Source of the DNA: Jiella marina
Lineage (GTDB): Bacteria > Pseudomonadota > Alphaproteobacteria > Rhizobiales > Rhizobiaceae
Direction of reading: 5' to 3'
Length of the DNA: 64,000 nucleotides
Assembly: GCF_024359545.1 (NCBI RefSeq)
Contig: NZ_JAKQZG010000001.1
Span: 62,001-126,000 of the forward strand
Shown here piece by piece: positions 1 through 64,000 of the stretch. The notes under the pieces were generated by a model. The model was not told the DNA's origin, searched no databases, and saw nothing but the letters and a program-made list of their open reading frames with translations. How positions within the stretch are numbered: the first letter of the stretch is position 1; the number at the start of each line of letters is the position of its first letter. Position numbers and translations under genes: made by a program.

Positions 1-465
1 GTAGTGGTGCTTTCACGCCGGGGGATTCTCGTCTCCGAGATCAATATCAGCAAGCATCTCCAGCTTTTGGAAGTGCGCCGCGAACTGGAGCGCCTGGTCG
101 CGCGCTCGGCCGCCATGCGAAGCAATGCCAAGCAGCGGCTCGAATTTGACGAATTGGCTGAGGGTTTCGCCGCATGCGCCGAAGCTGACGACGACGTTAC
201 CTTCATGCGGCTCGACCGCCGTTTCAATCGTCTGACTCTGGAGGCTGCGCGCAACGAATATGCGAGCAATGCCATGCGCCAGATTCAGGGGCTGTCGCGT
301 CGTTTCTGGTATCAGCATTATCAGACCGTCCTCGATCTCCCGCGTTGTGCGCGGCTCCACGAGGCCGTGGCCGAGGCCATTGGCAAAGGCGACCCGGCGG
401 AAGCGGCGACCGCCTCCGACCGGTTGCTCGACTATATCGAGGAATTCGCCCGCGCGACCATCTAG
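1..465 (+). CDS. GntR-family regulator, C-terminal (FCD) part, cut by window start
   Basis: Only the effector-binding C-terminal part is present; the reading frame is open to the left edge, so the DNA-binding winged helix lies outside the window. What remains is an all-helical segment typical of the FCD domain of FadR-type GntR regulators (an E-L-R-R-E-L-E-like first helix, a middle helix with L-D-R-R-F-N, and a final helix ending before the stop). In most FCD proteins the middle motif is F-H, with the His binding metal; here it is F-N, so the metal site may be altered. It ends 14 bases before the convergent dioxygenase gene of the TRAP operon and is the obvious candidate regulator of that operon (inference from position). 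Confidence 0.75.
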   Translation, partial: VVVLSRRGILVSEINISKHLQLLEVRRELERLVARSAAMRSNAKQRLEFDELAEGFAACAEADDDVTFMRLDRRFNRLTLEAARNEYASNAMRQIQGLSRRFWYQHYQTVLDLPRCARLHEAVAEAIGKGDPAEAATASDRLLDYIEEFARATI

Positions 466-479
466 ACGGCGTGCCCTGC

Positions 480-1379
480 CTATTCGGCGGCAGCGCGTGT
501 TTCTTTTTGCTGGCTTGCGAAGATCGAGGTGTAGCCGCCGCTCCAGTCCGGCGGAACCCGGAAACGTCCCGCTTCGTGATGCACCATCTTCGCCGGCGTT
601 CCGCGAACAATTCTCTGCTCGAAACGGCTCTTCAGCGGCTGAGAGGTATAGGGAGCGGCGTCCGCGGCCGACAGCACGTAGAGCAGCAGTGGGCGCCCGG
701 TGTCACTGAGATTGGGGCGCGAGCCGTGGACGGTGAGGTAGTTGTGGACCGTCATCGATCCAGCCGGCGCGGTAAACTCGATTGCGTCGTCGGTCTCAAG
801 CGTTTCGACTTCCCGAGCGCTGATGTCTCCGCTCCAGACGCCGTTCTCATCATAGTGATTGTAGAGTGGACCGTGGTTGCTGCCCGGCAGGATCTTCAGC
901 GGTCCCTGCTCCGGGCCACAGTCGTCCAGGTAGATGCCGAAGGTTGCAACGGCATGGTTGGTGTGAGGAAAGAAGGGCTGGTCCTGATGCCACTTCACCT
1001 CGGCGCCGCCTTTGGCCCATTTGAAGTTCAGCTTCGCCTGATAGAATTTGACGTCGGGCCCCAGCAGATCCGCGGCAATGTCGCCCACGGGGCCATCGAT
1101 CAGCACCTCCCAGAAGACAGGGTCGATGTCACAGGGACTCGAAACGCGTCTTAGCCGGGGAGCTTCGGCGCTGTGGCCGGGCTCCAGATCGAAGACGGCA
1201 TCGGATGCCGAAACCGCACGGCTGCGTTCGACCAGTCCGTCGATCGCGGAGCGCAAACGGGCAAGCCATTCGCCTTGCACGGCTTTCTCGATGCAGACGC
1301 CGCCATCGGCGAAGTAGCGCTCGCGAGACTCCTCGGAAATCGTCCCGCATGGGGTCTGACGGATATCGTCGGGTGTCAT
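480..1379 (-). CDS. Phytanoyl-CoA dioxygenase family protein (Fe(II)/2-oxoglutarate oxygenase)
   Basis: 299 residues. The family uses Fe(II), O2 and 2-oxoglutarate to hydroxylate small molecules (phytanoyl-CoA, ectoine, alkyl-phosphonates and others). The iron triad is visible: H131-x-D133 in W-H-Q-D-Q and a distal His in V-H-G-S (about H218), followed by R229 in G-R-P-L-L as the expected 2-oxoglutarate anchor. The ATG is preceded by GGGAGG at good spacing. It is the last gene of a four-gene minus-strand operon with the TRAP transporter dctPQM, starting 11 bases after dctM, so it most likely acts on the transported substrate. Substrate unknown; position suggests oxidative entry into catabolism rather than ectoine hydroxylation, because no ectoine genes are near. 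Confidence 0.85.
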   Translation of the reverse strand: MTPDDIRQTPCGTISEESRERYFADGGVCIEKAVQGEWLARLRSAIDGLVERSRAVSASDAVFDLEPGHSAEAPRLRRVSSPCDIDPVFWEVLIDGPVGDIAADLLGPDVKFYQAKLNFKWAKGGAEVKWHQDQPFFPHTNHAVATFGIYLDDCGPEQGPLKILPGSNHGPLYNHYDENGVWSGDISAREVETLETDDAIEFTAPAGSMTVHNYLTVHGSRPNLSDTGRPLLLYVLSAADAAPYTSQPLKSRFEQRIVRGTPAKMVHHEAGRFRVPPDWSGGYTSIFASQQKETRAAAE

Positions 1380-1390
1380 GGTTTTCCTCC

Positions 1391-2704
1391 CTACCTGAAC
1401 CCAAGGACTTGTTCCGGAAGCCAAAGCGCGATTTCCGGGAAGGCTGCGACGATGACGAGAGCTATCACCTGGATGGCGATGAACGGCGTCACGCCGGAAT
1501 ACATCTGGCGAAGCGTGATCTCCGGAGGGGCAACGCCCCGCAGATAGAAGATCGCAGGGGCCATCGGAGGGGTGAGATAGCTTGTCTGGATCATGATCAG
1601 GACGAGCATGCAGAACCATACCGGGTCCATACCCATGGCTTTCACGAACGGCATGAAGATCGGCAGGAAGATCAGAAGGATCGAGATCCATTCCAGGAAG
1701 AAGCCTGCAATGAAGATGAGACCCAGGAAGATGGCGAGGAGACCCCAGTACCCGACATCGAGGGTTTCCAGAAGATCGCGCATGAGCGACATGCCGCCGT
1801 TGCCGACGAAGACCCCCGTATAGAGACTGCCGGCCATCAGGATGAACATGATCATCGAAGTAATGACCAGCGTCTTGATCAAGGCTTCCCAGAACGATCT
1901 GAACGTGAAGCGGCCGTAGAGAACGGTCAGCACCAGGGCACCGAGCGCACCAAGTCCGGCAGCTTCCGTCGGAGCTGCCCAACCGAGCATGATCGAACCC
2001 AGGACGGCGAAGATCATCACAAGCGGCGGGACCAGGGCTTTGGCAGTGATCAGCAGTTTCTCGGCAAAGGGGGGCTCGTCCGGATCCGGGCCAGGGCGCG
2101 GACCCGCTGTCGGCGAGATCATGCACAGGGTCGCGATGTAGACGATATACAGAGCCGAAAGAATGAGCCCCGGGAAGATCATCGCGACCATCAGGCTGCC
2201 GATCGAGACGTTCGCGATCGGCCCCATGACGACCACGACCACGGAAGGCGGGATGATCGTGCCGAGCGAACCACCCGCGCAGATCGTGCCCGAGATCAGC
2301 GAGTTGGAGTATCTGTGGCGCATCATTGCCGGGATGGCGAGCAGTCCGACGACCGTCTCCGTGGCGCCGATGACCCCGGTGGACGCGGCGAAGATGATGC
2401 ACATGATGATCGTGCCGATCGCCAGACCGCCGGGAAGGCGCTTGGTCCATAGATGAACGGCACCGAAGAGTTGCTCGGCAATGCCGGATCGCTCGAGCAT
2501 CGAGCCCATGAACACAAAGAGTGGAACAGCAGCCAGAACGAAGTTCGAAGCGACGTCCTCGATCTTTTGAATGAACTGGAAGAAGACCGCGTCGCCAAAG
2601 GCGTAGAGCCCGAAAACAACGGCGACCGCCAGCAGCGAGAATGCGATGGGGAAACCAAGAAAGATCAGCGCAAAAAGCGCTGGGAACATTATCAATGCTT
2701 CCAT
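1391..2704 (-). CDS. dctM: TRAP transporter large permease (DctM family)
   Basis: 437 residues, the usual length for the 12-13-helix DctM subunit that carries out Na+-coupled uptake from the periplasmic binding protein. The sequence is almost entirely hydrophobic helices from residue 5 onward, with family features such as A-F-S-L-L-A-V near the N terminus, the A-S-T-G-V-I-G-A-T-E hairpin region and the P-P-S repeat-like segment I-I-P-P-S-V. It starts 3 bases after the dctQ stop, so translation is probably coupled. Together with dctQ and dctP it forms a complete TRAP system; the downstream dioxygenase gives the only clue to substrate. Confidence 0.93.
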   Translation of the reverse strand: MEALIMFPALFALIFLGFPIAFSLLAVAVVFGLYAFGDAVFFQFIQKIEDVASNFVLAAVPLFVFMGSMLERSGIAEQLFGAVHLWTKRLPGGLAIGTIIMCIIFAASTGVIGATETVVGLLAIPAMMRHRYSNSLISGTICAGGSLGTIIPPSVVVVVMGPIANVSIGSLMVAMIFPGLILSALYIVYIATLCMISPTAGPRPGPDPDEPPFAEKLLITAKALVPPLVMIFAVLGSIMLGWAAPTEAAGLGALGALVLTVLYGRFTFRSFWEALIKTLVITSMIMFILMAGSLYTGVFVGNGGMSLMRDLLETLDVGYWGLLAIFLGLIFIAGFFLEWISILLIFLPIFMPFVKAMGMDPVWFCMLVLIMIQTSYLTPPMAPAIFYLRGVAPPEITLRQMYSGVTPFIAIQVIALVIVAAFPEIALWLPEQVLGFR

Positions 2705-2707
2705 TGA

Positions 2708-3223
2708 TCAGGCGTCCGGATAACGGGCGTCCGTGCTCAGAGCCCGGATGCATTTGAGGGTTTCTGCAAGGATTTGCAGGGCCAGCACCACGAGACTGAA
2801 CACGATGAGTACACGGAACGGCCAGATCGGCGGGTTCCATGCCGACTGACCCGACCGCTCGCCCGAGGCATAGGCAGCCATCGCGAACACACCGGAGTGG
2901 TAGCAAAGGACGGCGATCGCCGGCAGGACGATTCCGGCATAGAGGAACAGGTCGATGATGGCGCGCCGGCGTGCGCTCAGCTGCGCATAGATCAGGTCGA
3001 TGCGGACATGCACTTGCCGTTTCAGGGCTATCGCACCGCCCAACAGGAAATGGACGCCCATCAGCATGTATCCGAGCTCGAATGCCCAGATCGTCGGGGT
3101 TCCAAGAACATAGCGGGAGAGAACTTCCCAGACGGTCGCGGCGACCAGCGGAACGACGAGCAATGCTGCCGCTCCGCCAACGATTTCGGTCACCGCCTCA
3201 ATCCAACGGATGAGGGGATTCAT
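2708..3223 (-). CDS. dctQ: TRAP transporter small permease (DctQ family)
   Basis: 171 residues with four predicted transmembrane helices, as expected for DctQ, which pairs with DctM. I chose the ATG giving M-N-P-L-I-R-W-I because the longer frame adds an Arg-rich stretch overlapping the dctP coding end. It lies 7 bases downstream of dctP and 3 bases upstream of dctM. No clear Shine-Dalgarno is seen before the ATG, which suggests coupling to dctP translation. The W-E-V-x-S-R-Y motif characteristic of the family is present around residues 43-49. Confidence 0.9.
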   Translation of the reverse strand: MNPLIRWIEAVTEIVGGAAALLVVPLVAATVWEVLSRYVLGTPTIWAFELGYMLMGVHFLLGGAIALKRQVHVRIDLIYAQLSARRRAIIDLFLYAGIVLPAIAVLCYHSGVFAMAAYASGERSGQSAWNPPIWPFRVLIVFSLVVLALQILAETLKCIRALSTDARYPDA

Positions 3224-3230
3224 GAGGAGG

Positions 3231-4346
3231 TCACTCTGCCGGTTTGGTGTCGCCTGACGCCGATCCGGCGGCTTCCGTCTCAGGGGCCGAAGCCTCCTCT
3301 CGCACAATCACCTTGCGATAGCGATCGGCACCGGCCCAAAGCTGAACGAACTCCTTCTGGCTTTCCAATACCTTTGCGAACCAATCGTTCTCCGCGGCGA
3401 CCCCCTCGGCCCATTTGAGACCGATCTCGTGCGCCTGGTATTGTACTTCCGGATCGAGTTCGATGATCTCGTTGCCTTCATCCTTGAAGAACTGCAGGGC
3501 CTTGGCGTCATTCTGGCCAATGCTGAGCCAAGAGTTCAGCGTGGTGTTGAACGCCGCGGTACGGATGAGCTCCTGATCAGACTCGGAGAGCTCTGCCCAG
3601 CTGTCGGGATTGATGACGAGTTCGAACGGGGCGGTAGGCTGATGGACTCCTGGAATGATCACGTACTTCGTGACCTGATGGAACCCAACCGCCTGGTCTT
3701 CCCACAGCGTGCCCCATTCTGTCGCGTCGATGGTGCCGCGCTCCAGCGCCGTGTAGACGTCGCCGCCGGGCATGGTGACTGGCGCCGCGCCAAGCTCCCG
3801 GGCCATTTCAAGCCAAGCGCCCGCGGTTCGCAACTTGAGGCCTTTGACGTCTTCCAGCGAGCGCACCGGCTTGCGCGAGTGGAGAAAGACTTCTGCGGTG
3901 CGAATGAAAAGCGGCATTCCGACGAGATTGAACTTTTCCTTGCGCCAGTCGGCCCAGAGCTCAACACCGTCACCGCGATAGAGCCAGTGCAACATCCGCT
4001 CGGTATCGAATGAGCCGGCGTAGCCGCCGAAGAGAACAGCGGTCGGATCCATCCCCCAATCGTAGCCGCTCCAGGTGTGACCCATGTCGGCGATACCGTT
4101 CTGGACCGTTTCGGCGACCTTCAGTCCGGGGCCGAGGGTACCAGCTGGATACACTTCGATGGAGATTCGGCCATTCGACAACTCCTTGACCTCGTCGGCA
4201 AAGGCCTGGGCGCCGATCTCCATGAGCGGACCGCCGGACCAGCCCGTCGCCATGGTGAAATCATGGCTCTCCTGTTCCTGGGCCAAGGCCGGAGCCGCCC
4301 AGAGGAGCAGGCCCGCCCCCAACAGAACGTTCGCAATTCTCATCAT
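3231..4346 (-). CDS. dctP: TRAP transporter substrate-binding protein (DctP family)
   Basis: 371 residues with an N-terminal Sec signal peptide (hydrophobic core about residues 3-20, ending A-L-A-Q). The mature protein has the DctP fold markers: a central L-K-G-L-K-L-R-T segment followed by the P-G-G-D-V-Y-T-A-L-E-R-G-T-I-D-A motif, where the Arg binds the substrate carboxylate in this family. This places it in the subgroup for carboxylic acids. The C terminus has an Ala/Glu-rich tail of about 20 residues. A second in-frame ATG directly follows the first; GGGAGG precedes both and is better spaced for the second. First gene of the operon. Confidence 0.92.
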   Translation of the reverse strand: MMRIANVLLGAGLLLWAAPALAQEQESHDFTMATGWSGGPLMEIGAQAFADEVKELSNGRISIEVYPAGTLGPGLKVAETVQNGIADMGHTWSGYDWGMDPTAVLFGGYAGSFDTERMLHWLYRGDGVELWADWRKEKFNLVGMPLFIRTAEVFLHSRKPVRSLEDVKGLKLRTAGAWLEMARELGAAPVTMPGGDVYTALERGTIDATEWGTLWEDQAVGFHQVTKYVIIPGVHQPTAPFELVINPDSWAELSESDQELIRTAAFNTTLNSWLSIGQNDAKALQFFKDEGNEIIELDPEVQYQAHEIGLKWAEGVAAENDWFAKVLESQKEFVQLWAGADRYRKVIVREEASAPETEAAGSASGDTKPAE

Positions 4347-4394
4347 TTTCCTCCCTTGCCGCGACCAATTCGAGAAATCGCGCGACTAATCTAT

Positions 4395-4410
4395 TATTGA
4401 TATATCAATA
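4395..4410. promoter_or_regulatory. 16-bp perfect palindrome upstream of dctP (candidate GntR operator)
   Basis: The sequence tattgatatatcaata is a perfect inverted repeat located about 50 bases upstream of the dctP start codon in an A/T-rich patch. FCD-type GntR regulators bind short palindromes of this kind, and the only nearby regulator is the truncated GntR gene at the window start. The assignment of regulator to site is inference. Confidence 0.5.
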
Positions 4411-4974
4411 CGGATCCCGCAAGCCCCTTACAGTCGTTCCAAGATAGTCCCCACCCCACGGTCGCGTGTCGGACGGTGGGAGGAGCCTCAGGGCGCTTTC
4501 TTTGGATCGGGCTCAAGCAAGGTAAGGAGCGTCGTTCGGCTGGAAAATCAGCCGTCTCGCATCGAAACCCGGGCGAACAGCTAATCTAAGCGGAGCATCA
4601 ACTCCGGATTGGAGCGGCCCTTGCGCAGGAAAGGGTCAGGCGGCGGTTTCGACCGGTGGTCGGGCCTCTTGATCCTTGAATCGAGTGGGCTGAAATGGCC
4701 CAGCGCTGAATGCAGGCGCCGAGCATTGTGTCTCCTGCTAGCAACGTTGAGTCCACACCGAACGTCCATCGTCCATCCGGACCTTGGCGATGAAAGGCGT
4801 TCGGCGATGGCTTCGGAAACACTCTCGGCTCGGGAGTATGCGAGCGAGCTGCCCGGACCAGTCTGGACGAAGAGGTGATGAGCGCGTTCCGCGGGCAGAT
4901 CAACTGACCGCGAGGAACACGAGATTGGCCCGAAAATTGACCGCCCGTTTGAGACGCCGGGTATTTGAGTTCTG
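4411..4974. other. Gene-poor spacer with transposase debris
   Basis: About 560 bases without a convincing intact gene. The first 170 bases look like ordinary spacer. The part from about 4.58 kb to 4.97 kb contains a short match to a transposase C terminus on the minus strand (separate entry). Other open frames here are short, Arg/Pro-rich and lack ribosome binding sites. No RNA gene or strong promoter was recognised. Confidence 0.5.
4677..4769 (-). pseudogene. Degraded IS3-like transposase C-terminal fragment
   Basis: The minus-strand frame encodes R-R-H-N-A-R-R-L-H-S-A-L-G-H-F-S-P-L-D, closely resembling the last conserved block of IS3-family OrfB transposases (usually Y-N-x-R-R-x-H-S-A-L-G-Y-x-S-P). 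The catalytic DDE region is absent and the upstream frame does not look like transposase, so only a relic of about 25 residues is recognisable. No terminal inverted repeats or target duplication were found. Confidence 0.4.
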
Positions 4975-6648
4975 TCAAAGGAGGCCTGAAATCGGCAACC
5001 GGCTCGCCAAGGCGATCAACAGGCGGTCGAAGACATTCATCCCCGGCTCGCGGGTCAGGACCGTGTCTGCTGACCCCTGGCGCGTTTTCCAGATCAGCTT
5101 TCCGTCCGGACCCAGCAGCACTTCGTAGGCATTCTGCGGCGCCTGGGTGTCGAGCGCCTCGGCAAGCCGGGACGCGAGGGCGGGGCTTTCGATGACGAAA
5201 CCGAGTTCGGTGTTGAGCCGGAAGGACCGCGGGTCGAGGTTGAACGATCCGACGAACAGGCGCTCCCGGTCGACGGTAAACGTCTTGGCATGGAGAGTCG
5301 TCGCTCCCGCCCGAAGGGCGGCGAACGAGCCCGTTCCGGTCCCGCGCAGCCGGCTCGCGACGCCGATCCGCGATCCCTTTTTGGAGGGTCCGTCCGCCAA
5401 TGTCCGCGAGCCGCTCTGCGGACGCATTTCGAGAAGCCGCACACCGGCAGCAACGAGGCGATGCCGATAGGGCGCGTAGCCGGCGTGAACCAGGCTGACA
5501 TCGGCCGCGGCGTAGCCGTTCGTCAGGACGGTGATGGAGACCCCCGACGCAGCGAGGTCCGCGAAATAGCGCGCACCGCGCGATCCGGGAACGAAATATC
5601 CCGAAACCAGGCCGAGTTCGCGTGTCACCGGCCCCATGGACTCTTCGAGACGCGTCAGAAGGTGGCTTCTGCGCGACGCTCTGCCGAGCCCCTTGGCGGG
5701 TTCGTCGCTAATCATGCTGACGACCGCCCATTCGAATTCGAGTGTGCCCTCGAGCAGGTCACTGACGAGGGGAAGGGTCTCGACCCGCTGCACGTAGCGG
5801 CGGGCGGACGGGTCGCGCTCGACGATCGAGGCTCGCGTGATCAGTTTCTGCAGCCGCGGTCGTCCGAGCGGGTGAAGGATCTGATCCGCAGGATAGACGG
5901 ACTGGCTGTCCCAGTAGCGCTCGAAGTCCCGTTCGACATCCGCGACGATCGGGCCGACGGCCAGGACGTCCACATCCACGAAAAGAGCGTCGTCGCCCGC
6001 ATCGAAATACTCGTCACCGATGTTGCGACCCCCAACGATCGTCACGGCGCCGTCCACCGTCAGACTCTTGTTGTGCATGCGCCGGTTCAGGCGGCGGAAG
6101 TCTAGAAGGAAGCCGAGCGCCTTTGGAAAGCGGATCGGGAAGGGGTTGAACAGGCGAATTTCGACGTTCGGATGACGATCGAGCGCCGCAAGCACCGCAT
6201 CGAGGCCAGAAATTCCGTTGTCGTCGAGAAGGAGGCGAACCCTGACGCCGCGATCGGCGGCTTGGCGAAGGGCTTCGAGGAGAAGCGTTCCGGTGCGATC
6301 GCCGTGCCAGATGTAGTATTGGACGTCGAGCCGTCGTTCCGCGCTTTGTATGAGAAGCAGCCGCGCAGCGAAGGCGTCGATCCCGTCTTCCAGCAGATAG
6401 ACGCCCGAAAGGCGGGGATGACACAGCGCTTGCCGACGGACGGATTGGGCGAGGCGTGTCTGCGACGTGTCCGGCAGGGGGGCAGCCTTCCGGTTCCGGC
6501 GCTCGGGCAGGCGGCTCGCCCGGTGCAGGAAAAACGCGGAGACAAGAAATGCAGCGCCGATGGCAAGTGCGATCGGTGCCATTCCCATCCGTCTTCTCGC
6601 CGGCTTTCTCACCTCTCTCCTGATGGAGCGAAAGACCCGATTTCGCAT
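4975..6648 (-). CDS. Phospholipase D / cardiolipin synthase-like protein with two HKD motifs
   Basis: 557 residues. An N-terminal membrane anchor (about residues 24-41) is followed by two PLD catalytic repeats. The first HKD is H182-x-K184-x4-D189 in M-H-N-K-S-L-T-V-D with downstream G-G-R-N-I-G-D-E-Y-F; the second is H443-x-K445-x4-D450 in L-H-A-K-T-F-T-V-D with G-S-F-N-L-D-P-R-S. Both motifs are complete, so a transphosphatidylation or phosphodiesterase reaction at the inner membrane is expected. The G-S-F-N-L-D-P-R-S block is typical of the ClsC/YmdC-like group rather than classical ClsA. It stands alone between the transposase debris and the amino-acid module; exact substrate is not deducible. 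Confidence 0.85.
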   Translation of the reverse strand: MRNRVFRSIRREVRKPARRRMGMAPIALAIGAAFLVSAFFLHRASRLPERRNRKAAPLPDTSQTRLAQSVRRQALCHPRLSGVYLLEDGIDAFAARLLLIQSAERRLDVQYYIWHGDRTGTLLLEALRQAADRGVRVRLLLDDNGISGLDAVLAALDRHPNVEIRLFNPFPIRFPKALGFLLDFRRLNRRMHNKSLTVDGAVTIVGGRNIGDEYFDAGDDALFVDVDVLAVGPIVADVERDFERYWDSQSVYPADQILHPLGRPRLQKLITRASIVERDPSARRYVQRVETLPLVSDLLEGTLEFEWAVVSMISDEPAKGLGRASRRSHLLTRLEESMGPVTRELGLVSGYFVPGSRGARYFADLAASGVSITVLTNGYAAADVSLVHAGYAPYRHRLVAAGVRLLEMRPQSGSRTLADGPSKKGSRIGVASRLRGTGTGSFAALRAGATTLHAKTFTVDRERLFVGSFNLDPRSFRLNTELGFVIESPALASRLAEALDTQAPQNAYEVLLGPDGKLIWKTRQGSADTVLTREPGMNVFDRLLIALASRLPISGLL

Positions 6649-6868
6649 TCGGATCTCATGCTCCAGTGATTTGGTATTGCTTGGGTTTTCCTGAAGACCA
6701 AAAGGCTCTTTCGGTCGGATGTTCTCGGGGCGACGTCATCGGCGGGACATAGTCCATCCTGCGCTGGTTTCGAGCGGCAGAGCGGTCCCGTGTCAAACTT
6801 GGTGACTACATCTCCTGATCGCAGGAGCGGTCATCCGGTTCGCCGAGCGTGATGAAAGCTTTCGGTTC

Positions 6869-7552
6869 TCAATCCGACAGGTAAGAGACCATCTGTTGGA
6901 CGCCCCGGCGCATGTGGTCTTCGATTTCGTTCAGCATCGCGCCGAGATCGTGTCCCGAAGCGAGCTTGAGATAGCGCTCATGCGCATCGTTCACCGGCGC
7001 GTGCCGTCTGTGGGCACGCTGATGGACCGCGAGATACAGCTGCATGCGGCTGGCGATGCGTTGCCAGCTTTCCAGGAGCATCTCGTGACCGCAGGATTCG
7101 TAGACGAGCGAATGGAAGTGCACCTCGGCAGCGCTGGAGGCAACGTGGTCATCCAGGTTGCAGGTCGCCAGCAGCGTGCGATGACGCGACTCCAACTCAG
7201 CGAAGAAATTCTCCGTTCGCTTGTCCCATAGCTCCTCGAAGGCCAGACGTTCCAGGGCGGTTCGCAAGGTGTAGATCTCGCGGACATCCTTTGCCGTCAG
7301 CTTCAGCACATGGGTTCCGGTATAGGGGACGGTGACGATCAGTCCCTCGGTTGCCAGCTGCGCCATCGCCTCGCGCAACGGGCCGCGACTGATGCCGAAG
7401 CGGGCGGCGAGTTCGGTCTCCCTGATCTTCGAGCCGCTTTCGATCTCGCCGGCAATGATGGCGTTGCGAAGCTGCCCCGCCACCTTGCTGGCGAAGGTCT
7501 CGCGCCGGATTGGCACGATTCCCGGTTCGCGGATGGCAGCGGTCTCACTCAT
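6869..7552 (-). CDS. GntR-family transcriptional regulator (FCD domain)
   Basis: 227 residues. The N-terminal winged helix (about 20-85) contains I-R-E-T-E-L-A-A-R-F-G-I-S-R-G-P-L-R-E-A, the standard recognition region, followed by an FCD domain (about 95-220) with D-D-H, H-F-H-S-L and E-R-Y-L-K-L segments that supply the usual metal/effector-binding His and Asp residues. It is the last gene of the amino-acid ABC/aminotransferase operon, 45 bases after the aminotransferase stop, and probably controls that operon; a candidate operator is found upstream of the first gene (11554-11565). Confidence 0.9.
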   Translation of the reverse strand: MSETAAIREPGIVPIRRETFASKVAGQLRNAIIAGEIESGSKIRETELAARFGISRGPLREAMAQLATEGLIVTVPYTGTHVLKLTAKDVREIYTLRTALERLAFEELWDKRTENFFAELESRHRTLLATCNLDDHVASSAAEVHFHSLVYESCGHEMLLESWQRIASRMQLYLAVHQRAHRRHAPVNDAHERYLKLASGHDLGAMLNEIEDHMRRGVQQMVSYLSD

Positions 7553-7597
7553 GTCCTATCCTGCGATTCTCCGGCCAACGTATTGGCGGGGACGGGG

Positions 7598-8506
7598 TCA
7601 GCGCGTCACCCACGCCCGATAGGTCTCGGTCACCGCCTGGGTGATTGGCCCCGGCTTGCCATTTCCGATGGTCCGCCCGTCGATCCTGACCACCGGCGTT
7701 ACGCCGCCGAGCGTGCCGGTGATGAAGGCTTCGCTTGCGCCATAGCATTCGGCAAGGGTGAAATCCTTCTCATGGGCGGTCTCGCCGCTGTCGCGCCAGC
7801 TGTCGAGAACAGCCTGCTGCGTCAGGCCCTTGAACGAGTAGGTTCCGGTCGAGGTCCAGATCTCCCGTCCCCGCACGATGAAGAAATTGGTGGAATTGCA
7901 GCTGGCGACGAAGCCACGCGGATCCAGCATCAGCGCCTCGTCCGCGCCGGCATTGATCGCCTGGATCAACGCCTGGATGAGGTTGAGCCGGCTGTGCGAG
8001 TTGAGCCGCAGGTCGAAGACATCCGGGCCGCTGGTGCGAAACGTCGAGGTGAAGAGCGCCAGCCCCTCGGTCTTCGATTCCGCCTTCGGGATCTTGTATT
8101 CGGCGACGATGACGAGCGTCGCCTTGCCGATGACGAAGCGTGGATCCTGATTGGGTGAGCTTTTCAGCCCGCGCGAGACCATCATCCGGATATGGACGCC
8201 GTCCTCCATGCCGTTGGCCTGGAGCGTCTCATCAAGGGCGGCCTTGATCTCGTCGCGGCTGCGGCCGATGTCGAGCGCGATGGAGCCGGCGCCCTCGAAC
8301 AGCCGATCGAGATGCGCCTCGAGCTGGATGATATGGCCCTTGATCAGCCGCAGACCTTCCCAGACGCCGTCGCCCAGCACGAAGCCCGAATCGAAGATCG
8401 AGACCGTCGCCTCGCTGCGTGGCACGAGGCGGCCGTCGACATAGACGAGAACCTCGTCATTGCGGGTGTCCTTGACGTAGCCTTGAGCGCTTTCGTTCTT
8501 TGCCAT
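7598..8506 (-). CDS. Class IV aminotransferase-like protein (BCAT/D-amino acid aminotransferase fold), atypical active site
   Basis: 302 residues, matching PLP fold-type IV enzymes. Conserved features include V-Y-V-D-G-R-L-V-P near the N terminus, F-V-L-G-D-G-V-W-E-G-L-R, and the PLP-phosphate loop T-G-T-L-G-G-V-T-P-V near the C terminus. However, where branched-chain and D-amino acid aminotransferases have the Schiff-base Lys, this protein reads N-S-H-S-R-L-N-L (R173, no Lys within about 25 residues either way), and the Glu that contacts the pyridine nitrogen appears as Ser202 in V-A-S-C-N-S-T-N. It may be a divergent subfamily or a non-transaminating PLP or PLP-less enzyme. ATG chosen over the GTG four codons earlier. 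Encoded between the ABC ATPase and the GntR regulator. Confidence 0.8.
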   Translation of the reverse strand: MAKNESAQGYVKDTRNDEVLVYVDGRLVPRSEATVSIFDSGFVLGDGVWEGLRLIKGHIIQLEAHLDRLFEGAGSIALDIGRSRDEIKAALDETLQANGMEDGVHIRMMVSRGLKSSPNQDPRFVIGKATLVIVAEYKIPKAESKTEGLALFTSTFRTSGPDVFDLRLNSHSRLNLIQALIQAINAGADEALMLDPRGFVASCNSTNFFIVRGREIWTSTGTYSFKGLTQQAVLDSWRDSGETAHEKDFTLAECYGASEAFITGTLGGVTPVVRIDGRTIGNGKPGPITQAVTETYRAWVTR

Positions 8507-8521
8507 GGGGCTCTTCACTTC

Positions 8522-9295
8522 CTAGAACTGGAACCGCCGGTGCTCGGCGAGGAATTTCTGTGTCTTTTCGCGGCGCGGGTTCTTCAGCACTTCGTCGGGC
8601 GTGCCGATCTCGTAGATCCCGCCCTCGGCGATGAAGGCGATGCGGTTCGCCACGTGATAGGCAAAGCCGATTTCGTGGGTGACGAGCAGCATCGTCCGGC
8701 CTTCGTTCGCCAGCTGCTCGATGACGCCCAGCACTTCTCCGACCAGCGCCGGATCGAGCGCCGAGGTCGGCTCGTCGAACAGCATGATTTCCGGATCCAT
8801 GGCGAGCGCCCGGGCGATCGCGACCCGCTGCTTTTGCCCGCCCGAAAGGCGCGAGGGGTAGGTGTCGGCCTTGTCCCTCAGCCCGACGCGGTCGAGTTCG
8901 GCGAGGGCGCGTTCACGTGCCGGGCCGGAGGACTGGCCGAGGACGGTGACGAGGCCTTCGGCGACATTGCCGGCGACGGTCATGTGGGGAAACAGGTTGA
9001 ACTGCTGAAACACCATGCCGACGCGCTTGCGCAATTCGCGCAGCTCGCGCTCGGGATAGCGGGCGCGGCCGCTCTTTTCGGGATTGCCGACCACGTCGCC
9101 GTTCAGTTCGATCCGCCCTGCGTCGGGGATTTCGAGAAGGTTCACGCAGCGCAAAAGGGTGCTCTTGCCCGAGCCCGACGCGCCCAGAATGGCAATGCGA
9201 TCGCCCGGGGCGACGTCGAGATCGACATCCTCGAAGACGGTGTTCGTGTCGAAGGATTTCGCAAGGCCCGAAAGCCTGAGGATCGGGTCGGGCAT
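8522..9295 (-). CDS. Polar amino acid ABC transporter ATP-binding protein
   Basis: 257 residues, typical of the GlnQ/HisP/ArtP group. Walker A G-A-S-G-S-G-K-S-T (about 38-46), Q-loop V-F-Q-Q-F-N-L-F-P-H-M-T, signature L-S-G-G-Q-K-Q-R-V-A-I-A-R-A-L and Walker B I-M-L-F-D-E-P-T-S-A-L-D-P are all intact. The Q-F-N-L-F-P-H-M-T wording is diagnostic of polar amino acid importers. It starts 2 bases after the upstream permease stop. It powers uptake through the two permeases at 9298-10634. Confidence 0.95.
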   Translation of the reverse strand: MPDPILRLSGLAKSFDTNTVFEDVDLDVAPGDRIAILGASGSGKSTLLRCVNLLEIPDAGRIELNGDVVGNPEKSGRARYPERELRELRKRVGMVFQQFNLFPHMTVAGNVAEGLVTVLGQSSGPARERALAELDRVGLRDKADTYPSRLSGGQKQRVAIARALAMDPEIMLFDEPTSALDPALVGEVLGVIEQLANEGRTMLLVTHEIGFAYHVANRIAFIAEGGIYEIGTPDEVLKNPRREKTQKFLAEHRRFQF

Positions 9296-9297
9296 CG

Positions 9298-9963
9298 TCA
9301 GTCGCTCCGCGCCAGCCGCCGTTCGAGCCCATAGGTCGCCCGCACGATCGGATAGAGAATGATCAGGAAGAGGGCGGCCACGACCGTGTAGACCTCCAGC
9401 GGATTGAAATTGAGCGAGGCAACCAGCTTGCCCTGCTGCAGCAGCTCGACATAGGCGACGACCGAGGCGAGCGTCGTCATCTTGAAGATCTCGACGCCCC
9501 GGTTGGTGAGCGACGGGATGATGCGCCGGACAGCCTGGGGCAGCACCACGCGGCGCATGGTCTGCAACCCCGACATGCCGATGGCGCGCGCCGCTTCCCA
9601 CTGGCCGGGTTCGATCGACTGGATGCCGCCCCGGAAGATCTCGGCCGAATAGGCGGCGGAGTTGAGCGAGATGCCGAGGATCGCGGCCATGAAGGGGCTG
9701 ATCTCGACCGGGGCAAGAATCGGAAGCGCGTAGTAGAACCAGAGAATCTGCACCAGGACCGGGGTGTTACGGAAGAATTCTACGAAACCGGTCGAAGCCC
9801 AGCGCACGGGCTTGGCATGCGCGCGGCGCCCCAGGGCGACAAGCAGACCGAGGCTCATGCCGAGAATGAGACAGACCGCGAAGAGCCGCAGCGTTCCCTG
9901 AAGACCGACGGCAAGCGCCCACCAATTGTCGAAGACGCTGGCGAAGTCCCAATTGTAGTTCAT
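9298..9963 (-). CDS. Amino acid ABC transporter permease (HisM/GlnP family)
   Basis: 221 residues with about five transmembrane helices and the family motif V-E-F-F-R-N-T-P-V-L-V-Q-I-L-W-F-Y-Y near residue 60, followed by the EAA-like loop E-A-A-R-A-I-G-M-S-G-L-Q-T that docks on the ATPase. The start codon overlaps the stop of the preceding permease gene (ATGA). The pair of non-identical permeases implies a heterodimeric channel, as in histidine/arginine or octopine-type importers. Confidence 0.95.
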   Translation of the reverse strand: MNYNWDFASVFDNWWALAVGLQGTLRLFAVCLILGMSLGLLVALGRRAHAKPVRWASTGFVEFFRNTPVLVQILWFYYALPILAPVEISPFMAAILGISLNSAAYSAEIFRGGIQSIEPGQWEAARAIGMSGLQTMRRVVLPQAVRRIIPSLTNRGVEIFKMTTLASVVAYVELLQQGKLVASLNFNPLEVYTVVAALFLIILYPIVRATYGLERRLARSD

Positions 9964-10634
9964 ACGGAGAACTCGCCGGTTCGGGCGAAACGCTTCTCCA
10001 GCCGTGCGGCAAAGAAGCTCACGCAGGAGATCGAGACGAAATAGATCAGCGCCACGACGGTGTAGACCTCGAGCGGCCGGAAGGTCTTCTGGGCAAGTTC
10101 GTTCGCCTGGAACAGAAGGTCGGCATAGGAGACGGTGGCGACCAGCGTCGTCGTCTTCATCAACTCGATCGAGCGCTCCATCATGGAGGGGAACATGCGC
10201 TTCACCGCCTGGGGCAGGATGATCCGGCGCATGAGCTGGTTGTGCCCCATGCCGATCGCCTTGGCGGATTCCCACTGACCCTTTTCGATGGAGACGATGC
10301 CGGCGCGAAAGATCTCTGCGAAGAAGGCGCCGCTCTGGATCGTGAAGGTGAGGCCGGCGGCCATGAACGGCGTCATCTCGACCGAGAGCACGATCGGCAG
10401 CCCGAAATAGAACCAGAAGAGCTGCACAAGCGGCGGCGTGGTGCGGAAGACCTCGATCACGAGGTCCGCCGGAAGCCGCAACCAGCGCCGGTGCGACAGC
10501 CGCGCGAACGCCAGAAGAAGCCCCACGACGAGCCCGCCCGAAAGGGCGGTCGCCGTGAGGATCAGCGTGTTGCGGAAACCGGCCAGAAGCAGGCCGCTCT
10601 CCGCAAACACGGGCGCAAAATTCCACTCATACAT
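9960..10634 (-). CDS. Amino acid ABC transporter permease (HisQ/GlnP family)
   Basis: 224 residues, second permease of the amino acid importer. It carries I-E-V-F-R-T-T-P-P-L-V-Q-L-F-W-F-Y-F and the ATPase-docking loop E-S-A-K-A-I-G-M-G-H-N-Q-L. It overlaps the next permease by four bases and lies 18 bases after the binding-protein gene. Both permeases share the same topology but are diverged, consistent with an ancient duplication. Confidence 0.95.
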   Translation of the reverse strand: MYEWNFAPVFAESGLLLAGFRNTLILTATALSGGLVVGLLLAFARLSHRRWLRLPADLVIEVFRTTPPLVQLFWFYFGLPIVLSVEMTPFMAAGLTFTIQSGAFFAEIFRAGIVSIEKGQWESAKAIGMGHNQLMRRIILPQAVKRMFPSMMERSIELMKTTTLVATVSYADLLFQANELAQKTFRPLEVYTVVALIYFVSISCVSFFAARLEKRFARTGEFSV

Positions 10635-10652
10635 GGTGGATGTGCAGCCGGA

Positions 10653-11489
10653 TCAGAGACGTTCCTTGATGATCGGCGGCGCGTCCTGCGGCTCGAGACC
10701 GAAATCGGTCAGGAACTCTTCGTACCAGGTCTGGATCTCGCCGGACTCGTACCACTTGGCCAGCTGCTCGTTGACGAAGCCGACGAATTCTTCATCGCCC
10801 TGGCGCACGGCGGCGCTCGTCGGGTTCGATTTGACCGGCGTCGGGACGACGATCTTGCCGCTGCCGAGCTTCTGACGCGCAGCGATCAGCGGCGGATGGA
10901 AGAGGCAGACTGCATCGACCCGGCCGGACTGGAAGGCGGCGATCGCCTCGGTGTTGCCCGGGAAGCGCTGAATGTCAGCATTGCCGACATTCTCGGTGAG
11001 GAACTTGTCCATGCTGGTCGCCTGCGGCACGGCGATCTTGATCTCCGACTTGTTGAGATCCTCCCAGCTGGAGGCTTCGACGTCGTCCTTGGCGAGCACG
11101 GCGAGCGAATAGTAGAGGAGCGGCGCTTCGGGGAAGGCAGCCGCCTGCTTGCGCTCCTCCGTCGCGTCGAGCACGAACATGATGTCGATCTTGTTCGCCT
11201 GCAGGGCCGCGACGGCGGTGCCCCAGGTGACTTCGACGGGCTCGAACGTCACGCCGAGAGCCTCGGCCATGGCCTTGCCGGCGGAAACGCCGACGCCCGA
11301 ATTCCACTCACCCGTCGCCGGATCCTTCGAGTACCAGGGCGGCGCCTGCGTAACGCCGACGCGCAGCGTGCCGCGCTCCTTGATGTCTTCCATCGTCCCG
11401 GCCGCCAGCGCCGGCAGGCTTGCCGGCAGCACGGCGGACGCGACAGCCGCACCCAAGAGGAGGTGGAATTTTCTTCGGGTGAATTTCAT
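10653..11489 (-). CDS. Amino acid ABC transporter substrate-binding protein
   Basis: 278 residues of the SBP family 3 (amino acid) type. The N terminus M-K-F-T-R-R-K-F-H-L-L-L-G-A-A-V resembles a twin-arginine signal followed by A-L-A-A. The mature domain opens with R-G-T-L-R-V-G-V-T and contains A-G-K-A-M-A-E-A-L-G, the usual ligand-binding fold. The start is set at the ATG before this signal; the longer frame reads into the promoter and has no export sequence. First gene of the operon (SBP, two permeases, ATPase, class IV aminotransferase, GntR). Ligand specificity cannot be read from sequence; the aminotransferase neighbour suggests an amino acid or a related amine-bearing compound. Confidence 0.92.
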   Translation of the reverse strand: MKFTRRKFHLLLGAAVASAVLPASLPALAAGTMEDIKERGTLRVGVTQAPPWYSKDPATGEWNSGVGVSAGKAMAEALGVTFEPVEVTWGTAVAALQANKIDIMFVLDATEERKQAAAFPEAPLLYYSLAVLAKDDVEASSWEDLNKSEIKIAVPQATSMDKFLTENVGNADIQRFPGNTEAIAAFQSGRVDAVCLFHPPLIAARQKLGSGKIVVPTPVKSNPTSAAVRQGDEEFVGFVNEQLAKWYESGEIQTWYEEFLTDFGLEPQDAPPIIKERL

Positions 11490-11547
11490 CAGGATATCCT
11501 TTGCCTCGGAGCGTCGGAGGATCAACGGCACAAAAGGAAAAGGTCCA

Positions 11548-11609
11548 TTGTCGATTGTCAACAATTTTGTGCGACGTGGCGGCAGACAACCCGGCGGGAC
11601 AATCGACAA
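11548..11609. promoter_or_regulatory. Candidate GntR operator region upstream of the amino acid ABC operon
   Basis: Two copies of an 11-bp element in opposite orientation lie at 11548-11558 (ttgtcgattgt) and 11599-11609 (acaatcgacaa). The first overlaps a short palindrome attgtcaacaat (11554-11565), which fits the TTGT-N2-ACAA pattern bound by several FCD-type GntR regulators. The region is 60-120 bases upstream of the binding-protein start codon. Binding by the operon's own GntR protein is inferred. Confidence 0.45.
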
Positions 11610-11709
11610 CATCATCCATTCGGCAACGCGGGGAACTGCCCGTTGAGCGCCAGCTGCGACGCTTAGATTCAGCTCGCACGTACCTTGAAGCAGGTTTTGC
11701 GCGGGACCA

Positions 11710-11736
11710 CGGGTGATCCACGGACGGGATCACCCG
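11710..11736 (-). terminator. Hairpin after the sugar-module operon
   Basis: A perfect 10-bp stem (cgggtgatcc / ggatcacccg) with a 7-base loop lies 8 bases beyond the stop codon of the LacD-type aldolase, the last gene of the 21.2-11.7 kb operon. There is no U-run, so it may be a weak intrinsic terminator or a 3' stabilising hairpin. Confidence 0.5.
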
Positions 11737-11744
11737 CGACTGGA

Positions 11745-12779
11745 TCAGGCATAGGCCGCTGCGAACGCTCCTTCGCGGTCGAATGCGGTTTTGCTCGTGG
11801 GAAAGCGCCACGGCTTGGCGTGGTCGCGCGTCAGATCGGTCAAAGCTGCAAGGCGCTGACGCCCGTCCGCGTTCAATTGGTCAAGGACCGCAGACTCGTC
11901 GGGAAAGGCCGACTGGATCGCATCGAGCCAGATCGTGCGTCCTGCCAGGAATCCCTGGGCGCCGGCCTGATAGGCATAGGACAGAACGCGCCCGAACTGG
12001 TCGGGCGTGACACCGCCGGAAAGCATGACCCAGGGAATGCCAGCCTCGCGGCAGATCGAGCCGACGGCCTCGAATTCGCGGGCGGCTGCCTTCGATTCGG
12101 CCGAATCCGAGAGTTCCGGCAGCGCCGAGCCGGGCAGGGGCGTTTCCAGCTTGTAGAGATCGACGCCGTATTCCGGCTTGGCAAACTCGCGCACGCTTTC
12201 GATGACGAGTTCGGCGCGTTTGTCCGGTGATTCCACATAGTCGGTCGTGTGGCTTGCGCTGTCCGGAAACGGATAGACGAGAAGCTCCAGCACATAGGGG
12301 ATGTCATGGCGACGGCATTCGGCACCGACCGTGCGCACATAGTCCTTCTGATGCGCCAGAACTTCGGGAGATGCGTCTGGGCGATACCAGGCGAGAACCT
12401 TCACCGCATCACCGCCCATACGACGGATCTTCTCGACGGACCAGTTATCGATCGAACGGGAGAGGCGTCCACCCGGCGTGTCGACGAAACGATGCTCTTC
12501 GAGAGTGACGATCAGGCCGGTGCGGGCGGGGAGGATGTCGAGGGCGGCCGGTACGGCAAAGTTCGGATCGAGCAGCATGGAGCTCGCGTCCGACGCCAGC
12601 GCCTGCACCAGCATCCGTTTGGCGGCGAGCATGTCGGCAAAGGTCACCGCCTCGGGTTCGACGTTCTTCGCCTTGGCAATCGCGGCGATCAGCGGCGGCC
12701 GCTGATCCAGGGCGACCATGGTGAAGTGGCCGTCGTCATCGGCGAGGCGCGTCAGACCGCGCAGCTTTCCGATCGTCAT
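11745..12779 (-). CDS. Class I aldolase of the LacD/YihT family (tagatose-bisphosphate or sulfofructose-phosphate aldolase-like)
   Basis: 344 residues. Family members cleave 1-phosphorylated ketohexoses by Schiff-base chemistry into dihydroxyacetone phosphate and an aldehyde. The expected catalytic lysine is K210 in V-D-L-Y-K-L-E, matching the D-V-Y-K-V-E motif of LacD and Y-K-V-E of YihT; M-V-A-L-D-Q-R near the N terminus and G-G-V-T-P-D-Q-F...G-F-L-A-G-R-T-I-W near the C terminus are also diagnostic. The start codon overlaps the stop of the PfkB kinase gene by four bases, so the kinase and aldolase are translationally coupled and very likely consecutive steps. The natural substrate is uncertain: tagatose, fructose or 6-modified ketose 1-phosphates are all possible. 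Confidence 0.85.
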   Translation of the reverse strand: MTIGKLRGLTRLADDDGHFTMVALDQRPPLIAAIAKAKNVEPEAVTFADMLAAKRMLVQALASDASSMLLDPNFAVPAALDILPARTGLIVTLEEHRFVDTPGGRLSRSIDNWSVEKIRRMGGDAVKVLAWYRPDASPEVLAHQKDYVRTVGAECRRHDIPYVLELLVYPFPDSASHTTDYVESPDKRAELVIESVREFAKPEYGVDLYKLETPLPGSALPELSDSAESKAAAREFEAVGSICREAGIPWVMLSGGVTPDQFGRVLSYAYQAGAQGFLAGRTIWLDAIQSAFPDESAVLDQLNADGRQRLAALTDLTRDHAKPWRFPTSKTAFDREGAFAAAYA

Positions 12780-13711
12780 GAATGGGTCCTCCAGAATGAA
12801 AGGCTGGCTTCGAGATTGGGAATTCCGCTGCGCCCGTCCGGGCGCGTGCATTTGAGGGCGGCCACGGCCGATGCGAAGGCCATGGCCTCGCTGGTCGGCG
12901 CACCGCGGGCGACCGCGTAGGCATAGGCGCCGTGAAAGACGTCGCCGGCGCCGGTCGTATCGACCACCGTGACGAAGAAAGCTGCGGTGTGATGGAAGAC
13001 GCCGTCCTCAAGGTGGACGACACCTGCAGAGCCGTGGGTGACGGCGACGACCCTACAGCCGTGCCGGTCCGCCACCCACTGGAGCGCCTCTTCGTTGGCC
13101 GACCCGGCATAGCCGGCGAGCGCGGGCTCTGAGAACACGGCGTGATCGGTCAGCGGCAGGAGCGCGTCGAAAACGGAGGTGTCCGCGACATCGCCGTCGA
13201 GCACCGTGGGCACCCGTCGCGCCCGTGCGACGCGAAACGCCGCCTCGGCGCCTTCGGGCCAGCGCGGGTCACAGAGCAGGGCACCGGCGGTCCCGATCCG
13301 GTCGAGTGGCAGCCAGTCAGGATCGCTCGGCAGGGCGTGCCCCCGGAAATTTGCGATCTGCCGTTCGCCCTCCGTGTCGACGAAAATTCCGGAAATCGAG
13401 GAACGCGAACCTTCGAACAACCGAAAGCCCGAGACATCGACGCCCTCGGCCTCGAGTTCGTCGCGCATCAACCGACCTTCGCGATCGGCACCGGCGCGGC
13501 CGATGAAGGCGGCGTGTCCACCGAGGCGCGCGACGGCGACCGCAGCGTTGGCCGCCATGCCGCCACCCTTCACCGCGAACTCTCCAGCGCGAACCTTCGC
13601 GCTGGAATGGGCCGGAAGCCTCTCGACCACCCAGATGTAGTCGAGAGCAGACATTCCGAGACACGCGACCCGGGCCTCGTCATGCGGCCATTTGGGTTCG
13701 TCCGGCGTCAT
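12776..13711 (-). CDS. PfkB/ribokinase-family sugar kinase
   Basis: 311 residues. PfkB signature 1 region K-G-G-G-M-A-A-N-A-A-V-A-V-A-R-L-G (about 48-64) and signature 2 D-T-T-G-A-G-D-V-F-H-G-A (251-262, with D257 as the catalytic base) are intact. The enzyme should phosphorylate a ketose or deoxy-sugar with ATP. It sits between the aldehyde dehydrogenase (4-base overlap at its start) and the LacD-type aldolase (4-base overlap at its stop), so its product is the probable aldolase substrate. Confidence 0.9.
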   Translation of the reverse strand: MTPDEPKWPHDEARVACLGMSALDYIWVVERLPAHSSAKVRAGEFAVKGGGMAANAAVAVARLGGHAAFIGRAGADREGRLMRDELEAEGVDVSGFRLFEGSRSSISGIFVDTEGERQIANFRGHALPSDPDWLPLDRIGTAGALLCDPRWPEGAEAAFRVARARRVPTVLDGDVADTSVFDALLPLTDHAVFSEPALAGYAGSANEEALQWVADRHGCRVVAVTHGSAGVVHLEDGVFHHTAAFFVTVVDTTGAGDVFHGAYAYAVARGAPTSEAMAFASAVAALKCTRPDGRSGIPNLEASLSFWRTHS

Positions 13712-15168
13712 AGCCCGGCGACGCAGACATATTTGGTCTCGAGATACTCATCGATCCCGTATTTCGAGCCCTCGCGTCCCAGGCCGGACTGCTTGTAGCC
13801 CCCGAAGGGCGCCATCTCGTTGGCGATCAGGCCCGAATTGACGCCGACAATGCCGCTTTCGAGCGCCTCGGCGACCCGGAACATGCGGGCGAGATCCTTC
13901 GTGTAGAAATAGGCCGCGAGACCGAACTCGGTGTCATTCGCCTTCTTCACGACGTCCGCTTCGTCCGAGAAGGCGATGACGGGCGCCAGCGGTGCGAAGG
14001 TCTCTTCATGGGCGAGCTTCATCGACTGGGTGACGCCCGAGATCACGGTCGGCTGGAAGAATGTGCCGCCGAGCGAGTGGCGCTGCCCGCCGGTGACGAG
14101 CTTGGCCCCGTTTTCCAGTGCGTTGGACAGATGCTCTTCCATCTTCGCAACGGCGGCATCGTCGATGAGCGGACCTTGGGTGACGCCTTCTTCTTCGCCA
14201 CGGCCGACCTTCAAGTGCTCCGCTTCCATGGCGAGCTTGCGGGCGAATTCGTCGGCGATCGACTCATGCACATAGATGCGGTTGGCGCAGACGCAGGTCT
14301 GGCCGGAATTGCGGAACTTGGCGATCATCGCGCCGGACACCGCCGCATCGATATCGGCGTCCTCGAAGACGATGAAGGGCGCATTGCCGCCGAGTTCGAG
14401 GGACAGCCGCTTGATCGTGTCGGCCCCTTTGCGCATCAGCCAGCGACCGACCTCGGTCGAACCGGTAAAGCTGATCTTGGCGACCTTCTCGCTGGTGCAG
14501 AACTCCTCGCCAATCATCGACGCCTTGCCTGTCACGACCTGGAAGACCGATGCGGGGATCCCGGCGCGCTCGGCGAGGACGCCGAGGGACAGGGCCGAGA
14601 GGGGGGTCTGCGAGGCCGGCTTGACGATGATCGTGCATCCCGCCGCTAGCGCAGGGCCAGCCTTGCGGGTGATCATGCCATTCGGGAAGTTCCAAGGCGT
14701 GATTGCAGCGCAGACGCCTACCGGCTGCTTCATGACCAGCACGCGGCGGTCGTTGCCCGGCGGCGGCACGATGTCGCCATAGACGCGCTTGGCCTCTTCG
14801 GCGAACCATTCGAGATAGGCCGCATTAGCGACAATCTCGCCCTTGGACTCGGCAAGCGGCTTGCCCTGTTCGGCGGTCAGGATGCGCGCGAGATCGTCGG
14901 CATTCTCGACGATCAGCTCGTACCAGCGGCGAATGAGATTGGCGCGTTCCTTGGCGGATTTCTTCGCCCATTCGACCTGCGCGACGTGAGCTGCCTCGAT
15001 CGCCTCACGCAGCGTATCAAGGTCGATGCTCGGCACCGTACCGACGAGCTTGCCGTCGGCGGGATTGGTGACGGCGATGCCGGTGTCACCCTCGGCCGCG
15101 ATCCAGCGACCAGCGACCAGACAGGATTGGGTGAAAAGGGACGGATCTTTCAGACCTTCGATGGACAT
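13708..15168 (-). CDS. NAD(P)-dependent aldehyde dehydrogenase, succinate-semialdehyde dehydrogenase (GabD) type
   Basis: 486 residues. Catalytic C292 in F-R-N-S-G-Q-T-C-V-C-A-N-R and general base E258 in L-E-L-G-G-N-A-P-F are present, with the nucleotide-binding T-P-W-N-F-P and F-T-G-S-T-E-V-G blocks. The C-V-C-A-N-R wording places it in the GabD branch, which also includes sulfolactaldehyde dehydrogenases. In this operon it lies directly before a kinase and aldolase, so it may oxidise the aldehyde released by the aldolase rather than succinate semialdehyde; no GABA genes are near. Substrate is inference. Confidence 0.9.
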   Translation of the reverse strand: MSIEGLKDPSLFTQSCLVAGRWIAAEGDTGIAVTNPADGKLVGTVPSIDLDTLREAIEAAHVAQVEWAKKSAKERANLIRRWYELIVENADDLARILTAEQGKPLAESKGEIVANAAYLEWFAEEAKRVYGDIVPPPGNDRRVLVMKQPVGVCAAITPWNFPNGMITRKAGPALAAGCTIIVKPASQTPLSALSLGVLAERAGIPASVFQVVTGKASMIGEEFCTSEKVAKISFTGSTEVGRWLMRKGADTIKRLSLELGGNAPFIVFEDADIDAAVSGAMIAKFRNSGQTCVCANRIYVHESIADEFARKLAMEAEHLKVGRGEEEGVTQGPLIDDAAVAKMEEHLSNALENGAKLVTGGQRHSLGGTFFQPTVISGVTQSMKLAHEETFAPLAPVIAFSDEADVVKKANDTEFGLAAYFYTKDLARMFRVAEALESGIVGVNSGLIANEMAPFGGYKQSGLGREGSKYGIDEYLETKYVCVAGL

Positions 15169-15283
15169 GGGAGCTGTCCTCCTTGCGGTTCATCTTTGAT
15201 TTCGCTGCCCTCCGAGCAGTTTCGGCGGGCAGGGAGCGCCGGTTGGCGCGCCCTCGTAACATCTCGGACCGGCGGGCGCTTGC

Positions 15284-16353
<1,070 letters not shown>

Positions 16354-16354
<1 letters not shown>

Positions 16355-17355
16355 CAGCGTGCCTCCCCGAAAGCTAGGACGGGCTTGATCGTTTCGCCGG
16401 CGGCGAAGCGCGCGAACTTCTCCGGCAGGGCCTCGAGGCCGAAGGCGTCGTCGACGAGCCGGCGATAGTTTTCCTTGTTGGTTCTGAGGAGTTCGACATT
16501 CGCTTCGAAGTCGGATTTCGGGAAGTAGAAGGTCCGCAGCATCGCGAAATCCTTGCGTCTGAAGATCTTGTCCTCGTGAATCGTCCAGGGCGCGGCATTC
16601 TCGCCGACAAGCACGATGACGCCCTTGGGAAGGACGAGTTCGATCGCGAGATCGCGCGCCGGATGTGCGCCTGAACATTCGACGATCAGGGCGAAACGCT
16701 TTTCCCGGCTTCCGACCGGATGCGCCTGGGCGCCGAAATCCTGGGCAATCCGAAGCCGCGCGGCATTCGGATCGGAGACGTAGACGTTCTCATAGCCCAT
16801 GGATTTGAGGGCCAGGACGACACCGAGGCCGACGGGCCCGGCACCGGTGACGAGAACCGGCCGCGCGGCGTCACGCGGCAGGAAACGCTCCGCCTCACGC
16901 ACGGCATGGGCCGAGGTGCCGATCGTGTCGAGAAGGAGAGGGCCTAGGTCGTCGTCGATATCGTCCGGCACCGGAAGCAGGCAATTGTCCGGCACGGCGA
17001 CGAACTCGCCATAGCCGCCGTCGCGGTTCCAGCCGATCAGCGAGGAGACCTCGACGCACATTTGGGTGTTGCCGGCCCGGCAGGCCTCGCAGTGTCCGCA
17101 GTGGAGCGGGATGTAGATGGCGCAGCGCTGGCCATCCAAGGCGTGGCCGGGCTGTTCCACGCGGCCGAAGATTTCGTGTCCGGCGATGAACTCCGCGCCC
17201 TTGTGCCAGAGCTTGAAGTCCGAGCCGCAGAGCGCGGTGCGCAGAACGCGAACCAGCGCTTCGCCCGGACCGGGCTTGGGCATTTCGACGGTCTTGATGG
17301 TGATCGTGTCGTCGCCCTTGAAGTCGGCGGCGTGCATCTGGTCGTTCGTAAGCAT
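16354..17355 (-). CDS. Zinc-dependent alcohol dehydrogenase (medium-chain; polyol/sugar-alcohol type)
   Basis: 333 residues. Catalytic zinc ligands C43 and H60-E61 (C-G-S-D and G-H-E) and the structural-zinc cysteines C86, C89, C92 and C100 are all present, followed by the Rossmann loop G-A-G-P-V-G-L-G. The protein resembles sorbitol, L-idonate and galactitol-phosphate dehydrogenases. Within this operon it would oxidise a hydroxyl of the imported sugar or polyol, and, paired with the SDR at 19067, could carry out an oxidation-reduction isomerisation. Specific substrate not deducible. Confidence 0.88.
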
Positions 17356-17361
17356 TCGGGA

Positions 17362-18195
17362 TCAGCCTTTCACGGCGCCGAGCGTCAGGCCCGAGATCAG
17401 CCAGCGCTGGACGATGACGGCGAGGATGAGCGGCGGCAGGGCGATCAGCGTCGCGGCGGCCATCAGTCCACCCCAATTGGTCGAACCCTCGCCGATGAAG
17501 TTGAAGGAGGCGGCGATCAGCGTCTTGGTGTCGGAGTTCGACAGGACGAGCGCGAAGAGGAAGTAATTCCACGAAAACACGAAGGCGAGGATCGAGGAGA
17601 CCGCGAGGCCAGACGCGACGAGCGGCAGGGCGATCTTCCAGAAGATCCGCAGGGGCGAGCAGCCATCCACCTGCGCAGCTTCGAAGACGCTGCGGGGAAT
17701 GTTGTCGAAGAAGGGCAACAGAACCCAGATGACGATTGGCATGGTGATGACCGCATGGGTCAGGATCAACGCCCAATAGGTGCCGATCATGTCGACCTGC
17801 CGGAACATCACGTACCAGGGCAGGAGGAACAGTGTGCCGGGCGCCATTCGGGCGAGAAGCGTGACGATCGCCGGCCAGGTAACCCGCGTCCAGGAGACGA
17901 CGAAGGCCGCGGGCGCGCCGAGGATCAGGCCCAGCAGCGTCGATCCGATCGTCACGATCAGCGAGTTCAATCCGAACTGAAGGAAGGGCGTCGTTTCCGA
18001 CAGCGAGCGGTAATTGTCCAGCGTCGGCTCGAAGAAGATCGTCGGCGGATAGGCCGTCACCTCGTAGCTTTGCTTGAACGAGGACAGGACCATCCAGGCG
18101 ACGGGCGCGAGGACCGCGATGCCGGCGCAGACGAGCAGGACGACGTCGATGATGGTGACGAGCCGGTCGGAGGGGCGTGTGGCGAGCGAAGACAT
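17362..18195 (-). CDS. Sugar ABC transporter permease (CUT1, MalG/LacG type)
   Basis: 277 residues with six transmembrane helices and the EAA loop E-A-A-Q-V-D-G-C-S-P-L-R-I-F-W-K-I-A-L-P. I chose the ATG giving M-S-S-L-A-T-R-P rather than the upstream TTG. It follows the partner permease by four bases. MalG-type position (second permease) is supported by the C-terminal G-L-T-L-G-A-V-K-G tail found in this group. Confidence 0.94.
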   Translation of the reverse strand: MSSLATRPSDRLVTIIDVVLLVCAGIAVLAPVAWMVLSSFKQSYEVTAYPPTIFFEPTLDNYRSLSETTPFLQFGLNSLIVTIGSTLLGLILGAPAAFVVSWTRVTWPAIVTLLARMAPGTLFLLPWYVMFRQVDMIGTYWALILTHAVITMPIVIWVLLPFFDNIPRSVFEAAQVDGCSPLRIFWKIALPLVASGLAVSSILAFVFSWNYFLFALVLSNSDTKTLIAASFNFIGEGSTNWGGLMAAATLIALPPLILAVIVQRWLISGLTLGAVKG

Positions 18196-18199
18196 GGGA

Positions 18200-19060
18200 C
18201 TACCAGGCAACGGCGTGGCGGAGACGGTTGAGGACGAGCGTCACGCCGAGGACGATGATCGAAAGCGTGACCATCAGCGCGCTGGCATAGCCGAGCTGGA
18301 AGAACTCGAAGCCCGTCCTGAAGCCGTAGATGTTGAGCGTGAGCGAGGCGTTGGCCGGTCCGCCCTGGGTGGTGATGTAGATGAGATCGAAGAAGCGCAG
18401 GAGATCGACCGAGCGCAGCACCATCGCCGTCACCAGCGTCGGCAGGAGAAGCGGCAGGGTGATGCGCCAGAACCGTTTCCAGCCCGACGCCCCGTCGATT
18501 TCCGCGGCCTCGTAGACCGAGGGCGGCAGGGATTGAAGGCCACCCAGCACGATCAGCGCAACATAGGGGCTCCACTGCCACGTATCGATCATCGCCAGCG
18601 TCGGCACGACCCATTGCGGCGAGGCAAGCCATTCGGATGGCGGCAGGCCGAGAGAGGTCAGGATGTAGTTTGCAGCGCCGAGCGAGGGATCGAGGATGAC
18701 CAGCCACATCATGCCCGCCACCACCGGCGGCATCATGAAGGGCGAGATGAAAAGCGAACGGACGAAACCGGGCAGGCGCTTGGCGCGGAAGAGCAGGAGT
18801 GCCAGCGCGGTGCCGAAGACGAGCTGCAGCGCCAGCGACAGGAAATAGAGATAGAAGGTGATGGTGACGCCATCCCAGAAGTTCGCGTCCTGGACCATCC
18901 GCGTGTAGTTGCCGGCACCGACGAAGCGGGTCGTGCCGGTGGAGCTGAACGCTTCGAGGCTGAGATAGAGCGTGTAGACCACCGGAAAGGCGATCATTGC
19001 GACAGTGAAGATCACCGCCGGCGCCCCGAGAGCCGTCAATTGGGATTTTGCTGATTTCAT
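18200..19060 (-). CDS. Sugar ABC transporter permease (CUT1, MalF/LacF type)
   Basis: 286 residues, six predicted helices, periplasmic loop after helix 1 with the Y-T-L-Y-L-S-L pattern and the docking loop E-A-A-E-I-D-G-A-S-G-W-K-R-F-W-R-I-T-L-P. First permease of the transporter, 6 bases downstream of the SDR gene stop. The binding protein of the same transporter is encoded at the head of the operon. Confidence 0.94.
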   Translation of the reverse strand: MKSAKSQLTALGAPAVIFTVAMIAFPVVYTLYLSLEAFSSTGTTRFVGAGNYTRMVQDANFWDGVTITFYLYFLSLALQLVFGTALALLLFRAKRLPGFVRSLFISPFMMPPVVAGMMWLVILDPSLGAANYILTSLGLPPSEWLASPQWVVPTLAMIDTWQWSPYVALIVLGGLQSLPPSVYEAAEIDGASGWKRFWRITLPLLLPTLVTAMVLRSVDLLRFFDLIYITTQGGPANASLTLNIYGFRTGFEFFQLGYASALMVTLSIIVLGVTLVLNRLRHAVAW

Positions 19061-19066
19061 GAAGAG

Positions 19067-19792
19067 CTATCCCGCCAGAAATCCGCCATCGACCGCGTAG
19101 ACCGCGCCTGTGACATAGGCGGCGGCTGGCATGGCGAGGTAGGCGACCGTGCCGGTCACATCGTCCGGCTGGCCCCAGCGCTTGAAGGCCGTGCGATCGG
19201 CGATCTTTTGGTAGTGCGCCTCGTCCTTGCGGCCTTCGGCGTTGATGTTTGTCTCGATGAAGCCGGGTGCGACAGCGTTGACCCGGATCCCCTCGGCGGC
19301 CCAGGCAAGTGCCAGTGACCGCGTCAGCATGACGACACCGCCCTTGGACGCGCAGTAGCCAGGCAGGCGAGGCAGCGCCGCGAATGCGTTCATCGAGGCG
19401 ATGTTGACGATCGAGCCCTTGCGCTCGGCAAGGCCTTCTCGAAAGGCGAGGCAGATGGCCATCGTGCCGATGAGGTTCACTTCGAGAACCTGGCGGAAAA
19501 CGTCGAGTTCGTATTCCTCGTCGCGCCGCAGGATGCCGGCGCAATTGACGAGAAGATCGACGGGGCCGGTCTCTTCAGCGTAGGCGCTCACGGCCGCTCC
19601 GTTTGTAACGTCGAGGACCGAAAAGCGAACGTCACCGTCAATCTCGCAAGCCTTGATCTCGGCCTCAGAAATGCCGGTCGCCGATACCTCGGCACCAAGA
19701 CCGCGCAATTCCTTGACGATCGCAAGTCCGATTCCGCCGGCGCCGCCGATGACGGCCGCGCGAAAGCCGGGTTTGAGGGCGAACTTGTTCAT
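19067..19792 (-). CDS. Short-chain dehydrogenase/reductase (SDR)
   Basis: 241 residues, classical SDR. Cofactor loop G-G-A-G-G-I-G-L-A (about 16-24), N-C-A-G-I, and the catalytic S-x12-Y-x3-K arrangement (S in N-I-A-S-M-N, then P-G-Y-C-A-S-K) are present. The ATG at 19792 is chosen because the longer frame reads through the hairpin region after the binding-protein gene. It is encoded between the binding protein and the permeases of the sugar transporter, so it likely acts on the imported sugar or polyol. Confidence 0.9.
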   Translation of the reverse strand: MNKFALKPGFRAAVIGGAGGIGLAIVKELRGLGAEVSATGISEAEIKACEIDGDVRFSVLDVTNGAAVSAYAEETGPVDLLVNCAGILRRDEEYELDVFRQVLEVNLIGTMAICLAFREGLAERKGSIVNIASMNAFAALPRLPGYCASKGGVVMLTRSLALAWAAEGIRVNAVAPGFIETNINAEGRKDEAHYQKIADRTAFKRWGQPDDVTGTVAYLAMPAAAYVTGAVYAVDGGFLAG

Positions 19793-19822
19793 TCTTGACG
19801 ATCCGAGGATGTGTTCGGCCGA

Positions 19823-19847
19823 CGTGTCCGGCACGAGGCCGGACACG
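19823..19847 (-). terminator. Intercistronic hairpin 1 downstream of the sugar-binding-protein gene
   Basis: A perfect 10-bp stem (cgtgtccggc / gccggacacg) with a 5-base loop sits between the binding-protein stop and the SDR start. With the neighbouring hairpin it probably stabilises the abundant binding-protein message or attenuates read-through to the downstream enzymes. Confidence 0.6.
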
Positions 19848-19854
19848 CGGGAGG

Positions 19855-19883
19855 TGCGATCGCGGCCAGACTCCGCGATCGCA
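19855..19883 (-). terminator. Intercistronic hairpin 2 downstream of the sugar-binding-protein gene
   Basis: An 11-bp perfect stem (tgcgatcgcgg / ccgcgatcgca) with a 7-base loop, 20 bases after the binding-protein stop codon in the direction of transcription. It lies immediately upstream of hairpin 1, making a tandem pair. Confidence 0.6.
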
Positions 19884-19902
19884 AAGGGCTTCGACCCGAG
19901 CG

Positions 19903-21207
19903 CTATTCGCGCTCGATCAGGGCGTTGAGTTCCTGGTCGGCCGCGGCACATGCCTCGTCGACCGTGGCTTCGCCGAGCAGGATCTGATCGACCGCCTGAC
20001 CGATATACTCACGTGATTCCGGGTTCTGGACGATCGGGTAGCCGACCTCCGACGTTCCGGTCTGCGCCAGTTCGTCGAGGGTTTCCTGCCATTGCTGGCG
20101 CAACGGCTGCTCTTCCAGCCAGGCCTTGTATTCGGGGTCCTGGGAGACCGCCTGGCGCGGCGGCGCGATGCCTTCGAGGGCAAGCTTCGCCTGCATCTCC
20201 GGGCTGGTCGCCCACTGTACGAAGTACCAGGCGGCGTCCTTGTTGTCGGAGAAGGCCGAGATGGTCAGCGCCCAGCCGATCGTGGTCGGAACGGAACCGC
20301 CGTCACCCTTGGGCAGGGGCACGATCGCCGTATCGTTCAGCCGCTCGCCACCTTCCATCACGGAGGGAAACTCGTTCGAGGACTGGAAGCTCATGGCGGC
20401 CCGGCCCGCCCGGTAGAGCGAGGTGAGCTGGTAGAAGGAATAGTTCACGACGCCCGGAGGGCCGTAGTCCTTGAGCAGGTTGGCATAGGTCTCGAGCGCT
20501 GCCTTGCCCTCGGGCGAGCATAGCGCGGACTTGCCGTCCTTCATGTATTGCCCGCCCATATTGTGCAGGAAATTGGAGAAGGTGTAAGGCAACGCCGGCT
20601 TGAGGCCGCGCGAGGCAAACGGCGTGATCGAGGAATCGCACTCCTGGATCGCCTTGGAAGCCGTCTCGATCTCGGCGATGGTCGCCGGGGCGTCGACACC
20701 GCATTTTTCGAAGATGTCCGTGCGATAGTACAGAACCGGCCCTTCGATGTTCAGCGGAATACCCGTGAGGGTTCCGTCGAAGCGGGCCGCATCGACGAGC
20801 GCCTTGCCGAGACCATCAAAGTTGTAGTCCGGAGAAACGCTCTCGGTCGTGAACGGGGCCAGATCGGCATACCAGCCCGCGGCAGCGTATTGCCGGCCTT
20901 CGCGGGAAGGCAGCGTCATGAAGACGTCGACCTCGTCTGAGCGGGCGTTCAGCACCGTCAGCAGGCGCTGGCGCATCTGCTGTTCCTGATAGCTGTCGAC
21001 CTTCAGATCGATCCCGGTCTTTTCGGTGAAATCGTCCTGATACTTCAGAATCGCGGTCGCGACCGGGTTGTTGTTGGCGAGGAAGGTGATCTGCTCGCCT
21101 TCGTGGGCCTTCCAGTCGAAGTCCTGCGCGCCCGCGGTTCCAGCCGCCGTCGACAGGGCAAGAGCCGCCAGGATGCGGCCAAGCCCGTTTTGTCTGCGAG
21201 ATGCCAT
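19903..21207 (-). CDS. Sugar ABC transporter substrate-binding protein (CUT1, family 1)
   Basis: 434 residues with a signal peptide (about 1-27, ending G-T-A-G-A-Q). The mature protein shows the extracellular SBP family 1 layout: an early I-T-F-L-A-N-N-N-P strand, G-I-P-L-N-I-E-G-P-V-L-Y-Y-R-T-D-I-F-E-K-C-G, and a late Y-F-V-Q-W-A-T-S-P-E-M-Q segment. The ATG chosen has AAGGGAGGAA upstream. It heads a nine-gene operon running down to the LacD-type aldolase and is transcribed divergently from the first LacI gene, with a perfect LacI-type palindrome between them. Confidence 0.93.
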   Translation of the reverse strand: MASRRQNGLGRILAALALSTAAGTAGAQDFDWKAHEGEQITFLANNNPVATAILKYQDDFTEKTGIDLKVDSYQEQQMRQRLLTVLNARSDEVDVFMTLPSREGRQYAAAGWYADLAPFTTESVSPDYNFDGLGKALVDAARFDGTLTGIPLNIEGPVLYYRTDIFEKCGVDAPATIAEIETASKAIQECDSSITPFASRGLKPALPYTFSNFLHNMGGQYMKDGKSALCSPEGKAALETYANLLKDYGPPGVVNYSFYQLTSLYRAGRAAMSFQSSNEFPSVMEGGERLNDTAIVPLPKGDGGSVPTTIGWALTISAFSDNKDAAWYFVQWATSPEMQAKLALEGIAPPRQAVSQDPEYKAWLEEQPLRQQWQETLDELAQTGTSEVGYPIVQNPESREYIGQAVDQILLGEATVDEACAAADQELNALIERE

Positions 21208-21276
21208 GGTTTCCTCCCTTTCTGCATTCTCGATCGTGCCTCGGATCAACTCCTCTTCGATCCGCGGCGGGGAACT

Positions 21277-21290
21277 TGTAACCGGTTACA
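21277..21290. promoter_or_regulatory. LacI-type operator, perfect 14-bp palindrome
   Basis: tgtaaccggttaca is a perfect palindrome with the central CG typical of LacI/GalR-family operators. It lies 70 bases upstream of the sugar-binding-protein start and about 140 bases upstream of the divergent lacI-like gene, which is the probable repressor. Confidence 0.75.
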
Positions 21291-21431
21291 TATCTCCGCG
21301 CCCCGGATCGCGTCAACGCTCTCGCGTGTTTTGAGCGCGAAATTCGTCGCTGCACTGCGGCGAAAGCCTGAGTTGCGCGGATTTGATCGTTTCGCTATGA
21401 GGCGGAGGGCGCTATTTCACTATTGGGTTTC

Positions 21432-22511
21432 ATGAAAACGGTTTCTTCAGTCGACCCACAAACAGCAAGACGGGCGCGCGGGATCGGGATTCGCGCCGTC
21501 GCCAAGAAGGCCGGTGTTTCGACGGCAACGGTGTCGCGCTTTCTCAACCGGCCTGAATCCGTCAGCGCCGAGCTCGGATCGCGCATCCGCACGATCATCG
21601 ACGAGGTGGGCTATATCCCGGATGCCTCCGCGCGTGCCCTGTCCTCGCGGCGTACCCGCACGATCGGTGCGATCATCCCGACCATCGACAATGCGATGTT
21701 TGCCCAAGGGCTCCAGGCGTTGCAGCGCTATCTGGCGAGCCAGAACTACTTGCTTCTCCTTGCGACCAACGAATACGATCTCGATGTCGAACTCGCCCAG
21801 GCCCGCAACCTTGTCAGCCGGGGAATCGACGGCCTGCTCCTGCGCGGCGATGCCCACCACGATGCTCTGCGGGACCTCTTGCGGAGCCAGGAGATCGACT
21901 TCGTCAATGTCGGCGTCTACAGCCCCGACAAGCCCTATCCGAGCATTGGCGTCGACAATGCGGCGGCCGGAAGGTGTATCGCGCGGCATCTGATCGATCT
22001 CGGCCATCGCTCCATCGGCGTCGTGGCGGCGATGCAGCGCAACAACGACCGCGCTCAGGCACGCCTGCGTGGCGTGACTTCGGCGATCGCCGAAGCCGGG
22101 CTCACTTTGGAGCCGGACTGGTTCGTCCAGGTCAACTACAAGCTGGACGAAGCCCGGCAGGCGGGGCGCGCCATTCTGAAGCGCGCAAACCGGCCGACGG
22201 CGATCGTCTGCGGCAACGACGTGATCGCCTATGGCGTCATGCTGGAGGCCCAAAAGCTCGGCTTTGACGTTCCCCGCGACCTGTCGGTGGTCGGCTTCGA
22301 CGATCTCGAATGGAGCCGGCATCTGCAGCCGTCTCTCACCACAATCCACATGCCCACGGACGAGATCTGGACGCGGGCGGGCGAGTATCTGGTCAATAAG
22401 CTCGAAGGGCATCCAGCGATGATGCATCGCGAGATCGATTTCTCGCTCGTCGTTCGGGAGTCGTCCGGCCCGCCGCCATCGACGACGGCAAGAAAGAAGG
22501 CTGCCGAGTGA
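21432..22511 (+). CDS. LacI-family transcriptional regulator 1
   Basis: 359 residues. The N-terminal helix-turn-helix (about 16-45) contains V-A-K-K-A-G-V-S-T-A-T-V-S-R-F-L-N; the recognition-helix residues T-A...R are of the GalR/CytR class, matching the taaccggtta-type palindromes nearby. A hinge helix (A-R-A-L-S-S-R-R-T) is followed by a periplasmic-binding-protein-like effector domain. Divergent from the nine-gene sugar operon, which it very likely represses, with inducer being the sugar or a metabolite. The ATG is used rather than the TTG three codons earlier. Confidence 0.92.
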   Translation: MKTVSSVDPQTARRARGIGIRAVAKKAGVSTATVSRFLNRPESVSAELGSRIRTIIDEVGYIPDASARALSSRRTRTIGAIIPTIDNAMFAQGLQALQRYLASQNYLLLLATNEYDLDVELAQARNLVSRGIDGLLLRGDAHHDALRDLLRSQEIDFVNVGVYSPDKPYPSIGVDNAAAGRCIARHLIDLGHRSIGVVAAMQRNNDRAQARLRGVTSAIAEAGLTLEPDWFVQVNYKLDEARQAGRAILKRANRPTAIVCGNDVIAYGVMLEAQKLGFDVPRDLSVVGFDDLEWSRHLQPSLTTIHMPTDEIWTRAGEYLVNKLEGHPAMMHREIDFSLVVRESSGPPPSTTARKKAAE

Positions 22512-22635
22512 GGTGAAGGCTGAGAGGTGGGGTCGATTCGAATGCGACGACGCCGGCTTGCCCAGCCCGATGCCCCGCGGTGCGCTCCATCAGCGATACT
22601 CTGTACGCCGAGATCGAGTTCGCCAATGTCGGACG

Positions 22636-22655
22636 GCTTGTAACCGGTTGCGGGC
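22636..22655. promoter_or_regulatory. Imperfect LacI-type operator upstream of the second lacI gene
   Basis: gcttgtaacc followed directly by ggttgcgggc forms an imperfect palindrome sharing the core gtaaccggtt with the perfect site at 21277. It lies about 90 bases upstream of the preferred start of the second LacI gene, so LacI 1 may also control that gene. It also argues against the long N-terminal extension of the second frame, which would run through the site. Confidence 0.55.
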
Positions 22656-22744
22656 GTCGTGCGGACATGCCAAGCCGTGTCGGATCGCTTTCCGGCCGGG
22701 CATGGGCGGCCGAACGAACCGGAGCGCATGTGGACGAGCCCTCG

Positions 22745-23764
22745 ATGCGGCGGAGCCGCCGCAACCGACAGACCATCAAGATGAGCGACGTGGCCGAGGC
22801 CGCGAATGTTTCGCCCTCGACCGTCTCCTTGTATCTTCGGCGGCCAGGGGCCGTTTCGAAGCGCGCAGGGGCCGCGATCCAAAGTGCCATCGAGGAACTG
22901 GGCTATGTCCCCAATCTGATGGCCGGCGGCCTCGCTGCAGCGCGCTCGCGGGTCGTCGGTGTCGTCGTGCCGTCGATGCGCAATGCCTTCTTCGCCCAGA
23001 CGGTCTCCGCCATGCAGGCGATCATGTCTTCACGCGGACTGCAGGTCATGTTCGGCAACACCGACTATGACGAGGCAGCCGAACTCGACCTGGTGCGGGC
23101 GTATCTCTCCTGGTCGCCTTCGGCCATGGTGATTACCGGCCTTCATCATGCGCCGCTGACACGGGACCTGTTGCGAGCTGCCGATTGTCCTGTCGTGGAG
23201 ATGTGGGAACTCGGGGCGTCGCCGATCGATCTTGCGGTGGGCTTTTCTCACGACGAAGTGGGGAGGGCGCAGGCGCGCCATCTCATCCGCAAGGGCCGGC
23301 GCCGGCTTGCCTTCCTGGGCGCGCGCATGCAGGACGACCGGCGTGCCATGCAGCGTGCAGACGGCTTCGCGGCGGAGGCTCGAGAGGCGGGCATTGCCGC
23401 CGAAATCGTCCATCACATCAAGCCCGCAAGCGCGGAAACGGCAGCAGCGCTCCTTGCCAAAGCCCTTGCCAAGGATCCGGCGATCGACGGCGTCGCCGCT
23501 TCCAATGACACGATCGCTCTGGGGCTCTTGTTCGAATGCGTGCGGCGGGGTCTCGACGTGCCGCAGCACCTGTCGATCATCGGGTTCGGCGATCTGGAGT
23601 TCGCCGCGTTCAGCAATCCCTCTTTGACGACGATCCGGCCGTTCGGCGACGTCATCGGCGAGGAGATTGCCGGGCTGGTGTTATCCGTGTTGGAGGGCGG
23701 CGAGAGACCAGAAAACGCCATCATCAACACCGGCTTCGTCGTCGTCGAGCGCGGCAGCGCATAG
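22745..23764 (+). CDS. LacI-family transcriptional regulator 2
   Basis: 339 residues from this ATG. The helix-turn-helix reads I-K-M-S-D-V-A-E-A-A-N-V-S-P-S-T-V-S-L-Y-L-R-R-P, with an unusual recognition helix P-S...L, so its operator should differ from that of LacI 1. The effector domain follows (G-V-V-V-P-S-M-R-N-A-F-F-A onward). A longer frame begins at 22580 but would contain the operator-like site and lacks conserved residues; an alternative ATG is at 22781. It is convergent with the HpaI aldolase gene and is the likely regulator of the sugar-acid module, whose intergenic region carries tcgtagcgctacga sites. Confidence 0.88.
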   Translation: MRRSRRNRQTIKMSDVAEAANVSPSTVSLYLRRPGAVSKRAGAAIQSAIEELGYVPNLMAGGLAAARSRVVGVVVPSMRNAFFAQTVSAMQAIMSSRGLQVMFGNTDYDEAAELDLVRAYLSWSPSAMVITGLHHAPLTRDLLRAADCPVVEMWELGASPIDLAVGFSHDEVGRAQARHLIRKGRRRLAFLGARMQDDRRAMQRADGFAAEAREAGIAAEIVHHIKPASAETAAALLAKALAKDPAIDGVAASNDTIALGLLFECVRRGLDVPQHLSIIGFGDLEFAAFSNPSLTTIRPFGDVIGEEIAGLVLSVLEGGERPENAIINTGFVVVERGSA

Positions 23765-23770
23765 CTGCCG

Positions 23771-23791
23771 CACCCCGGCGCTTCAGGGGTG
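23771..23791. terminator. Small hairpin between convergent genes
   Basis: cacccc and ggggtg pair around a 9-base loop between the stop of LacI 2 and the stop of the convergent HpaI-family aldolase. There is no U-run, so the assignment as a terminator is tentative. Confidence 0.3.
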
Positions 23792-23801
23792 AGCGTTCGG
23801 C

Positions 23802-24614
23802 TTAATAGGCCGAAGTGGTCTTCTGCTGCTTCTCCGCGGTTTGGCCCTTCAACTCACCGAGCCAGTCCCGTGCGCGGCCGGTCATCATCGCGATGTCCGA
23901 TGCCATTGCCGAGAAACTGTAGCCGTAGTCGAGGAACTTGCGAACCATCGCCGGGTTCGGCCCGACGATGCCGATGGGCGTGCCAATCTCCCGAGCCGCT
24001 TCGGCGGCATTTGCAAGCGCTGCCTGGACTTCGTCGTGGCCGATATCGCCGATATGGCCCATTGATGCAGAGAGGTCGCCAGGACCGACGAAGACCGCAT
24101 CGACGCCAGGGACCGCCGCGATGTCCTTCAACCTGGAAACCGCCTCGGGCGTTTCGAGCTGGACGATCACCATCGTCTCGTCGTTGGCCCGCTTGAGATA
24201 GTCGGGCACGGCTCCGAAGCGCGAAGCGCGATGGATCGCGGCAACGCCGCGGACGCCAACCGGCGGGTACTTTGCCGCCGCAACGGCCGCCTCGGCCTCT
24301 TCGGCGGTCTCCACGAAGGGGATCATGATCGTCTGTGCGCCGGCGTCGAGAACCTTCTTGATCGTCACCTTGTCGTTCCAGGGCAGACGGACGACCGGCT
24401 CGGCGGGCGTGCAGCCGACGGCCCGCAGGATCTCGGGAAGCTGCCCGACTTCGACCGGCACATGCTCCATGTCGACGACCACGAAATCGAAGCCGCAATG
24501 GCCGATGGCTTCGGACGGGCCGGGCGCGGCTGACATCAGCCAGGTGCCGAGCGGCGGCATCGCGCGCTCTTCCTGAAGCATGCGGCGGAAGCGGTTGGAG
24601 ATATCGATGGTCAT
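23802..24614 (-). CDS. HpaI/HpcH-family class II aldolase (2-keto-3-deoxy acid aldolase)
   Basis: 270 residues. The family cleaves 2-keto-3-deoxy (sugar) acids to pyruvate plus an aldehyde using a divalent metal. Visible motifs: F-D-F-V-V-V-D-M-E-H (catalytic His), V-V-R-L-P-W-N-D (Arg binding pyruvate carboxylate), V-Q-L-E-T-P-E-A-V (metal Glu) and V-F-V-G-P-G-D-L-S-A-S-M-G (metal Asp). The ATG is preceded by GAAGG. It follows the IlvD/Edd dehydratase by 11 bases in the same operon; the dehydratase makes exactly the type of product this aldolase would cleave. Confidence 0.9.
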   Translation of the reverse strand: MTIDISNRFRRMLQEERAMPPLGTWLMSAAPGPSEAIGHCGFDFVVVDMEHVPVEVGQLPEILRAVGCTPAEPVVRLPWNDKVTIKKVLDAGAQTIMIPFVETAEEAEAAVAAAKYPPVGVRGVAAIHRASRFGAVPDYLKRANDETMVIVQLETPEAVSRLKDIAAVPGVDAVFVGPGDLSASMGHIGDIGHDEVQAALANAAEAAREIGTPIGIVGPNPAMVRKFLDYGYSFSAMASDIAMMTGRARDWLGELKGQTAEKQQKTTSAY

Positions 24615-24625
24615 GAATTCTGCCT

Positions 24626-26356
24626 TCAAAAGATTGCCGGTTCCGGCATGTTGCGCACGCCCGAGAGGAAGTCGAAGTCGCAGCCCTCATGCGCCTGGCT
24701 GACATGGCGCTGGTAGAGCGCCGTGAAGGACGTCTCGTAAAGCGGGCGAGGGGGCGTGAACTCGGCGCGGCGGCGTTCCAACTCCTCGTCCGAGACACGC
24801 ATGTCGAGCCGTCCGGCCGCGACGTCGAGAGCCACGATGTCACCGGTGCGTAGCAGCGCCAGCGGACCGCCGATCGCCGATTCTGGCGACACGTGCAGAA
24901 TGCAGGTGCCGTAATGAGTGCCGCTCATGCGCCCGTCGCAGATGCGCACGATATCCTTGACACCGTGCTTCAGGAGCGCCTTCGGGATCGGCAGATTACC
25001 CCATTCCGGCATGCCCGGCGCGCCGACCGGGCCGGCATTGCGCAGAACGAGAACAGTATCCTCGGTGACGTCGAGATCGGGATCGTCGAGGACGCGCATC
25101 ATCGTGCCCGGGTCGTCGAACACGAGGGCGGGGCCTTCGTGCTTGAGGAATTTCGGATCGGCGGCGGAGGATTTGATGATCGCGCCCTTCGGAGCGAGAT
25201 TGCCCGTCAGGAGAGCCAGTGTTCGTCCTTGTTCCAAGGGCACGACCGGATTGTCCAGATTGCGGATGACGTCGTCGTTCCAGCATTCGGCGTCTGCGAT
25301 CGCTTCGCCAAGAGCTCGCCCCTCGACGGTTTTTGCTTGGAGATCGAGGTGATCGGCCACCTTGGCGAGGAGAGCGCGCAGACCGCCTGCGAAGTGGAAA
25401 TCCTCCATCAGATAGGTCCCGGAGGGGAAGAGATTGGCCAGAACCGGGATCTTGCCCGAGATCTCGGCCATGTCCTCCAGGTCGAGAGGAATGCCAGCGC
25501 GCCCGGCCATGGCAATGAGATGGATCGAGGCGTTGGTCGAGCCGCCGAGCGCCATATAGGCGGCGAGGCCGTTGAGGAAGCTCTCGCGGGTCAGGATGCT
25601 GGACGGCTTCAGGTCTTCCAGCACCATGGAAACGATGCGCTCGCCGCAGAGCGAAGCCATGCGCGGATGGCCGGAATCGACTGCGGGGATCGATGATGCG
25701 CCGGTGAGCGTCAGCCCCATCGCGTCGACGATCGACGTCATGGTGGAGGCCGTGCCCATGGTATTGCAGGTCCCGGCCGAGCGGGTCATCCGGCTTTCCA
25801 GATCGACCCAGTCCTTGTCGGTGATCTCACCACGCCGCAGCTTGTCGAAATAGGTCTTGGTGTGGGTGCCCGCGCCGGTCTTCGTGCCGCGCCACTGGCC
25901 GTTCGACATTGGTCCGGCCGGGCAGAAGATTGCGGGCAGGTCCATCGAGATCGCGCCCATCAGGAGTCCCGGTGTGGACTTGTCGCAGCCGCCGAGAAGC
26001 ACGCAGCCATCGATCGGGTGGGAGCGCAGGAGTTCCTCCGCCTCCATGGCGAGGAAGTTCCGGTAAAGCATGGTCGTCGGCTTGACCATGACCTCGCCGA
26101 CCGACAGCGCGGGCAGTTCCACCGGATAGCCGCCGGCCTGCCAGACGCCACGCTTCACCGCCTCGGCGCGGTCACGCAGATGGCTGTGACAGGGGCTCAT
26201 CTCGCTCCAGGTGTTGATGATGCCGATGACCGGCTTGCCCATGAACTCCTCGCGCCGCATTCCCATCTGCTGGGTCCTCTGGCGATGGGCAAAGCCGCGA
26301 ATGTCGTTCGAGGCGTACCATCTCTGGCTTCTGAGTTCGGAAATCGGTCGGGACAT
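24626..26356 (-). CDS. IlvD/Edd-family sugar-acid dehydratase (L-arabinonate dehydratase-like)
   Basis: 576 residues. The three iron-sulfur cysteines C56, C124 and C197 lie in S-P-C-H-S-H, L-G-G-C-D-K-S-T-P-G and R-S-A-G-T-C-N-T-M-G; their spacing (68 and 73 residues) matches that reported for the characterised rhizobial L-arabinonate dehydratase of this family. The enzyme would dehydrate an aldonate to a 2-keto-3-deoxy acid. The start M-S-R-P-I-S-E-L-R-S is chosen since the longer frame enters the regulatory region. Next to an HpaI aldolase and divergent from a TctCBA transporter, it fits uptake and breakdown of a pentonate or hexonate; dihydroxy-acid dehydratase of branched-chain synthesis is less likely. 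Confidence 0.9.
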   Translation of the reverse strand: MSRPISELRSQRWYASNDIRGFAHRQRTQQMGMRREEFMGKPVIGIINTWSEMSPCHSHLRDRAEAVKRGVWQAGGYPVELPALSVGEVMVKPTTMLYRNFLAMEAEELLRSHPIDGCVLLGGCDKSTPGLLMGAISMDLPAIFCPAGPMSNGQWRGTKTGAGTHTKTYFDKLRRGEITDKDWVDLESRMTRSAGTCNTMGTASTMTSIVDAMGLTLTGASSIPAVDSGHPRMASLCGERIVSMVLEDLKPSSILTRESFLNGLAAYMALGGSTNASIHLIAMAGRAGIPLDLEDMAEISGKIPVLANLFPSGTYLMEDFHFAGGLRALLAKVADHLDLQAKTVEGRALGEAIADAECWNDDVIRNLDNPVVPLEQGRTLALLTGNLAPKGAIIKSSAADPKFLKHEGPALVFDDPGTMMRVLDDPDLDVTEDTVLVLRNAGPVGAPGMPEWGNLPIPKALLKHGVKDIVRICDGRMSGTHYGTCILHVSPESAIGGPLALLRTGDIVALDVAAGRLDMRVSDEELERRRAEFTPPRPLYETSFTALYQRHVSQAHEGCDFDFLSGVRNMPEPAIF

Positions 26357-26415
26357 CGGCGAGAATCGCTTTCGAAATCGGTTCGGCGGGCGGGATTCCG
26401 CCATGCAAGTCTTGA

Positions 26416-26429
26416 TCGTAGCGCTACGA
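26416..26429. promoter_or_regulatory. LacI-type operator, perfect 14-bp palindrome
   Basis: tcgtagcgctacga is a perfect palindrome with central GC, 60 bases upstream of the dehydratase start codon in the divergent promoter region of the sugar-acid module. Its half-site differs from the gtaacc type near LacI 1, and LacI 2 is the best candidate to bind it. Confidence 0.65.
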
Positions 26430-26617
26430 AATTCTGCTGTCAAAGGCTGGAGCTTGTCTCCACTCCGAGGCTGCTTCCTGCTCTCGAGGAGGCGTGTCTC
26501 GCTGCCCATTTCTCATTTCAATGGACTTTTGCAGGGTAGGGTTCGAGGGGAAAGACTCGTTCGCAAGGCTGGGCGATCGAGATGAGGATCGGGCAATGGA
26601 GCGATTGACAATCGAAA

Positions 26618-26631
26618 TCACAACGCTACGA
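26618..26631. promoter_or_regulatory. Second, half-conserved copy of the tcgtagcg operator
   Basis: tcacaacgctacga keeps one half of the 26416 palindrome (cgctacga) and degenerates in the other. It lies about 85 bases upstream of tctC and 202 bases from the perfect site, a spacing compatible with looping by a tetramer or with independent control of the divergent promoters. Confidence 0.4.
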
Positions 26632-26714
26632 TTTGCGTCGATCGTAATCGGCTCATAACCGATGCCGCCACTCGAGGCGGCCCGATGCGACGAACAATTC
26701 CAGGGAGGACGAAA

Positions 26715-27635
26715 ATGAAGAATGCGTCGATCGCTCTTGCGCTCGCCATGACGGTAACCGCGGGCACCGCCTCTGCCCAGACGATCGAGATGATCGTTCC
26801 GTTCAGCGCCGGCGGAGGCACCGACACGGTAGCCCGCGTCTTTGAGCCGGGTTTCTCCGAGGCACTCGGACAGACCGTCGTCATCCGCAATGTCGACGGT
26901 GCGAGCGGCACGATTGGCGCAGCCGCCGCGGCCGACGCCACCGCCGATGGCTCGACGGTTGGTTATCTGCCGATCGGACCCTTGGCGATCCAGCCGTCGC
27001 TTCGTGATACGTCCTACTCGCCGGACGATTTCGCATACATCTGCCAGACCACCTCGACACCGGTCTTCCTGCTTCAGAAGAAGGGGGGCGATGCGTCGTC
27101 CGTCGAAGACTGGATCGAGAAGGGCACCGATGGGCGTGTCGTTTACGGCTCTTCCGGCCCGGGTACGATTCCCCATCTCGCCATGGCCGCCTTTGCGTCC
27201 GAGGCCGGGCTGAACGCCGTGCATCTGCCGTTCAAGGGAACGGGTCCGGCGATGAACGCCATGGCAGGCGGAGAGATCGACCTGTTCGTGGACACCGCGA
27301 CCGTGTTGGAAAACAACGACGTGACAGCGCTTGCCGTCTTCGCGCCGGAGCGTGTCGAGGCCTACCCCGACATCCCGACGATGGCCGAGGCTGGCTACGA
27401 GCTCGACTTTTCGGTGTGGCAGGGCCTCGTTGCGCCGAAGGGCGTTGATGAGGACACGCTCGCATCCTATTCGGAAGCCTGTGAGAAGGCGATCGCCACG
27501 GACCGGTTCAAGAAGCTCGCCGATGACACCAACACCGGCGTCATGTATCGCGGTCCCGAGGATTTCGCGGCCTTCGTGAAGAAGAATTCCGAACAGAACC
27601 GCGCCATCCTCAAGGAAGCCGGCCTCATCGAGTAA
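26715..27635 (+). CDS. tctC: Tripartite tricarboxylate transporter substrate-binding protein (TctC family)
   Basis: 306 residues with a Sec signal (M-K-N-A-S-I...A-S-A-Q). The mature sequence has the Bug-family pattern I-E-M-I-V-P-F-S-A-G-G-G-T-D-T, where the loop binds the ligand carboxylate, and P-F-K-G-T-G-P-A-M-N-A. CAGGGAGGA precedes the ATG. It heads a plus-strand operon with TctB, TctA and an enolase-superfamily dehydratase and is divergent from the IlvD/Edd dehydratase, so its ligand is probably a sugar acid rather than citrate. Confidence 0.93.
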   Translation: MKNASIALALAMTVTAGTASAQTIEMIVPFSAGGGTDTVARVFEPGFSEALGQTVVIRNVDGASGTIGAAAAADATADGSTVGYLPIGPLAIQPSLRDTSYSPDDFAYICQTTSTPVFLLQKKGGDASSVEDWIEKGTDGRVVYGSSGPGTIPHLAMAAFASEAGLNAVHLPFKGTGPAMNAMAGGEIDLFVDTATVLENNDVTALAVFAPERVEAYPDIPTMAEAGYELDFSVWQGLVAPKGVDEDTLASYSEACEKAIATDRFKKLADDTNTGVMYRGPEDFAAFVKKNSEQNRAILKEAGLIE

Positions 27636-27664
27636 GGCGGCCCAACCGTCTGCAAGGATACAGG

Positions 27665-27699
27665 GCGGCGGTACCCGGTGTTTCGGGCATCGCCGCCGC
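27665..27699 (+). terminator. Intercistronic hairpin downstream of tctC
   Basis: gcggcggt pairs with the cgccgccgc segment, enclosing an inner cccg/cggg stem, followed by cttt. It lies about 30 bases after the tctC stop in a 188-base gap before tctB and probably uncouples binding-protein mRNA levels from the permeases. Confidence 0.5.
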
Positions 27700-27823
27700 T
27701 TTCGTGGCGGGCGCCGCCCGGTGCCCGGCAACTCTCTCCTGAACTCGGGTTCGAGATGGGCTCACAACATTCCGCGCGGTCGAAGATTTCTGCGCGCGCC
27801 ACTGGCGGCCGGGAGGGGCGCCC

Positions 27824-28306
27824 ATGACGCAGACCCGTTTTGCAAGGATCGGCACGTCTGCCGTCTTCACGCTGATTGGCGTTGTCTTTCTCGTCGCAGC
27901 CTATTCCGGCGGGGGTGCGGGGGCGGGCAACCTCGCAGCCGGTGACACGCCCAATGCGCTGCCGCGCATTCTCTTGATGATCTGGGTCGGGCTTGGAATC
28001 GTCGACCTCTTCCGGCTTTCCTTCACCTCCGCCGCCGAGAAGAAGGGCGAAGACGACGCCGAGCTTCCAGGCACGGCGATCCTCGGCGTGATGGTGCTGG
28101 CGCTGGTACTTGCCATCGCGATCGTCTTCGCCGGCTACCTCATTCCCGTGCTGATCATTCTGCCGCTGCTGCTTTACCTCACGGGAACGCGTACGCCGTT
28201 CGCCTTCGTGCTGTCCTATCTGCTGATGGGCCCGGCCCTCTGGTTCCTGTTCCACCATCTCCTCGGCATTCGCCTTCCCATCCTGCTTTCGGGCGGTCTC
28301 TTGTGA
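27824..28306 (+). CDS. tctB: Tripartite tricarboxylate transporter small permease (TctB family)
   Basis: 160 residues with four transmembrane helices, the normal TctB size. It ends with a GTGA overlap with tctA, indicating coupled translation. The long upstream gap from tctC contains the hairpin described separately. Confidence 0.88.
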   Translation: MTQTRFARIGTSAVFTLIGVVFLVAAYSGGGAGAGNLAAGDTPNALPRILLMIWVGLGIVDLFRLSFTSAAEKKGEDDAELPGTAILGVMVLALVLAIAIVFAGYLIPVLIILPLLLYLTGTRTPFAFVLSYLLMGPALWFLFHHLLGIRLPILLSGGLL

Positions 28307-29799
28307 CGATCGATCTCGCTTTCCTCGCCGAAGCTCTCTCCCCCTGGACCCTCCTGGCGATCGTTTTCGGAACGGTTCTCGGGGTCGTGATCGGGGCCTT
28401 GCCCGGTCTCGGCTCCGTCGTGGGCCTGTCGATCTGCCTGCCCTTCACCTTCGGCATGGACACCGTGCCGAGCCTGGCCCTGCTTCTCGGCGTCTATTGC
28501 GGCTCGGTCTATGGCGGGTCGATCTCCGCCATCCTGATCAACTCGCCGGGCACGCCGCAATCGGCCGCGACCATGCTCGACGGCTATCCCATGGCAGAGC
28601 GTGGTGAAGCGGGGCAGGCTCTCGGCTGGGCGACGGCCGCCTCGGTCGCCGGCGGCTTGCTCTCGTGCATCGTCCTGATCCTTGCCGCTCCGCAACTGGC
28701 GCGCTTTGCCACGCGCTTCGGTTCGGTCGAGGTCTTCGGCCTTATTCTCCTGGCGCTGACCTGTATCGCCGCGGTGTCTAAGGGCAGCATGGTCAAGGGA
28801 CTCGCCATGGGCGCTGCGGGGCTGTTTGTGGCGCTGATCGGCACTGACCCCGTAACCGGGGCGGCCCGCTTCACCTTCGGCATCGAATTCCTGACTGCGG
28901 GACTCGATCTCATTTCCGTCGTCATCGGGCTCTTCGCCCTGTCGGAAGCCTTTTCGCGCCTTGCCTTGCGCCGAATGGGTGCGCCCACGGTCGCCAACGC
29001 CCGGGTGATCCTTCCGGCGCTTCGCGCCTGGAAGGGCCGGGTGGTCAACCTTTTCCGCAGCTCCCTCATCGGTTGCCTCATCGGGGCACTGCCGGGAACG
29101 GGCGCCGCGACCGCCGCCTTTATCAGCTATGCCTCCGCCAAGCAGGCCTCGCCGCGCCGCGACGACTTCGGCAAAGGCGAGCCAGATGGCCTGATCGCGG
29201 CGGAGTCGGCGAACAACGCCGTTACCGGTAGCGCGATGATCCCGACGCTCGCCCTCGGCATCCCTGGCGACGTGGTCACGGCCATCCTTCTGTCAGCGAT
29301 GGTGGTGCACGGGATCACGCCGGGTGTGCGTCTGATGACCGAGCATCTCGATGTGGTCAATGCCATCTTCGTCGTCCTGATCATCGTCAACATCGTCATG
29401 CTCGTCGTGGCGTTCCCGATCGTCAGAGCCTTCGGCCGGATCCTCTCTGTCCCCGAGCCAATCATCATGGTGGGCGTCATCGTGTTTTCGCTGATCGGCG
29501 CGATCACGGTGCGCGGTAACGCGCTCGATGGCGTGGTCGCCGTTCTCTTCGGAATGATCGGCTATGCGTTGCGGATCGGCGGCTTTCCGCTCGCGCCCTT
29601 CGTCATTGGTCTGGTGCTCGGCCCGCAATTCGAGCAGAATCTGAGGCGAGGGCTGCTTCTCAATGAAGGCGACATTCTGAGTTTTCCGACCGCCAGCTGG
29701 ATCTCGGCCGTGATCTTCACCACGGTCGCGCTTCTCGTCATCGCCAACCCGCTGAAGGCCCTCATGACCTTTGGCAGAAACCGCCAGAAACAATCCTAG
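28303..29799 (+). CDS. tctA: Tripartite tricarboxylate transporter large permease (TctA family)
   Basis: 498 residues, about 11-12 helices. The family signatures G-A-L-P-G-L-G-S-V-V-G-L-S at the N terminus, Y-G-G-S-I-S-A-I-L-I-N-S-P-G-T-P near residue 70, and G-A-L-P-G-T-G-A-A-T-A-A-F with A-L-G-I-P-G-D-V-V-T are present. Start is GTG overlapping the tctB stop. Secondary transporter subunit of the TctCBA system. Confidence 0.95.
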   Translation: MTIDLAFLAEALSPWTLLAIVFGTVLGVVIGALPGLGSVVGLSICLPFTFGMDTVPSLALLLGVYCGSVYGGSISAILINSPGTPQSAATMLDGYPMAERGEAGQALGWATAASVAGGLLSCIVLILAAPQLARFATRFGSVEVFGLILLALTCIAAVSKGSMVKGLAMGAAGLFVALIGTDPVTGAARFTFGIEFLTAGLDLISVVIGLFALSEAFSRLALRRMGAPTVANARVILPALRAWKGRVVNLFRSSLIGCLIGALPGTGAATAAFISYASAKQASPRRDDFGKGEPDGLIAAESANNAVTGSAMIPTLALGIPGDVVTAILLSAMVVHGITPGVRLMTEHLDVVNAIFVVLIIVNIVMLVVAFPIVRAFGRILSVPEPIIMVGVIVFSLIGAITVRGNALDGVVAVLFGMIGYALRIGGFPLAPFVIGLVLGPQFEQNLRRGLLLNEGDILSFPTASWISAVIFTTVALLVIANPLKALMTFGRNRQKQS

Positions 29800-29885
29800 G
29801 GCCTGACCACGAGGTTCGATGCGTCGGACGATTGTTCGGTGTCGGATGAGTGGCAGGCACCAGATCAGTTCACGGACCCAATCCC

Positions 29886-31025
29886 ATGCGCGCGACGATC
29901 CTCGTTCATCGAATTCCGATCGACACTCCGGTCCAGACGTCGTTCGGCATCATGCATGACCGGCCCTCGCTGATGCTGCGCCTCGAAGACGATGATGGTG
30001 CGATCGGCTTCGGCGAGATCTGGTGCAATTGGCCGAGCGTCGGCGCCGAACATCGCGCACGTTTGATGGAAGCACTGATCCTGCCGCTCGTCGCAGAGAG
30101 CGGGCTGGCGGATAATCCCGCCGAGCTCTGGGTCTGGCTCTCCGCCCGGCTTCGGATCCTCGCGATCCAGTCCGGCGAACCGGGACCGATTGCCCAGTGC
30201 CTCGCAGGCCTCGAATGCGCCCTCCAGGATCTGGCAGCGCGGCGGGCGGGTCTTCCCCTGGCGCGATTCTTGTCGAGCGAAGCCAGCGCATCGGTTGCCG
30301 TCTATGCCAGCGGCATCAATCCGACCGGTGCGCCCGAGACGGCGGAGCGCGCGATCGCCGCAGGCTACCGTGCCTGCAAGGTGAAGGTGGGTTTCGGACG
30401 GGATCGCGACCGCGAAAACCTTCTCGGCGCGCGGGCCCTGATTGGCCCTGACGTGCAGATGATGGCCGATGCCAACCAGGCCTGGACGTCGGAAGAGGCC
30501 GTGAGCTTTGCGGAAACCGCCGACGAGGTCGGCCTTTCATGGCTGGAGGAGCCCTTGGCCCATGACGTCGCCGACGAGGACTGGCGGCAGGTGGCCGATG
30601 CGATGCAGACTCCGCTTGCGGCGGGCGAGAATTTTGCCAGCGCACGGGACTTCGATGAACTACCGGCCGCGCGAGGTCTCGGTGTCGTTCAGCCCGATCT
30701 GGGGCGTTGGGGCGGAGTCGCGCAGTTGGTCGCGGTCGGCCGTTCGGCCCGAGCGCACTGCATGCTGTTCTGTCCGCACTGGCTCGGCGGCGGCGTCGGG
30801 CTCCTGACGTCCTGCCACGTCAAGGCGGCGCTCGATGACGAGGACGGCTTTGTCGAAGTCGACTTCAACGACAATCCGATGCGGAGCGAACTCGCTGCGG
30901 AAATCTTCGCTACCCTAAGAGATGGCCGCGTGAGCCTTCCCGACAAACCCGGCATCGGTATCGACGACGCGGCGATCGACGCCTTTCGTGCGCACCTCAC
31001 CGTGGCGCGGGAAATCACTTTCTGA
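29886..31025 (+). CDS. Mandelate racemase/muconate lactonizing enzyme family protein (enolase superfamily acid-sugar dehydratase)
   Basis: 379 residues. Catalytic and metal residues of the mandelate-racemase subgroup can be traced: K165-x-K167 in C-K-V-K-V, D195 in A-D-A-N-Q-A-W, E221/E222 in W-L-E-E-P-L, E248 in A-G-E-N, D271 in Q-P-D-L-G-R and H298 in C-P-H-W-L-G-G, forming the Lys and His-Asp bases at opposite sides. Such enzymes dehydrate or epimerise acid sugars. It follows tctA by 86 bases on the same strand. Having it together with the IlvD/Edd dehydratase suggests either two substrates or two dehydration steps. Confidence 0.88.
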   Translation: MRATILVHRIPIDTPVQTSFGIMHDRPSLMLRLEDDDGAIGFGEIWCNWPSVGAEHRARLMEALILPLVAESGLADNPAELWVWLSARLRILAIQSGEPGPIAQCLAGLECALQDLAARRAGLPLARFLSSEASASVAVYASGINPTGAPETAERAIAAGYRACKVKVGFGRDRDRENLLGARALIGPDVQMMADANQAWTSEEAVSFAETADEVGLSWLEEPLAHDVADEDWRQVADAMQTPLAAGENFASARDFDELPAARGLGVVQPDLGRWGGVAQLVAVGRSARAHCMLFCPHWLGGGVGLLTSCHVKAALDDEDGFVEVDFNDNPMRSELAAEIFATLRDGRVSLPDKPGIGIDDAAIDAFRAHLTVAREITF

Positions 31026-31083
31026 AATCTGGGGCGACGCGGTGCCGATGGTACCGCTGAACCACCTGCACGCTGATCTCGAG

Positions 31084-31104
31084 TCCGGTCGCCGGGAGAC
31101 CGGA
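31084..31104. terminator. Hairpin between convergent transcription units
   Basis: tccggtc and gaccgga form a 7-bp stem with a 7-base loop in the 139-base gap between the enolase-superfamily gene and the convergent GpsA-like gene. No U-run, so tentative. Confidence 0.35.
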
Positions 31105-31164
31105 AAGTGTTGGTGCCCTGGCCGGCCAAATCGCACCTCGGCCGTGCCGCGATCCGATCGCTCG

Positions 31165-32205
31165 CTACCGGCGCGGTGCCCCAAGGGCTGCCCGTGGATC
31201 GAAGGGTGCACCTTCGACCGCAGCCACGATCGCGTCGGCCAGGGGAAGCCGCTCGGGCAGGGCGCCGCGTCTCTTGGCCTCGCGCATGCCGGCGGAAAGG
31301 CTCCGCGCGACGTCGATGCCTTCGACCGTCTCGCCCTTCATGGGACCCGCGACGATCTCCGCGATGGTCATGCCTTCGCCGAGATGGAGGCCGAGCCGCG
31401 AATTGCGGCCGCCCCCGACGGTGACATGCAGGTCGCCAAGACCGGCCAGGCCGTGCGCGATCTCCGGCTTACCGCCGATCCATGTGGAAAGCAGCGTCAT
31501 CTCGTCGATGGCCCGCTGAAAGGCTCGGGCGACCGGGTTCTTCACCGGCTCTCCATCGCGCTTGTATGCGCCCATCATCGCGCTGACGCCGATCGTGAGG
31601 AAGTTCTTCAAGGCCGCGCAGGCCTCGACGCCGATCACATCCTTGGACGTCGAAATCTCGTAATAGTCCGTCGCCATCAGGCCCGCAGCTTGCCGCACGG
31701 CGGCTTCGTCGCGCCCGGCATAGACCACGGCGGTCATGCGGCGCTCGGCAAGCTCCCGCGCAATGCAGGGCCCGCCGATCCCCACAAAGGATGGCATTGA
31801 TCCACCACGCTCCGCGACGAGTGCGGGGAGCGCGTCTGCATAGGTTTCCGGCGCTTCGTCGCCGCGAGCCACGAGACCCTTGGTGACGATCGCAACCGGT
31901 GCCTTCGGCGCAAGGCGCACGAGTTGATCGGCCGCCCAGCCGATGCCGGGCGACGAAACGCCGATGATGACGAGGTCGGCGGCGGCAACCTCGTCCGGCG
32001 TGATGGCATCCGCGTCGCGGACATCGACGTCCGGGTCGAGCGGTGCCTTGAGGCGGGGATGAGCCGAACGATCCTTCGACAGGGCTTCGAGGACGTCGGC
32101 ATCGAGAGGCGTCGTGCCGAGGATGACGTCATGGCCATTGTCTCTCGCGGGAACGGCGAGCGCCGAGCCCATCACGCCGGCGCCGAGGATGACGACCCGG
32201 CTCAT
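31165..32205 (-). CDS. NAD(P)-dependent glycerol-3-phosphate dehydrogenase-like protein (GpsA family)
   Basis: 346 residues. N-terminal Rossmann motif V-I-L-G-A-G-V-M-G-S-A, substrate-binding G-P-C-I-A-R-E-L-A and catalytic Lys in C-A-A-L-K-N-F-L-T-I-G follow the GpsA pattern, so it should act on a glycerol-3-phosphate-like alcohol phosphate. It is the last gene of the polyol ABC operon and overlaps the ATPase gene by four bases, which makes a catabolic polyol-phosphate role likelier than lipid biosynthesis; housekeeping gpsA is usually elsewhere. Exact substrate unknown. Confidence 0.85.
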   Translation of the reverse strand: MSRVVILGAGVMGSALAVPARDNGHDVILGTTPLDADVLEALSKDRSAHPRLKAPLDPDVDVRDADAITPDEVAAADLVIIGVSSPGIGWAADQLVRLAPKAPVAIVTKGLVARGDEAPETYADALPALVAERGGSMPSFVGIGGPCIARELAERRMTAVVYAGRDEAAVRQAAGLMATDYYEISTSKDVIGVEACAALKNFLTIGVSAMMGAYKRDGEPVKNPVARAFQRAIDEMTLLSTWIGGKPEIAHGLAGLGDLHVTVGGGRNSRLGLHLGEGMTIAEIVAGPMKGETVEGIDVARSLSAGMREAKRRGALPERLPLADAIVAAVEGAPFDPRAALGAPRR

Positions 32206-33281
32206 GCGGCCTTGCTCGCATTCGGTTCGATGCGCTGCTCGCTCTCTGGGTCGAACAGGTGGGTCTTTGCCGGGTCGATCTTCAAGCCGACCTGCGCGTC
32301 GCGCTCGAAGCGCCGACGTTCGGGAATGACGATCCGCACCTCCGAATCCTCGACGTTGACGTGAACGACGGTCTCGGCCCCCGTGGTCTCGGACAGAAGC
32401 ACGGTGGCGGGAACGCTTCCCGGCTCGTTCGCTTCGCCCACGCCGATATCGACCGGGCGCACGCCATAGACCACCTTGCGTCCCGGCTGGACCGAGCCGG
32501 AAACGGGCAGCACGGTCTTGCCGAAGCGCACGCCCTCCGCGGCGGTCTCGCCCGCCATGAGATTGATCGAGGGCGAGCCGATGAAGTCGGCGACGAAGAG
32601 ATTGGCCGGACGGTCATAGACCTCGTCCGGCGATCCCATCTGCATGATCTCGCCCGAGCGCATGACGACGATGATGTCGGCCATGGTCATGGCCTCGATC
32701 TGATCATGGGTGACGTAGATCGTCGTCGCGTTCACCCGGTCATGAAGCTGGCGGATCTCGTAGCGCATCTGTCCGCGCAGCTTGGCGTCGAGATTGGAGA
32801 GTGGTTCGTCGAACAGGAAGACTTTCGGCTCGCGCACGATCGAGCGGCCCATGGCGACGCGCTGGCGTTGTCCGCCGGACAGGGCGGCGGGCTTGCGGTC
32901 GAGATAGGGCTCGAGCGCCAGGATGCCGGCAGCCCATTTCACGCGCTTCTTGATCGTCTCCTTGTCGATGCCGCGCACCTGCAGTCCGAAGGCGATATTG
33001 TCGTACACGCTCATCTGCGGATAGAGCGCGTAGGACTGGAACACCATGGCGATATCGCGGTCGCGCGGATGGACGCCGTTCATCCGCTCTCCGCCGATGG
33101 CGACCTCGCCCTTGGTGATCTTCTCCAGTCCCGCCGTCATTCTCAGGAGAGTCGTCTTGCCGCAGCCTGACGGACCGAGAAGCACGACGAATTTGCCATC
33201 GGGAATGGTGAAGGAGATGTCTTCCATCACCTTCATCGTTCCGTAGCTTTTCGCGACGTTGCGATAGTCGACCTGGGCCAT
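32202..33281 (-). CDS. Polyol/sugar ABC transporter ATP-binding protein (UgpC/MalK type)
   Basis: 359 residues. Walker A G-P-S-G-C-G-K-T-T, signature L-S-G-G-Q-R-Q-R-V-A-M-G-R-S, Walker B V-F-L-F-D-E-P-L-S-N-L-D and a C-terminal TOBE region. Second UgpC-type ATPase in the window; it belongs with the permeases at 38729-40622. It lies 13 bases after the AraM-like dehydrogenase. Confidence 0.95.
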   Translation of the reverse strand: MAQVDYRNVAKSYGTMKVMEDISFTIPDGKFVVLLGPSGCGKTTLLRMTAGLEKITKGEVAIGGERMNGVHPRDRDIAMVFQSYALYPQMSVYDNIAFGLQVRGIDKETIKKRVKWAAGILALEPYLDRKPAALSGGQRQRVAMGRSIVREPKVFLFDEPLSNLDAKLRGQMRYEIRQLHDRVNATTIYVTHDQIEAMTMADIIVVMRSGEIMQMGSPDEVYDRPANLFVADFIGSPSINLMAGETAAEGVRFGKTVLPVSGSVQPGRKVVYGVRPVDIGVGEANEPGSVPATVLLSETTGAETVVHVNVEDSEVRIVIPERRRFERDAQVGLKIDPAKTHLFDPESEQRIEPNASKAA

Positions 33282-33294
33282 GAATGCTCGGCTT

Positions 33295-34611
33295 TCAGTT
33301 CACAGTGGCAAGAAAGGGCTCGAGCCGACCGGAATCGTCGGCAAGGTCGAGCATGGAAAAGCGGTCGCGGATGAAGCGGGCGTCTCCGACATACTGCCGA
33401 TAGAGTTCGGCTGGAAGGCCAAGATCGGCGGCGGTCAGCTGGCAGCCGGCAGCGGCCATCGCATTGTGAAGCTCGTCGAAGGGACGCGTCACCGCCGCAA
33501 GGCGCGACTTGATCTGCGGCCACTCGCGCCGGAGTTTATCGTTCATCCGCGCAGCGCCTTCCTCGTCGAAGGCCTTCTTTTCGGTCTCCTCGGCCATGGT
33601 CCGGGCCATGGCCTCGCCATAACGCTTCGCAAGCTGTTCGACCGGAATGACCGTGGGCTTCAGTTCGGGCGGTGCGTCGAGGGCGATCGTCTCGTTCTGC
33701 AGCCGCGACATGGTGAGCGAGGCGACGCCCACCTGTTCGCCATGGGAGGTGCCCGGATGCTGGGAGCCGGCGAACATGTCGATGCAGTGGGAGATCATGT
33801 GCTCGGCCATCGAGCCCACATGAGTCGTGCCGGTGAAGGAAGTGCTCGAGCCCATGATCGCGGAGACGCGCACGAGCCGGGCGAGGGCCTCGAAATCGCC
33901 CTCCAGGAGCTTCGGCGCGAGCGCGATCATATCGTCCTCGTCATAGGCGAGGAGGGTGTAGGCGGTCTCGCTGTAGGGCGTATCGTACAGGAGGTGCATC
34001 AGGAGCCAGTCGGATTGCGCTGTCGTGCGGCAGACGACGTCGGCGAAGGCGGCGGAGACGAGGCGCGGCGGGCATTTCGCGATGACGCCGAGATCGAAGA
34101 AGACGCCCTTGGCGAAATGGCAGGTGATCGACTTCTTGAAACCATCGACCGAGAGCGACGCCGTCGGCGTCGTATAGGCGTTCATCGGGCTGGTGGCGAA
34201 GACCGAATATTCGCGGCCATCCTCGAAGGTCGCGTATTTGCATCCGTCGGAGACCGAGCCGGAACCGACGGCGATGAGTACCTCGGCATCCGCCGTCGCT
34301 TCCGAGAGTTTGCGGATGGCGCCGAGTTCGACCTTGGGCTTGTTCCAGACATATTCCGAAACGGTGAGGCCGTCGCGCCGTAACGCGTCGAGAAGACGTC
34401 CGCCCAGCGCCTCGCGGGTGAAGGAGTCATGGACCACGCAGATGTGCTTATCGCCGTGGCACGCCCGCACGAGTTCGGCCTCGCGGCCTTCCAGCGTATC
34501 GGCGATCTCGATCCTGTCGATCTTGATGCCTTTTTGCTGGCCGTCATTGGGGTCGACCCAGCGATGGGCGACGAGGTCCTCGATCACGCCGAGGCGCGAA
34601 TGTGCAGTCAT
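33295..34611 (-). CDS. sn-Glycerol-1-phosphate dehydrogenase-like protein (AraM/EgsA family)
   Basis: 438 residues, iron-containing alcohol dehydrogenase superfamily. The nucleotide loop G-S-G-S-V-S-D-G-C-K-Y and the metal-ligand region S-M-A-E-H-M-I-S-H...G-T-S-H-G-E-Q-V-G-V match AraM/EgsA, which oxidise or form sn-glycerol 1-phosphate in bacteria and archaea. The start codon overlaps the stop of the FGGY kinase (ATGA), implying it uses the kinase product. The combination with a GpsA-like enzyme in one operon means dehydrogenases of opposite stereochemical preference side by side. Confidence 0.87.
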   Translation of the reverse strand: MTAHSRLGVIEDLVAHRWVDPNDGQQKGIKIDRIEIADTLEGREAELVRACHGDKHICVVHDSFTREALGGRLLDALRRDGLTVSEYVWNKPKVELGAIRKLSEATADAEVLIAVGSGSVSDGCKYATFEDGREYSVFATSPMNAYTTPTASLSVDGFKKSITCHFAKGVFFDLGVIAKCPPRLVSAAFADVVCRTTAQSDWLLMHLLYDTPYSETAYTLLAYDEDDMIALAPKLLEGDFEALARLVRVSAIMGSSTSFTGTTHVGSMAEHMISHCIDMFAGSQHPGTSHGEQVGVASLTMSRLQNETIALDAPPELKPTVIPVEQLAKRYGEAMARTMAEETEKKAFDEEGAARMNDKLRREWPQIKSRLAAVTRPFDELHNAMAAAGCQLTAADLGLPAELYRQYVGDARFIRDRFSMLDLADDSGRLEPFLATVN

Positions 34612-36140
34612 GACTGGTCTTTCGTTGCGCGTTCCGCAAAGGCGACGAGGCGGTGGTTGATGTCGGCCGTCGCCGCATAGGCGGATTGGAAAATGTCGCC
34701 GAGTTCGTCATAGGCGTCGCGGCGGGAGGCATCAGGCTCGATCGGCGTGGTGGCGCCTGCCATCGCGCCTGCCGCCTCTTCGATCGACGAGAACCAGCCG
34801 GCGCCATGGGCCGCGATCATGCCGGCGCCGAGCGCCGAGGCCTCGACCGTGCCGGAAATGCAGACGGGCCGGCCCGAAGCGTCGGCGAGCATCTGACGCC
34901 AAAGCGGCGAGTTGGCGCCGCCGCCGATCGCGACATAGCGCTCGACCTTGCGGCCGGTGACTTCCTCGGTCCGCCGGGTCGCGGCAGCGAGCCAGACGGT
35001 GATGCCTTCGAGGATCGCCCGGTAGATATGGACCGGACCATGGCTTCCGGAGAGGCCCATGATCGTGCCGCGGGTCTCCGAATCCCAGTGAGGGTCCATG
35101 ACGCCGCCCCAGAAGGGCTGGACGAGGACGCCCTCCGAGCCGATCGGCAGCCGCAGCGCTTCGGCCTCCAGCCGGTCGAAGATGGCGGGGTCGGAACGCC
35201 CGCCGAGGAACTTGTCGACGAACCAGTTGATCAGGAAGGCGCCGCCGCGCAGGCAGTTTTCGAAGATGAAGCCGTTGCCCTGGGCCGCGATCTGGGTCCG
35301 GAAGGCGTCGGAAACCGCGAAATCCGGCTGCCAGACGCCGGAGACGACCGCCGTGCCGAGATTGACATAGGCCTGGGCGGGATCGGTGCAGTTCGTGCCG
35401 AGCCCGGCGCATTGGCCGTCACCGCCGCCGGCAAAGACCGGACAGCTTTTCGGCAGGCCCGTGGCCTCTGCGGCCTCGGCGGTGATTTCGCCGAGCTGGG
35501 TGCCCGGCGCATGGGTCTCGGCAAGCTTTTCGACCGGCAGTTCGATCGCCTCCAGAATGGTCCGCGACCATTCCTTCTTGCGGATGTCGAACAGCGCGAA
35601 GGGATCGGCGCTCGACCAGCTGGTGCGCGGACGCCCTCCACAGAGGTCGGAGACCAGTACGGTCTGGACGTCGCAGAAAAGCGCTGTCTTTTCATAAAGA
35701 TCCGGCTCGTTCTTCTTCATCCAGGCCAGGCGATAGAGACAGGGAATGATGTCCACCGGGCGCCCGGTGATCTCGTGGATCGTCTTTCGCCCAAGCGCTG
35801 CGGCCAGTTCCTCGACTTCAGCCGGTGCGCGCTCATCAAGCCACACCGTTGCGGGTCGGACAGAGCGGCCGTTCGCATCGAGATGGGCCATGGTCTCGCG
35901 CTGGTTCGAGATGGCGAGGCCGAGGATCCGTGAGGGATCGATCTTTCCCGTCAGGTCCTGCAAAGCCTTGCGGGCAGCCTTGCGCCAGTCGTCCGGCTCC
36001 TGCTCGAACCAGCCGAGGCGGGGATTGGAGAGCTCGATCGGCGCGCGACCCTCGGCAACGGACTCGCCGGAGGCCGTCCAGGCGATCGCCTTGGCCGACT
36101 GGGTCGAAGAGTCGAGGCCGATGACGACAGGCTCGGCCAT
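34608..36140 (-). CDS. FGGY-family carbohydrate kinase (xylulokinase-like)
   Basis: 510 residues. The N-terminal ATPase lobe begins V-I-G-L-D-S-S-T-Q-S-A-K, followed by I-S-N-Q-R-E-T-M and the FGGY signature region; the C-terminal lobe carries V-A-I-G-G-G-A-N-S-P-L-W-R-Q-M-L-A-D. Members phosphorylate xylulose, ribulose, glycerol, erythritol and related polyols. In this operon it follows an SDR by 4 bases and overlaps the AraM-like dehydrogenase, so a free polyol or ketose is probably phosphorylated and the product oxidised. Confidence 0.92.
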   Translation of the reverse strand: MAEPVVIGLDSSTQSAKAIAWTASGESVAEGRAPIELSNPRLGWFEQEPDDWRKAARKALQDLTGKIDPSRILGLAISNQRETMAHLDANGRSVRPATVWLDERAPAEVEELAAALGRKTIHEITGRPVDIIPCLYRLAWMKKNEPDLYEKTALFCDVQTVLVSDLCGGRPRTSWSSADPFALFDIRKKEWSRTILEAIELPVEKLAETHAPGTQLGEITAEAAEATGLPKSCPVFAGGGDGQCAGLGTNCTDPAQAYVNLGTAVVSGVWQPDFAVSDAFRTQIAAQGNGFIFENCLRGGAFLINWFVDKFLGGRSDPAIFDRLEAEALRLPIGSEGVLVQPFWGGVMDPHWDSETRGTIMGLSGSHGPVHIYRAILEGITVWLAAATRRTEEVTGRKVERYVAIGGGANSPLWRQMLADASGRPVCISGTVEASALGAGMIAAHGAGWFSSIEEAAGAMAGATTPIEPDASRRDAYDELGDIFQSAYAATADINHRLVAFAERATKDQS

Positions 36141-36144
36141 CGTC

Positions 36145-36870
36145 TCAGTACTCCTGCCGGGTGGGCGTCACGACCATTTCCTGGATCAGGACGTTCTGCG
36201 GCATGTTGTAGGCAAACAGGATCATCTCGGCGACGTGGTCGGCCGAGATGCCGCCTTCGATCCGCTGCTTGTTCGCCTTGTAATTGGCGAGGGTCTGCTG
36301 GTCCGTGACATGGTCGAGGACCTCGGTCTCGATGATGCCGGGCGACAGAACGACGACACGCACGTCATGCGGCGCGAGCTGCTCGCGCAGGGACTCCGAC
36401 ACGGCGTGGACGAAGAACTTGGTGCCGCAATAGATCGTGTGATCCGGATAGACCTTCCGCCCGGCGATGGAACTCATCATGAAGATCGTGCCGCGACGGC
36501 GGTCCTTCATGCCGTTCATCACCGGATAGACCGTGTTCATCAGGCCCTTGGCGTTGATGTCGATCGTCTCGTCCCATTCGGCGGGATCCTGGTTGAAGAT
36601 GTTGCCGAGGCGCGCGATACCGGCATTGGCGAACATCACGTCGGTCGGTCCGAACCGTTCCTCGCCCTCGGCGACGGCGCGCACGACCGCGTCGCGGTCG
36701 CGCACGTCGACCTCGGCGAGATGGGCGTTCGGCAGGTCGAGCGCTTCCATGCGGTCCCGGCGCCGGGCCATGAGAAGAAGCGGGTGTCCGGCCTTGGCGA
36801 AGGCGCGGGCAGTCGCTGCGCCAATCCCCGAGGAGGCGCCGGTGATCGCGACGAGCGGTTTGTCGGTCAT
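36145..36870 (-). CDS. Short-chain dehydrogenase/reductase (YdfG/serine-dehydrogenase-like)
   Basis: 241 residues. T-G-A-S-S-G-I-G-A-A-T-A-R at the N terminus, F-A-N-A-G-I-A-R and the catalytic M-M-S-S-I-A-G...Y-C-G-T-K motifs identify a classical SDR of the NADP 3-hydroxy-acid dehydrogenase type. It lies 4 bases upstream of the FGGY kinase gene, so it may oxidise the imported polyol before phosphorylation. Confidence 0.9.
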   Translation of the reverse strand: MTDKPLVAITGASSGIGAATARAFAKAGHPLLLMARRRDRMEALDLPNAHLAEVDVRDRDAVVRAVAEGEERFGPTDVMFANAGIARLGNIFNQDPAEWDETIDINAKGLMNTVYPVMNGMKDRRRGTIFMMSSIAGRKVYPDHTIYCGTKFFVHAVSESLREQLAPHDVRVVVLSPGIIETEVLDHVTDQQTLANYKANKQRIEGGISADHVAEMILFAYNMPQNVLIQEMVVTPTRQEY

Positions 36871-36946
36871 GAGGGTCGGTCCGGTGATTTCGGGAAGTTG
36901 AAAGATCGGCGAGGCAGGCGACCTGGCATCGCCATCTCGGGATACG

Positions 36947-36976
36947 TCGTCCGCCCGAAGAACGCCGGGCGGACGA
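36947..36976 (-). terminator. Intercistronic hairpin downstream of the polyol-binding-protein gene
   Basis: A perfect 11-bp stem (tcgtccgcccg / cgggcggacga) with an 8-base loop in the 206-base gap between the binding-protein stop and the SDR start. Same placement as the hairpins after the other binding-protein genes. Confidence 0.6.
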
Positions 36977-37076
36977 GGCCTGCGGCCCGCTCACGAGGCC
37001 CGGGAGGAGGTGGCCGGATCTCGTTCGCCCGGCCGCCTCGTAAGCGAGCTCTCAGAAGTGTGTCCCAAAGGGACGA

Positions 37077-38591
37077 TCAGCTTGCGAGCAGATTGTCGAC
37101 GCTCTGCTTGATCGTATCCATGACCGTCTTCGGGTCGTCATATTCACCGGCCCAGAAGCGGCCGAGTTCGACCGGAATGATGTCGTTCGAGATCTCCGTC
37201 CACTCGGGCAGATCCGGCTCGGAGCCCATATGGTTGGCGATCGTCTCGCGCACGGCGTCGAGATGGCGCGTGGTGCCCGGGATGCCGACCTTGGCGTTCG
37301 CCTTGACGCGCGGGTCGTCATAGACGGACGAGCGCGTCGGACCGGTGCCGCCGCCAAGAACCGTGATCCAGACCTGCGTCTCGGGTGCGGTCGCCCACTG
37401 GGCGAACAGCCAGGCAGCATCCGGGCTCTTGGAGTATCTCGACACTGCGAGCGATGAACCGCCCTGGTGGCCGACGCCGGGGATCTCGCCATAGCCAGTC
37501 TCATCGACCGCGCGCAGCGAGTTTGCCTTCGGCGGCACGGTGGCCTCCATCAGACCGGCGACGTTCGAGCCGTTCGGCGAATCCCAGGAGGGGAAGAACT
37601 CGCCCCAGGAGATCAGCTGTCCGGCGATGCCCTGCGCGACCGACTGGCCCTGACCGTCCCAGGTCCAGGAGGTCACGGCGTCCGGCATGTTCTTCTTCAG
37701 CTCGATCCAGTAGTTCATCGCCTCGATGCCGGCCTCGTCATTGCCGGTGAACTTGCCGTCCGGCCCGAAGATGGAGCCGCCATGGGCCCAGAGCCAGCAG
37801 GTCCAGTCGCATTCCAGCGAATAGTGGCCGGACTTCATCTGGCCGGTGGTGCCGTAGATCTCCGGCGCCTTTGCCTTCATGATCGTCTGGGCATTGGAGA
37901 GGTATTCCGCCATGGTCGTGGCGGGCTTCAGGCCGAGCTCTTCATAGAGGTCGCGGCGGTACATCTGGATGAAGATCGGGATGTCATAGGGAACGCCGAC
38001 CATGACGCCGTCATACATCGAGATACCGTCGACGAGGGCCGGCAGGAAGTCGTCGATATTGTAGTTCGGCATCGCCAGGTCGGCGTTCGATTCGTACTTC
38101 TCGCGGGGGTCCACGACGTCGCCGGAGAAGGCGGCCATCCAGGACTGGTCGAGATAGTAAAGGTCGTAGGTGCCGAGGCCGGAGGCGACGTCGAGGGTCA
38201 GCTTCTGCAGCACCTGTTCGAGCGGCAGGGTCTCGATCTCGACATTGATGCCGGTCGTCTCGGTGAAATAGCCCTTGAGCGCCGAGTTGATCGCGTTGGA
38301 GGGCGGGGTCGACTCGGTGGCGAGCCGGATGGTCTGACCGGCGAAAGGCTTGGCGGCTTCCTTCAGCCAGTTGGTCATGTCCTCCGGCCACTCGATGTTC
38401 TGTTCCTGAGCCCGGGCCGGGCTGATCAGGCCGAGACCGGACCGCGCCGAGAGATGCGAATAGGCGCCGAGCGCACCAGCGCCGAGACCGAGCTTGGCGG
38501 CCGAGCGCAGGAAGCTGCGCCGATCCATCTGTCCGCGCGCGAAGCGATCGGTCAGGGATGCGAGCCAGAGTTTGCGATCCACTGGATTCAT
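37077..38591 (-). CDS. Polyol/sugar ABC transporter substrate-binding protein
   Basis: 504 residues, longer than typical family 1 binding proteins. The N terminus has a twin-arginine signal M-D-R-R-S-F-L-R-S-A-A-K-L-G-L-G followed by a hydrophobic stretch and A-R-A-Q near residue 63, so Tat export is expected. The mature part contains I-R-L-A-T-E-S-T-P-P-S-N-A, E-T-L-P-L-E-Q-V-L-Q-K-L-T-L-D and W-L-F-A-Q-W-A-T-A-P-E-T-Q, as in polyol/sugar-binding proteins of rhizobia. The ATG has GGGAGGAA upstream. Third gene of the operon after the two permeases. Confidence 0.9.
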   Translation of the reverse strand: MNPVDRKLWLASLTDRFARGQMDRRSFLRSAAKLGLGAGALGAYSHLSARSGLGLISPARAQEQNIEWPEDMTNWLKEAAKPFAGQTIRLATESTPPSNAINSALKGYFTETTGINVEIETLPLEQVLQKLTLDVASGLGTYDLYYLDQSWMAAFSGDVVDPREKYESNADLAMPNYNIDDFLPALVDGISMYDGVMVGVPYDIPIFIQMYRRDLYEELGLKPATTMAEYLSNAQTIMKAKAPEIYGTTGQMKSGHYSLECDWTCWLWAHGGSIFGPDGKFTGNDEAGIEAMNYWIELKKNMPDAVTSWTWDGQGQSVAQGIAGQLISWGEFFPSWDSPNGSNVAGLMEATVPPKANSLRAVDETGYGEIPGVGHQGGSSLAVSRYSKSPDAAWLFAQWATAPETQVWITVLGGGTGPTRSSVYDDPRVKANAKVGIPGTTRHLDAVRETIANHMGSEPDLPEWTEISNDIIPVELGRFWAGEYDDPKTVMDTIKQSVDNLLAS

Positions 38592-38728
38592 ATCTTTCCT
38601 CCCAATTTGGCGAACAGGAGTTCGCCCAGAACGCACGGACCGGTCCCGTGCAGACCTTTGGCGGGATCGTCTTGCGATCGCGCCGGCCCGGTGCTGCCTC
38701 CTAAGAAGCCCGGGCCCGATTCCTCCCG

Positions 38729-39604
38729 TCACTGCTTCAGTGAACCGAGCGTCAGCCCGCGCACGAGATTGCGCTGGACGAGGAGAATGAAGATGAAGGC
38801 GGGGATCATTGCCGCCGTGCCGAGCGCGGCCATGTTGCCCCAGGCCGTACCGGTCGACGTCACGAAGGTCGAGGCTGCAACGGGTACTGTCTTGAACGAG
38901 GTCTGGGTCAGCGTCAGCACGAACAGGAACTCGGTCCAGGAAAAGACGAAGCACAGAACCGCCGTCGCCGCGACACCGCCGAGGGCCATGGGCATGACGA
39001 TCTTGCGAAAGATCAGGACTCGGCTCGCGCCGTCGATGAGCGCCGCCTCGTCGATCTCGGTCGGAATGTCATCGAAGAAGGATTTGAGCAGCAGCACCGC
39101 CAGCGGCAGGTTCATCAGCGCGTGTGCGAGGATGATGCCCGTATAGGTGTCGAGCAGGCCGAAATTCTTGTAGATGAAGAACATCGGAATGGCGATCGCC
39201 ACCGGTGGCATCATCCGCGTCGACAGCACGAAAAAGACGAAGTGATGCTGGCCGCGAATGCGCATACGCGACAGCGCGTAGGAGGCGAGCGTCGCCACGA
39301 TGACCGTCAAGAGCGTTGACAGGACAGCGATGACGATCGAGGCCCAGAGATTGGGCAACATGTAGAAATTGCCGCCGCCGGGCAGCACTTCGAGGCCCTT
39401 GTCGAAGCCGAAGGAAATGCCGAACACCTCTTCGAAGGAGGAGAGGTTCCAGTTGAAGTCGAAGAGCTTCGGGGGCAGGGCGAAGATGTCCCGCTCCGGT
39501 TTGAAGGCGACGGTGATCCAGTAATAGATCGGGAAGGCGAAGAGCGCGACGAGCAGCCAGGCCACGACCGCCCGCACCACCTCGCGCGAGGTCGAACCCA
39601 TCAT
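38729..39604 (-). CDS. Polyol/sugar ABC transporter permease (CUT1, MalG type)
   Basis: 291 residues, six helices; docking loop E-A-A-L-I-D-G-A-S-R-V-L-I-F-R-K-I-V-M-P and C-terminal G-L-T-L-G-S-L-K-Q as in MalG/SmoG-like permeases. Two adjacent ATG codons could start it. It has a long first periplasmic loop (about residues 40-85). It follows the MalF-type permease by 43 bases. Confidence 0.93.
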   Translation of the reverse strand: MMGSTSREVVRAVVAWLLVALFAFPIYYWITVAFKPERDIFALPPKLFDFNWNLSSFEEVFGISFGFDKGLEVLPGGGNFYMLPNLWASIVIAVLSTLLTVIVATLASYALSRMRIRGQHHFVFFVLSTRMMPPVAIAIPMFFIYKNFGLLDTYTGIILAHALMNLPLAVLLLKSFFDDIPTEIDEAALIDGASRVLIFRKIVMPMALGGVAATAVLCFVFSWTEFLFVLTLTQTSFKTVPVAASTFVTSTGTAWGNMAALGTAAMIPAFIFILLVQRNLVRGLTLGSLKQ

Positions 39605-39647
39605 GATCGTCTCCGGTCGGTTCTGTGAAGGATCATCATGCGCGCCC

Positions 39648-40622
39648 TCACCATTTCAGTTTCGCAGCCCAGACGAACAGGTTCGCCGAGACCACGATGA
39701 TGAACAGGGTGAACAGGCTGAGCGCCGCGCCATAGCCCCATTTGATGAAGGAGAAGGTCTGCTGCCAGGCGTAGAGTGACAGCGTGTACGTGGCCGTGCC
39801 CGGCCCGCCGCTCGTCATCACATAGACGTAGTCGAACATGCGGAAGAGATCGATGCCGCGAATGAGAACTGCGATCGCGATGACCTTCCACATCATCGGC
39901 AAGGTCAGGCGGGTGAAGGTCTGGAAGACGTTCGCCCCGTCGATCATGGCGCTCTCGAAGGGCTCTTTCGGCAGGGCCCGAAGCCCGGCGAGGAAGATCA
40001 AGACCATGAACGGCGTCCATTGCCAGACGTCGGCCAGGATCACGCCCCAGAGCGCAAGCGTCGGATCGGACAGGATCGCGCCGCTGCCGTCCATGATTCC
40101 GAGACTCTTCAGCACGAAGGGCAGAAGGCCGAACTGCGGATCTTCCATCAGAAGAAACATCATGCCGGTGATCGCGGGCGGCACGACGAGCGTGAGCGTC
40201 AGAACACCGCGCAGCAGGCCGAAGCCCGGCGCGTCCGAATCGAGAAGCAAAGCCAGGATCATGCCGAGCACGATCTGAATGGCGAGACAGATGCCCGTGT
40301 AGAGCAGCGTCACCTGCAGCGCTTCCCACATGCGGCTGTCGGCGAACATCGTCGCCCAGTTCTCGAAGCCGACATATTCGAGGCTTCGGCGCCGAGGCAG
40401 GAACTCCTGGAAGCTCAGCCAGATATTGTAGAACAATGGATAGAGCGCGAAGACGCCGAGCATGGTGATTAGCGGCGCAAGCCACGGCCATGGCGTGTCG
40501 GACAGGAATTTGCGCCTGCGCGTCGACCTTGCCGCGCCGCCCATGGACGGTGGAACGTCGGCCGCCATGCGGCCCGTCAGATCGCCCGCATGAGCGATCT
40601 GCAGCCCCGACCGAATCGTCAT
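39648..40622 (-). CDS. Polyol/sugar ABC transporter permease (CUT1, MalF type)
   Basis: 324 residues from the chosen ATG (M-T-I-R-S-G). A cytoplasmic N-terminal tail of about 50 residues precedes helix 1 (W-P-W-L-A-P-L-I-T-M-L-G-V). Docking loop E-S-A-M-I-D-G-A-N-V-F-Q-T-F-T-R-L-T-L-P. An ATG at 40568 (M-A-A-D-V-P) is an alternative; the longer frame to 40715 would enter the promoter. First gene of the eight-gene minus-strand operon and divergent from the SorC regulator. Confidence 0.9.
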   Translation of the reverse strand: MTIRSGLQIAHAGDLTGRMAADVPPSMGGAARSTRRRKFLSDTPWPWLAPLITMLGVFALYPLFYNIWLSFQEFLPRRRSLEYVGFENWATMFADSRMWEALQVTLLYTGICLAIQIVLGMILALLLDSDAPGFGLLRGVLTLTLVVPPAITGMMFLLMEDPQFGLLPFVLKSLGIMDGSGAILSDPTLALWGVILADVWQWTPFMVLIFLAGLRALPKEPFESAMIDGANVFQTFTRLTLPMMWKVIAIAVLIRGIDLFRMFDYVYVMTSGGPGTATYTLSLYAWQQTFSFIKWGYGAALSLFTLFIIVVSANLFVWAAKLKW

Positions 40623-40734
40623 TGCCTCAGTTCGGGCCAAGCCCGTTCCTCCCAGAACCCAGATGGTCCAATTCCATGCACCGACACCGGTGCCTCCCGA
40701 GCGGGAAGGTTGCACAGACGCTTCCCTCTGGCAA

Positions 40735-40766
40735 GATCAAATGATAACGTTCAAAATCATTCGATC
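40735..40766. promoter_or_regulatory. Inverted repeat between the polyol operon and sorC (candidate SorC-family operator)
   Basis: gatcaaatgat and atcattcgatc form arms matching at 10 of 11 positions, separated by 10 bases (centre 40750/40751). The element sits in an A/T-rich patch between the divergent genes, about 110 bases upstream of the permease start and 75 bases upstream of the preferred regulator start. SorC/EryD-type regulators bind long interrupted dyads of this kind; binding here is inferred. Confidence 0.55.
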
Positions 40767-40840
40767 ATCGAGCGGTGTCGGAGCGACTTGAGGTCGTCAT
40801 TTTGCGGGGGGAGGCGAGCGCGGTGCGGCAGCAGGCTGAT

Positions 40841-41806
40841 ATGTCGGCGAACGACGGCGCGGCCTGGCCCGAGCAACTCGCGGTGCGTGTCGCCTGGTGC
40901 TACTACATGCTGGGTCTCACCCAGGCGCAGGTGGCCGAGCGGCTGGAGATCCCGCGCATGCGCGTCAATCGCCTGCTTGCCCAGGCCCGCGAGCGGGGCC
41001 TTGTCAGTATTTCGATCCATTCCCGGCTGACGGAAAACATCGAGCTCGAGGAGCAGCTGTGCGAGCGTTTCGGCCTCGTGAGGGCCCATGTGGCTCTTGC
41101 CGAGCCACCGATCGCCGATCGCGAGGATCCGGCCCTGGCCGAATTGCTGGGACGGGTCGCCGCGCCGATCGTCGAAAAGCTGATCGTTCCGGGCATGGTC
41201 ATCGGAGTAGGGTGGGGAAACACGCTGCGAGCGCTTGCAAACGCCATGGTGGCGCGGCCCACCGGAAGCGAGGTCTCGGTCATTTCCATGGTCGGATCGC
41301 TGAACCGCCGATCCTCGATCGACGCCTACGAGGCTTCGACGCCATTTGCCCAGAAGCTGGGGGCCGAGTGTTTCTATCTGGCGGTTCCCCTGATCTGCGA
41401 CAGCGCCGAGAGCCGGCAGGCGATCGTCAGCCAGCCCGCGATTGTCGAAATGATGGAGCGGGCTCGCCATGCCGATCTCGCCATGCTGTCGGTCGGCGGC
41501 CCGGCCACCGGAACCGTCGCCCAGACCGGGCTCGTCGAGGCAGATGAACTGGCCGAGCTGCAGGCCGCCGGGGCGGTGGGAAATTTCCTCGGTCATTACA
41601 TCGACGCCGACGCACGCGTGGTCGATCACCCGGTCAACGACCGGGTCGTCGGGCTGCGCCCGGAGGAGCTTGCCGGCGTCGGGCACCGGGTGATGGTCTC
41701 CGGCGGTCCGCTGAAATTGGCGGGCCTGAGGGCCGTGCTCCAGGCCGGGCTCGCCAGCGAACTCGTCACCGATCAGGACAGCGCCCGCCGCCTGCTTTCG
41801 CCCTGA
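40841..41806 (+). CDS. SorC-family (EryD-like) sugar-binding transcriptional regulator
   Basis: 321 residues from this ATG; in-frame GTG codons at 40823 and 40775 are possible earlier starts. An N-terminal helix-turn-helix (L-A-V-R-V-A-W-C-Y-Y-M-L-G-L-T-Q-A-Q-V-A-E-R-L, with I-P-R-M-R-V-N-R-L-L as recognition helix) is followed by the SorC sugar-phosphate-binding domain with G-V-G-W-G-N-T-L and L-S-V-G-G-P. Members such as EryD and SmoC control polyol operons in Rhizobiales and respond to polyol or sugar phosphates. It is divergent from the ABC/kinase/dehydrogenase operon and leads the plus-strand unit with the class II aldolase. Confidence 0.9.
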   Translation: MSANDGAAWPEQLAVRVAWCYYMLGLTQAQVAERLEIPRMRVNRLLAQARERGLVSISIHSRLTENIELEEQLCERFGLVRAHVALAEPPIADREDPALAELLGRVAAPIVEKLIVPGMVIGVGWGNTLRALANAMVARPTGSEVSVISMVGSLNRRSSIDAYEASTPFAQKLGAECFYLAVPLICDSAESRQAIVSQPAIVEMMERARHADLAMLSVGGPATGTVAQTGLVEADELAELQAAGAVGNFLGHYIDADARVVDHPVNDRVVGLRPEELAGVGHRVMVSGGPLKLAGLRAVLQAGLASELVTDQDSARRLLSP

Positions 41807-41886
41807 ACCGGCAAGCCCGGATGCCCTCGGTCGAGCGGTATCCGATCCACTCTCAATACCACCCACGAAAAAAAGGACAAGAACCA

Positions 41887-42543
41887 ATGGACGACGCCGA
41901 AAGAGCGCTTCGCGGAGACATCGTCAGGGCGTGCCAGACGATGGACCGGCGCGGCATCAATCAGGGCACCTCGGGCAATATTTCGGTGCGCTGGAAGGAC
42001 GGGCTTCTGATCACGCCGTCGGGTCTTGCCTACGACACGATGGCGCCGGAGGACATCATCTTCCTCGACATGGACGGCACCGCGACCGGCCCGCACAATC
42101 CATCCTCCGAATGGCGGTTCCATCGCGACATTCTGCGTGATCGCAGCAATTTCAACGCCGTGGTCCACGCCCATCCGACCTATTGCACGGCGGTCTCGAT
42201 CACCAATCGCGACGTGCCGGCGGTCCATTACATGATCGCGGCGGCAGGCGGCCCGACCGTGCGCTGCGCGCCCTACGCCACCTTCGGAACGGAAGAGCTT
42301 TCGGCGAACGCCCTGGCGGCGCTCGAAGGACGCTCGGCCTGCCTCCTCGCCAATCACGGCCTGATTGCCTGCGGACCGTCGCTTGCCAAGGCGACGTGGC
42401 TCGCCGAGGAGATGGAGACTCTCTGCAAGCAGTACGCGGTCGCGCTTCAGATCGGCAAGCCGGTCGTCCTCTCGGACGAGGAGATCGCCCATGTGAAGGA
42501 GAAGTTCAAAGGCTACGGGCCGAAGCGCAAGGATCAGGGCTGA
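41887..42543 (+). CDS. Class II aldolase/adducin family protein (L-fuculose-1-phosphate aldolase-like)
   Basis: 218 residues. Zinc ligands H94-x-H96 (V-V-H-A-H-P-T) and H157 (A-N-H-G-L-I) and the catalytic E75 (S-S-E-W-R-F-H) align with E73, H92, H94 and H155 of FucA. It should cleave a ketose or polyol-derived phosphate to DHAP plus an aldehyde, or epimerise a pentulose phosphate. It follows sorC by 80 bases with AAGGACAAG upstream of the ATG. Its 3' end overlaps the convergent HAD phosphatase gene by 10 bases. Confidence 0.9.
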   Translation: MDDAERALRGDIVRACQTMDRRGINQGTSGNISVRWKDGLLITPSGLAYDTMAPEDIIFLDMDGTATGPHNPSSEWRFHRDILRDRSNFNAVVHAHPTYCTAVSITNRDVPAVHYMIAAAGGPTVRCAPYATFGTEELSANALAALEGRSACLLANHGLIACGPSLAKATWLAEEMETLCKQYAVALQIGKPVVLSDEEIAHVKEKFKGYGPKRKDQG

Positions 42544-43202
42544 GCCGGCGCCGAAGTTTCGAGGAGGAGGGCGCCGTCATGGGCGATCGCGGGGCGCAAA
42601 TGTTCGTAGTCGCGGACGTTCGGTTCGTGAGTGACATGCGCATCGTTCTGAAAACCCGTGATCGCGATCACCGAGGCGCCCGCCGCCTTGCCGGCCTCGA
42701 TGCCGGCGGGGCTGTCCTCGAAGACTAGGCAGTCCTCGACCGGAACGCCCAGCCGCTCGGCGGCAAGGCGAAAGCCGTCGGGCGCGGGCTTGCCCCGGGT
42801 CACGTCCTCCGCGGCGACAATGACTTCGGGGATCGTCAGGCCTGCCGCTGCCATGCGTCGTTCGGCAAGCGGCCGCAACGCCGACGTCACGACCGCCCAA
42901 CGCTCCGGCGGCAGCGCCGCCAGAAAGGCCGCGATGCCGGCTGCGGATTCGATACCGTCCGTATCGGCCATCTCGGCTTCGAAGATCCACTGGGATTCCG
43001 CCTCGACGTCGATGCCCGGAATCCCCTGTTGCGCGATGGTGTCGGCGGCGCGCTTGCCGTGGATCGTCGCGAGAAAGCTCGGCACATCCAGCCCGTGCCG
43101 TTCCGCCCAGCGCGTCCAGACGCGCTCGGTCGCCGCAATCGAAGTCAGGAGCGTGCCGTCCATGTCGAACAGGAAGGCGGCGAAGCGGTTGCGCTGGAAC
43201 AT
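42534..43202 (-). CDS. HAD-family phosphatase / beta-phosphoglucomutase-like hydrolase
   Basis: 222 residues. HAD motif I F-D-M-D-G-T-L-L (D13 nucleophile, D15 acid/base), motif II V-V-T-S-A, and motif III/IV G-K-P-A-P-D-G-F...F-E-D-S-P-A-G-I-E-A-G are intact, with a helical cap between residues 18 and 80. Close to sugar-phosphate phosphatases such as those acting on sorbitol-6-P or 2-deoxyglucose-6-P. It is on the opposite strand from its neighbours and overlaps the aldolase gene end. Probably removes phosphate from a dead-end sugar phosphate of the polyol pathway (inference). Confidence 0.85.
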   Translation of the reverse strand: MFQRNRFAAFLFDMDGTLLTSIAATERVWTRWAERHGLDVPSFLATIHGKRAADTIAQQGIPGIDVEAESQWIFEAEMADTDGIESAAGIAAFLAALPPERWAVVTSALRPLAERRMAAAGLTIPEVIVAAEDVTRGKPAPDGFRLAAERLGVPVEDCLVFEDSPAGIEAGKAAGASVIAITGFQNDAHVTHEPNVRDYEHLRPAIAHDGALLLETSAPAQP

Positions 43203-43481
43203 CGAGAGGTCTGTCTTGATTTCGGGTGGGGTTTCGGCGGCGGGCGCGTCCGGCTGCGGACGGCGTGGGAATTCGGCCTATTACACCGGAAAGGTGGCGG
43301 ACGGATAGGGTCGCTGCCTGAAGGTCACGCTGATCGGGCCGGGACGCTCAATCTCCCACTCAAAGGGAGACCGAAGCAACTGGGCAGGCGCGCATTCTGA
43401 AGCGATCGCCGCAGGCCTGTGAAGACTGAGTTATATATGGCGCCGCCACAATTGGTGCCGGTACTGGGAGGAGCCAAACCG

Positions 43482-44534
43482 ATGAAATCCCTGGTTCTCG
43501 AACGACAGGACGAACTCTCGCTTCGCGATTTCCCGATCGAGAAGCAAGAAGAGACGCTCGGGCCCCGCGACGTGCGCATCAAGCTGCACACCGTCGGCAT
43601 CTGCGGGTCGGACGTCCATTACTACACCCATGGCCGGATCGGCCCCTTCGTCGTCAAGGAGCCGATGATTCTCGGCCATGAAGCCTCAGGGACGGTGATC
43701 GAGACCGGATCGGACGTCACCACGCTGAAGGTGGGCGACCGGGTGTGCATGGAGCCGGGGATCCCCGATCCGAATTCGAAGGCGACGCGGCTCGGCATGT
43801 ACAATGTCGATCCGGCCGTACGCTTCTGGGCGACGCCGCCGGTGCACGGCATCCTGCGGCCGACCTGCGTTCATCCGGAGGGCTTCACCTTCAAGCTCCC
43901 CGATAATGTCAGCTTCGCCGAGGCGGCGATGGTGGAGCCGCTGGCCGTCGGCGTCCACGCCGCGACCAAGGCCCGGATCAAGCCGGGCGACATCGCGCTG
44001 GTCATGGGGGCAGGACCGATCGGCCTCGTCACCGCGCTTTCGGCGCTGGCAGCCGGCTGCGCCCGCGTCTACGTGACCGATCTGGCCGAAAAGAAGCTGG
44101 AGATCGCGGAGGGCCTTTCGAAAGCGATCATCGGCGTCGATGCCGGCAAGGCCGATGTCGTCGAGCGGATCAAGCGCGACACCGACGGCTGGGGATGCGA
44201 CGTCGTCTTCGAGGCGACCGGATCGCCCAAGGCCGCCGCCAGGGTCTTCGAGCCGCTCGCGCCCGGCGGCTGCGTCGTCATGATCGGCGGCCAGCCGGAC
44301 CCGATCTCCTATGATGCCGGGGCCGCGATGGTGCGTGAGGCGCGGGTCGAGAACATCTTCCGCTATGCCCACGTGTTTCCGCGCTGCGTCGCGATGCTGG
44401 CTTCGGGTGCGATCGACGTCAAACCGCTCATTACCCGGACCTTCGATTTCGACGAAAGCGTCGAGGCCTTCGACATCGCCGCTTCGGCGCCGGCGGGCGA
44501 CGTCAAGATGCAGATCGAACTGCCGCAGTCGTGA
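43482..44534 (+). CDS. Zinc-dependent polyol dehydrogenase (xylitol/L-iditol 2-dehydrogenase type)
   Basis: 350 residues. Catalytic zinc motif [11 protein letters not shown] and G-H-E-A-S-G, then G-A-G-P-I-G-L-V-T nucleotide loop and Asp for NAD+. The H-Y-Y-T-H-G-R-I-G segment is characteristic of sorbitol and xylitol dehydrogenases. Unlike many plant and bacterial relatives the structural-zinc cysteine cluster is absent: the region reads [13 protein letters not shown], as in xylitol dehydrogenases of this group. The ATG has GGGAGGAG upstream. It oxidises a polyol to a ketose, feeding the FGGY kinase. Confidence 0.9.
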
Positions 44535-44607
44535 TGCGCAAAGGGGCGAATGAGGAAGGCACGTGAACAACGCTCCCCACTCGCCCCATCAGGCAATCTC
44601 CGAGACC

Positions 44608-44636
44608 GATGCCGGCCCGCTATCAGGGCCGGCATC
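44608..44636. terminator. Bidirectional terminator between polyol dehydrogenase and peptide-transporter operon
   Basis: A perfect 11-bp stem gatgccggccc / gggccggcatc with a 7-base loop lies between two convergent genes, followed on the plus strand by cgtcttt. It is well placed to end transcription from both directions. Confidence 0.7.
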
Positions 44637-44650
44637 CGTCTTTCAGCCGG

Positions 44651-46165
44651 TCAGTTCTTGACCGTGTCTTCCAGGAAGAAGCGCCCGAGGGGGTTCTGGT
44701 AGAAGTTCTCGACGTTCTTGCGCGAGACGTTGATATAAGGGCTGTAATAGAGGTCGATCCAGTTCACGTCCTCCTTCGCCTGCTTCTGAAGCTCGACATA
44801 CATTTCTTCGCGCTTGGAATCGTCCATCTCCACGCGGGCGTCGGCGACCATCTGGGCGACCTCGGGAGAATCGTAACGCGTCATGTAGTTCATGTTCGCG
44901 TCATTGCCGAGCACGAAGGTCGTCTTCTGATCCGGGTCGAGAATGTCGTTGGTCCAGTAGGCGGCGGCGATGTCGTACTGGCCGTCGACCAGCATGTCCC
45001 ATTGCTGCGAGGCGTCGACCTTTTCGATGTTCACGGTGATGCCGGCTTCCGAGAGCTGGCGCTGCAGAAGGACGGCGATCTGCTCGTCGACCTCGTCGCC
45101 GGCCTTCACCAGATAGTTGAGCTCGAGGTCGCTGACGCCGGCCTCTTCGAGGAGTTCCTTGGCCTTTTCCGGATCGTGCGGACGGCGCAGATTGTCGGCG
45201 TAATAGTAGAGCGCGCCCTTCGGCACATAGGAGTTCGCGACCTCCCCGATGCCGAAGGTCACAGCGTCGACGACTTCCTGCTTGTTGATCGCGAAGTCGA
45301 TCGCCTGGCGCACTTCCTTCTTTCCGAGCGGCTCGTGATCGTGATTGATCAGCAGCGAATCCTCGCGGGTCGAGGGCTCGAGATGCACCGTAAGTTCGGG
45401 ATCGGCCTGAAGCTGCTGGACGCGCGAGAACGGAACGAAGATCGCCGCGTCGATCTGCCCTGCCTGGACGTTGAGCATGCGGGTGTTGTCATCGGGAATC
45501 GAGATCCACTCGACGCCATCGAGCTGGACCCGGTCGGCCTGCCAGAATTCCGGGTTCTTCTCCAGAATCACGCGATCGCCCCGGATCCAGTCCTTGACCG
45601 TGAAGGCGCCGGACGCGATCGGGTTCGAGGCGTAGTCCTCGGCACCCATCTCTTCCATGCCCTTCTTGGAGATGATCGAGGCGCCAGGCATGGCGAGCGT
45701 CGAGAGGAACGGCGCGGACTGGGTCGAGAGCGTGATGACCACCGTCTTGTCGTCCGGGGCCTCCATGTTCTCGATGATCTTGTAGCTGTCGCTCCAGAGC
45801 GAGCGGTCGCTGTCGCGGATGCGGGTGAGCGAATAGATGACGTCTTCAGCCGTGATCGGCGAACCGTCGGAGAAGTTCGCGTCGCGCAGGTTCATCGTGT
45901 AGGTCAGGCCGTCCTCTGAAATGTCCCAGCTTTCAGCGAGGCCCGGCTCCAGCTTGGTGCCGGTCTTGTCGACGCGCACCAGCACGTCATAGACGTTCAT
46001 GAACACCCAGAAGTCGATGTTCTGGGCCGTCGCGATCGGATCGAAGGTCGAGGAATCCTCGCGCCGGCCGATCGTCAGGATGCCCGCGGCCTCGGCGATC
46101 GAGGTGGACAGCGTCAAGGCTGCGAGGGCCGTGGCGCCAGCGAGTTTCAGAAACCTACGGTTCAT
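44651..46165 (-). CDS. Peptide/amide ABC transporter substrate-binding protein (DppA/family 5)
   Basis: 504 residues with a Sec signal (about 1-27, ending A-E-A). The family 5 pattern is clear: an early G-R-R-E-D-S-S-T-F-D-P strand, L-E-P-G-L-A-E-S-W-D-I-S-E-D-G-L-T-Y-T, F-S-D-G-S-P-I-T-A-E-D-V-I-Y-S and the late R-Q-A-I-D-F-A-I-N. It binds oligopeptides or similar amides. It is the last gene of the operon pip1-pip2-dppBCDF-dppA, 12 bases after the second ATPase gene, an unusual position since binding proteins normally come first. Ligand might be the signal sensed by the LuxR solo (inference from the PipR precedent). Confidence 0.93.
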   Translation of the reverse strand: MNRRFLKLAGATALAALTLSTSIAEAAGILTIGRREDSSTFDPIATAQNIDFWVFMNVYDVLVRVDKTGTKLEPGLAESWDISEDGLTYTMNLRDANFSDGSPITAEDVIYSLTRIRDSDRSLWSDSYKIIENMEAPDDKTVVITLSTQSAPFLSTLAMPGASIISKKGMEEMGAEDYASNPIASGAFTVKDWIRGDRVILEKNPEFWQADRVQLDGVEWISIPDDNTRMLNVQAGQIDAAIFVPFSRVQQLQADPELTVHLEPSTREDSLLINHDHEPLGKKEVRQAIDFAINKQEVVDAVTFGIGEVANSYVPKGALYYYADNLRRPHDPEKAKELLEEAGVSDLELNYLVKAGDEVDEQIAVLLQRQLSEAGITVNIEKVDASQQWDMLVDGQYDIAAAYWTNDILDPDQKTTFVLGNDANMNYMTRYDSPEVAQMVADARVEMDDSKREEMYVELQKQAKEDVNWIDLYYSPYINVSRKNVENFYQNPLGRFFLEDTVKN

Positions 46166-46177
46166 GGATCTTCTCCT

Positions 46178-47200
46178 TCAAGCGTTCTGAAGACGGGTTG
46201 CGGTTTGGGGACGTGGGAGCTGGCCCGGATCGAGGATGCAGGCCCAGCCATGGTCGTCGCGACGCCGGAGCGTCGGCGGCGGATCGCGGCTGCATTGCGG
46301 TTCCGCATAGGGGCAGCGCGGGTGGAAGCTGCAGCCGGATGGCAGGTTCAGCGGGCTCGGCGGCTCGCCCTGCATCGGCGCATCGGGCAGCGACACGGTC
46401 GGGTCGATCTCCGGGATCGATTCGATCAGAGCGGCGGTGTAGGGGTGGCGCGGTGCCGAAAACACCGCTTCGGTCGGCCCTTCCTCGACGATCCGGCCGA
46501 GATACATCACCGCTACCCGGTCGCAGAGCCGGCGCACGATGGCGAGATCGTGGGCGATGAAGATAAGGGTGAGGTTCATCTTCTCCTTCAGATCGAGAAA
46601 GAGATTGATGATCTGGCCCTGGATCGACACGTCGAGCGCGGCGACGCATTCGTCGGCGACGATGAGCTTCGGCTCCACCGCCAGGGCGCGGGCGATGCCG
46701 ACACGCTGGCACTGGCCGCCGCTCAGCGCCTGAGGCCGGCGTGCGGAAAGCGCGGGATCGAGCCCGACCATCTGGAGGAGTTCGGCGACACGATCCGTGA
46801 TCTTGTCCTTCGGCACCTTCTTGTGGACCCTGAGCACCTCGGCGATCGCTTCGCCGGCGGTGAGGCGCGGATTGAGGGCGTTGAGCGGGTCCTGAAAGAC
46901 CATCGCCGTCTCGCGCCGGATCTTCGACAGTTCCTGTCGCTTGCCGCCGGTGACGGCGGCGCGGTCAAAAACGATATGGCCGCCGGTCACCGTCTCGAGG
47001 CCGAGAAGGGCGCGGCCGAGCGTCGACTTGCCCGATCCGGACTCCCCCACGAGGCCGATGGTCTCACCCGGCCGGACGGACAAGGAGACGCCATTCAGCG
47101 CCTTCACCGCGCGGCGCGTCAGTCCGAGAGCTCCGCCGCCGGAAACCGGGAAATGCAGGACGACGTCGTCGGTCTCGATCAGGGGCGGGGCCTGGCTCAT
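46178..47200 (-). CDS. Peptide ABC transporter ATP-binding protein (DppF/OppF type)
   Basis: 340 residues. Walker A G-E-S-G-S-G-K-S-T, signature L-S-G-G-Q-C-Q-R-V-G-I-A-R-A-L, Walker B L-I-V-A-D-E-C-V-A-A-L-D-V-S, and the C-terminal oligopeptide/dipeptide domain with the cysteine cluster G-C-S-F-H-P-R-C-P-Y-A...C (iron-sulfur cluster in relatives). Two changes from consensus are visible: C instead of R/Q in the signature (Q-C-Q-R) and E-C-V instead of E-P-V/T in Walker B; both active-site residues are kept. Overlaps the DppD gene by four bases. Confidence 0.92.
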   Translation of the reverse strand: MSQAPPLIETDDVVLHFPVSGGGALGLTRRAVKALNGVSLSVRPGETIGLVGESGSGKSTLGRALLGLETVTGGHIVFDRAAVTGGKRQELSKIRRETAMVFQDPLNALNPRLTAGEAIAEVLRVHKKVPKDKITDRVAELLQMVGLDPALSARRPQALSGGQCQRVGIARALAVEPKLIVADECVAALDVSIQGQIINLFLDLKEKMNLTLIFIAHDLAIVRRLCDRVAVMYLGRIVEEGPTEAVFSAPRHPYTAALIESIPEIDPTVSLPDAPMQGEPPSPLNLPSGCSFHPRCPYAEPQCSRDPPPTLRRRDDHGWACILDPGQLPRPQTATRLQNA

Positions 47201-48201
47201 GCGGACTCCTTGGCCGGGAGCGCCGCCGCCTCGCCGACAGGATTGTAGCAGGCCGCCACATGATCGGGTTCGTAGGCCTCTAGCGGCGGCTGCCTGCGCG
47301 AGCACTCGGCCACTTCATTGCTGCAGCGGGGATGGAACCGGCAGCCTGTCGGCATGGCGTCGACGGTCGGCGGATAGCCGGGGATGGTGCGAAGACGCTC
47401 GCCGGTCGCGCCGATCGCCGGTTGGCAGCCCATCAGCCCAGCCGTGTAGGGGTGGCGCGGGGCGGCAAGCAGCCGCTCCTTCGGCCCATGCTCGCAGACC
47501 CGCCCGCCATAGAGCACGCAGATGGAATCGCAGAGCTGGGCTACCACGCCGAGATCATGGGTGATGAAGATGATCGACAGGCCCCGCGCATCGCGCAGCT
47601 CCTTCAGAAGCCGAAGGATCTGCGCCTGAACCGTGACGTCGAGCGCGGTCGTCGGCTCGTCGGCGATCAGGATGTCGGGATCGCAGGCGAGTGCCAGCGC
47701 GATCATCGCCCGTTGACGCATACCGCCGGAAAATTCGTGCGGAAAGGCGCGCGACCGCTCTTTCGGATCGGGGATGCCAACCTGCTGCAACAGCTCGATC
47801 GTCCGCTCCTCGGCCGCGCGTTTGCTGCCGCCATGGTGAAACCGCACGCTCTCGGCGATCTGGTCGCCGATGCGCATGACCGGGTCGAGATGGCTGGCCG
47901 GGTTCTGGAAGATCATGCCAATCCGCTTCCCGCGGATCGCGCGGAACTGGTCTTCGGGAAGGTCCATGACCTCTTTGCCATCGAGGCGGACGCTGCCCTT
48001 CGGAATGCTGAGGCGGCTGCTCGGCAGGAGCCGGAGAAGCGCGCGGCAGGCCATGGTCTTGCCCGAGCCGCTCTCGCCGACGAGACCGAGGATCTCGCCT
48101 TTCTGGAGTTCGAACGACACGCCGTCGACGATGCGGTGAGTGCCCGTCTCGGTCTTCGTCTCGACGGTCAGCCCGTCGACCTTGAGAAGTGGGGTGCTCA
48201 T
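47197..48201 (-). CDS. Peptide ABC transporter ATP-binding protein (DppD/OppD type)
   Basis: 334 residues. Walker A G-E-S-G-S-G-K-T-M, Walker B I-L-I-A-D-E-P-T-T-A-L-D-V-T, signature F-S-G-G-M-R-Q-R-A-M-I-A-L-A and the C-terminal G-C-R-F-H-P-R-C...C cluster. The start is the ATG giving M-S-T-P-L-L-K-V; the longer frame overlaps DppC coding sequence. Four-base overlaps link it to dppC and dppF. Confidence 0.94.
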   Translation of the reverse strand: MSTPLLKVDGLTVETKTETGTHRIVDGVSFELQKGEILGLVGESGSGKTMACRALLRLLPSSRLSIPKGSVRLDGKEVMDLPEDQFRAIRGKRIGMIFQNPASHLDPVMRIGDQIAESVRFHHGGSKRAAEERTIELLQQVGIPDPKERSRAFPHEFSGGMRQRAMIALALACDPDILIADEPTTALDVTVQAQILRLLKELRDARGLSIIFITHDLGVVAQLCDSICVLYGGRVCEHGPKERLLAAPRHPYTAGLMGCQPAIGATGERLRTIPGYPPTVDAMPTGCRFHPRCSNEVAECSRRQPPLEAYEPDHVAACYNPVGEAAALPAKESA

Positions 48202-49058
48202 GGGCGCACCCCCAGTTTCTCGCCGAGGCCGTCCGCCAGAAGGCTGAAGCCGAAGGCGAGAAGCACGATGGCAAGGCCCGGGAAGGTGGCGATCCACCAG
48301 GCGATCGAGATGAAGGCCTGGCCTTCCGCGACCATGATGCCCCATTCGGCGGTCGGCGGCTGGACACCGAGACCGAGATAGCTGATCGCCGCGCCGTTCA
48401 GGAGCACGAGAACCGCATCCGACATGGCGAAGACGATCGACCCGATCAGCGCGTTCGGCAGGAGATGGCGGAACATGATGCGCCAGTGGGAAAAGCCGAG
48501 GCTCTTCGCCGCCATGGCGAAATCGCTCTGTTTCAGGACGAGGATCTGGGCGCGCACCAGGCGCGCATAGGAGACCCAGCCGACCAGCGCCATGGCGATG
48601 TAGAAGCTCGCCAGCCCTGGCCCGAGGATGGCGATGATCGCCAGCATCAGGACGAGGAAGGGAAAGGCGAGCACGATGTCGATCAGCCGCATGAACAGCG
48701 TGTCGGTCAGCCCGCCGAAATAACCCGCGATCGTGCCGGCGGCCGTGCCGATGATGAAGGGAAAGATCACGCCCAGAAACGCGATCTGGAGGTCGATCCT
48801 CGTGCTCCAGATGACACGGGAGAGGATGTCGCGGCCGAAGTTGTCGGTGCCGAAAGGATGAACGAGGCTCGGCGGTGCCAGCCGGGCCGAGATGTCCTGA
48901 TAGATCGGGTCGTAGGGCGCGATCACTGGAGCCCCGACGGCCAGCACGATGAAGAAGATGAGGATGCCTGCGCCGATCATCAGCGGCTGCGGCACGTGGC
49001 CGGTGAGACGGCGGAGGCCGCGACGGCGCGCGGACATGTCGATCGCCGCCTCGCTCAC
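48198..49058 (-). CDS. Peptide ABC transporter permease (DppC type)
   Basis: 286 residues from a GTG start that overlaps the dppB stop (GTGA), in line with the other junctions of this operon; an ATG at 49037 (M-S-A-R-R-R) is an alternative. N-terminal OppC_N segment, H-P-F-G-T-D-N-F-G-R-D-I-L-S-R near residue 70 and the docking loop with A-A-K-S-L-G-F-S-H-W-R-I-M-F-R-H-L-L-P-N are diagnostic. Confidence 0.92.
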   Translation of the reverse strand: MSEAAIDMSARRRGLRRLTGHVPQPLMIGAGILIFFIVLAVGAPVIAPYDPIYQDISARLAPPSLVHPFGTDNFGRDILSRVIWSTRIDLQIAFLGVIFPFIIGTAAGTIAGYFGGLTDTLFMRLIDIVLAFPFLVLMLAIIAILGPGLASFYIAMALVGWVSYARLVRAQILVLKQSDFAMAAKSLGFSHWRIMFRHLLPNALIGSIVFAMSDAVLVLLNGAAISYLGLGVQPPTAEWGIMVAEGQAFISIAWWIATFPGLAIVLLAFGFSLLADGLGEKLGVRP

Positions 49059-49993
49059 AGCTTCACCCGCGGATCGAGCGTGACGGTCATGATGTCGGCC
49101 AGGAAGTTGACCAGCACTGAAGCGACGGCAAACAGCATCGCAACGCCCTGAACCACCATGTAGTCCCGGGTGAAGATCGCGCGGATCAGAAGCTGCCCCA
49201 TGCCGGGAATGGCGAAAACGCTCTCGACGACGACCGTGCCGCTGATCAGCCAGCCGATATTGACCGCCAGAAGGTTGAGGGTCGGGATCAACGAGTTCGG
49301 CAGGACGTGGCGACGAAAGACGACGTTTTCCGGCAGGCCTCGCGCGCGAGCGGCCATCGCCGCATCGGACTGCATCTCGGCAAGGAGGCTCGCACGCAGG
49401 CTGCGGGTCAGGACCGCCGACAGCGACAGCGCGATGGTGACGCAGGGCAGCACCATGTGATGCAGCTTTTCGAGGAAGGTCTGGCCGTAGCCCGACACGG
49501 GAAACAGATCGAGCCGGACGGAGAACAGGATGATCAGCATGATGCCCAGCCAGAAGGCTGGCATGCCGAGACCGCCGGTCGAGATCACCCGGACCGCCTG
49601 ATCGAGAAAGCCGCCGCGATTGCGCGCCGCGATGGTAGCGAGCGGGATGGTAATGGCGAGCGCCACCAGAACACTGCCGAAGACGAGGACGATCGTCGGT
49701 TCCAGGCGCTCGAAGATCAGGCCGATCACATCGACCTTGTAGAGGATCGAGCGGCCCATCTCGCCGTTGAAGAGGTTCTTCAGGAAGTAGAGATACTGCA
49801 TCCACAGGGGATCGTTGAGGCCGAACTGCTCGCGGATCCGTTCCAGCGCGGCCGGTGTCGCGCGGGTGCCGAGCAGGATGCGGGCCGGGTCGCCCGGGAT
49901 CGAGCGGACGAGCACGAATGTAATGATGCTGATCCCGAACAGGACCGGCAGGAGTTGCAGCGGCCGATAAAGGACGAAGCGGTAGCGATGCAT
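49055..49993 (-). CDS. Peptide ABC transporter permease (DppB type)
   Basis: 312 residues. Starts with R-P-L-Q-L-L-P-V-L-F-G-I-S-I-I-T-F-V-L-V-R-type first helix, P-G-D-P-A-R, and the docking loop A-R-A-R-G-L-P-E-N-V-V-F-R-R-H-V-L-P-N-S. It begins only 2 bases after the second iminopeptidase gene, so peptide hydrolases and peptide uptake are co-transcribed. Confidence 0.94.
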   Translation of the reverse strand: MHRYRFVLYRPLQLLPVLFGISIITFVLVRSIPGDPARILLGTRATPAALERIREQFGLNDPLWMQYLYFLKNLFNGEMGRSILYKVDVIGLIFERLEPTIVLVFGSVLVALAITIPLATIAARNRGGFLDQAVRVISTGGLGMPAFWLGIMLIILFSVRLDLFPVSGYGQTFLEKLHHMVLPCVTIALSLSAVLTRSLRASLLAEMQSDAAMAARARGLPENVVFRRHVLPNSLIPTLNLLAVNIGWLISGTVVVESVFAIPGMGQLLIRAIFTRDYMVVQGVAMLFAVASVLVNFLADIMTVTLDPRVKL

Positions 49994-49995
49994 CG

Positions 49996-50994
49996 TCAGC
50001 CGACCCCTGCCGGCACGGATGGCCGGGCCGGGCCTGTCGCCGACGCGCCGATCGGGTGGCGCTTCAGGAAATCCACCAGAGTGGTGCGATAGGCTTCGGG
50101 CTCTTCGTAGAAGGGGGAATGCGAGCTTGCCGGAAAGATCTTGATCTCCGACCCCGCGATCGCATGGTGCATCTTCGCGGCGCAGGCGGGCGTCAGTACA
50201 TCGTGACGGCCGCCCACGATCAGCACCGGCCAGTCGAAGCGGGCGAGGTCCGAGACGCGGTTCCAGTCGCTGATCGATCCGGTGTAGCAGTATTCGTTCG
50301 GGCCCTGGATCGCCATAAAGATCGGTTCGTTAAATCCGACCTTGGAGCGCTTCACCGGGGCCGGACGCTTGAATGTCCTGCGGATATGGCGGTGGTCGAG
50401 CAGATCCACGGCGGCCTTATAGGCCGGATGGTCGTAACGCTCCTCGGCCTCGAAGCACTGCATCATCGCCACCGTTTCCGGCCCCAGCGCCGAACGCAGA
50501 CGCCCGATCTCGCTTCTCAAATGCGGAATGTCGGCTGCAGTGTTGGCGAGAACCATGCTTGCGATGCGCTTGGGGTGGGTGAGGGCATATTCGATGCCGC
50601 ACCAGCCGCCCCAACTGTGTCCGAGGAAATGCACCCTGTCGAGATCGAAGGCGGAAAGCACGGCTTCGACTTCCGCGACATAGCGCGCCATCGTCCAGAG
50701 GGATGGATCCCTCGGATGGTCGGACGCGCCCGTTCCGAGCTGGTCGTGCACGACCACCCGGAAGCCTTCCTTGACGAGCGGCAGATGCGGATCACGCAGA
50801 TAATCGCAGGGCAGGCCCGGTCCGCCATTCAGGAGAAAGACGGTCTCATCGCCCTCGCCATAGCTGTAGGCGACCACCTGGTGACCGCTCTCGAGGGTGA
50901 TCCTGCGAGTCTCGTCGGGTTCGAGATTCTCCCAGACAAGAAAACCGCCCGCCGTCTCTTCCCATTTCTGTGGATCGTGCAAGGCCCCATTCAC
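49996..50994 (-). CDS. pip: Proline iminopeptidase-like alpha/beta hydrolase (second of a tandem pair)
   Basis: 332 residues from a GTG start, 8 bases after the stop of the first copy. Alpha/beta-hydrolase nucleophile elbow G-H-S-W-G-G-W (S127), acid D265 in G-R-H-D-V-L-T-P and H292 in S-S-H-S-P-F-Y-E-E-P form the triad, and L-N-G-G-P-G-L-P-C-D-Y-L (about 55-66) is the oxyanion-hole G-G-P-G motif of the S33/proline iminopeptidase family. Strongly similar to the neighbouring copy, including the A-D-I-P-H-L and G-P-E-T-V-A-M-M-Q segments. No signal peptide, so cytoplasmic. In plant-associated bacteria such genes lie next to LuxR solos and are activated by them. Confidence 0.88.
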   Translation of the reverse strand: MNGALHDPQKWEETAGGFLVWENLEPDETRRITLESGHQVVAYSYGEGDETVFLLNGGPGLPCDYLRDPHLPLVKEGFRVVVHDQLGTGASDHPRDPSLWTMARYVAEVEAVLSAFDLDRVHFLGHSWGGWCGIEYALTHPKRIASMVLANTAADIPHLRSEIGRLRSALGPETVAMMQCFEAEERYDHPAYKAAVDLLDHRHIRRTFKRPAPVKRSKVGFNEPIFMAIQGPNEYCYTGSISDWNRVSDLARFDWPVLIVGGRHDVLTPACAAKMHHAIAGSEIKIFPASSHSPFYEEPEAYRTTLVDFLKRHPIGASATGPARPSVPAGVG

Positions 50995-51002
50995 TGGTCG
51001 GC

Positions 51003-51893
51003 TCACCCCTGTCCGCGTCGCTTCAGGAAGTCGATCAGCACGGGATAGAAGGCGTCCGGCTCCTCGAAGAACGGCATGTGGCTGGAGTTCGGGAAGACCT
51101 TCAGCTCTGCGTCGGGCAGGGCATGCTTCATCCTGGCCGCGCAGGCCGGTGTCAGTTCGTCGTGCTGGCCGACGGTGATCAGGGTTGGAACCTTGATCTG
51201 GTGCATGTGGGGGATCCGATTCCAGTCCTTCAGATTGCCGGTGTAGAGGAACTCGTTCGGCCCCTGGATGGTCTCGTAGGGACCCATGTTCCAGTCGCCC
51301 AGCGAGCGTTGCACGGGTGCCGGCCACTCGGCCAGGCGGCAGACATGGCGGTAGTTCAGGATGGTGATCGCTGCCTGATATTCCGGGTGATCGAGCGTGC
51401 CTTCGGCTTCGTGGCGCTGCATCATCGCCACGGTTTCCGGTCCAAGGCTCGATCGCAGGCGTTCGAGTTCGGAAACGAGATGCGGAATGTCGGCCGCCGT
51501 GTTCTCCAGCACCAGCGTCTTCAAGGTGTCGGGATAGGTGAGGGCGTATTCCACCGACAGCCACCCGCCCCAGGATTGGCCGACGAGATGGACCTTTCCG
51601 AGATCGAGCGCTTGCCTGACCGTCTCAACCTCCTCGACATAGCGGGTGATGGTCCAGAGCGAGGGATCGGTCGGCCGATCAGAGGAGCCGGTGCCGAGCT
51701 GGTCGAAGGCGACGACGCGGTAGCCGTGGTCGATCAGGCAGGAATGGGAATCGCGCAGATAATCGCAGGGCAGGCCCGGGCCGCCATTCAGACAGAAAAC
51801 CACGTCATCGCCGGAGCCGAAGCTGTAGGTGACGACCTTGTACCCCTCGACTTCGACCACGCGCCGCTCGTCCGGTTCGATCTCACGCCACAC
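51003..51893 (-). CDS. pip: Proline iminopeptidase-like alpha/beta hydrolase (first of a tandem pair)
   Basis: 296 residues starting at GTG (V-W-R-E-I read as M), preceded by GAGGGG. Triad: S107 in G-Q-S-W-G-G-W, D245 in G-Q-H-D-E-L-T-P and H272 in S-S-H-M-P-F-F-E-E-P; oxyanion motif L-N-G-G-P-G. The enzyme should release N-terminal residues or hydrolyse amides from small substrates in the cytoplasm. It is the first gene of the minus-strand operon pip1-pip2-dppB-C-D-F-A, directly downstream of the lux-box-like dyad and divergent from the LuxR solo. It lacks the N-terminal 20-residue extension of the second copy. Confidence 0.9.
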   Translation of the reverse strand: MWREIEPDERRVVEVEGYKVVTYSFGSGDDVVFCLNGGPGLPCDYLRDSHSCLIDHGYRVVAFDQLGTGSSDRPTDPSLWTITRYVEEVETVRQALDLGKVHLVGQSWGGWLSVEYALTYPDTLKTLVLENTAADIPHLVSELERLRSSLGPETVAMMQRHEAEGTLDHPEYQAAITILNYRHVCRLAEWPAPVQRSLGDWNMGPYETIQGPNEFLYTGNLKDWNRIPHMHQIKVPTLITVGQHDELTPACAARMKHALPDAELKVFPNSSHMPFFEEPDAFYPVLIDFLKRRGQG

Positions 51894-51975
51894 GTTGGAT
51901 ACCCCTCTGGAGTGCTGGAAAATGCCATTGGCACCTGATCGGACGAACCTTAGCGACTCCGGCGCGGCGCTCGCC

Positions 51976-51995
51976 AGCTATCAAAAATGATAGGT
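51976..51995. promoter_or_regulatory. lux-box-like dyad between pip1 and the luxR solo
   Basis: agctatcaaaaatgataggt is a 20-bp imperfect palindrome; the inner 16 bases (51978-51993) are a perfect dyad ctatca-aaaa-tgatag. Length, symmetry and the outer ag-ct/ag-gt ends resemble lux boxes bound by LuxR-type regulators. It lies 83 bases upstream of the pip1 start and 71 bases upstream of the luxR start. Confidence 0.65.
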
Positions 51996-52065
51996 GGAAC
52001 CCGCAATGACTTGCGCTCTTTCGCTCAAGATGTAAACATGGCGCAGAAATAGACAGTGCGAATTG

Positions 52066-52836
52066 ATGTCATTGATGTCAAAGGATATTTCGGAGATCGA
52101 CGCCTATCTTGGTGCGGGCGACACGCTCGACGAGCGGATGATGCTCGCCCAGGGTGCGCTCGCCGGCTTCGAACTCACCTCGCTGATCTACGACTTCACG
52201 CCTGTCAAATACGATCACGAGGGCCGGCTGGTCACGCCGGCCTGGCTTTCGATGCGCAATCTGCCGGCGGACATGATCAAGGTCTGGTGCGAGGACGGCT
52301 TGTACCAGATCGATCCCGTCCAGCAACTCGCCTTCAAGACCCACTTGCCCTTCGTGTGGTCCTATCGGGCGGACGGCAAGACGCCGCTCAACCGCATCCT
52401 CAACCGCGACCACGGCCCGGTGATCGACTATGTTCACGACAGCAGGATCACCTGCGGCGTGAGCGTCCCAGTCCACATGCCGAATGGCGAATGTGCCGTC
52501 GTCACCGGCATCCGCCAGGACGCCGGCCATGATTTCGAGGACGTCATCGACAAGCATGTGGCGGACTTCACGCTGTTCGCCCATGTGCTGCACGAGAAGA
52601 TCTATCCGCTGTTCGACGAAGAGACCCTGAGTGCGCGGCCCATCCATTTGACGCCGCGCGAGCGCGAATGCGTCTCCTACGCAGCGGAAGGACTTTCGGC
52701 GAAGGAGATCTCGCTCAAGCTCTCGCGCTCGGTGCCGACCGTCGTCATGCACCTGAACGCCGCTGCCAGGAAGCTCTCGGCCGCTAATCGCGCGCAGCTG
52801 ATCGCGCGCGCCGCGCACTACAGGCTGATCGGCTGA
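52066..52836 (+). CDS. LuxR-family solo with plant-associated-bacteria (PAB) type signal-binding site
   Basis: 256 residues: N-terminal autoinducer-binding domain (about 15-165) and C-terminal GerE helix-turn-helix (about 190-250; L-T-P-R-E-R-E-C-V-S-Y-A-A-E-G-L-S-A-K-E-I). Aligned to TraR numbering by spacing, the invariant D70, P71 and W85 are present (D83, P84, W98), as is the conserved Gly (G131), but W57 is Met (M70) and Y61 is Trp (W74). This M/W pair is the known signature of PAB LuxR solos (OryR, XccR, PsoR, NesR, PipR) that respond to plant compounds or ethanolamine derivatives rather than AHLs. No luxI gene is in the window. Divergent from pip1-pip2-dpp. An ATG at 52075 is an alternative start. 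Confidence 0.9.
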   Translation: MSLMSKDISEIDAYLGAGDTLDERMMLAQGALAGFELTSLIYDFTPVKYDHEGRLVTPAWLSMRNLPADMIKVWCEDGLYQIDPVQQLAFKTHLPFVWSYRADGKTPLNRILNRDHGPVIDYVHDSRITCGVSVPVHMPNGECAVVTGIRQDAGHDFEDVIDKHVADFTLFAHVLHEKIYPLFDEETLSARPIHLTPRERECVSYAAEGLSAKEISLKLSRSVPTVVMHLNAAARKLSAANRAQLIARAAHYRLIG

Positions 52837-52843
52837 CGCCGCC

Positions 52844-53932
52844 TCAAGCGCTCTCGAAGAACGTCATGAAACGCTCGGGCTCAAGCGCTTCGACCAGCGG
52901 GCCGCCAAAGGGGCGGCGGTCGACGGTTTCGGCGGCCAGCATCGCATTCAACACCGCTTCCTCGATGGCCTCGACCGCAGCTTCGTAGACGTGATCGATG
53001 TGATCGTCGGCAAGCGCCCGCATCGTCTCGAATGCATCCGGCTGTGATTGGAGGGGGCGCGGATCGGCGGTGGAAAGGGCCAGGAAGAGGTCGCCGGAAT
53101 TGTGGCCGCCGATCGTTCCGCCCCGCGCTATGCCGATGCTGCCGCGCCGCGCAAGGCGTGTGAGCTGCGAGGCGCTCAGCGGCAGGTCCGTCGCGATCAC
53201 CACGATGATCGAGCCGCGCTCTGTGTCGGCGCCTTCCTCCGTCTCCATCAGACGGCCGACGGGCCGGCCAAGCACCGTCAGCCAGTCGCGGATCCCGTGA
53301 TTGGCCTGGACGAGGACGCCGAGCATGAAGTCCTGACCGAAGATCGGCATGCGGCGAGAGGCAGTGCCGGTCCCGCCCTTGAAGCCATAAGCGATCATGC
53401 CCGCGCCGCCGCCGACATTGCCCTCGCTGACGGGCCCGGTCGCGGCACCTTGGAGCGCTGCCAGCGCGTGCTCCTCCGTCACGGCGAAGGCGTTGATGTC
53501 GCTGAGAATACCATCATAGGTCTCGGCCACCACCGGCATGAGCCAGGGCGGCTGCGCCTGATCGAGGATGGCCGGATGGCGATCCACCATCCACCGGATT
53601 GCCGCCTGATGGACCCGGCCGACTCCATGGGTGTTGGTAATCAGGATTGGGCCGGTCATTGTTCCGCTGTCGGCGATCCAGTGCGTGCCGGTCATTTCGC
53701 CATTGCCGTTGAAGCGATGAAAGCCGGCCCTGAGAAGCACCGGCTCGGGGGTCGGCACGATGGCGGTCACGCCCGTCAGCACCGGCATGCGCCGCCCGGG
53801 ACGCGGCTCCGCTTCCGCGATCGTCGTCGCGCCGACGGTAACGCCCGGAACATCCGTGATCGCGTTCAACGGCCCGCACTCGCCACGGATCGGCAGCCCG
53901 AGATCGCGCGCGCGGAAGGAGAACTTTGGCAT
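52844..53932 (-). CDS. P1-family (DmpA/BapA-like) self-processing aminopeptidase
   Basis: 362 residues. Belongs to the Ntn-like DmpA/beta-aminopeptidase family, which autocleaves before an internal Ser that becomes the nucleophile. The expected site is N278/S279 in G-G-H-N-S-G-D-L-F-L-A-L-S-T; N-terminal motifs N-A-I-T-D-V-P-G-V-T-V-G and G-T-H-W-I-A-D-S-G, and T-N-T-H-G-V-G, G-N-V-G-G-G-A-G-M are conserved. Substrates of relatives include D-amino acid and beta-amino acid amides and peptides. No signal peptide is seen. It is convergent with the luxR solo gene, 7 bases apart, and adds a third peptide/amide hydrolase to the cluster. Confidence 0.9.
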   Translation of the reverse strand: MPKFSFRARDLGLPIRGECGPLNAITDVPGVTVGATTIAEAEPRPGRRMPVLTGVTAIVPTPEPVLLRAGFHRFNGNGEMTGTHWIADSGTMTGPILITNTHGVGRVHQAAIRWMVDRHPAILDQAQPPWLMPVVAETYDGILSDINAFAVTEEHALAALQGAATGPVSEGNVGGGAGMIAYGFKGGTGTASRRMPIFGQDFMLGVLVQANHGIRDWLTVLGRPVGRLMETEEGADTERGSIIVVIATDLPLSASQLTRLARRGSIGIARGGTIGGHNSGDLFLALSTADPRPLQSQPDAFETMRALADDHIDHVYEAAVEAIEEAVLNAMLAAETVDRRPFGGPLVEALEPERFMTFFESA

Positions 53933-54058
53933 TGGCGATCCTTGGCAGGAAAGGGTCAGGCGTCAGGACATGAGCGCGGAAACTAGCGCTGCGCCGTGGA
54001 CGATCGATAGCAGGGATAGGGGGCCAGGCAGGGACCATGTCGGCAGGCCGTGCGACGA

Positions 54059-54940
54059 TCAGGCGACCCCGGCGTGCAGCAGCGGTCGCAGAAGCGGATT
54101 GGGGAAACGCCGCTCGATCGTTACCGCGTAGAAGGTCTCGGCGATGCCCGGCAACTGATCGCATTCGACCAGCATGCCGGACTCGATCTCGTCCTTCACG
54201 ACGATCGGCGGCAGCACCGCCAGTCCGACGCCCTCCCGGGCCAGCAGACGCATCATCGCCATGTCTTCGACCTCGGCCACGATCTGCGGAGTAATGCCGA
54301 AACGGTCGGCGAGGGCGTCGAACCCGGTCCGTATGCCGGTATCGGCCGAGGGCAGGATGACCGGGTGGTCACGGAGCCTTTCGGCGAGGCTGGTCGCACC
54401 ATGGGCCAAGCGTTCCGGCGTGCCGACGAGGCTGACCGGCTGTTCGGCCAGACGATGGGCGACGAACGGCGTCAGCGCGTCGCGGGCCGGGGCCTGGTTG
54501 ACGAGGACGACATCGAGGCTGAGGGCTTCCAGCGCCCGCAAGAGTTCCGCGGCGCCGCCCGAACGCAGGATCAGTTCGATATCGGTCAGGCCGAGAAGCG
54601 GTCGCAGGAAGGCGATTTGAAAATTCCGCGACAGCGTGGCAAGGGCGCCGACACGCAGCGCCTGCCGGGCCGCGCCCGTCCCGCGCAACGTGCCGACCAG
54701 TTCCTCGCCCGCAGCGAAGATCGCATCGGCATGGTCGAGCGCAATGCGCCCGGCCTCCGTCAGGTGCAACTGACGGCCACGGCGCTCGAACAGCGCATGG
54801 CCCAGACGCTCCTCGAGCTTGCGGATTTGAACGGATAGCGCGGACTGGGTGACGTTGAGGCGCTCGGCCGTCCGCGTGAGATTGCCGTCATGGGCGACGG
54901 CCCAGAAATAGCGCAGATGATTGTAGTTCAGCGTGGCCAT
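54059..54940 (-). CDS. LysR-family transcriptional regulator
   Basis: 293 residues. HTH (about 5-63) with L-R-Y-F-W-A-V-A-H-D-G-N-L-T-R-T-A-E-R-L and V-T-Q-S-A-L-S-V-Q-I-R-K-L-E-E, then a periplasmic-binding-like effector domain. The L-N-Y-N-H-L-R-Y-F-W opening is typical of NhaR-type LysR proteins. ATG at 54940 is used; the longer frame would include its own operator. Divergent from the dabB-dabA operon, which LysR genes also flank in other bacteria, so it probably activates inorganic carbon uptake. Confidence 0.9.
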   Translation of the reverse strand: MATLNYNHLRYFWAVAHDGNLTRTAERLNVTQSALSVQIRKLEERLGHALFERRGRQLHLTEAGRIALDHADAIFAAGEELVGTLRGTGAARQALRVGALATLSRNFQIAFLRPLLGLTDIELILRSGGAAELLRALEALSLDVVLVNQAPARDALTPFVAHRLAEQPVSLVGTPERLAHGATSLAERLRDHPVILPSADTGIRTGFDALADRFGITPQIVAEVEDMAMMRLLAREGVGLAVLPPIVVKDEIESGMLVECDQLPGIAETFYAVTIERRFPNPLLRPLLHAGVA

Positions 54941-54966
54941 TTCGTTCGAAAATAACGAACGAAATG
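54938..54966. promoter_or_regulatory. Perfect dyad overlapping the LysR start codon
   Basis: catttcgttcg and cgaacgaaatg form 11-bp perfect arms around a 7-base spacer. The left arm includes the lysR initiation codon. The arrangement contains a T-N11-A pattern typical of LysR sites and would allow autorepression together with control of dabB. Confidence 0.6.
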
Positions 54967-55047
54967 CCAAAAACAATGCAATTTATTCCTTAGAGCGTGA
55001 ACGCTATCTCCCGCAGGCCACTCAACTGCCTCGTCGGGAGGATCCAC

Positions 55048-56619
55048 GTGCTGATCGACCTATTGCCCCTCGCGGCCCCGCTGCCGCTCCTGTTCGTCGC
55101 CGCGATCGCCAGCCGGCGGCCGGGCCGTCGTCCGGCTCTCGTCCCGGCGCTCAGCGAAGGAGCGGCGCTTGCCGCTTTCGCCATCTCGCTCGGAGCGCTT
55201 GGTCTGCTCCTCTTTCACGGCTCCGCCACGAGCCCTCTGATCGGCCTGGCCGGCATCGGGCTCTCGGCGCGGCTCGACGCGGTGAGCGTGGCGATGCTTC
55301 TGCTCGTCTCCTCGGTCGGCTGGATCGTCGTGCGTTTCGCTCGCACCTATCTCGACGGCGAGGCGCGGCAGGGGGCGTTCACCGGATGGCTCTGTGCTGC
55401 GATCGCTGCGGTGCTGTTCCTGGTCCAGGCCGGTAACCTGTCCCAACTCTTCCTTGCCTGGGTCGCGACCAGCGTATGTCTCCACCGGCTTCTCCTGTTC
55501 TATCCCGAACGTGCTGCCGCGCAGCGGGCCGCGCGGAAGAAGGCCCTATTCTCGGGCATCGGCTCCGCTGCGCTTCTCATTGCGATGGTGCTGCTCGTGC
55601 TGGCGACGGGCACCACCGACATCGCGGCGATCAACGCTGCCGCCCGGGCCGCGGACGCGACTGCCCTGGCGCTCGGCGCTGCCGCGTTTCTGGCCATCGC
55701 GGCCCTCCTGAAATCCGCGCAGTTTCCGACCCATGGATGGCTGACCGAGGTGATGGAAGCCCCGACCCCGGTTTCGGCGCTGCTTCATGCCGGCGTGATC
55801 AATGCCGGTGGCTTCCTGCTTATCCGCTTCGCAGACGTGATGGTTGGCGCGCCCGGAGTCTTGGCCGCGCTGGCGATCATCGGTGGCTTCACGGCTCTGT
55901 TCGGCGCGCTGGTGATGCTCACCCAGCCGGCGGTCAAGACCTCGCTGGCGTGGTCGACGGTCGCCCAGATGGGCTTCATGATCCTGCAATGCGGCCTGGC
56001 GCTGTTCCCGCTGGCGCTGCTCCACATCGTTGCGCACTCGCTCTACAAGGCGCACGCCTTCCTGTCGTCGGGCGGCGCGGTCGAGCAGGTCGCCTCGATC
56101 CGGCGTCCGGGACCGGTCGCGGTCCCCAGCGGTGCTGCGGTCGGTCGCGCCTTTCTTGCGGCGATTGCGATCTATGCGGCGATCGGCGCCCTGTTCGGTG
56201 CGCTGTTCGGGTTCGACCAGAAATCGCCCCAGGCGCTTGCGCTCGGCGCCATCCTGATCTTCGGCGTCGCCTATCTTCTGGCGCAGGGGCTCGCCGACGC
56301 CGCGCCGCGTCTGCTGACCCGCCGGACGGTGGTCTACTCCGCCGCCGCGGCGATCGGCTACTTCGCGCTTCAGCGCGCCGCCGAGTGGCTGACCGGCACG
56401 ACGCTTCCCGCGACGCCTGATCCCGGCCGTCTCGAATGGACGCTGATGGCGCTCGCCATTCTGAGCTTCGGGCTGGTGGCGGTTGCGCAAGCGCTGTTTC
56501 CCCTGTGGGCACCGCATCCGGCTGCGGCAGGGCTCCGCGTCCACCTTTCGAATGGCCTCTACGTCAACGCCACCCTCGATCGCATGCTCGGCGGCTGGTC
56601 CGTCCGGAAGCCCTCGTGA
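55048..56619 (+). CDS. dabB: DabB: NuoL/MrpA-like proton-channel subunit of the DAB inorganic carbon transporter
   Basis: 523 residues from a GTG with CGGGAGG 6-7 bases upstream; the GTG at 54997 lacks a ribosome site. Roughly 13 membrane helices of the proton-conducting complex I/Mrp antiporter type, including the conserved [27 protein letters not shown] region with the catalytic Glu and Lys. DabB moves H+ and energises DabA, which hydrates CO2 in the cytoplasm. Overlaps or abuts dabA (TGATG at 56617-56621). The short ND5-like protein without Mrp partners is what distinguishes DabB. Confidence 0.88.
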
Positions 56620-56639
56620 TGGTCCAAGGAGCGACACCC

Positions 56640-59072
56640 ATGCTGATGATCACACCGCAAACCACCAGGCCCGGCGCCGAAACCATCCTCGACGCGGCCG
56701 AACATGCGGCGCGGGCCGTCCCGCCGCTCTGGCCGCTCGCGTCGAGCGTCGCCGTCAATCCCTTTCTCGGCCAGACGCAGGAACCCCTGGCTGTTGCCGC
56801 AGCGAGGCTGCGGCGGGTCGCCGGGATCGCCTCGACCATGCCCCGGACCTGGTTTGCCGAGCGGATCGAGTCCGGCGAGATCACCGATGACGATCTCGCG
56901 GCGGCCCTCGATCGCGCGCCGGCGGGGAGGGGGGCAAAGACGCTCTCCGAGCTGAGACGGGCACTGCAATCGCCCCCGCCATCACCAAGCGCCCTGCCGA
57001 CCGTCGCCGATCTCGCGACCGAGGCTTCAGGCATCGATTGGGCAGGGCTTGTCGCGGAACGTCTCGGCCATTGGGCGGCGGGCTATTTCGACCAGGGCCA
57101 GGCTCTTTGGGAAATGCCGAAAGGACGCGGGGCGTATGAAAGCTGGCGAGCGATTGCCACCAACGATCTGACCCCCGAGATCGTCGGCCTCCAGGGTTTC
57201 GCTGCGAGCGTGGTGGACGCGCCCGAAACGTCTGCCGAGACGATCATCGAAATGGTCGGGCGGCTGGGCCTGAGCGAGGCCGCGCTGGAGAGCTATTTCC
57301 ACCGCCTGCTGATGGGCCTCGGTGGCTGGGCGCAGGCAGCGCGCTATCGCCTCTGGCAGGCCGAGCTTGCGGGCGAGATGGATGCGACGGTGAGTGACCT
57401 TCTGGCGATCTGCCTCGTCTGGGAGGAAGCGCTGCTGCGCCAGCACCGGCCGACCATCGGATCCCGCTGGCGCGAAGCCGTTGCGGCCCATGCCGAGCCG
57501 GTCGAGCCGACGGCCGACGACTGGATCGACTCCATCCTGCAGGAAGCGGCCGAGCATGCGGCACAGCGCCGGCTTCATGACCTGTTCGAGGGCGCATCGC
57601 CGGTCTCGCCGCGTAACCGTCCCGCGCTGCAGATGGCGTTCTGCATCGACGTGCGCTCCGAGGTGTTCCGCCGCGCGCTGGAAAGCACCGATCCCGGTGT
57701 CCAGACGCTCGGTTTTGCCGGGTTTTTTGGGCTCGGCGTCGCCCATCGCCGCTTTGGCTCGGATGTCGTGGAGGCCAGGCTGCCGGTCCTGCTCAAGCCC
57801 GCCGTCTTCAGCTGTTCGGGGGCTCCGACACCGGAAACCGAGAAGAAGGATCAGGCGTCGCGGATCGCAGCGCGGGCGAAGCGCGCCTGGGGGCGCTTCA
57901 AGCTCGCCGCCATCTCCTCCTTCGCCTTCGTCGAGGCGACCGGTCCGGTCTATGTCGGCAAGCTTCTGCGCGACGGGCTGAGCCTGAGACGGCACACCGC
58001 CCCAGAGGACCCGAGGCCGCGCTTCGACCCGGCGCTCGATCTCGACACCCGCATCACCATGGCCGAGAGCGTTCTCAATGCGATGTCATTGACTGAAGGC
58101 TTTGCGCCCCTGGTGCTGCTTGCCGGTCACGGCGCCAATGTCGTCAACAATCCCCATGCCAGCGCGCTGCAATGCGGCGCCTGCGGGGGCTATTCAGGCG
58201 ACGTCAATGCGCGCCTCCTGGCAGGGCTCCTGAACGACGAGGAGGTGCGGCAGGCTCTCGCTACCCGTGGCATCGCGATCCCGAAGGACACGCTGTTCGT
58301 CGGCGCCCTGCACGACACGACCACCGATGCCGTGACGATCTTTGATGGCGATCACCTGTCCTCCGCGCACAGCGAGGCGATCGAGCACGCCAGGGATTGG
58401 CTCGACACCGCTAGCGCACTGGCCCGCGCCGAGCGTTCGAAACGGCTGCCGCGTGCGGAGGGTGGCGAGGACGTCGCACGCCGCGCTCGCGACTGGGCGG
58501 AGTTGCGCCCGGAATGGGCGCTCGCCGGCTGCCAGGCCTTCGTCGCAGCCCCACGCCAGCGCACGGCCGGGCTCGATCTGGGCGGCCGTGCCTTCCTCCA
58601 CGACTATGACTGGCGCAAGGACGACGGCTTCGGTGTGCTGGAGCTGATCCTGACCGCGCCGGTGGTCGTGGCAAGCTGGATCAGCCTTCAGTACTATGGT
58701 TCCACCGTCGCGCCGGATGTCTTCGGAGCGGGCAACAAGCTTCTGCACAACGTGACCGGTGGGCTCGGTGTCGTCGAAGGCAATGGCGGGATCCTGCGTC
58801 CGGGACTGCCGTGGCAATCGGTGCATGATGGCGAGAAATTCGTCCATGATCCGCTGCGCTTGTCGGTTCTTGTTGAAGCGCCGCGTGAAGAAATCAGCGC
58901 GATCCTTGAACGTCATCCACCAGTGCGCGCCCGGTTCGACAACAAATGGCTGCACCTCTTCGTGCTGGACGATCAGGGCCGCATGGCCTGGCGCTACGCC
59001 GGCGATCTCGATTGGGAACCCATGGCCCATGACAAAGCGATGGAACGGGAAGTGCAGCGGGCGCCGGCATGA
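56640..59072 (+). CDS. dabA: DabA: vectorial carbonic-anhydrase-like subunit (DUF2309/UPF0753)
   Basis: 810 residues from an ATG with AAGGAG 8 bases upstream; an ATG at 56619 overlapping the dabB stop is an alternative. The zinc site predicted from characterised DabA is complete: C335 and D337 in F-C-I-D-V-R-S-E, H497 in A-G-H-G-A-N-V and C512 in Q-C-G-A-C-G-G; the H-to-C spacing of 15 equals that of Halothiobacillus DabA2. DabA with DabB forms an energy-coupled CO2 trap that accumulates bicarbonate, useful here for anaplerotic carboxylation in a heterotroph. Its stop overlaps the start of the cysD-like frame (ATGA). Confidence 0.92.
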
Positions 59073-59964
59073 AGCCGCTCCCCGGCCATCTCGCCGCCCT
59101 CGAATCGGAGGCGATCCACATTCTGCGCGACGGCGTCTCTGCGTCGCGCAATCCCGTGCTGCTGTTTTCGGCCGGAAAGGATTCCACCGTTCTGGCCCAT
59201 CTGGCCTTGCGAGCCTTCCATCCCTCGCCGCCGCCCGGCCCTTGCTGCATATCGATTCGACATGGGAGTTCGCCGAGGTCCTGGCGTTCCGAGACGCCTT
59301 CGCGCAGCAGCACGGGTTCGATCTGATCGTTCACGCGAATGAGGAGGGCCGCGCGCAGGCGATCAATCCGTTCGATCACGGCGACTTCTATACCACCGCG
59401 ATGCGCACCGAACCGCTCAAGCGGGCCTTGAGCGAAGGCGGCTTCGACGCCGTCTTCGGCGGCGCCCGGCGCGACGAGGAGGCGAGCCGGGCCAAGGAGC
59501 GCATTGTCTCCATTCGCAATGCGAACCATGGCTGGGAACCGCGGCTGCAGCGCCCCGAACTCTGGCGCTGCTTCAACTGGCAGATCGCGCCCGGCGAATC
59601 GATGCGGGTCTTCCCGCTGTCGAACTGGACCGAGCAGGATTTGTGGACCTACATCGTCTTGCGCGGAATCGAGCTTGCACCGCTCTATCTGGCCAAGGAG
59701 CGCGACGTCGTCTTGCGCGACGGGATGCGGATCGTGGTCGACGATCCGACGCGCATGCGCTGGCAGCCTGGCGAAGGGACGCGCCGCGAGACGGTGCGCT
59801 TTCGCACACTCGGTTGCTGGCCGGTCACCGCAGCGCAACCGTCTGAAGCGACGAGCATCGCTCAGGTCGCCCTGGAAACGCTGTCCGCACAAACCTCCGA
59901 GCGTCGGGGCCGCATGGGCGATGGCGGGTCGCTCGAACGCCAGAAGCGCGACGGTTATTTTTGA
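59069..59964 (+). pseudogene. Stand-alone CysD-like sulfate adenylyltransferase subunit 2, frameshifted
   Basis: The PP-loop ATPase S-A-G-K-D-S-T-V-L-A-H-L-A (about residues 34-46) is read from the ATG at 59069, but the frame is lost at about 59239-59241, where ggcccttg has one base fewer than needed; the rest of CysD (L-L-H-I-D-S-T-W-E-F through N-P-F-D-H-G...L-S-N-W-T-E-Q-D-L-W and the C-terminal G-R-M-G-D-G-G-S-L-E-R-Q-K-R-D-G-Y-F) continues in the +1-shifted frame to 59964. Joining the frames restores a full-length CysD of about 298 residues. No cysN follows. It is coupled to dabA by ATGA. Either a real single-base deletion or a sequencing error in a C-rich run. Confidence 0.8.
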
Positions 59965-59969
59965 AGACA

Positions 59970-59989
59970 GCCCGGACTTCGTGCCGGGC
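59970..59989 (+). terminator. Small hairpin after the cysD-like gene
   Basis: gcccgg and ccgggc pair around an 8-base loop 6 bases after the stop codon; no U-run. A weak candidate end for the dab operon ahead of the phn promoter. Confidence 0.35.
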
Positions 59990-60069
59990 GCCGCGCTGTG
60001 AGCGCATGACCTCCATGCGCAGGCCTCCGCGCGTTCGACGTGACCGGCAACGGTCAGCGCATTCCATCG

Positions 60070-60087
60070 CCGTCACAAAGACGTCAT
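60070..60087 (+). promoter_or_regulatory. Pho-box-like site upstream of phnG
   Basis: ccgtcacaaagacgtcat contains two direct 7-base repeats (ccgtcac, acgtcat) separated by 4 bases, with cgtca spaced by exactly 11 bases, the layout of PhoB-binding Pho boxes (consensus CTGTCAT-N4-CTGTCAT). It lies 50 bases upstream of the phnG start, as expected for phosphate-starvation control of C-P lyase genes. Confidence 0.65.
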
Positions 60088-60136
60088 CGCCGCGGTGATA
60101 GCCAAGCGCCACAAGAGACATACGCGACAGGGCGAA

Positions 60137-60634
60137 ATGGCCGAGAAATCCGCCTCAGGCGAGGCGCGCGAGCAAGCAAATGAACAGCATATCGAGGCGC
60201 GGCGCCGCGCCGTTTCTGCCTTCGCCCAGGCGGAGACGGACATGCTGGCGCGGCTTTGGGAAGAAGTCGGCGAAGGCCGTCCGATTGCCGCAGTCCGCGG
60301 CCCCGAAGTCGGCCTCGTCATGGTGCGCGGCCGCGTTGGCGGCGGCGGGGCGCCCTTCAATCTCGGCGAGGCCAGCGTGACGCGGGCCTCCGTCCGGCTC
60401 GGAGAGGGCACGGTCGGTCACGCGATGACGCTCGGCCGCGACCTGGAAAGGGCGCGACTCGCGGCCTCTTTCGACGCCCTCTGGCAGCTCGATGCCGCCC
60501 ATCGCGACATGGTCGAATCCCGCGTCGTCCTGCCGATCGAGGCGGCGATCGCTGAGGCCGAGACCAAAGCGCGCGAGGAGACGGAGGCCACACGCGTCGA
60601 CTTCTTCACCATGGCGCGAGGCGAGGACGAGTGA
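60137..60634 (+). CDS. phnG: Carbon-phosphorus lyase core subunit PhnG
   Basis: 165 residues. The conserved P-E-V-G-L-V-M-V-R-G-R-V-G-G-G-G-A-P-F-N-L-G-E-A-S-V-T-R stretch (about 55-85) identifies PhnG, a subunit of the PhnGHI complex that displaces adenine from ATP to attach the phosphonate to ribose. The ATG after GACAGGGCG is used; earlier in-frame codons fall in the promoter. First gene of phnGHIJK. Confidence 0.93.
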   Translation: MAEKSASGEAREQANEQHIEARRRAVSAFAQAETDMLARLWEEVGEGRPIAAVRGPEVGLVMVRGRVGGGGAPFNLGEASVTRASVRLGEGTVGHAMTLGRDLERARLAASFDALWQLDAAHRDMVESRVVLPIEAAIAEAETKAREETEATRVDFFTMARGEDE

Positions 60635-61233
60635 TGGCCGGCCTTCGTCAGAGCGAACAGGCGGTGATCGGGGGATTCGTCGATCCCGTCTTCGATGCGC
60701 AGGCGGTGTTTCGCGCGCTTCTCGATGCCACGGCCCGGCCGGGCACGGTGCGCGATCTCGGTGGTACCTGCGAACCGCCGGCGCCACTCGGCCCGGCGCA
60801 GGGCGCCATCCTGCTGGCCTTCTCGGACATGACCACGCCGGTCTTCGTCGAGGCGGAACGCGGTGCCTGCGCGGCCTGGCTTGGCTTTCATACTGGCGCA
60901 GCCCTGGTCGATGCGGGGGCGGCGCATTTTGCGGTTCTTCGAGAGTTCGGTGAGGCAGCGCTCGATACTCTGCCGCTCGGCACGCTCGCTTATCCCGACC
61001 GCTCGGCGACGGTGCTGGTCGAAACGGAAAGCCTGACGGGCGGGGATGCGCTCGCGCTTTCGGGTCCCGGCATCGATGGGAGGAGAACGATCGCACCTGC
61101 GGGTCTGGGCGCTGGTTTCCTGGCTGCGCGCGAGGCAAACCGCGCGCTCTTTCCGTGCGGAATCGATCTCGTCCTGACCTGCGGCTCGGCGATCCTAGCG
61201 CTGCCGCGCTCGACGACCGTCGAGGAGGTTTGA
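60634..61233 (+). CDS. phnH: Carbon-phosphorus lyase core subunit PhnH
   Basis: 199 residues (200 if the overlapping GTG at 60631 is used). F-D-A-Q-A-V-F-R-A-L-L-D-A-T-A-R-P-G-T at the N terminus and the C-terminal F-P-C-G-I-D-L-V-L-T-C-G...L-P-R-S-T segment match PhnH, a PLP-transferase-like scaffold subunit. Coupled to phnG by a TGATG junction and to phnI by 1 base spacing. Confidence 0.93.
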   Translation: MAGLRQSEQAVIGGFVDPVFDAQAVFRALLDATARPGTVRDLGGTCEPPAPLGPAQGAILLAFSDMTTPVFVEAERGACAAWLGFHTGAALVDAGAAHFAVLREFGEAALDTLPLGTLAYPDRSATVLVETESLTGGDALALSGPGIDGRRTIAPAGLGAGFLAAREANRALFPCGIDLVLTCGSAILALPRSTTVEEV

Positions 61234-61234
61234 G

Positions 61235-62332
61235 ATGTATGTCGCGGTGAAAGGCGGCGAGGCCGCCATTGCCAATGCCCATCGGCTGTTGGCCGACCGG
61301 CGGCGCGGCGACCGCACGGTGCCGGCTCTCACGCTGGAGCAGATCGCCGGACAGCTTTCGCTCGCCGTCGACCGGGTGATGGCGGAAGGTTCGCTCTACG
61401 ATCCCGATCTCGCCGCCATGGCCGTGCGCCAGGCCCGCGGCGATCTCATCGAGGCGATCTTCCTGATCCGCGCCTATCGCACCACGCTGCCGCGCTTTGC
61501 GGCTTCGCAACCGATCGAGACGGGGCGGATGCGGATCGAGCGTCGGATATCGGCAACCTACAAGGATCTGCCGGGCGGCCAGCTCCTGGGCCCGACCTTC
61601 GACTACACCCATCGCCTGATCGATCCCGAGATGGCAAAGGACGGCGACGTTGCCGCGGCCGAGCGGCGCGAGACAGCCGGCGACAGCCATGCGCCGCGCG
61701 TGACCGACATTCTCGGCGACGAAGCCCTGATCGAAGGCGATGGCGACCGGGCAGGGGAGGCGGAACCCGCCGATCTCACCCGTTCTCCGCTCGGCTTTCC
61801 GACCGGCCGTGATCTCAGGCTCCAAGCGCTTGCGCGAGGGGACGAAGGATTTCTGCTGGCGCTCGGTTATTCCACCCAGCGCGGTTATGGCCGCACCCAT
61901 CCCTTCGTCGGCGAGGTGCGCATCGGCTTCGTCGATGTGGAGGTCGAGCTTCCCGAGTTCGGCTTTGCCGTCACGATCGGGCGCGTGCGCGTCACCGAGT
62001 GCCAGATGATCTCGCAGTTCACCGGCTCCAAGGAGGAGCCGCCGCAATTCACCCGCGGCTATGGCTTGGTCTTCGGCCAGTCGGAGCGCAAGGCCATGGC
62101 GATGAGCCTCGTCGACCGGGCGCTAAGAGCCGACGAATTCGACGAGGAGCGTCGCTCACCTGCTCAGGACGAGGAATTCGTGCTCGCCCATTCCGACAAC
62201 ATCCAGGCGACGGGCTTCGTCGAGCATCTGAAGCTGCCCCACTACGTGGACTTCCAGGCCGAACTCGAACTCCTGCGCCGCATGCGGCGGGAAGGCGACC
62301 GTCCTGCCGAGGAGGGAGACGAAACCGAATGA
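61235..62332 (+). CDS. phnI: Carbon-phosphorus lyase core subunit PhnI
   Basis: 365 residues. M-Y-V-A-V-K-G-G-E-A-A-I-A-N-A-H opening, L-A-A-M-A-V-R-Q-A-R-G-D-L-I-E-A-I-F-L-I-R-A-Y-R-T-T-L-P-R and K-D-L-P-G-G-Q-L-L-G-P-T-F-D-Y-T-H-R-L-I are characteristic. PhnI is the nucleosidase-type subunit for the ATP-phosphonate displacement. It is followed, unusually, by a 240-base gap holding a small opposite-strand gene before phnJ. Confidence 0.94.
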   Translation: MYVAVKGGEAAIANAHRLLADRRRGDRTVPALTLEQIAGQLSLAVDRVMAEGSLYDPDLAAMAVRQARGDLIEAIFLIRAYRTTLPRFAASQPIETGRMRIERRISATYKDLPGGQLLGPTFDYTHRLIDPEMAKDGDVAAAERRETAGDSHAPRVTDILGDEALIEGDGDRAGEAEPADLTRSPLGFPTGRDLRLQALARGDEGFLLALGYSTQRGYGRTHPFVGEVRIGFVDVEVELPEFGFAVTIGRVRVTECQMISQFTGSKEEPPQFTRGYGLVFGQSERKAMAMSLVDRALRADEFDEERRSPAQDEEFVLAHSDNIQATGFVEHLKLPHYVDFQAELELLRRMRREGDRPAEEGDETE

Positions 62333-62346
62333 TGGTGTCTCTGGCC

Positions 62347-62511
62347 TCAGACATCCCCTTGCGGCGATTTCGCCGTCGAGACGGCACGCTCGCTCCGGCG
62401 CTTCTGCCGTTTCTCGACCGCGAGCGGGCTCTTGTAGAGCTGGAAATACCACAAGAGCACCATGCCCACGACGACGATCACCAGCTTTCCGACAACGTAC
62501 AGGACGCTCAT
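62347..62511 (-). CDS. Small single-pass membrane protein encoded antisense within the phn operon
   Basis: 54 residues: one hydrophobic helix (about residues 3-24, V-L-Y-V-V-G-K-L-V-I-V-V-V-G-M-V-L-L-W-Y-F) followed by a basic cytoplasmic tail (K-R-Q-K-R-R-S-E-R). It has AGGAGG about 10 bases upstream of the ATG and codons ending mostly in G/C like real genes here. It fills the phnI-phnJ gap on the opposite strand, so it is not an antisense shadow of a coding sequence. I do not recognise the family; function unknown. Confidence 0.6.
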   Translation of the reverse strand: MSVLYVVGKLVIVVVGMVLLWYFQLYKSPLAVEKRQKRRSERAVSTAKSPQGDV

Positions 62512-62573
62512 GGAGCCCGTTCCTCCCTGTTTGCCGGCTCGCTCGGTCCCCACGTGCCGATAGGCGCCACACG

Positions 62574-63434
62574 ATGACCGGAAGCCTTCCAGCGTACAAT
62601 TTCGCCTATCTCGACGAAGAGACCAAGCGGATGATCCGCCGCGCCATTCTGAAGGCCGTGGCGATCCCGGGCTATCAGGTGCCGTTCGCTTCGCGCGAAA
62701 TGCCGATGCCCTATGGCTGGGGAACCGGCGGCGTGCAGGTGACGGCGTCGATCATCGGGCCGGACGATGTCTTGAAGGTGATCGACCAGGGGTCCGACGA
62801 CACCACAAACGCGGTGTCGATCCGCGCTTTCTTTGCCAATGTCGCGAATGTTGCCGTCACGACGAAGACCGCCGAGGCGACGGTGATCCAGACCCGCCAC
62901 CGCATTCCCGAAACGCCGCTGCGGGAAGGTCAGACGCTGGTCTATCAGGTGCCGATCCCCGAGCCCCTGCGTTTCCTGGAGCCGCGCGAGACCGAGACGC
63001 GGATCATGCATGCGCTCGAGGAATACGGCCTGATGCATGTGAAGCTCTACGAGGACATCGCCAAGAACGGCCATATCGCCACGACCTATGCCTATCCGGT
63101 GAAGGTCGAGGGCCGCTATGTGATGGACCCGTCCCCGATCCCGAAATTCGACAATCCCAAGATGGACGATTGCCCCGCACTGCAGCTCTTCGGGGCAGGG
63201 CGCGAGCAACGGATCTATGCGATCCCCCCGCACACGCGGATCGAGAGCCTCGATTTCGAGGATCACCCCTTCCGCGTGCAGGAATTCGATCGTCCCTGCG
63301 GGCTCTGCGGCGCAACGGGTGTCTATCTCGACGAGATCGTCACCGACGATCGCGGCGGGCGGCTCTATGCTTGTTCGGATACGGATTATTGCGAGGAGAG
63401 GCGAATGGCCGGGCACTCGGGGCCGGCGCTATGA
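62574..63434 (+). CDS. phnJ: Alpha-D-ribose 1-methylphosphonate 5-phosphate C-P lyase PhnJ
   Basis: 286 residues. Radical-SAM enzyme that breaks the C-P bond. The four functional cysteines C242, C245 (R-P-C-G-L-C-G), C267 (A-C-S-D) and C273 (Y-C-E-E) are offset by one from E. coli C241, C244, C266 and C272, so the iron-sulfur site and the thiyl-radical Cys are intact. The N terminus Y-N-F-A-Y-L-D-E-E-T-K-R-M-I-R-R-A-I-L-K-A-V is diagnostic. Overlaps phnK by four bases (ATGA). Confidence 0.96.
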   Translation: MTGSLPAYNFAYLDEETKRMIRRAILKAVAIPGYQVPFASREMPMPYGWGTGGVQVTASIIGPDDVLKVIDQGSDDTTNAVSIRAFFANVANVAVTTKTAEATVIQTRHRIPETPLREGQTLVYQVPIPEPLRFLEPRETETRIMHALEEYGLMHVKLYEDIAKNGHIATTYAYPVKVEGRYVMDPSPIPKFDNPKMDDCPALQLFGAGREQRIYAIPPHTRIESLDFEDHPFRVQEFDRPCGLCGATGVYLDEIVTDDRGGRLYACSDTDYCEERRMAGHSGPAL

Positions 63435-64000
63435 CTACCGATCAGCCTCTCCTGATCGCCAAAGGCGTCACCAAGCATTACGGCGCCCGGACCGGCTGTG
63501 AAGACGTTTCCTTCGAGCTCTATCCCGGCGAAATCCTCGCCGTCGTCGGCGAGTCCGGCTCCGGCAAGACGACGCTTCTCAACGGTCTGTCCTGCCGGCT
63601 GCCCCTGACGGGTGGCCAGGTCTCCTACCGCATGCGCGACGGAACCTTGCGCAATCTGGCTTCGCTCACCGAAGCCGAGCGGCGCTTTCTCATGCGCACC
63701 GACTGGGGCTTCGTGCATCAGAACCCGGCCGATGGCCTCAGGATGCGCGTCTCCGCCGGCGCCAATATCGGCGAGCGGATGATGGCGGTCGGCGTGCGCC
63801 ATTACGGCCGGATCCGCGAGACCGCCGACGACTGGCTGACGCGGGTCGAAATCAATGCCGGACGGATCGACGAGAATCCCGCCAGTTTTTCCGGCGGTAT
63901 GCGGCAACGCCTGCAGATCGCCCGCAACCTCGTCAGTCATCCCCGTCTGGTCTTCATGGACGAGCCGACCGGCGGTCTCGACGTCTCCGTGCAGGCGCGG
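63431..64000 (+). CDS. phnK: Phosphonate C-P lyase system protein PhnK, cut by window end
   Basis: 190 residues of an ABC-type ATPase run open to the right edge. Walker A G-E-S-G-S-G-K-T-T, a Q-loop V-H-Q-N-P-A-D-G-L-R-M-R-V-S-A-G-A-N-I-G and signature F-S-G-G-M-R-Q-R-L-Q-I-A-R-N-L, Walker B L-V-F-M-D-E-P-T-G-G-L-D-V-S are present. The H-Q-N-P-x-D-G-L-R segment is typical of PhnK, which docks on the PhnJ subunit of the C-P lyase core and is not a transporter. The start overlaps the phnJ stop. Confidence 0.93.
   Translation, partial: MTTDQPLLIAKGVTKHYGARTGCEDVSFELYPGEILAVVGESGSGKTTLLNGLSCRLPLTGGQVSYRMRDGTLRNLASLTEAERRFLMRTDWGFVHQNPADGLRMRVSAGANIGERMMAVGVRHYGRIRETADDWLTRVEINAGRIDENPASFSGGMRQRLQIARNLVSHPRLVFMDEPTGGLDVSVQAR

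What the first reader, a model, noticed from the sequence alone, without database searches (positions are those of the whole stretch)
31165..44534. Polyol module with dehydrogenases of opposite stereochemistry (GpsA-like and AraM-like)
One operon carries a CUT1 importer, an SDR, an FGGY kinase overlapping an AraM/EgsA-like sn-glycerol-1-phosphate dehydrogenase, and a GpsA-like sn-glycerol-3-phosphate dehydrogenase overlapping the ATPase gene. The divergent arm has a SorC/EryD-like regulator, a FucA-like aldolase and a xylitol/sorbitol dehydrogenase. GpsA and AraM normally act on opposite enantiomers, so a pathway that oxidises and re-reduces a polyol phosphate with inversion is possible. It does not match the erythritol, sorbitol or xylitol operons I know.
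Basis: inference. Interest (0 to 1): 0.6.

Follow-up and report, generated by a model that had tools for sequence, protein, structure and literature searches.

The report
Sugar-alcohol operon with mirror-image dehydrogenases
A bacterium carries a gene set that probably imports and burns a sugar alcohol, with two enzymes expected to handle opposite mirror forms of its phosphorylated version; similar sets recur in other bacteria, but none of the reactions has been tested.

Summary
In detail: a 13-kb locus with a CUT1 importer, SDR, FGGY kinase, AraM-like and GpsA-like dehydrogenases, and a divergent SorC regulator with a FucA-like aldolase. The GpsA-like gene is a paralogue; a better gpsA lies elsewhere in the genome, and operon copies form their own clade. 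Related loci are widespread: of 34 tabulated AraM/FGGY loci, 27 also hold a GpsA- or GlpD-type dehydrogenase; 7 do not. Four of the 7 carry LalA-, RbtB- and RbtC-type genes of the Sinorhizobium meliloti adonitol/L-arabitol locus, so AraM probably can act alone as an oxidising entry enzyme. Best explanation: the kinase makes a polyol 1-phosphate; AraM and GpsA oxidise opposite C2 configurations to one ketose 1-phosphate; FucA cleaves it. A pentitol is likeliest, a tetritol possible. Oxidation and re-reduction with inversion is not excluded but not needed. Ten searches of an open-access library found no paper on this pair. New variant of the kinase-first erythritol/adonitol type of pathway; every reaction is inferred.

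The parts
31165..32205 (-). GpsA-like, probable polyol-phosphate dehydrogenase (operon-type paralogue)
   Evidence: PF07479 and PF01210 over cut-off; nearest solved sequence 1txg; K109, K200-N201, D258, R267-N268 invariant in 17 operon copies (role of these residues recalled); clade apart from housekeeping gpsA; second gpsA in the genome
32202..33281 (-). CUT1 ABC transporter ATPase (UgpC/MsmK type)
   Evidence: NF008653 474.8 bits over its cut-off 432; overlaps the GpsA-like gene by 4 bases
33295..34611 (-). AraM/EgsA-like (sn-glycerol-1-phosphate dehydrogenase family) dehydrogenase
   Evidence: PF13685 81.8 bits over cut-off; PRK00843 118 bits, below its cut-off 413; EH..SH and HG..VG motifs invariant in 24 aligned copies and shared with solved family members
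34608..36140 (-). FGGY carbohydrate kinase, probable polyol kinase
   Evidence: FGGY_N and FGGY_C over cut-off; best NCBIfam model XylB 280.6 bits, below its cut-off 380; overlaps AraM by 4 bases
36145..36870 (-). classical SDR oxidoreductase; role unknown, perhaps a small aldehyde or polyol
   Evidence: PF00106; nearest solved sequence 3p19, then clavulanic acid dehydrogenase, with sulfoacetaldehyde reductase among five hits; the same SDR type in 18 of 33 parsed clusters
37077..38591 (-). CUT1 solute-binding protein
   Evidence: PF01547; nearest solved sequence 5iai, 109.7 bits, whose ligand is ribitol (PMC8468352 passages); 63-68% identical to the binding protein of Rhizobium/Sinorhizobium/Agrobacterium operons with AraM
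38729..39604 (-). CUT1 permease (MalG type)
   Evidence: ORF; 508-571 bits to homologues in L034, L035, L036, L059
39648..40622 (-). CUT1 permease (MalF type); start codon uncertain
   Evidence: open frame 39648-40715; found beside PermG
40775..41806 (+). SorC/DeoR-type sugar-binding transcriptional regulator
   Evidence: PF04198 192.6 bits
41821..42543 (+). FucA-like class II aldolase, probably for a ketose 1-phosphate
   Evidence: PF00596; 237.8 bits to FucA 1fua; Glu of PSSE, HAH and NHG motifs kept (zinc-site role recalled)
42534..43202 (-).
   Evidence: PRK11587 sugar phosphatase 159 bits, below its cut-off 282; HAD-IA model over cut-off; beside fucA in L034 and L035
43482..44534 (+). sorbitol/xylitol dehydrogenase-type MDR; membership of the module uncertain
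   Evidence: nearest solved: human sorbitol dehydrogenase; xylitol and L-arabinitol dehydrogenases among six hits; not at the matching place in L034/L035, but homologues of 438-448 bits lie in the AraM loci of G115, G080, G040 and G043

Best explanation
A polyol catabolic module with two stereo-complementary entry dehydrogenases. The CUT1 importer brings in a sugar alcohol, most likely a pentitol such as ribitol and/or D-arabitol. The FGGY kinase phosphorylates a terminal carbon. With the phosphate drawn at the top, GpsA-like oxidises phosphates whose C2 hydroxyl points right (as in sn-glycerol 3-phosphate) and AraM-like those whose C2 hydroxyl points left (as in sn-glycerol 1-phosphate). Both give the same 2-ketose 1-phosphate, for example D-ribulose 1-phosphate from D-ribitol 1-phosphate and D-arabitol 1-phosphate. 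FucA-like cleaves it to dihydroxyacetone phosphate and glycolaldehyde; the SDR may handle the aldehyde; the HAD enzyme may dephosphorylate part of the ketose phosphate. Shown: gene content, families, conserved residues, conservation of the set. Inferred: every reaction, the substrate, the direction of each dehydrogenase.
For: FGGY is in 34 of 34 tabulated AraM loci and GpsA or GlpD in 27 of 34 (loci chosen by me as the same AraM type). AraM occurs without either in 7 of 34; four of these (G115, G080, G040, G324) carry LalA-, RbtB- and RbtC-type genes and a fifth (G471) the LalA type. In S. meliloti these families follow the GlpD-type EryB (gene names matched by order, my inference), as if AraM stood in EryB's place. 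PMC3599248 (sections 3 and 13 read, other passages) states that EryA also uses adonitol and L-arabitol and that lalA-rbtABC serve these and not erythritol. Operon GpsA copies are apart from three housekeeping copies with support 100/100. FucA keeps the aldolase motifs, and FucA and RhaD can make D-erythrulose 1-phosphate from DHAP and formaldehyde (PMC10733421 passages). The binding protein is a distant relative of a ribitol-bound one.
Against: No activity was measured. fucA is not needed for erythritol, adonitol or L-arabitol in S. meliloti (PMC3599248). 11 of 34 loci have no aldolase-fold gene in the parsed cluster (several are cut by contig or fetch ends). GpsA and GlpD occur together in Rhizobium-type, G326 and Rubrobacter loci, which looks redundant if both do one reaction. 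RpiB lies next to GpsA in six relatives, which suits a tetrose route too. The window's genome already has an EryA-RbtA-EryB-LalA-RbtB locus, so ribitol and L-arabitol may be covered there. In 20 more distant AraM loci no operon-type GpsA was seen, and an FGGY-like gene only in 8, so AraM has other settings. Opposite stereospecificity rests on family membership.
Confidence: 0.42

Rival explanations
1. Inversion pathway: GpsA/GlpD oxidises a polyol 1-phosphate, AraM re-reduces the ketose phosphate from the other face, and a HAD phosphatase frees the C2-epimeric polyol, which a polyol dehydrogenase (the SDR or the 43482 gene) and a second kinase carry on.
For: AraM, HADIIB and GlpD are packed in that order in 9 loci (gaps -8 to +4 bases). 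A HAD gene is in 28 of 34 loci. Four Rbs-transporter loci (G010, G045, Shinella, G989) have AraM-HADIIB-GlpD and no aldolase in the stretch read; three of them have two FGGY kinases and G045 one plus a fragment at the fetch end. A quinone-linked GlpD would favour oxidation and NAD(P)H-linked AraM reduction (recalled family knowledge, inference).
Against: AraM occurs without GpsA/GlpD in 7 of 34 tabulated loci and in 19 of 20 more distant ones as far as read. The window has no second FGGY kinase in the locus; an RbtB-type one is on another contig. The HAD enzyme could equally act on the ketose 1-phosphate.
Confidence: 0.22
2. A tetritol pathway: threitol and/or erythritol phosphates are oxidised to erythrulose 1-phosphate, which is cleaved by FucA to DHAP and formaldehyde or isomerised to erythrose 4-phosphate with an RpiB-type enzyme.
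For: RpiB beside GpsA in G628, G026, G326, G247a, G029 and G183; SorC regulator related to the EryD-position gene of S. meliloti (170 bits); FucA and RhaD act on D-erythrulose 1-phosphate (PMC10733421 passages); RpiB and dihydroxyacetone-kinase-type genes in the Rubrobacter loci.
Against: No EryC, TpiB or RpiB in the parsed cluster of the window, L034 or L035; RpiB also serves D-ribulose 5-phosphate (recalled); LalA/RbtB/RbtC-type genes of relatives serve pentitols in S. meliloti.
Confidence: 0.2
3. Overflow of triose phosphate: AraM and GpsA act on DHAP released by FucA, making glycerol 1- and 3-phosphate; the HAD enzyme then releases glycerol.
For: Characterised members of both families act on DHAP (recalled); AraM and HADIIB are same-strand neighbours in 15 of 33 parsed loci.
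Against: The genome has another gpsA; operon GpsA is a distinct clade; the tight coupling is to the FGGY kinase, not to the aldolase, and loci without an aldolase were seen.
Confidence: 0.1

Closest known systems
Sinorhizobium meliloti erythritol/adonitol/L-arabitol locus (mpt, eryA, rbtA, fucA1, eryB, lalA, rbtBC, eryC, eryR, tpiB, rpiB)
   Same: ABC import, SorC-type regulator, FGGY polyol kinase acting before oxidation, a dehydrogenase of the glycerol-3-phosphate kind, a FucA gene; several relatives of the window add LalA/RbtB/RbtC-type genes
   Different: GlpD-type EryB; no AraM and no operon-type GpsA found in that stretch; importer with two ATPases; gene names were put on L077 by order, not read from the 2012 paper
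Brucella erythritol pathway EryA-EryB-EryC-EryH-EryI
   Same: Kinase first, then oxidation next to the phosphate, SorC-type EryD
   Different: Three isomerases and one dehydrogenase (PMC5992420 passages); none of the isomerases in the window cluster
Rhizobium/Sinorhizobium/Agrobacterium plasmid operons AraM-HADIIB-GlpD-CUT1-SDR-ATPase-bifunctional aldolase-GpsA (I found no experimental work on them)
   Same: Binding protein 63-68% identical, AraM 40-42%, GpsA 50-54%
   Different: Add GlpD and HAD-IIB, and have a bifunctional aldolase in place of FucA and HAD-IA
Bacillus AraM / archaeal EgsA (sn-glycerol-1-phosphate dehydrogenase)
   Same: Sequence family and metal-site motifs
   Different: Below the named model's cut-off; sits in a polyol-type operon with an FGGY kinase
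GpsA (NAD(P)-dependent sn-glycerol-3-phosphate dehydrogenase)
   Same: Domains and catalytic residues
   Different: Own clade; the stretch between GDL and RN is two residues shorter than in the three housekeeping copies compared, as in 1txg; below the cut-offs of the GpsA models listed

Membership tests
Canonical GpsA | Family domains and catalytic residues | tested here: met
   PF01210 and PF07479 over cut-off; residues invariant in 17 copies
Canonical GpsA | Scores over an NCBIfam GpsA cut-off and groups with housekeeping copies | tested here: not met
   best 139 bits against 257; 19 operon copies apart from 3 housekeeping copies, support 100/100
Canonical GpsA | Only gpsA of the genome, serving lipids | tested here: not met
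   second copy, 151.6 against 80.6 bits to PF07479; genome 99% complete by its own figure
sn-glycerol-1-phosphate dehydrogenase (AraM/EgsA) | Sequence family with metal-site motifs | tested here: met
sn-glycerol-1-phosphate dehydrogenase (AraM/EgsA) | Scores over the named model's cut-off | tested here: not met
   118 against 413 bits
sn-glycerol-1-phosphate dehydrogenase (AraM/EgsA) | Acts on sn-1 configuration phosphates | not testable with these tools
   needs an enzyme assay
Brucella-type erythritol operon | EryB (GlpD type), EryC, EryH/TpiB, EryI/RpiB with EryA | tested here: not met
   none in the window cluster; two rpiB-family genes elsewhere in the genome
S. meliloti adonitol/L-arabitol locus | LalA-, RbtB-, RbtC-type genes with EryA/EryB | tested here: not met
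   absent from the window cluster; EryA, RbtA, EryB, LalA and RbtB homologues are on contig C34 of the same genome
FucA-type class II aldolase | Active-site Glu and three His | tested here: met
   kept in alignments with 1fua and relatives
FucA-type class II aldolase | Scores over an NCBIfam L-fuculose-phosphate aldolase cut-off | tested here: not met
   261.2 against 264 for PRK08087, 240 against 400 for TIGR01086
Sorbitol or xylitol operon | Free polyol oxidised by SDR/MDR before phosphorylation | tested here: inconclusive
   an MDR gene is adjacent but not at the matching place in L034/L035

The most novel reading that the evidence does not exclude
GpsA/GlpD and AraM together form a two-enzyme C2 epimerase for polyol phosphates: one oxidises, the other re-reduces from the opposite face, and a HAD phosphatase releases the epimeric sugar alcohol. 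It would be the phosphorylated counterpart of the fungal L-arabitol/L-xylulose/xylitol inversion and a new way to channel rare alditols into common ones.
Probability: 0.2. Interest if true: 0.7.

Novelty: new variant of a known kind. Interest (0 to 1): 0.5.

Why it matters
Database records name these proteins sn-glycerol-1-phosphate and glycerol-3-phosphate dehydrogenases; the neighbourhoods suggest that in a range of Alphaproteobacteria, and in two Rubrobacter plasmids, they are dedicated polyol-phosphate dehydrogenases. If so, they supply the missing handedness in bacterial routes that phosphorylate a sugar alcohol before oxidising it, and give candidates for organisms whose adonitol, erythritol and xylitol routes are unknown (Propionibacterium freudenreichii, stated as unresolved in PMC4437456, passages read; I did not search its genome). 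Such enzymes could also be useful for making rare ketoses.

Tried and rejected
Rejected: the GpsA-like gene as the only lipid gpsA. Left open: the LalA-type protein as a 4-epimerase; it keeps the Glu and His motifs of the aldolases (the contrast with AraD is recalled), so aldolase or epimerase is undecided. Not settled: chain length of the substrate; 5iai is only distantly related to the binding protein, and its protein name (Arad_9887) and organism are recalled; a full-text search for Arad_9887 found no paper. The one genome-contig scan, with the single AraM protein, gave two loci. Ten literature searches found no paper on this pair; the library is open-access only, and the primary S. meliloti paper (Geddes and Oresnik 2012) was seen only as a reference. 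No structure prediction was run.

Rows left out of the 34-locus table: 20 AraM loci of more distant type that were fetched and annotated (L052, L054, L055; L107-L122 and L124; several on short contigs). In the stretches read none has an operon-type GpsA, one has a GlpD/EryB-type gene (L116), 8 have an FGGY-like gene and 4 a HAD-IIB gene beside AraM. The split into 34 and 20 was my choice, by score to the references. The AraM places of G024, G176, G494 and G486 were not fetched as neighbourhoods. Several tabulated rows are close kin (G115/G080/G040; G290/G326; G068/G135/G208; five Rhizobium-type plasmids), so the counts are not independent.

Corrections during the work: the window's MalF-type permease reference was made in the wrong frame and put right; no count in this report uses the wrong one. 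G183's AraM was missed by the script and that row entered by hand. GpsA of Rleg_TpK, Smel_Ak57 and Agro_sal lies beyond the fetched stretch and was added.
Full report
What is there. The window's ORFs agree with the finding. Pfam and NCBIfam place the genes as GpsA-like, CUT1 ATPase, AraM/EgsA-like, FGGY kinase, SDR, CUT1 binding protein, SorC regulator, FucA-like aldolase and a zinc-type polyol dehydrogenase. A HAD-IA phosphatase-like gene at 42534-43202 was not in the finding. Neither the AraM-like nor the GpsA-like protein reaches the cut-off of its named models (118 against 413 bits; best 139 against 257 bits), although both keep the conserved residues of the families.

The GpsA-like gene is a paralogue. 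The genome has two PF07479 genes; the other scores 151.6 bits against 80.6 for this one. In a tree of 22 proteins the 19 operon copies stand apart from three housekeeping copies with support 100/100, and the stretch between GDL and RN is two residues shorter. The nearest solved sequence, 1txg (from Archaeoglobus, recalled), has the same short stretch.

Relatives. Counts include the window's own genome. AraM at E up to 1e-40 is in 21 of 297 genomes of the order; with a family alignment at 1e-60 it is in 21 of 385 genomes of the class sample and 7 of 398 of the phylum sample. One genome of the same genus is listed (G995) and has no match. Fulvimarina and Aurantimonas records keep HAD-IA, FucA, SorC, importer, SDR, FGGY, AraM, ATPase and GpsA, with AraM 85% identical. 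Rhizobium, Sinorhizobium and Agrobacterium plasmid records carry FGGY-SorC divergent from AraM-HADIIB-GlpD-importer-SDR-ATPase-bifunctional aldolase, with GpsA next; their binding protein is 63-68% identical to the window's. Two Rubrobacter plasmids (Actinomycetota) combine AraM, GpsA, GlpD, FGGY, RpiB and HAD genes.

Table of 34 loci, chosen for having this AraM type; some rows are close kin or cut by contig or fetch ends; one row was entered by hand and three GpsA entries come. FGGY 34 of 34; SorC 29; GpsA 21; GlpD 13; GpsA or GlpD 27; any HAD gene 28; any aldolase-fold gene 23. The seven without GpsA/GlpD are G290 (a housekeeping-type gpsA lies near; short contig), G103 (contig end), G115, G080, G040, G324 and G471. 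Twenty further, more distant AraM loci were read but not tabulated: no operon-type GpsA seen, one GlpD/EryB-type gene, 8 with an FGGY-like gene. An AraM tree of 36 proteins needs 9 label changes for four partner classes, against a shuffled mean of 18.4: partners are clustered but have changed several times.

Link to known biology. An S. meliloti Ak57 record (labelled a plasmid, 3.7 Mb) holds a locus in the order SorC, transporter, FGGY, 2-hydroxyacid dehydrogenase, FucA type, GlpD type, class II aldolase type of 351 aa, FGGY of 427 aa, a short HAD-IIA match, an isomerase, DeoR, TpiB, RpiB. By order and content this fits the published ery/rbt/lal genes; the name-to-gene match is my inference. 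PMC3599248 (sections 3 and 13 read, passages elsewhere) says that EryA also takes adonitol and L-arabitol, that lalA-rbtABC serve these pentitols and not erythritol, and that fucA is needed for none of the three. LalA, RbtB and RbtC types recur in AraM loci, four of which have no GpsA/GlpD. The window's genome has EryA, RbtA, EryB, LalA and RbtB homologues on another contig.

Mechanism. GlpD/EryB and GpsA act on the configuration of sn-glycerol 3-phosphate, AraM/EgsA on that of sn-glycerol 1-phosphate (family knowledge, recalled). Drawn with the phosphate at the top, the first take C2-right and the second C2-left polyol phosphates. D-ribitol 1-phosphate and D-arabitol 1-phosphate then both give D-ribulose 1-phosphate, a known FucA substrate (recalled); L-arabitol 5-phosphate and xylitol phosphate both give L-xylulose 1-phosphate. 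AraM loci without a partner argue that AraM is an entry enzyme in its own right, hence the convergent reading (0.42). The inversion reading stays possible (0.22), best supported by Rbs-transporter loci with AraM-HADIIB-GlpD and no aldolase in the stretch read. The tetritol rival (0.20) rests on RpiB beside GpsA in six loci. Against the FucA step stand the S. meliloti result and the 11 of 34 loci without an aldolase-fold gene in the parsed cluster.

Literature. Ten searches found no report of this pair (listed in Tried and rejected). PMC8468352 (passages) uses 5IAI as a ribitol structure. PMC10733421 (passages) reports that FucA and RhaD form D-erythrulose 1-phosphate. PMC4437456 (passages) states that the erythritol, adonitol and xylitol routes of Propionibacterium freudenreichii are unresolved. 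PMC5996035, PMC5992420 and PMC10433430 were read in passages only.

Verdict. A real, conserved module without experimental work that I could find; a new variant of the kinase-first polyol pathways; substrate and reactions unproved.

Noticed in passing
window 42534-43202: HAD-IA phosphatase-like gene on the minus strand, tail-to-tail with fucA; kept beside fucA in Fulvimarina and Aurantimonas.
   Followed up: partly
L132 9664-16187 (own genome, contig C34): A second polyol locus with EryA, RbtA, EryB, LalA and RbtB homologues of the S. meliloti adonitol/L-arabitol type.
   Followed up: partly
L033 (Rhizobium etli CFN 42 p42a, NC_007762): This copy of the operon looks decayed: GpsA matches in three pieces and binding-protein, ATPase and GlpD matches are short.
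   Followed up: no
L149, L061, L150 (G326, 1.4-Mb genome): A very small genome has about 20 kb with AraM, GpsA, GlpD, RpiB, LalA, RbtB, RbtC, FucA and a bifunctional aldolase.
   Followed up: partly
L060 (G590, 1.3-Mb genome): Operon-type GpsA beside CUT1-like transporter genes and an FGGY-like kinase, with no AraM in the 20 kb read.
   Followed up: no
L069 and L070: Rubrobacter plasmids: AraM beside HAD-IIA and a dihydroxyacetone-kinase-type gene, with GpsA and GlpD side by side.
   Followed up: no
L077 5187-5639 and L030 11110-12216: In the S. meliloti Ak57 record the RbtC-type and one GlpD-type frame look short or broken.
   Followed up: no
window 27824-31025: Genes that by eye look like TctB/TctA transporter subunits and a mandelate racemase/enolase-type enzyme just outside the module; not searched.
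   Followed up: no
L043 2135-3463: Oxidoreductase DRL catalytic domain protein (PF21135) beside a FucA-type gene in an AraM/GpsA locus.
   Followed up: no
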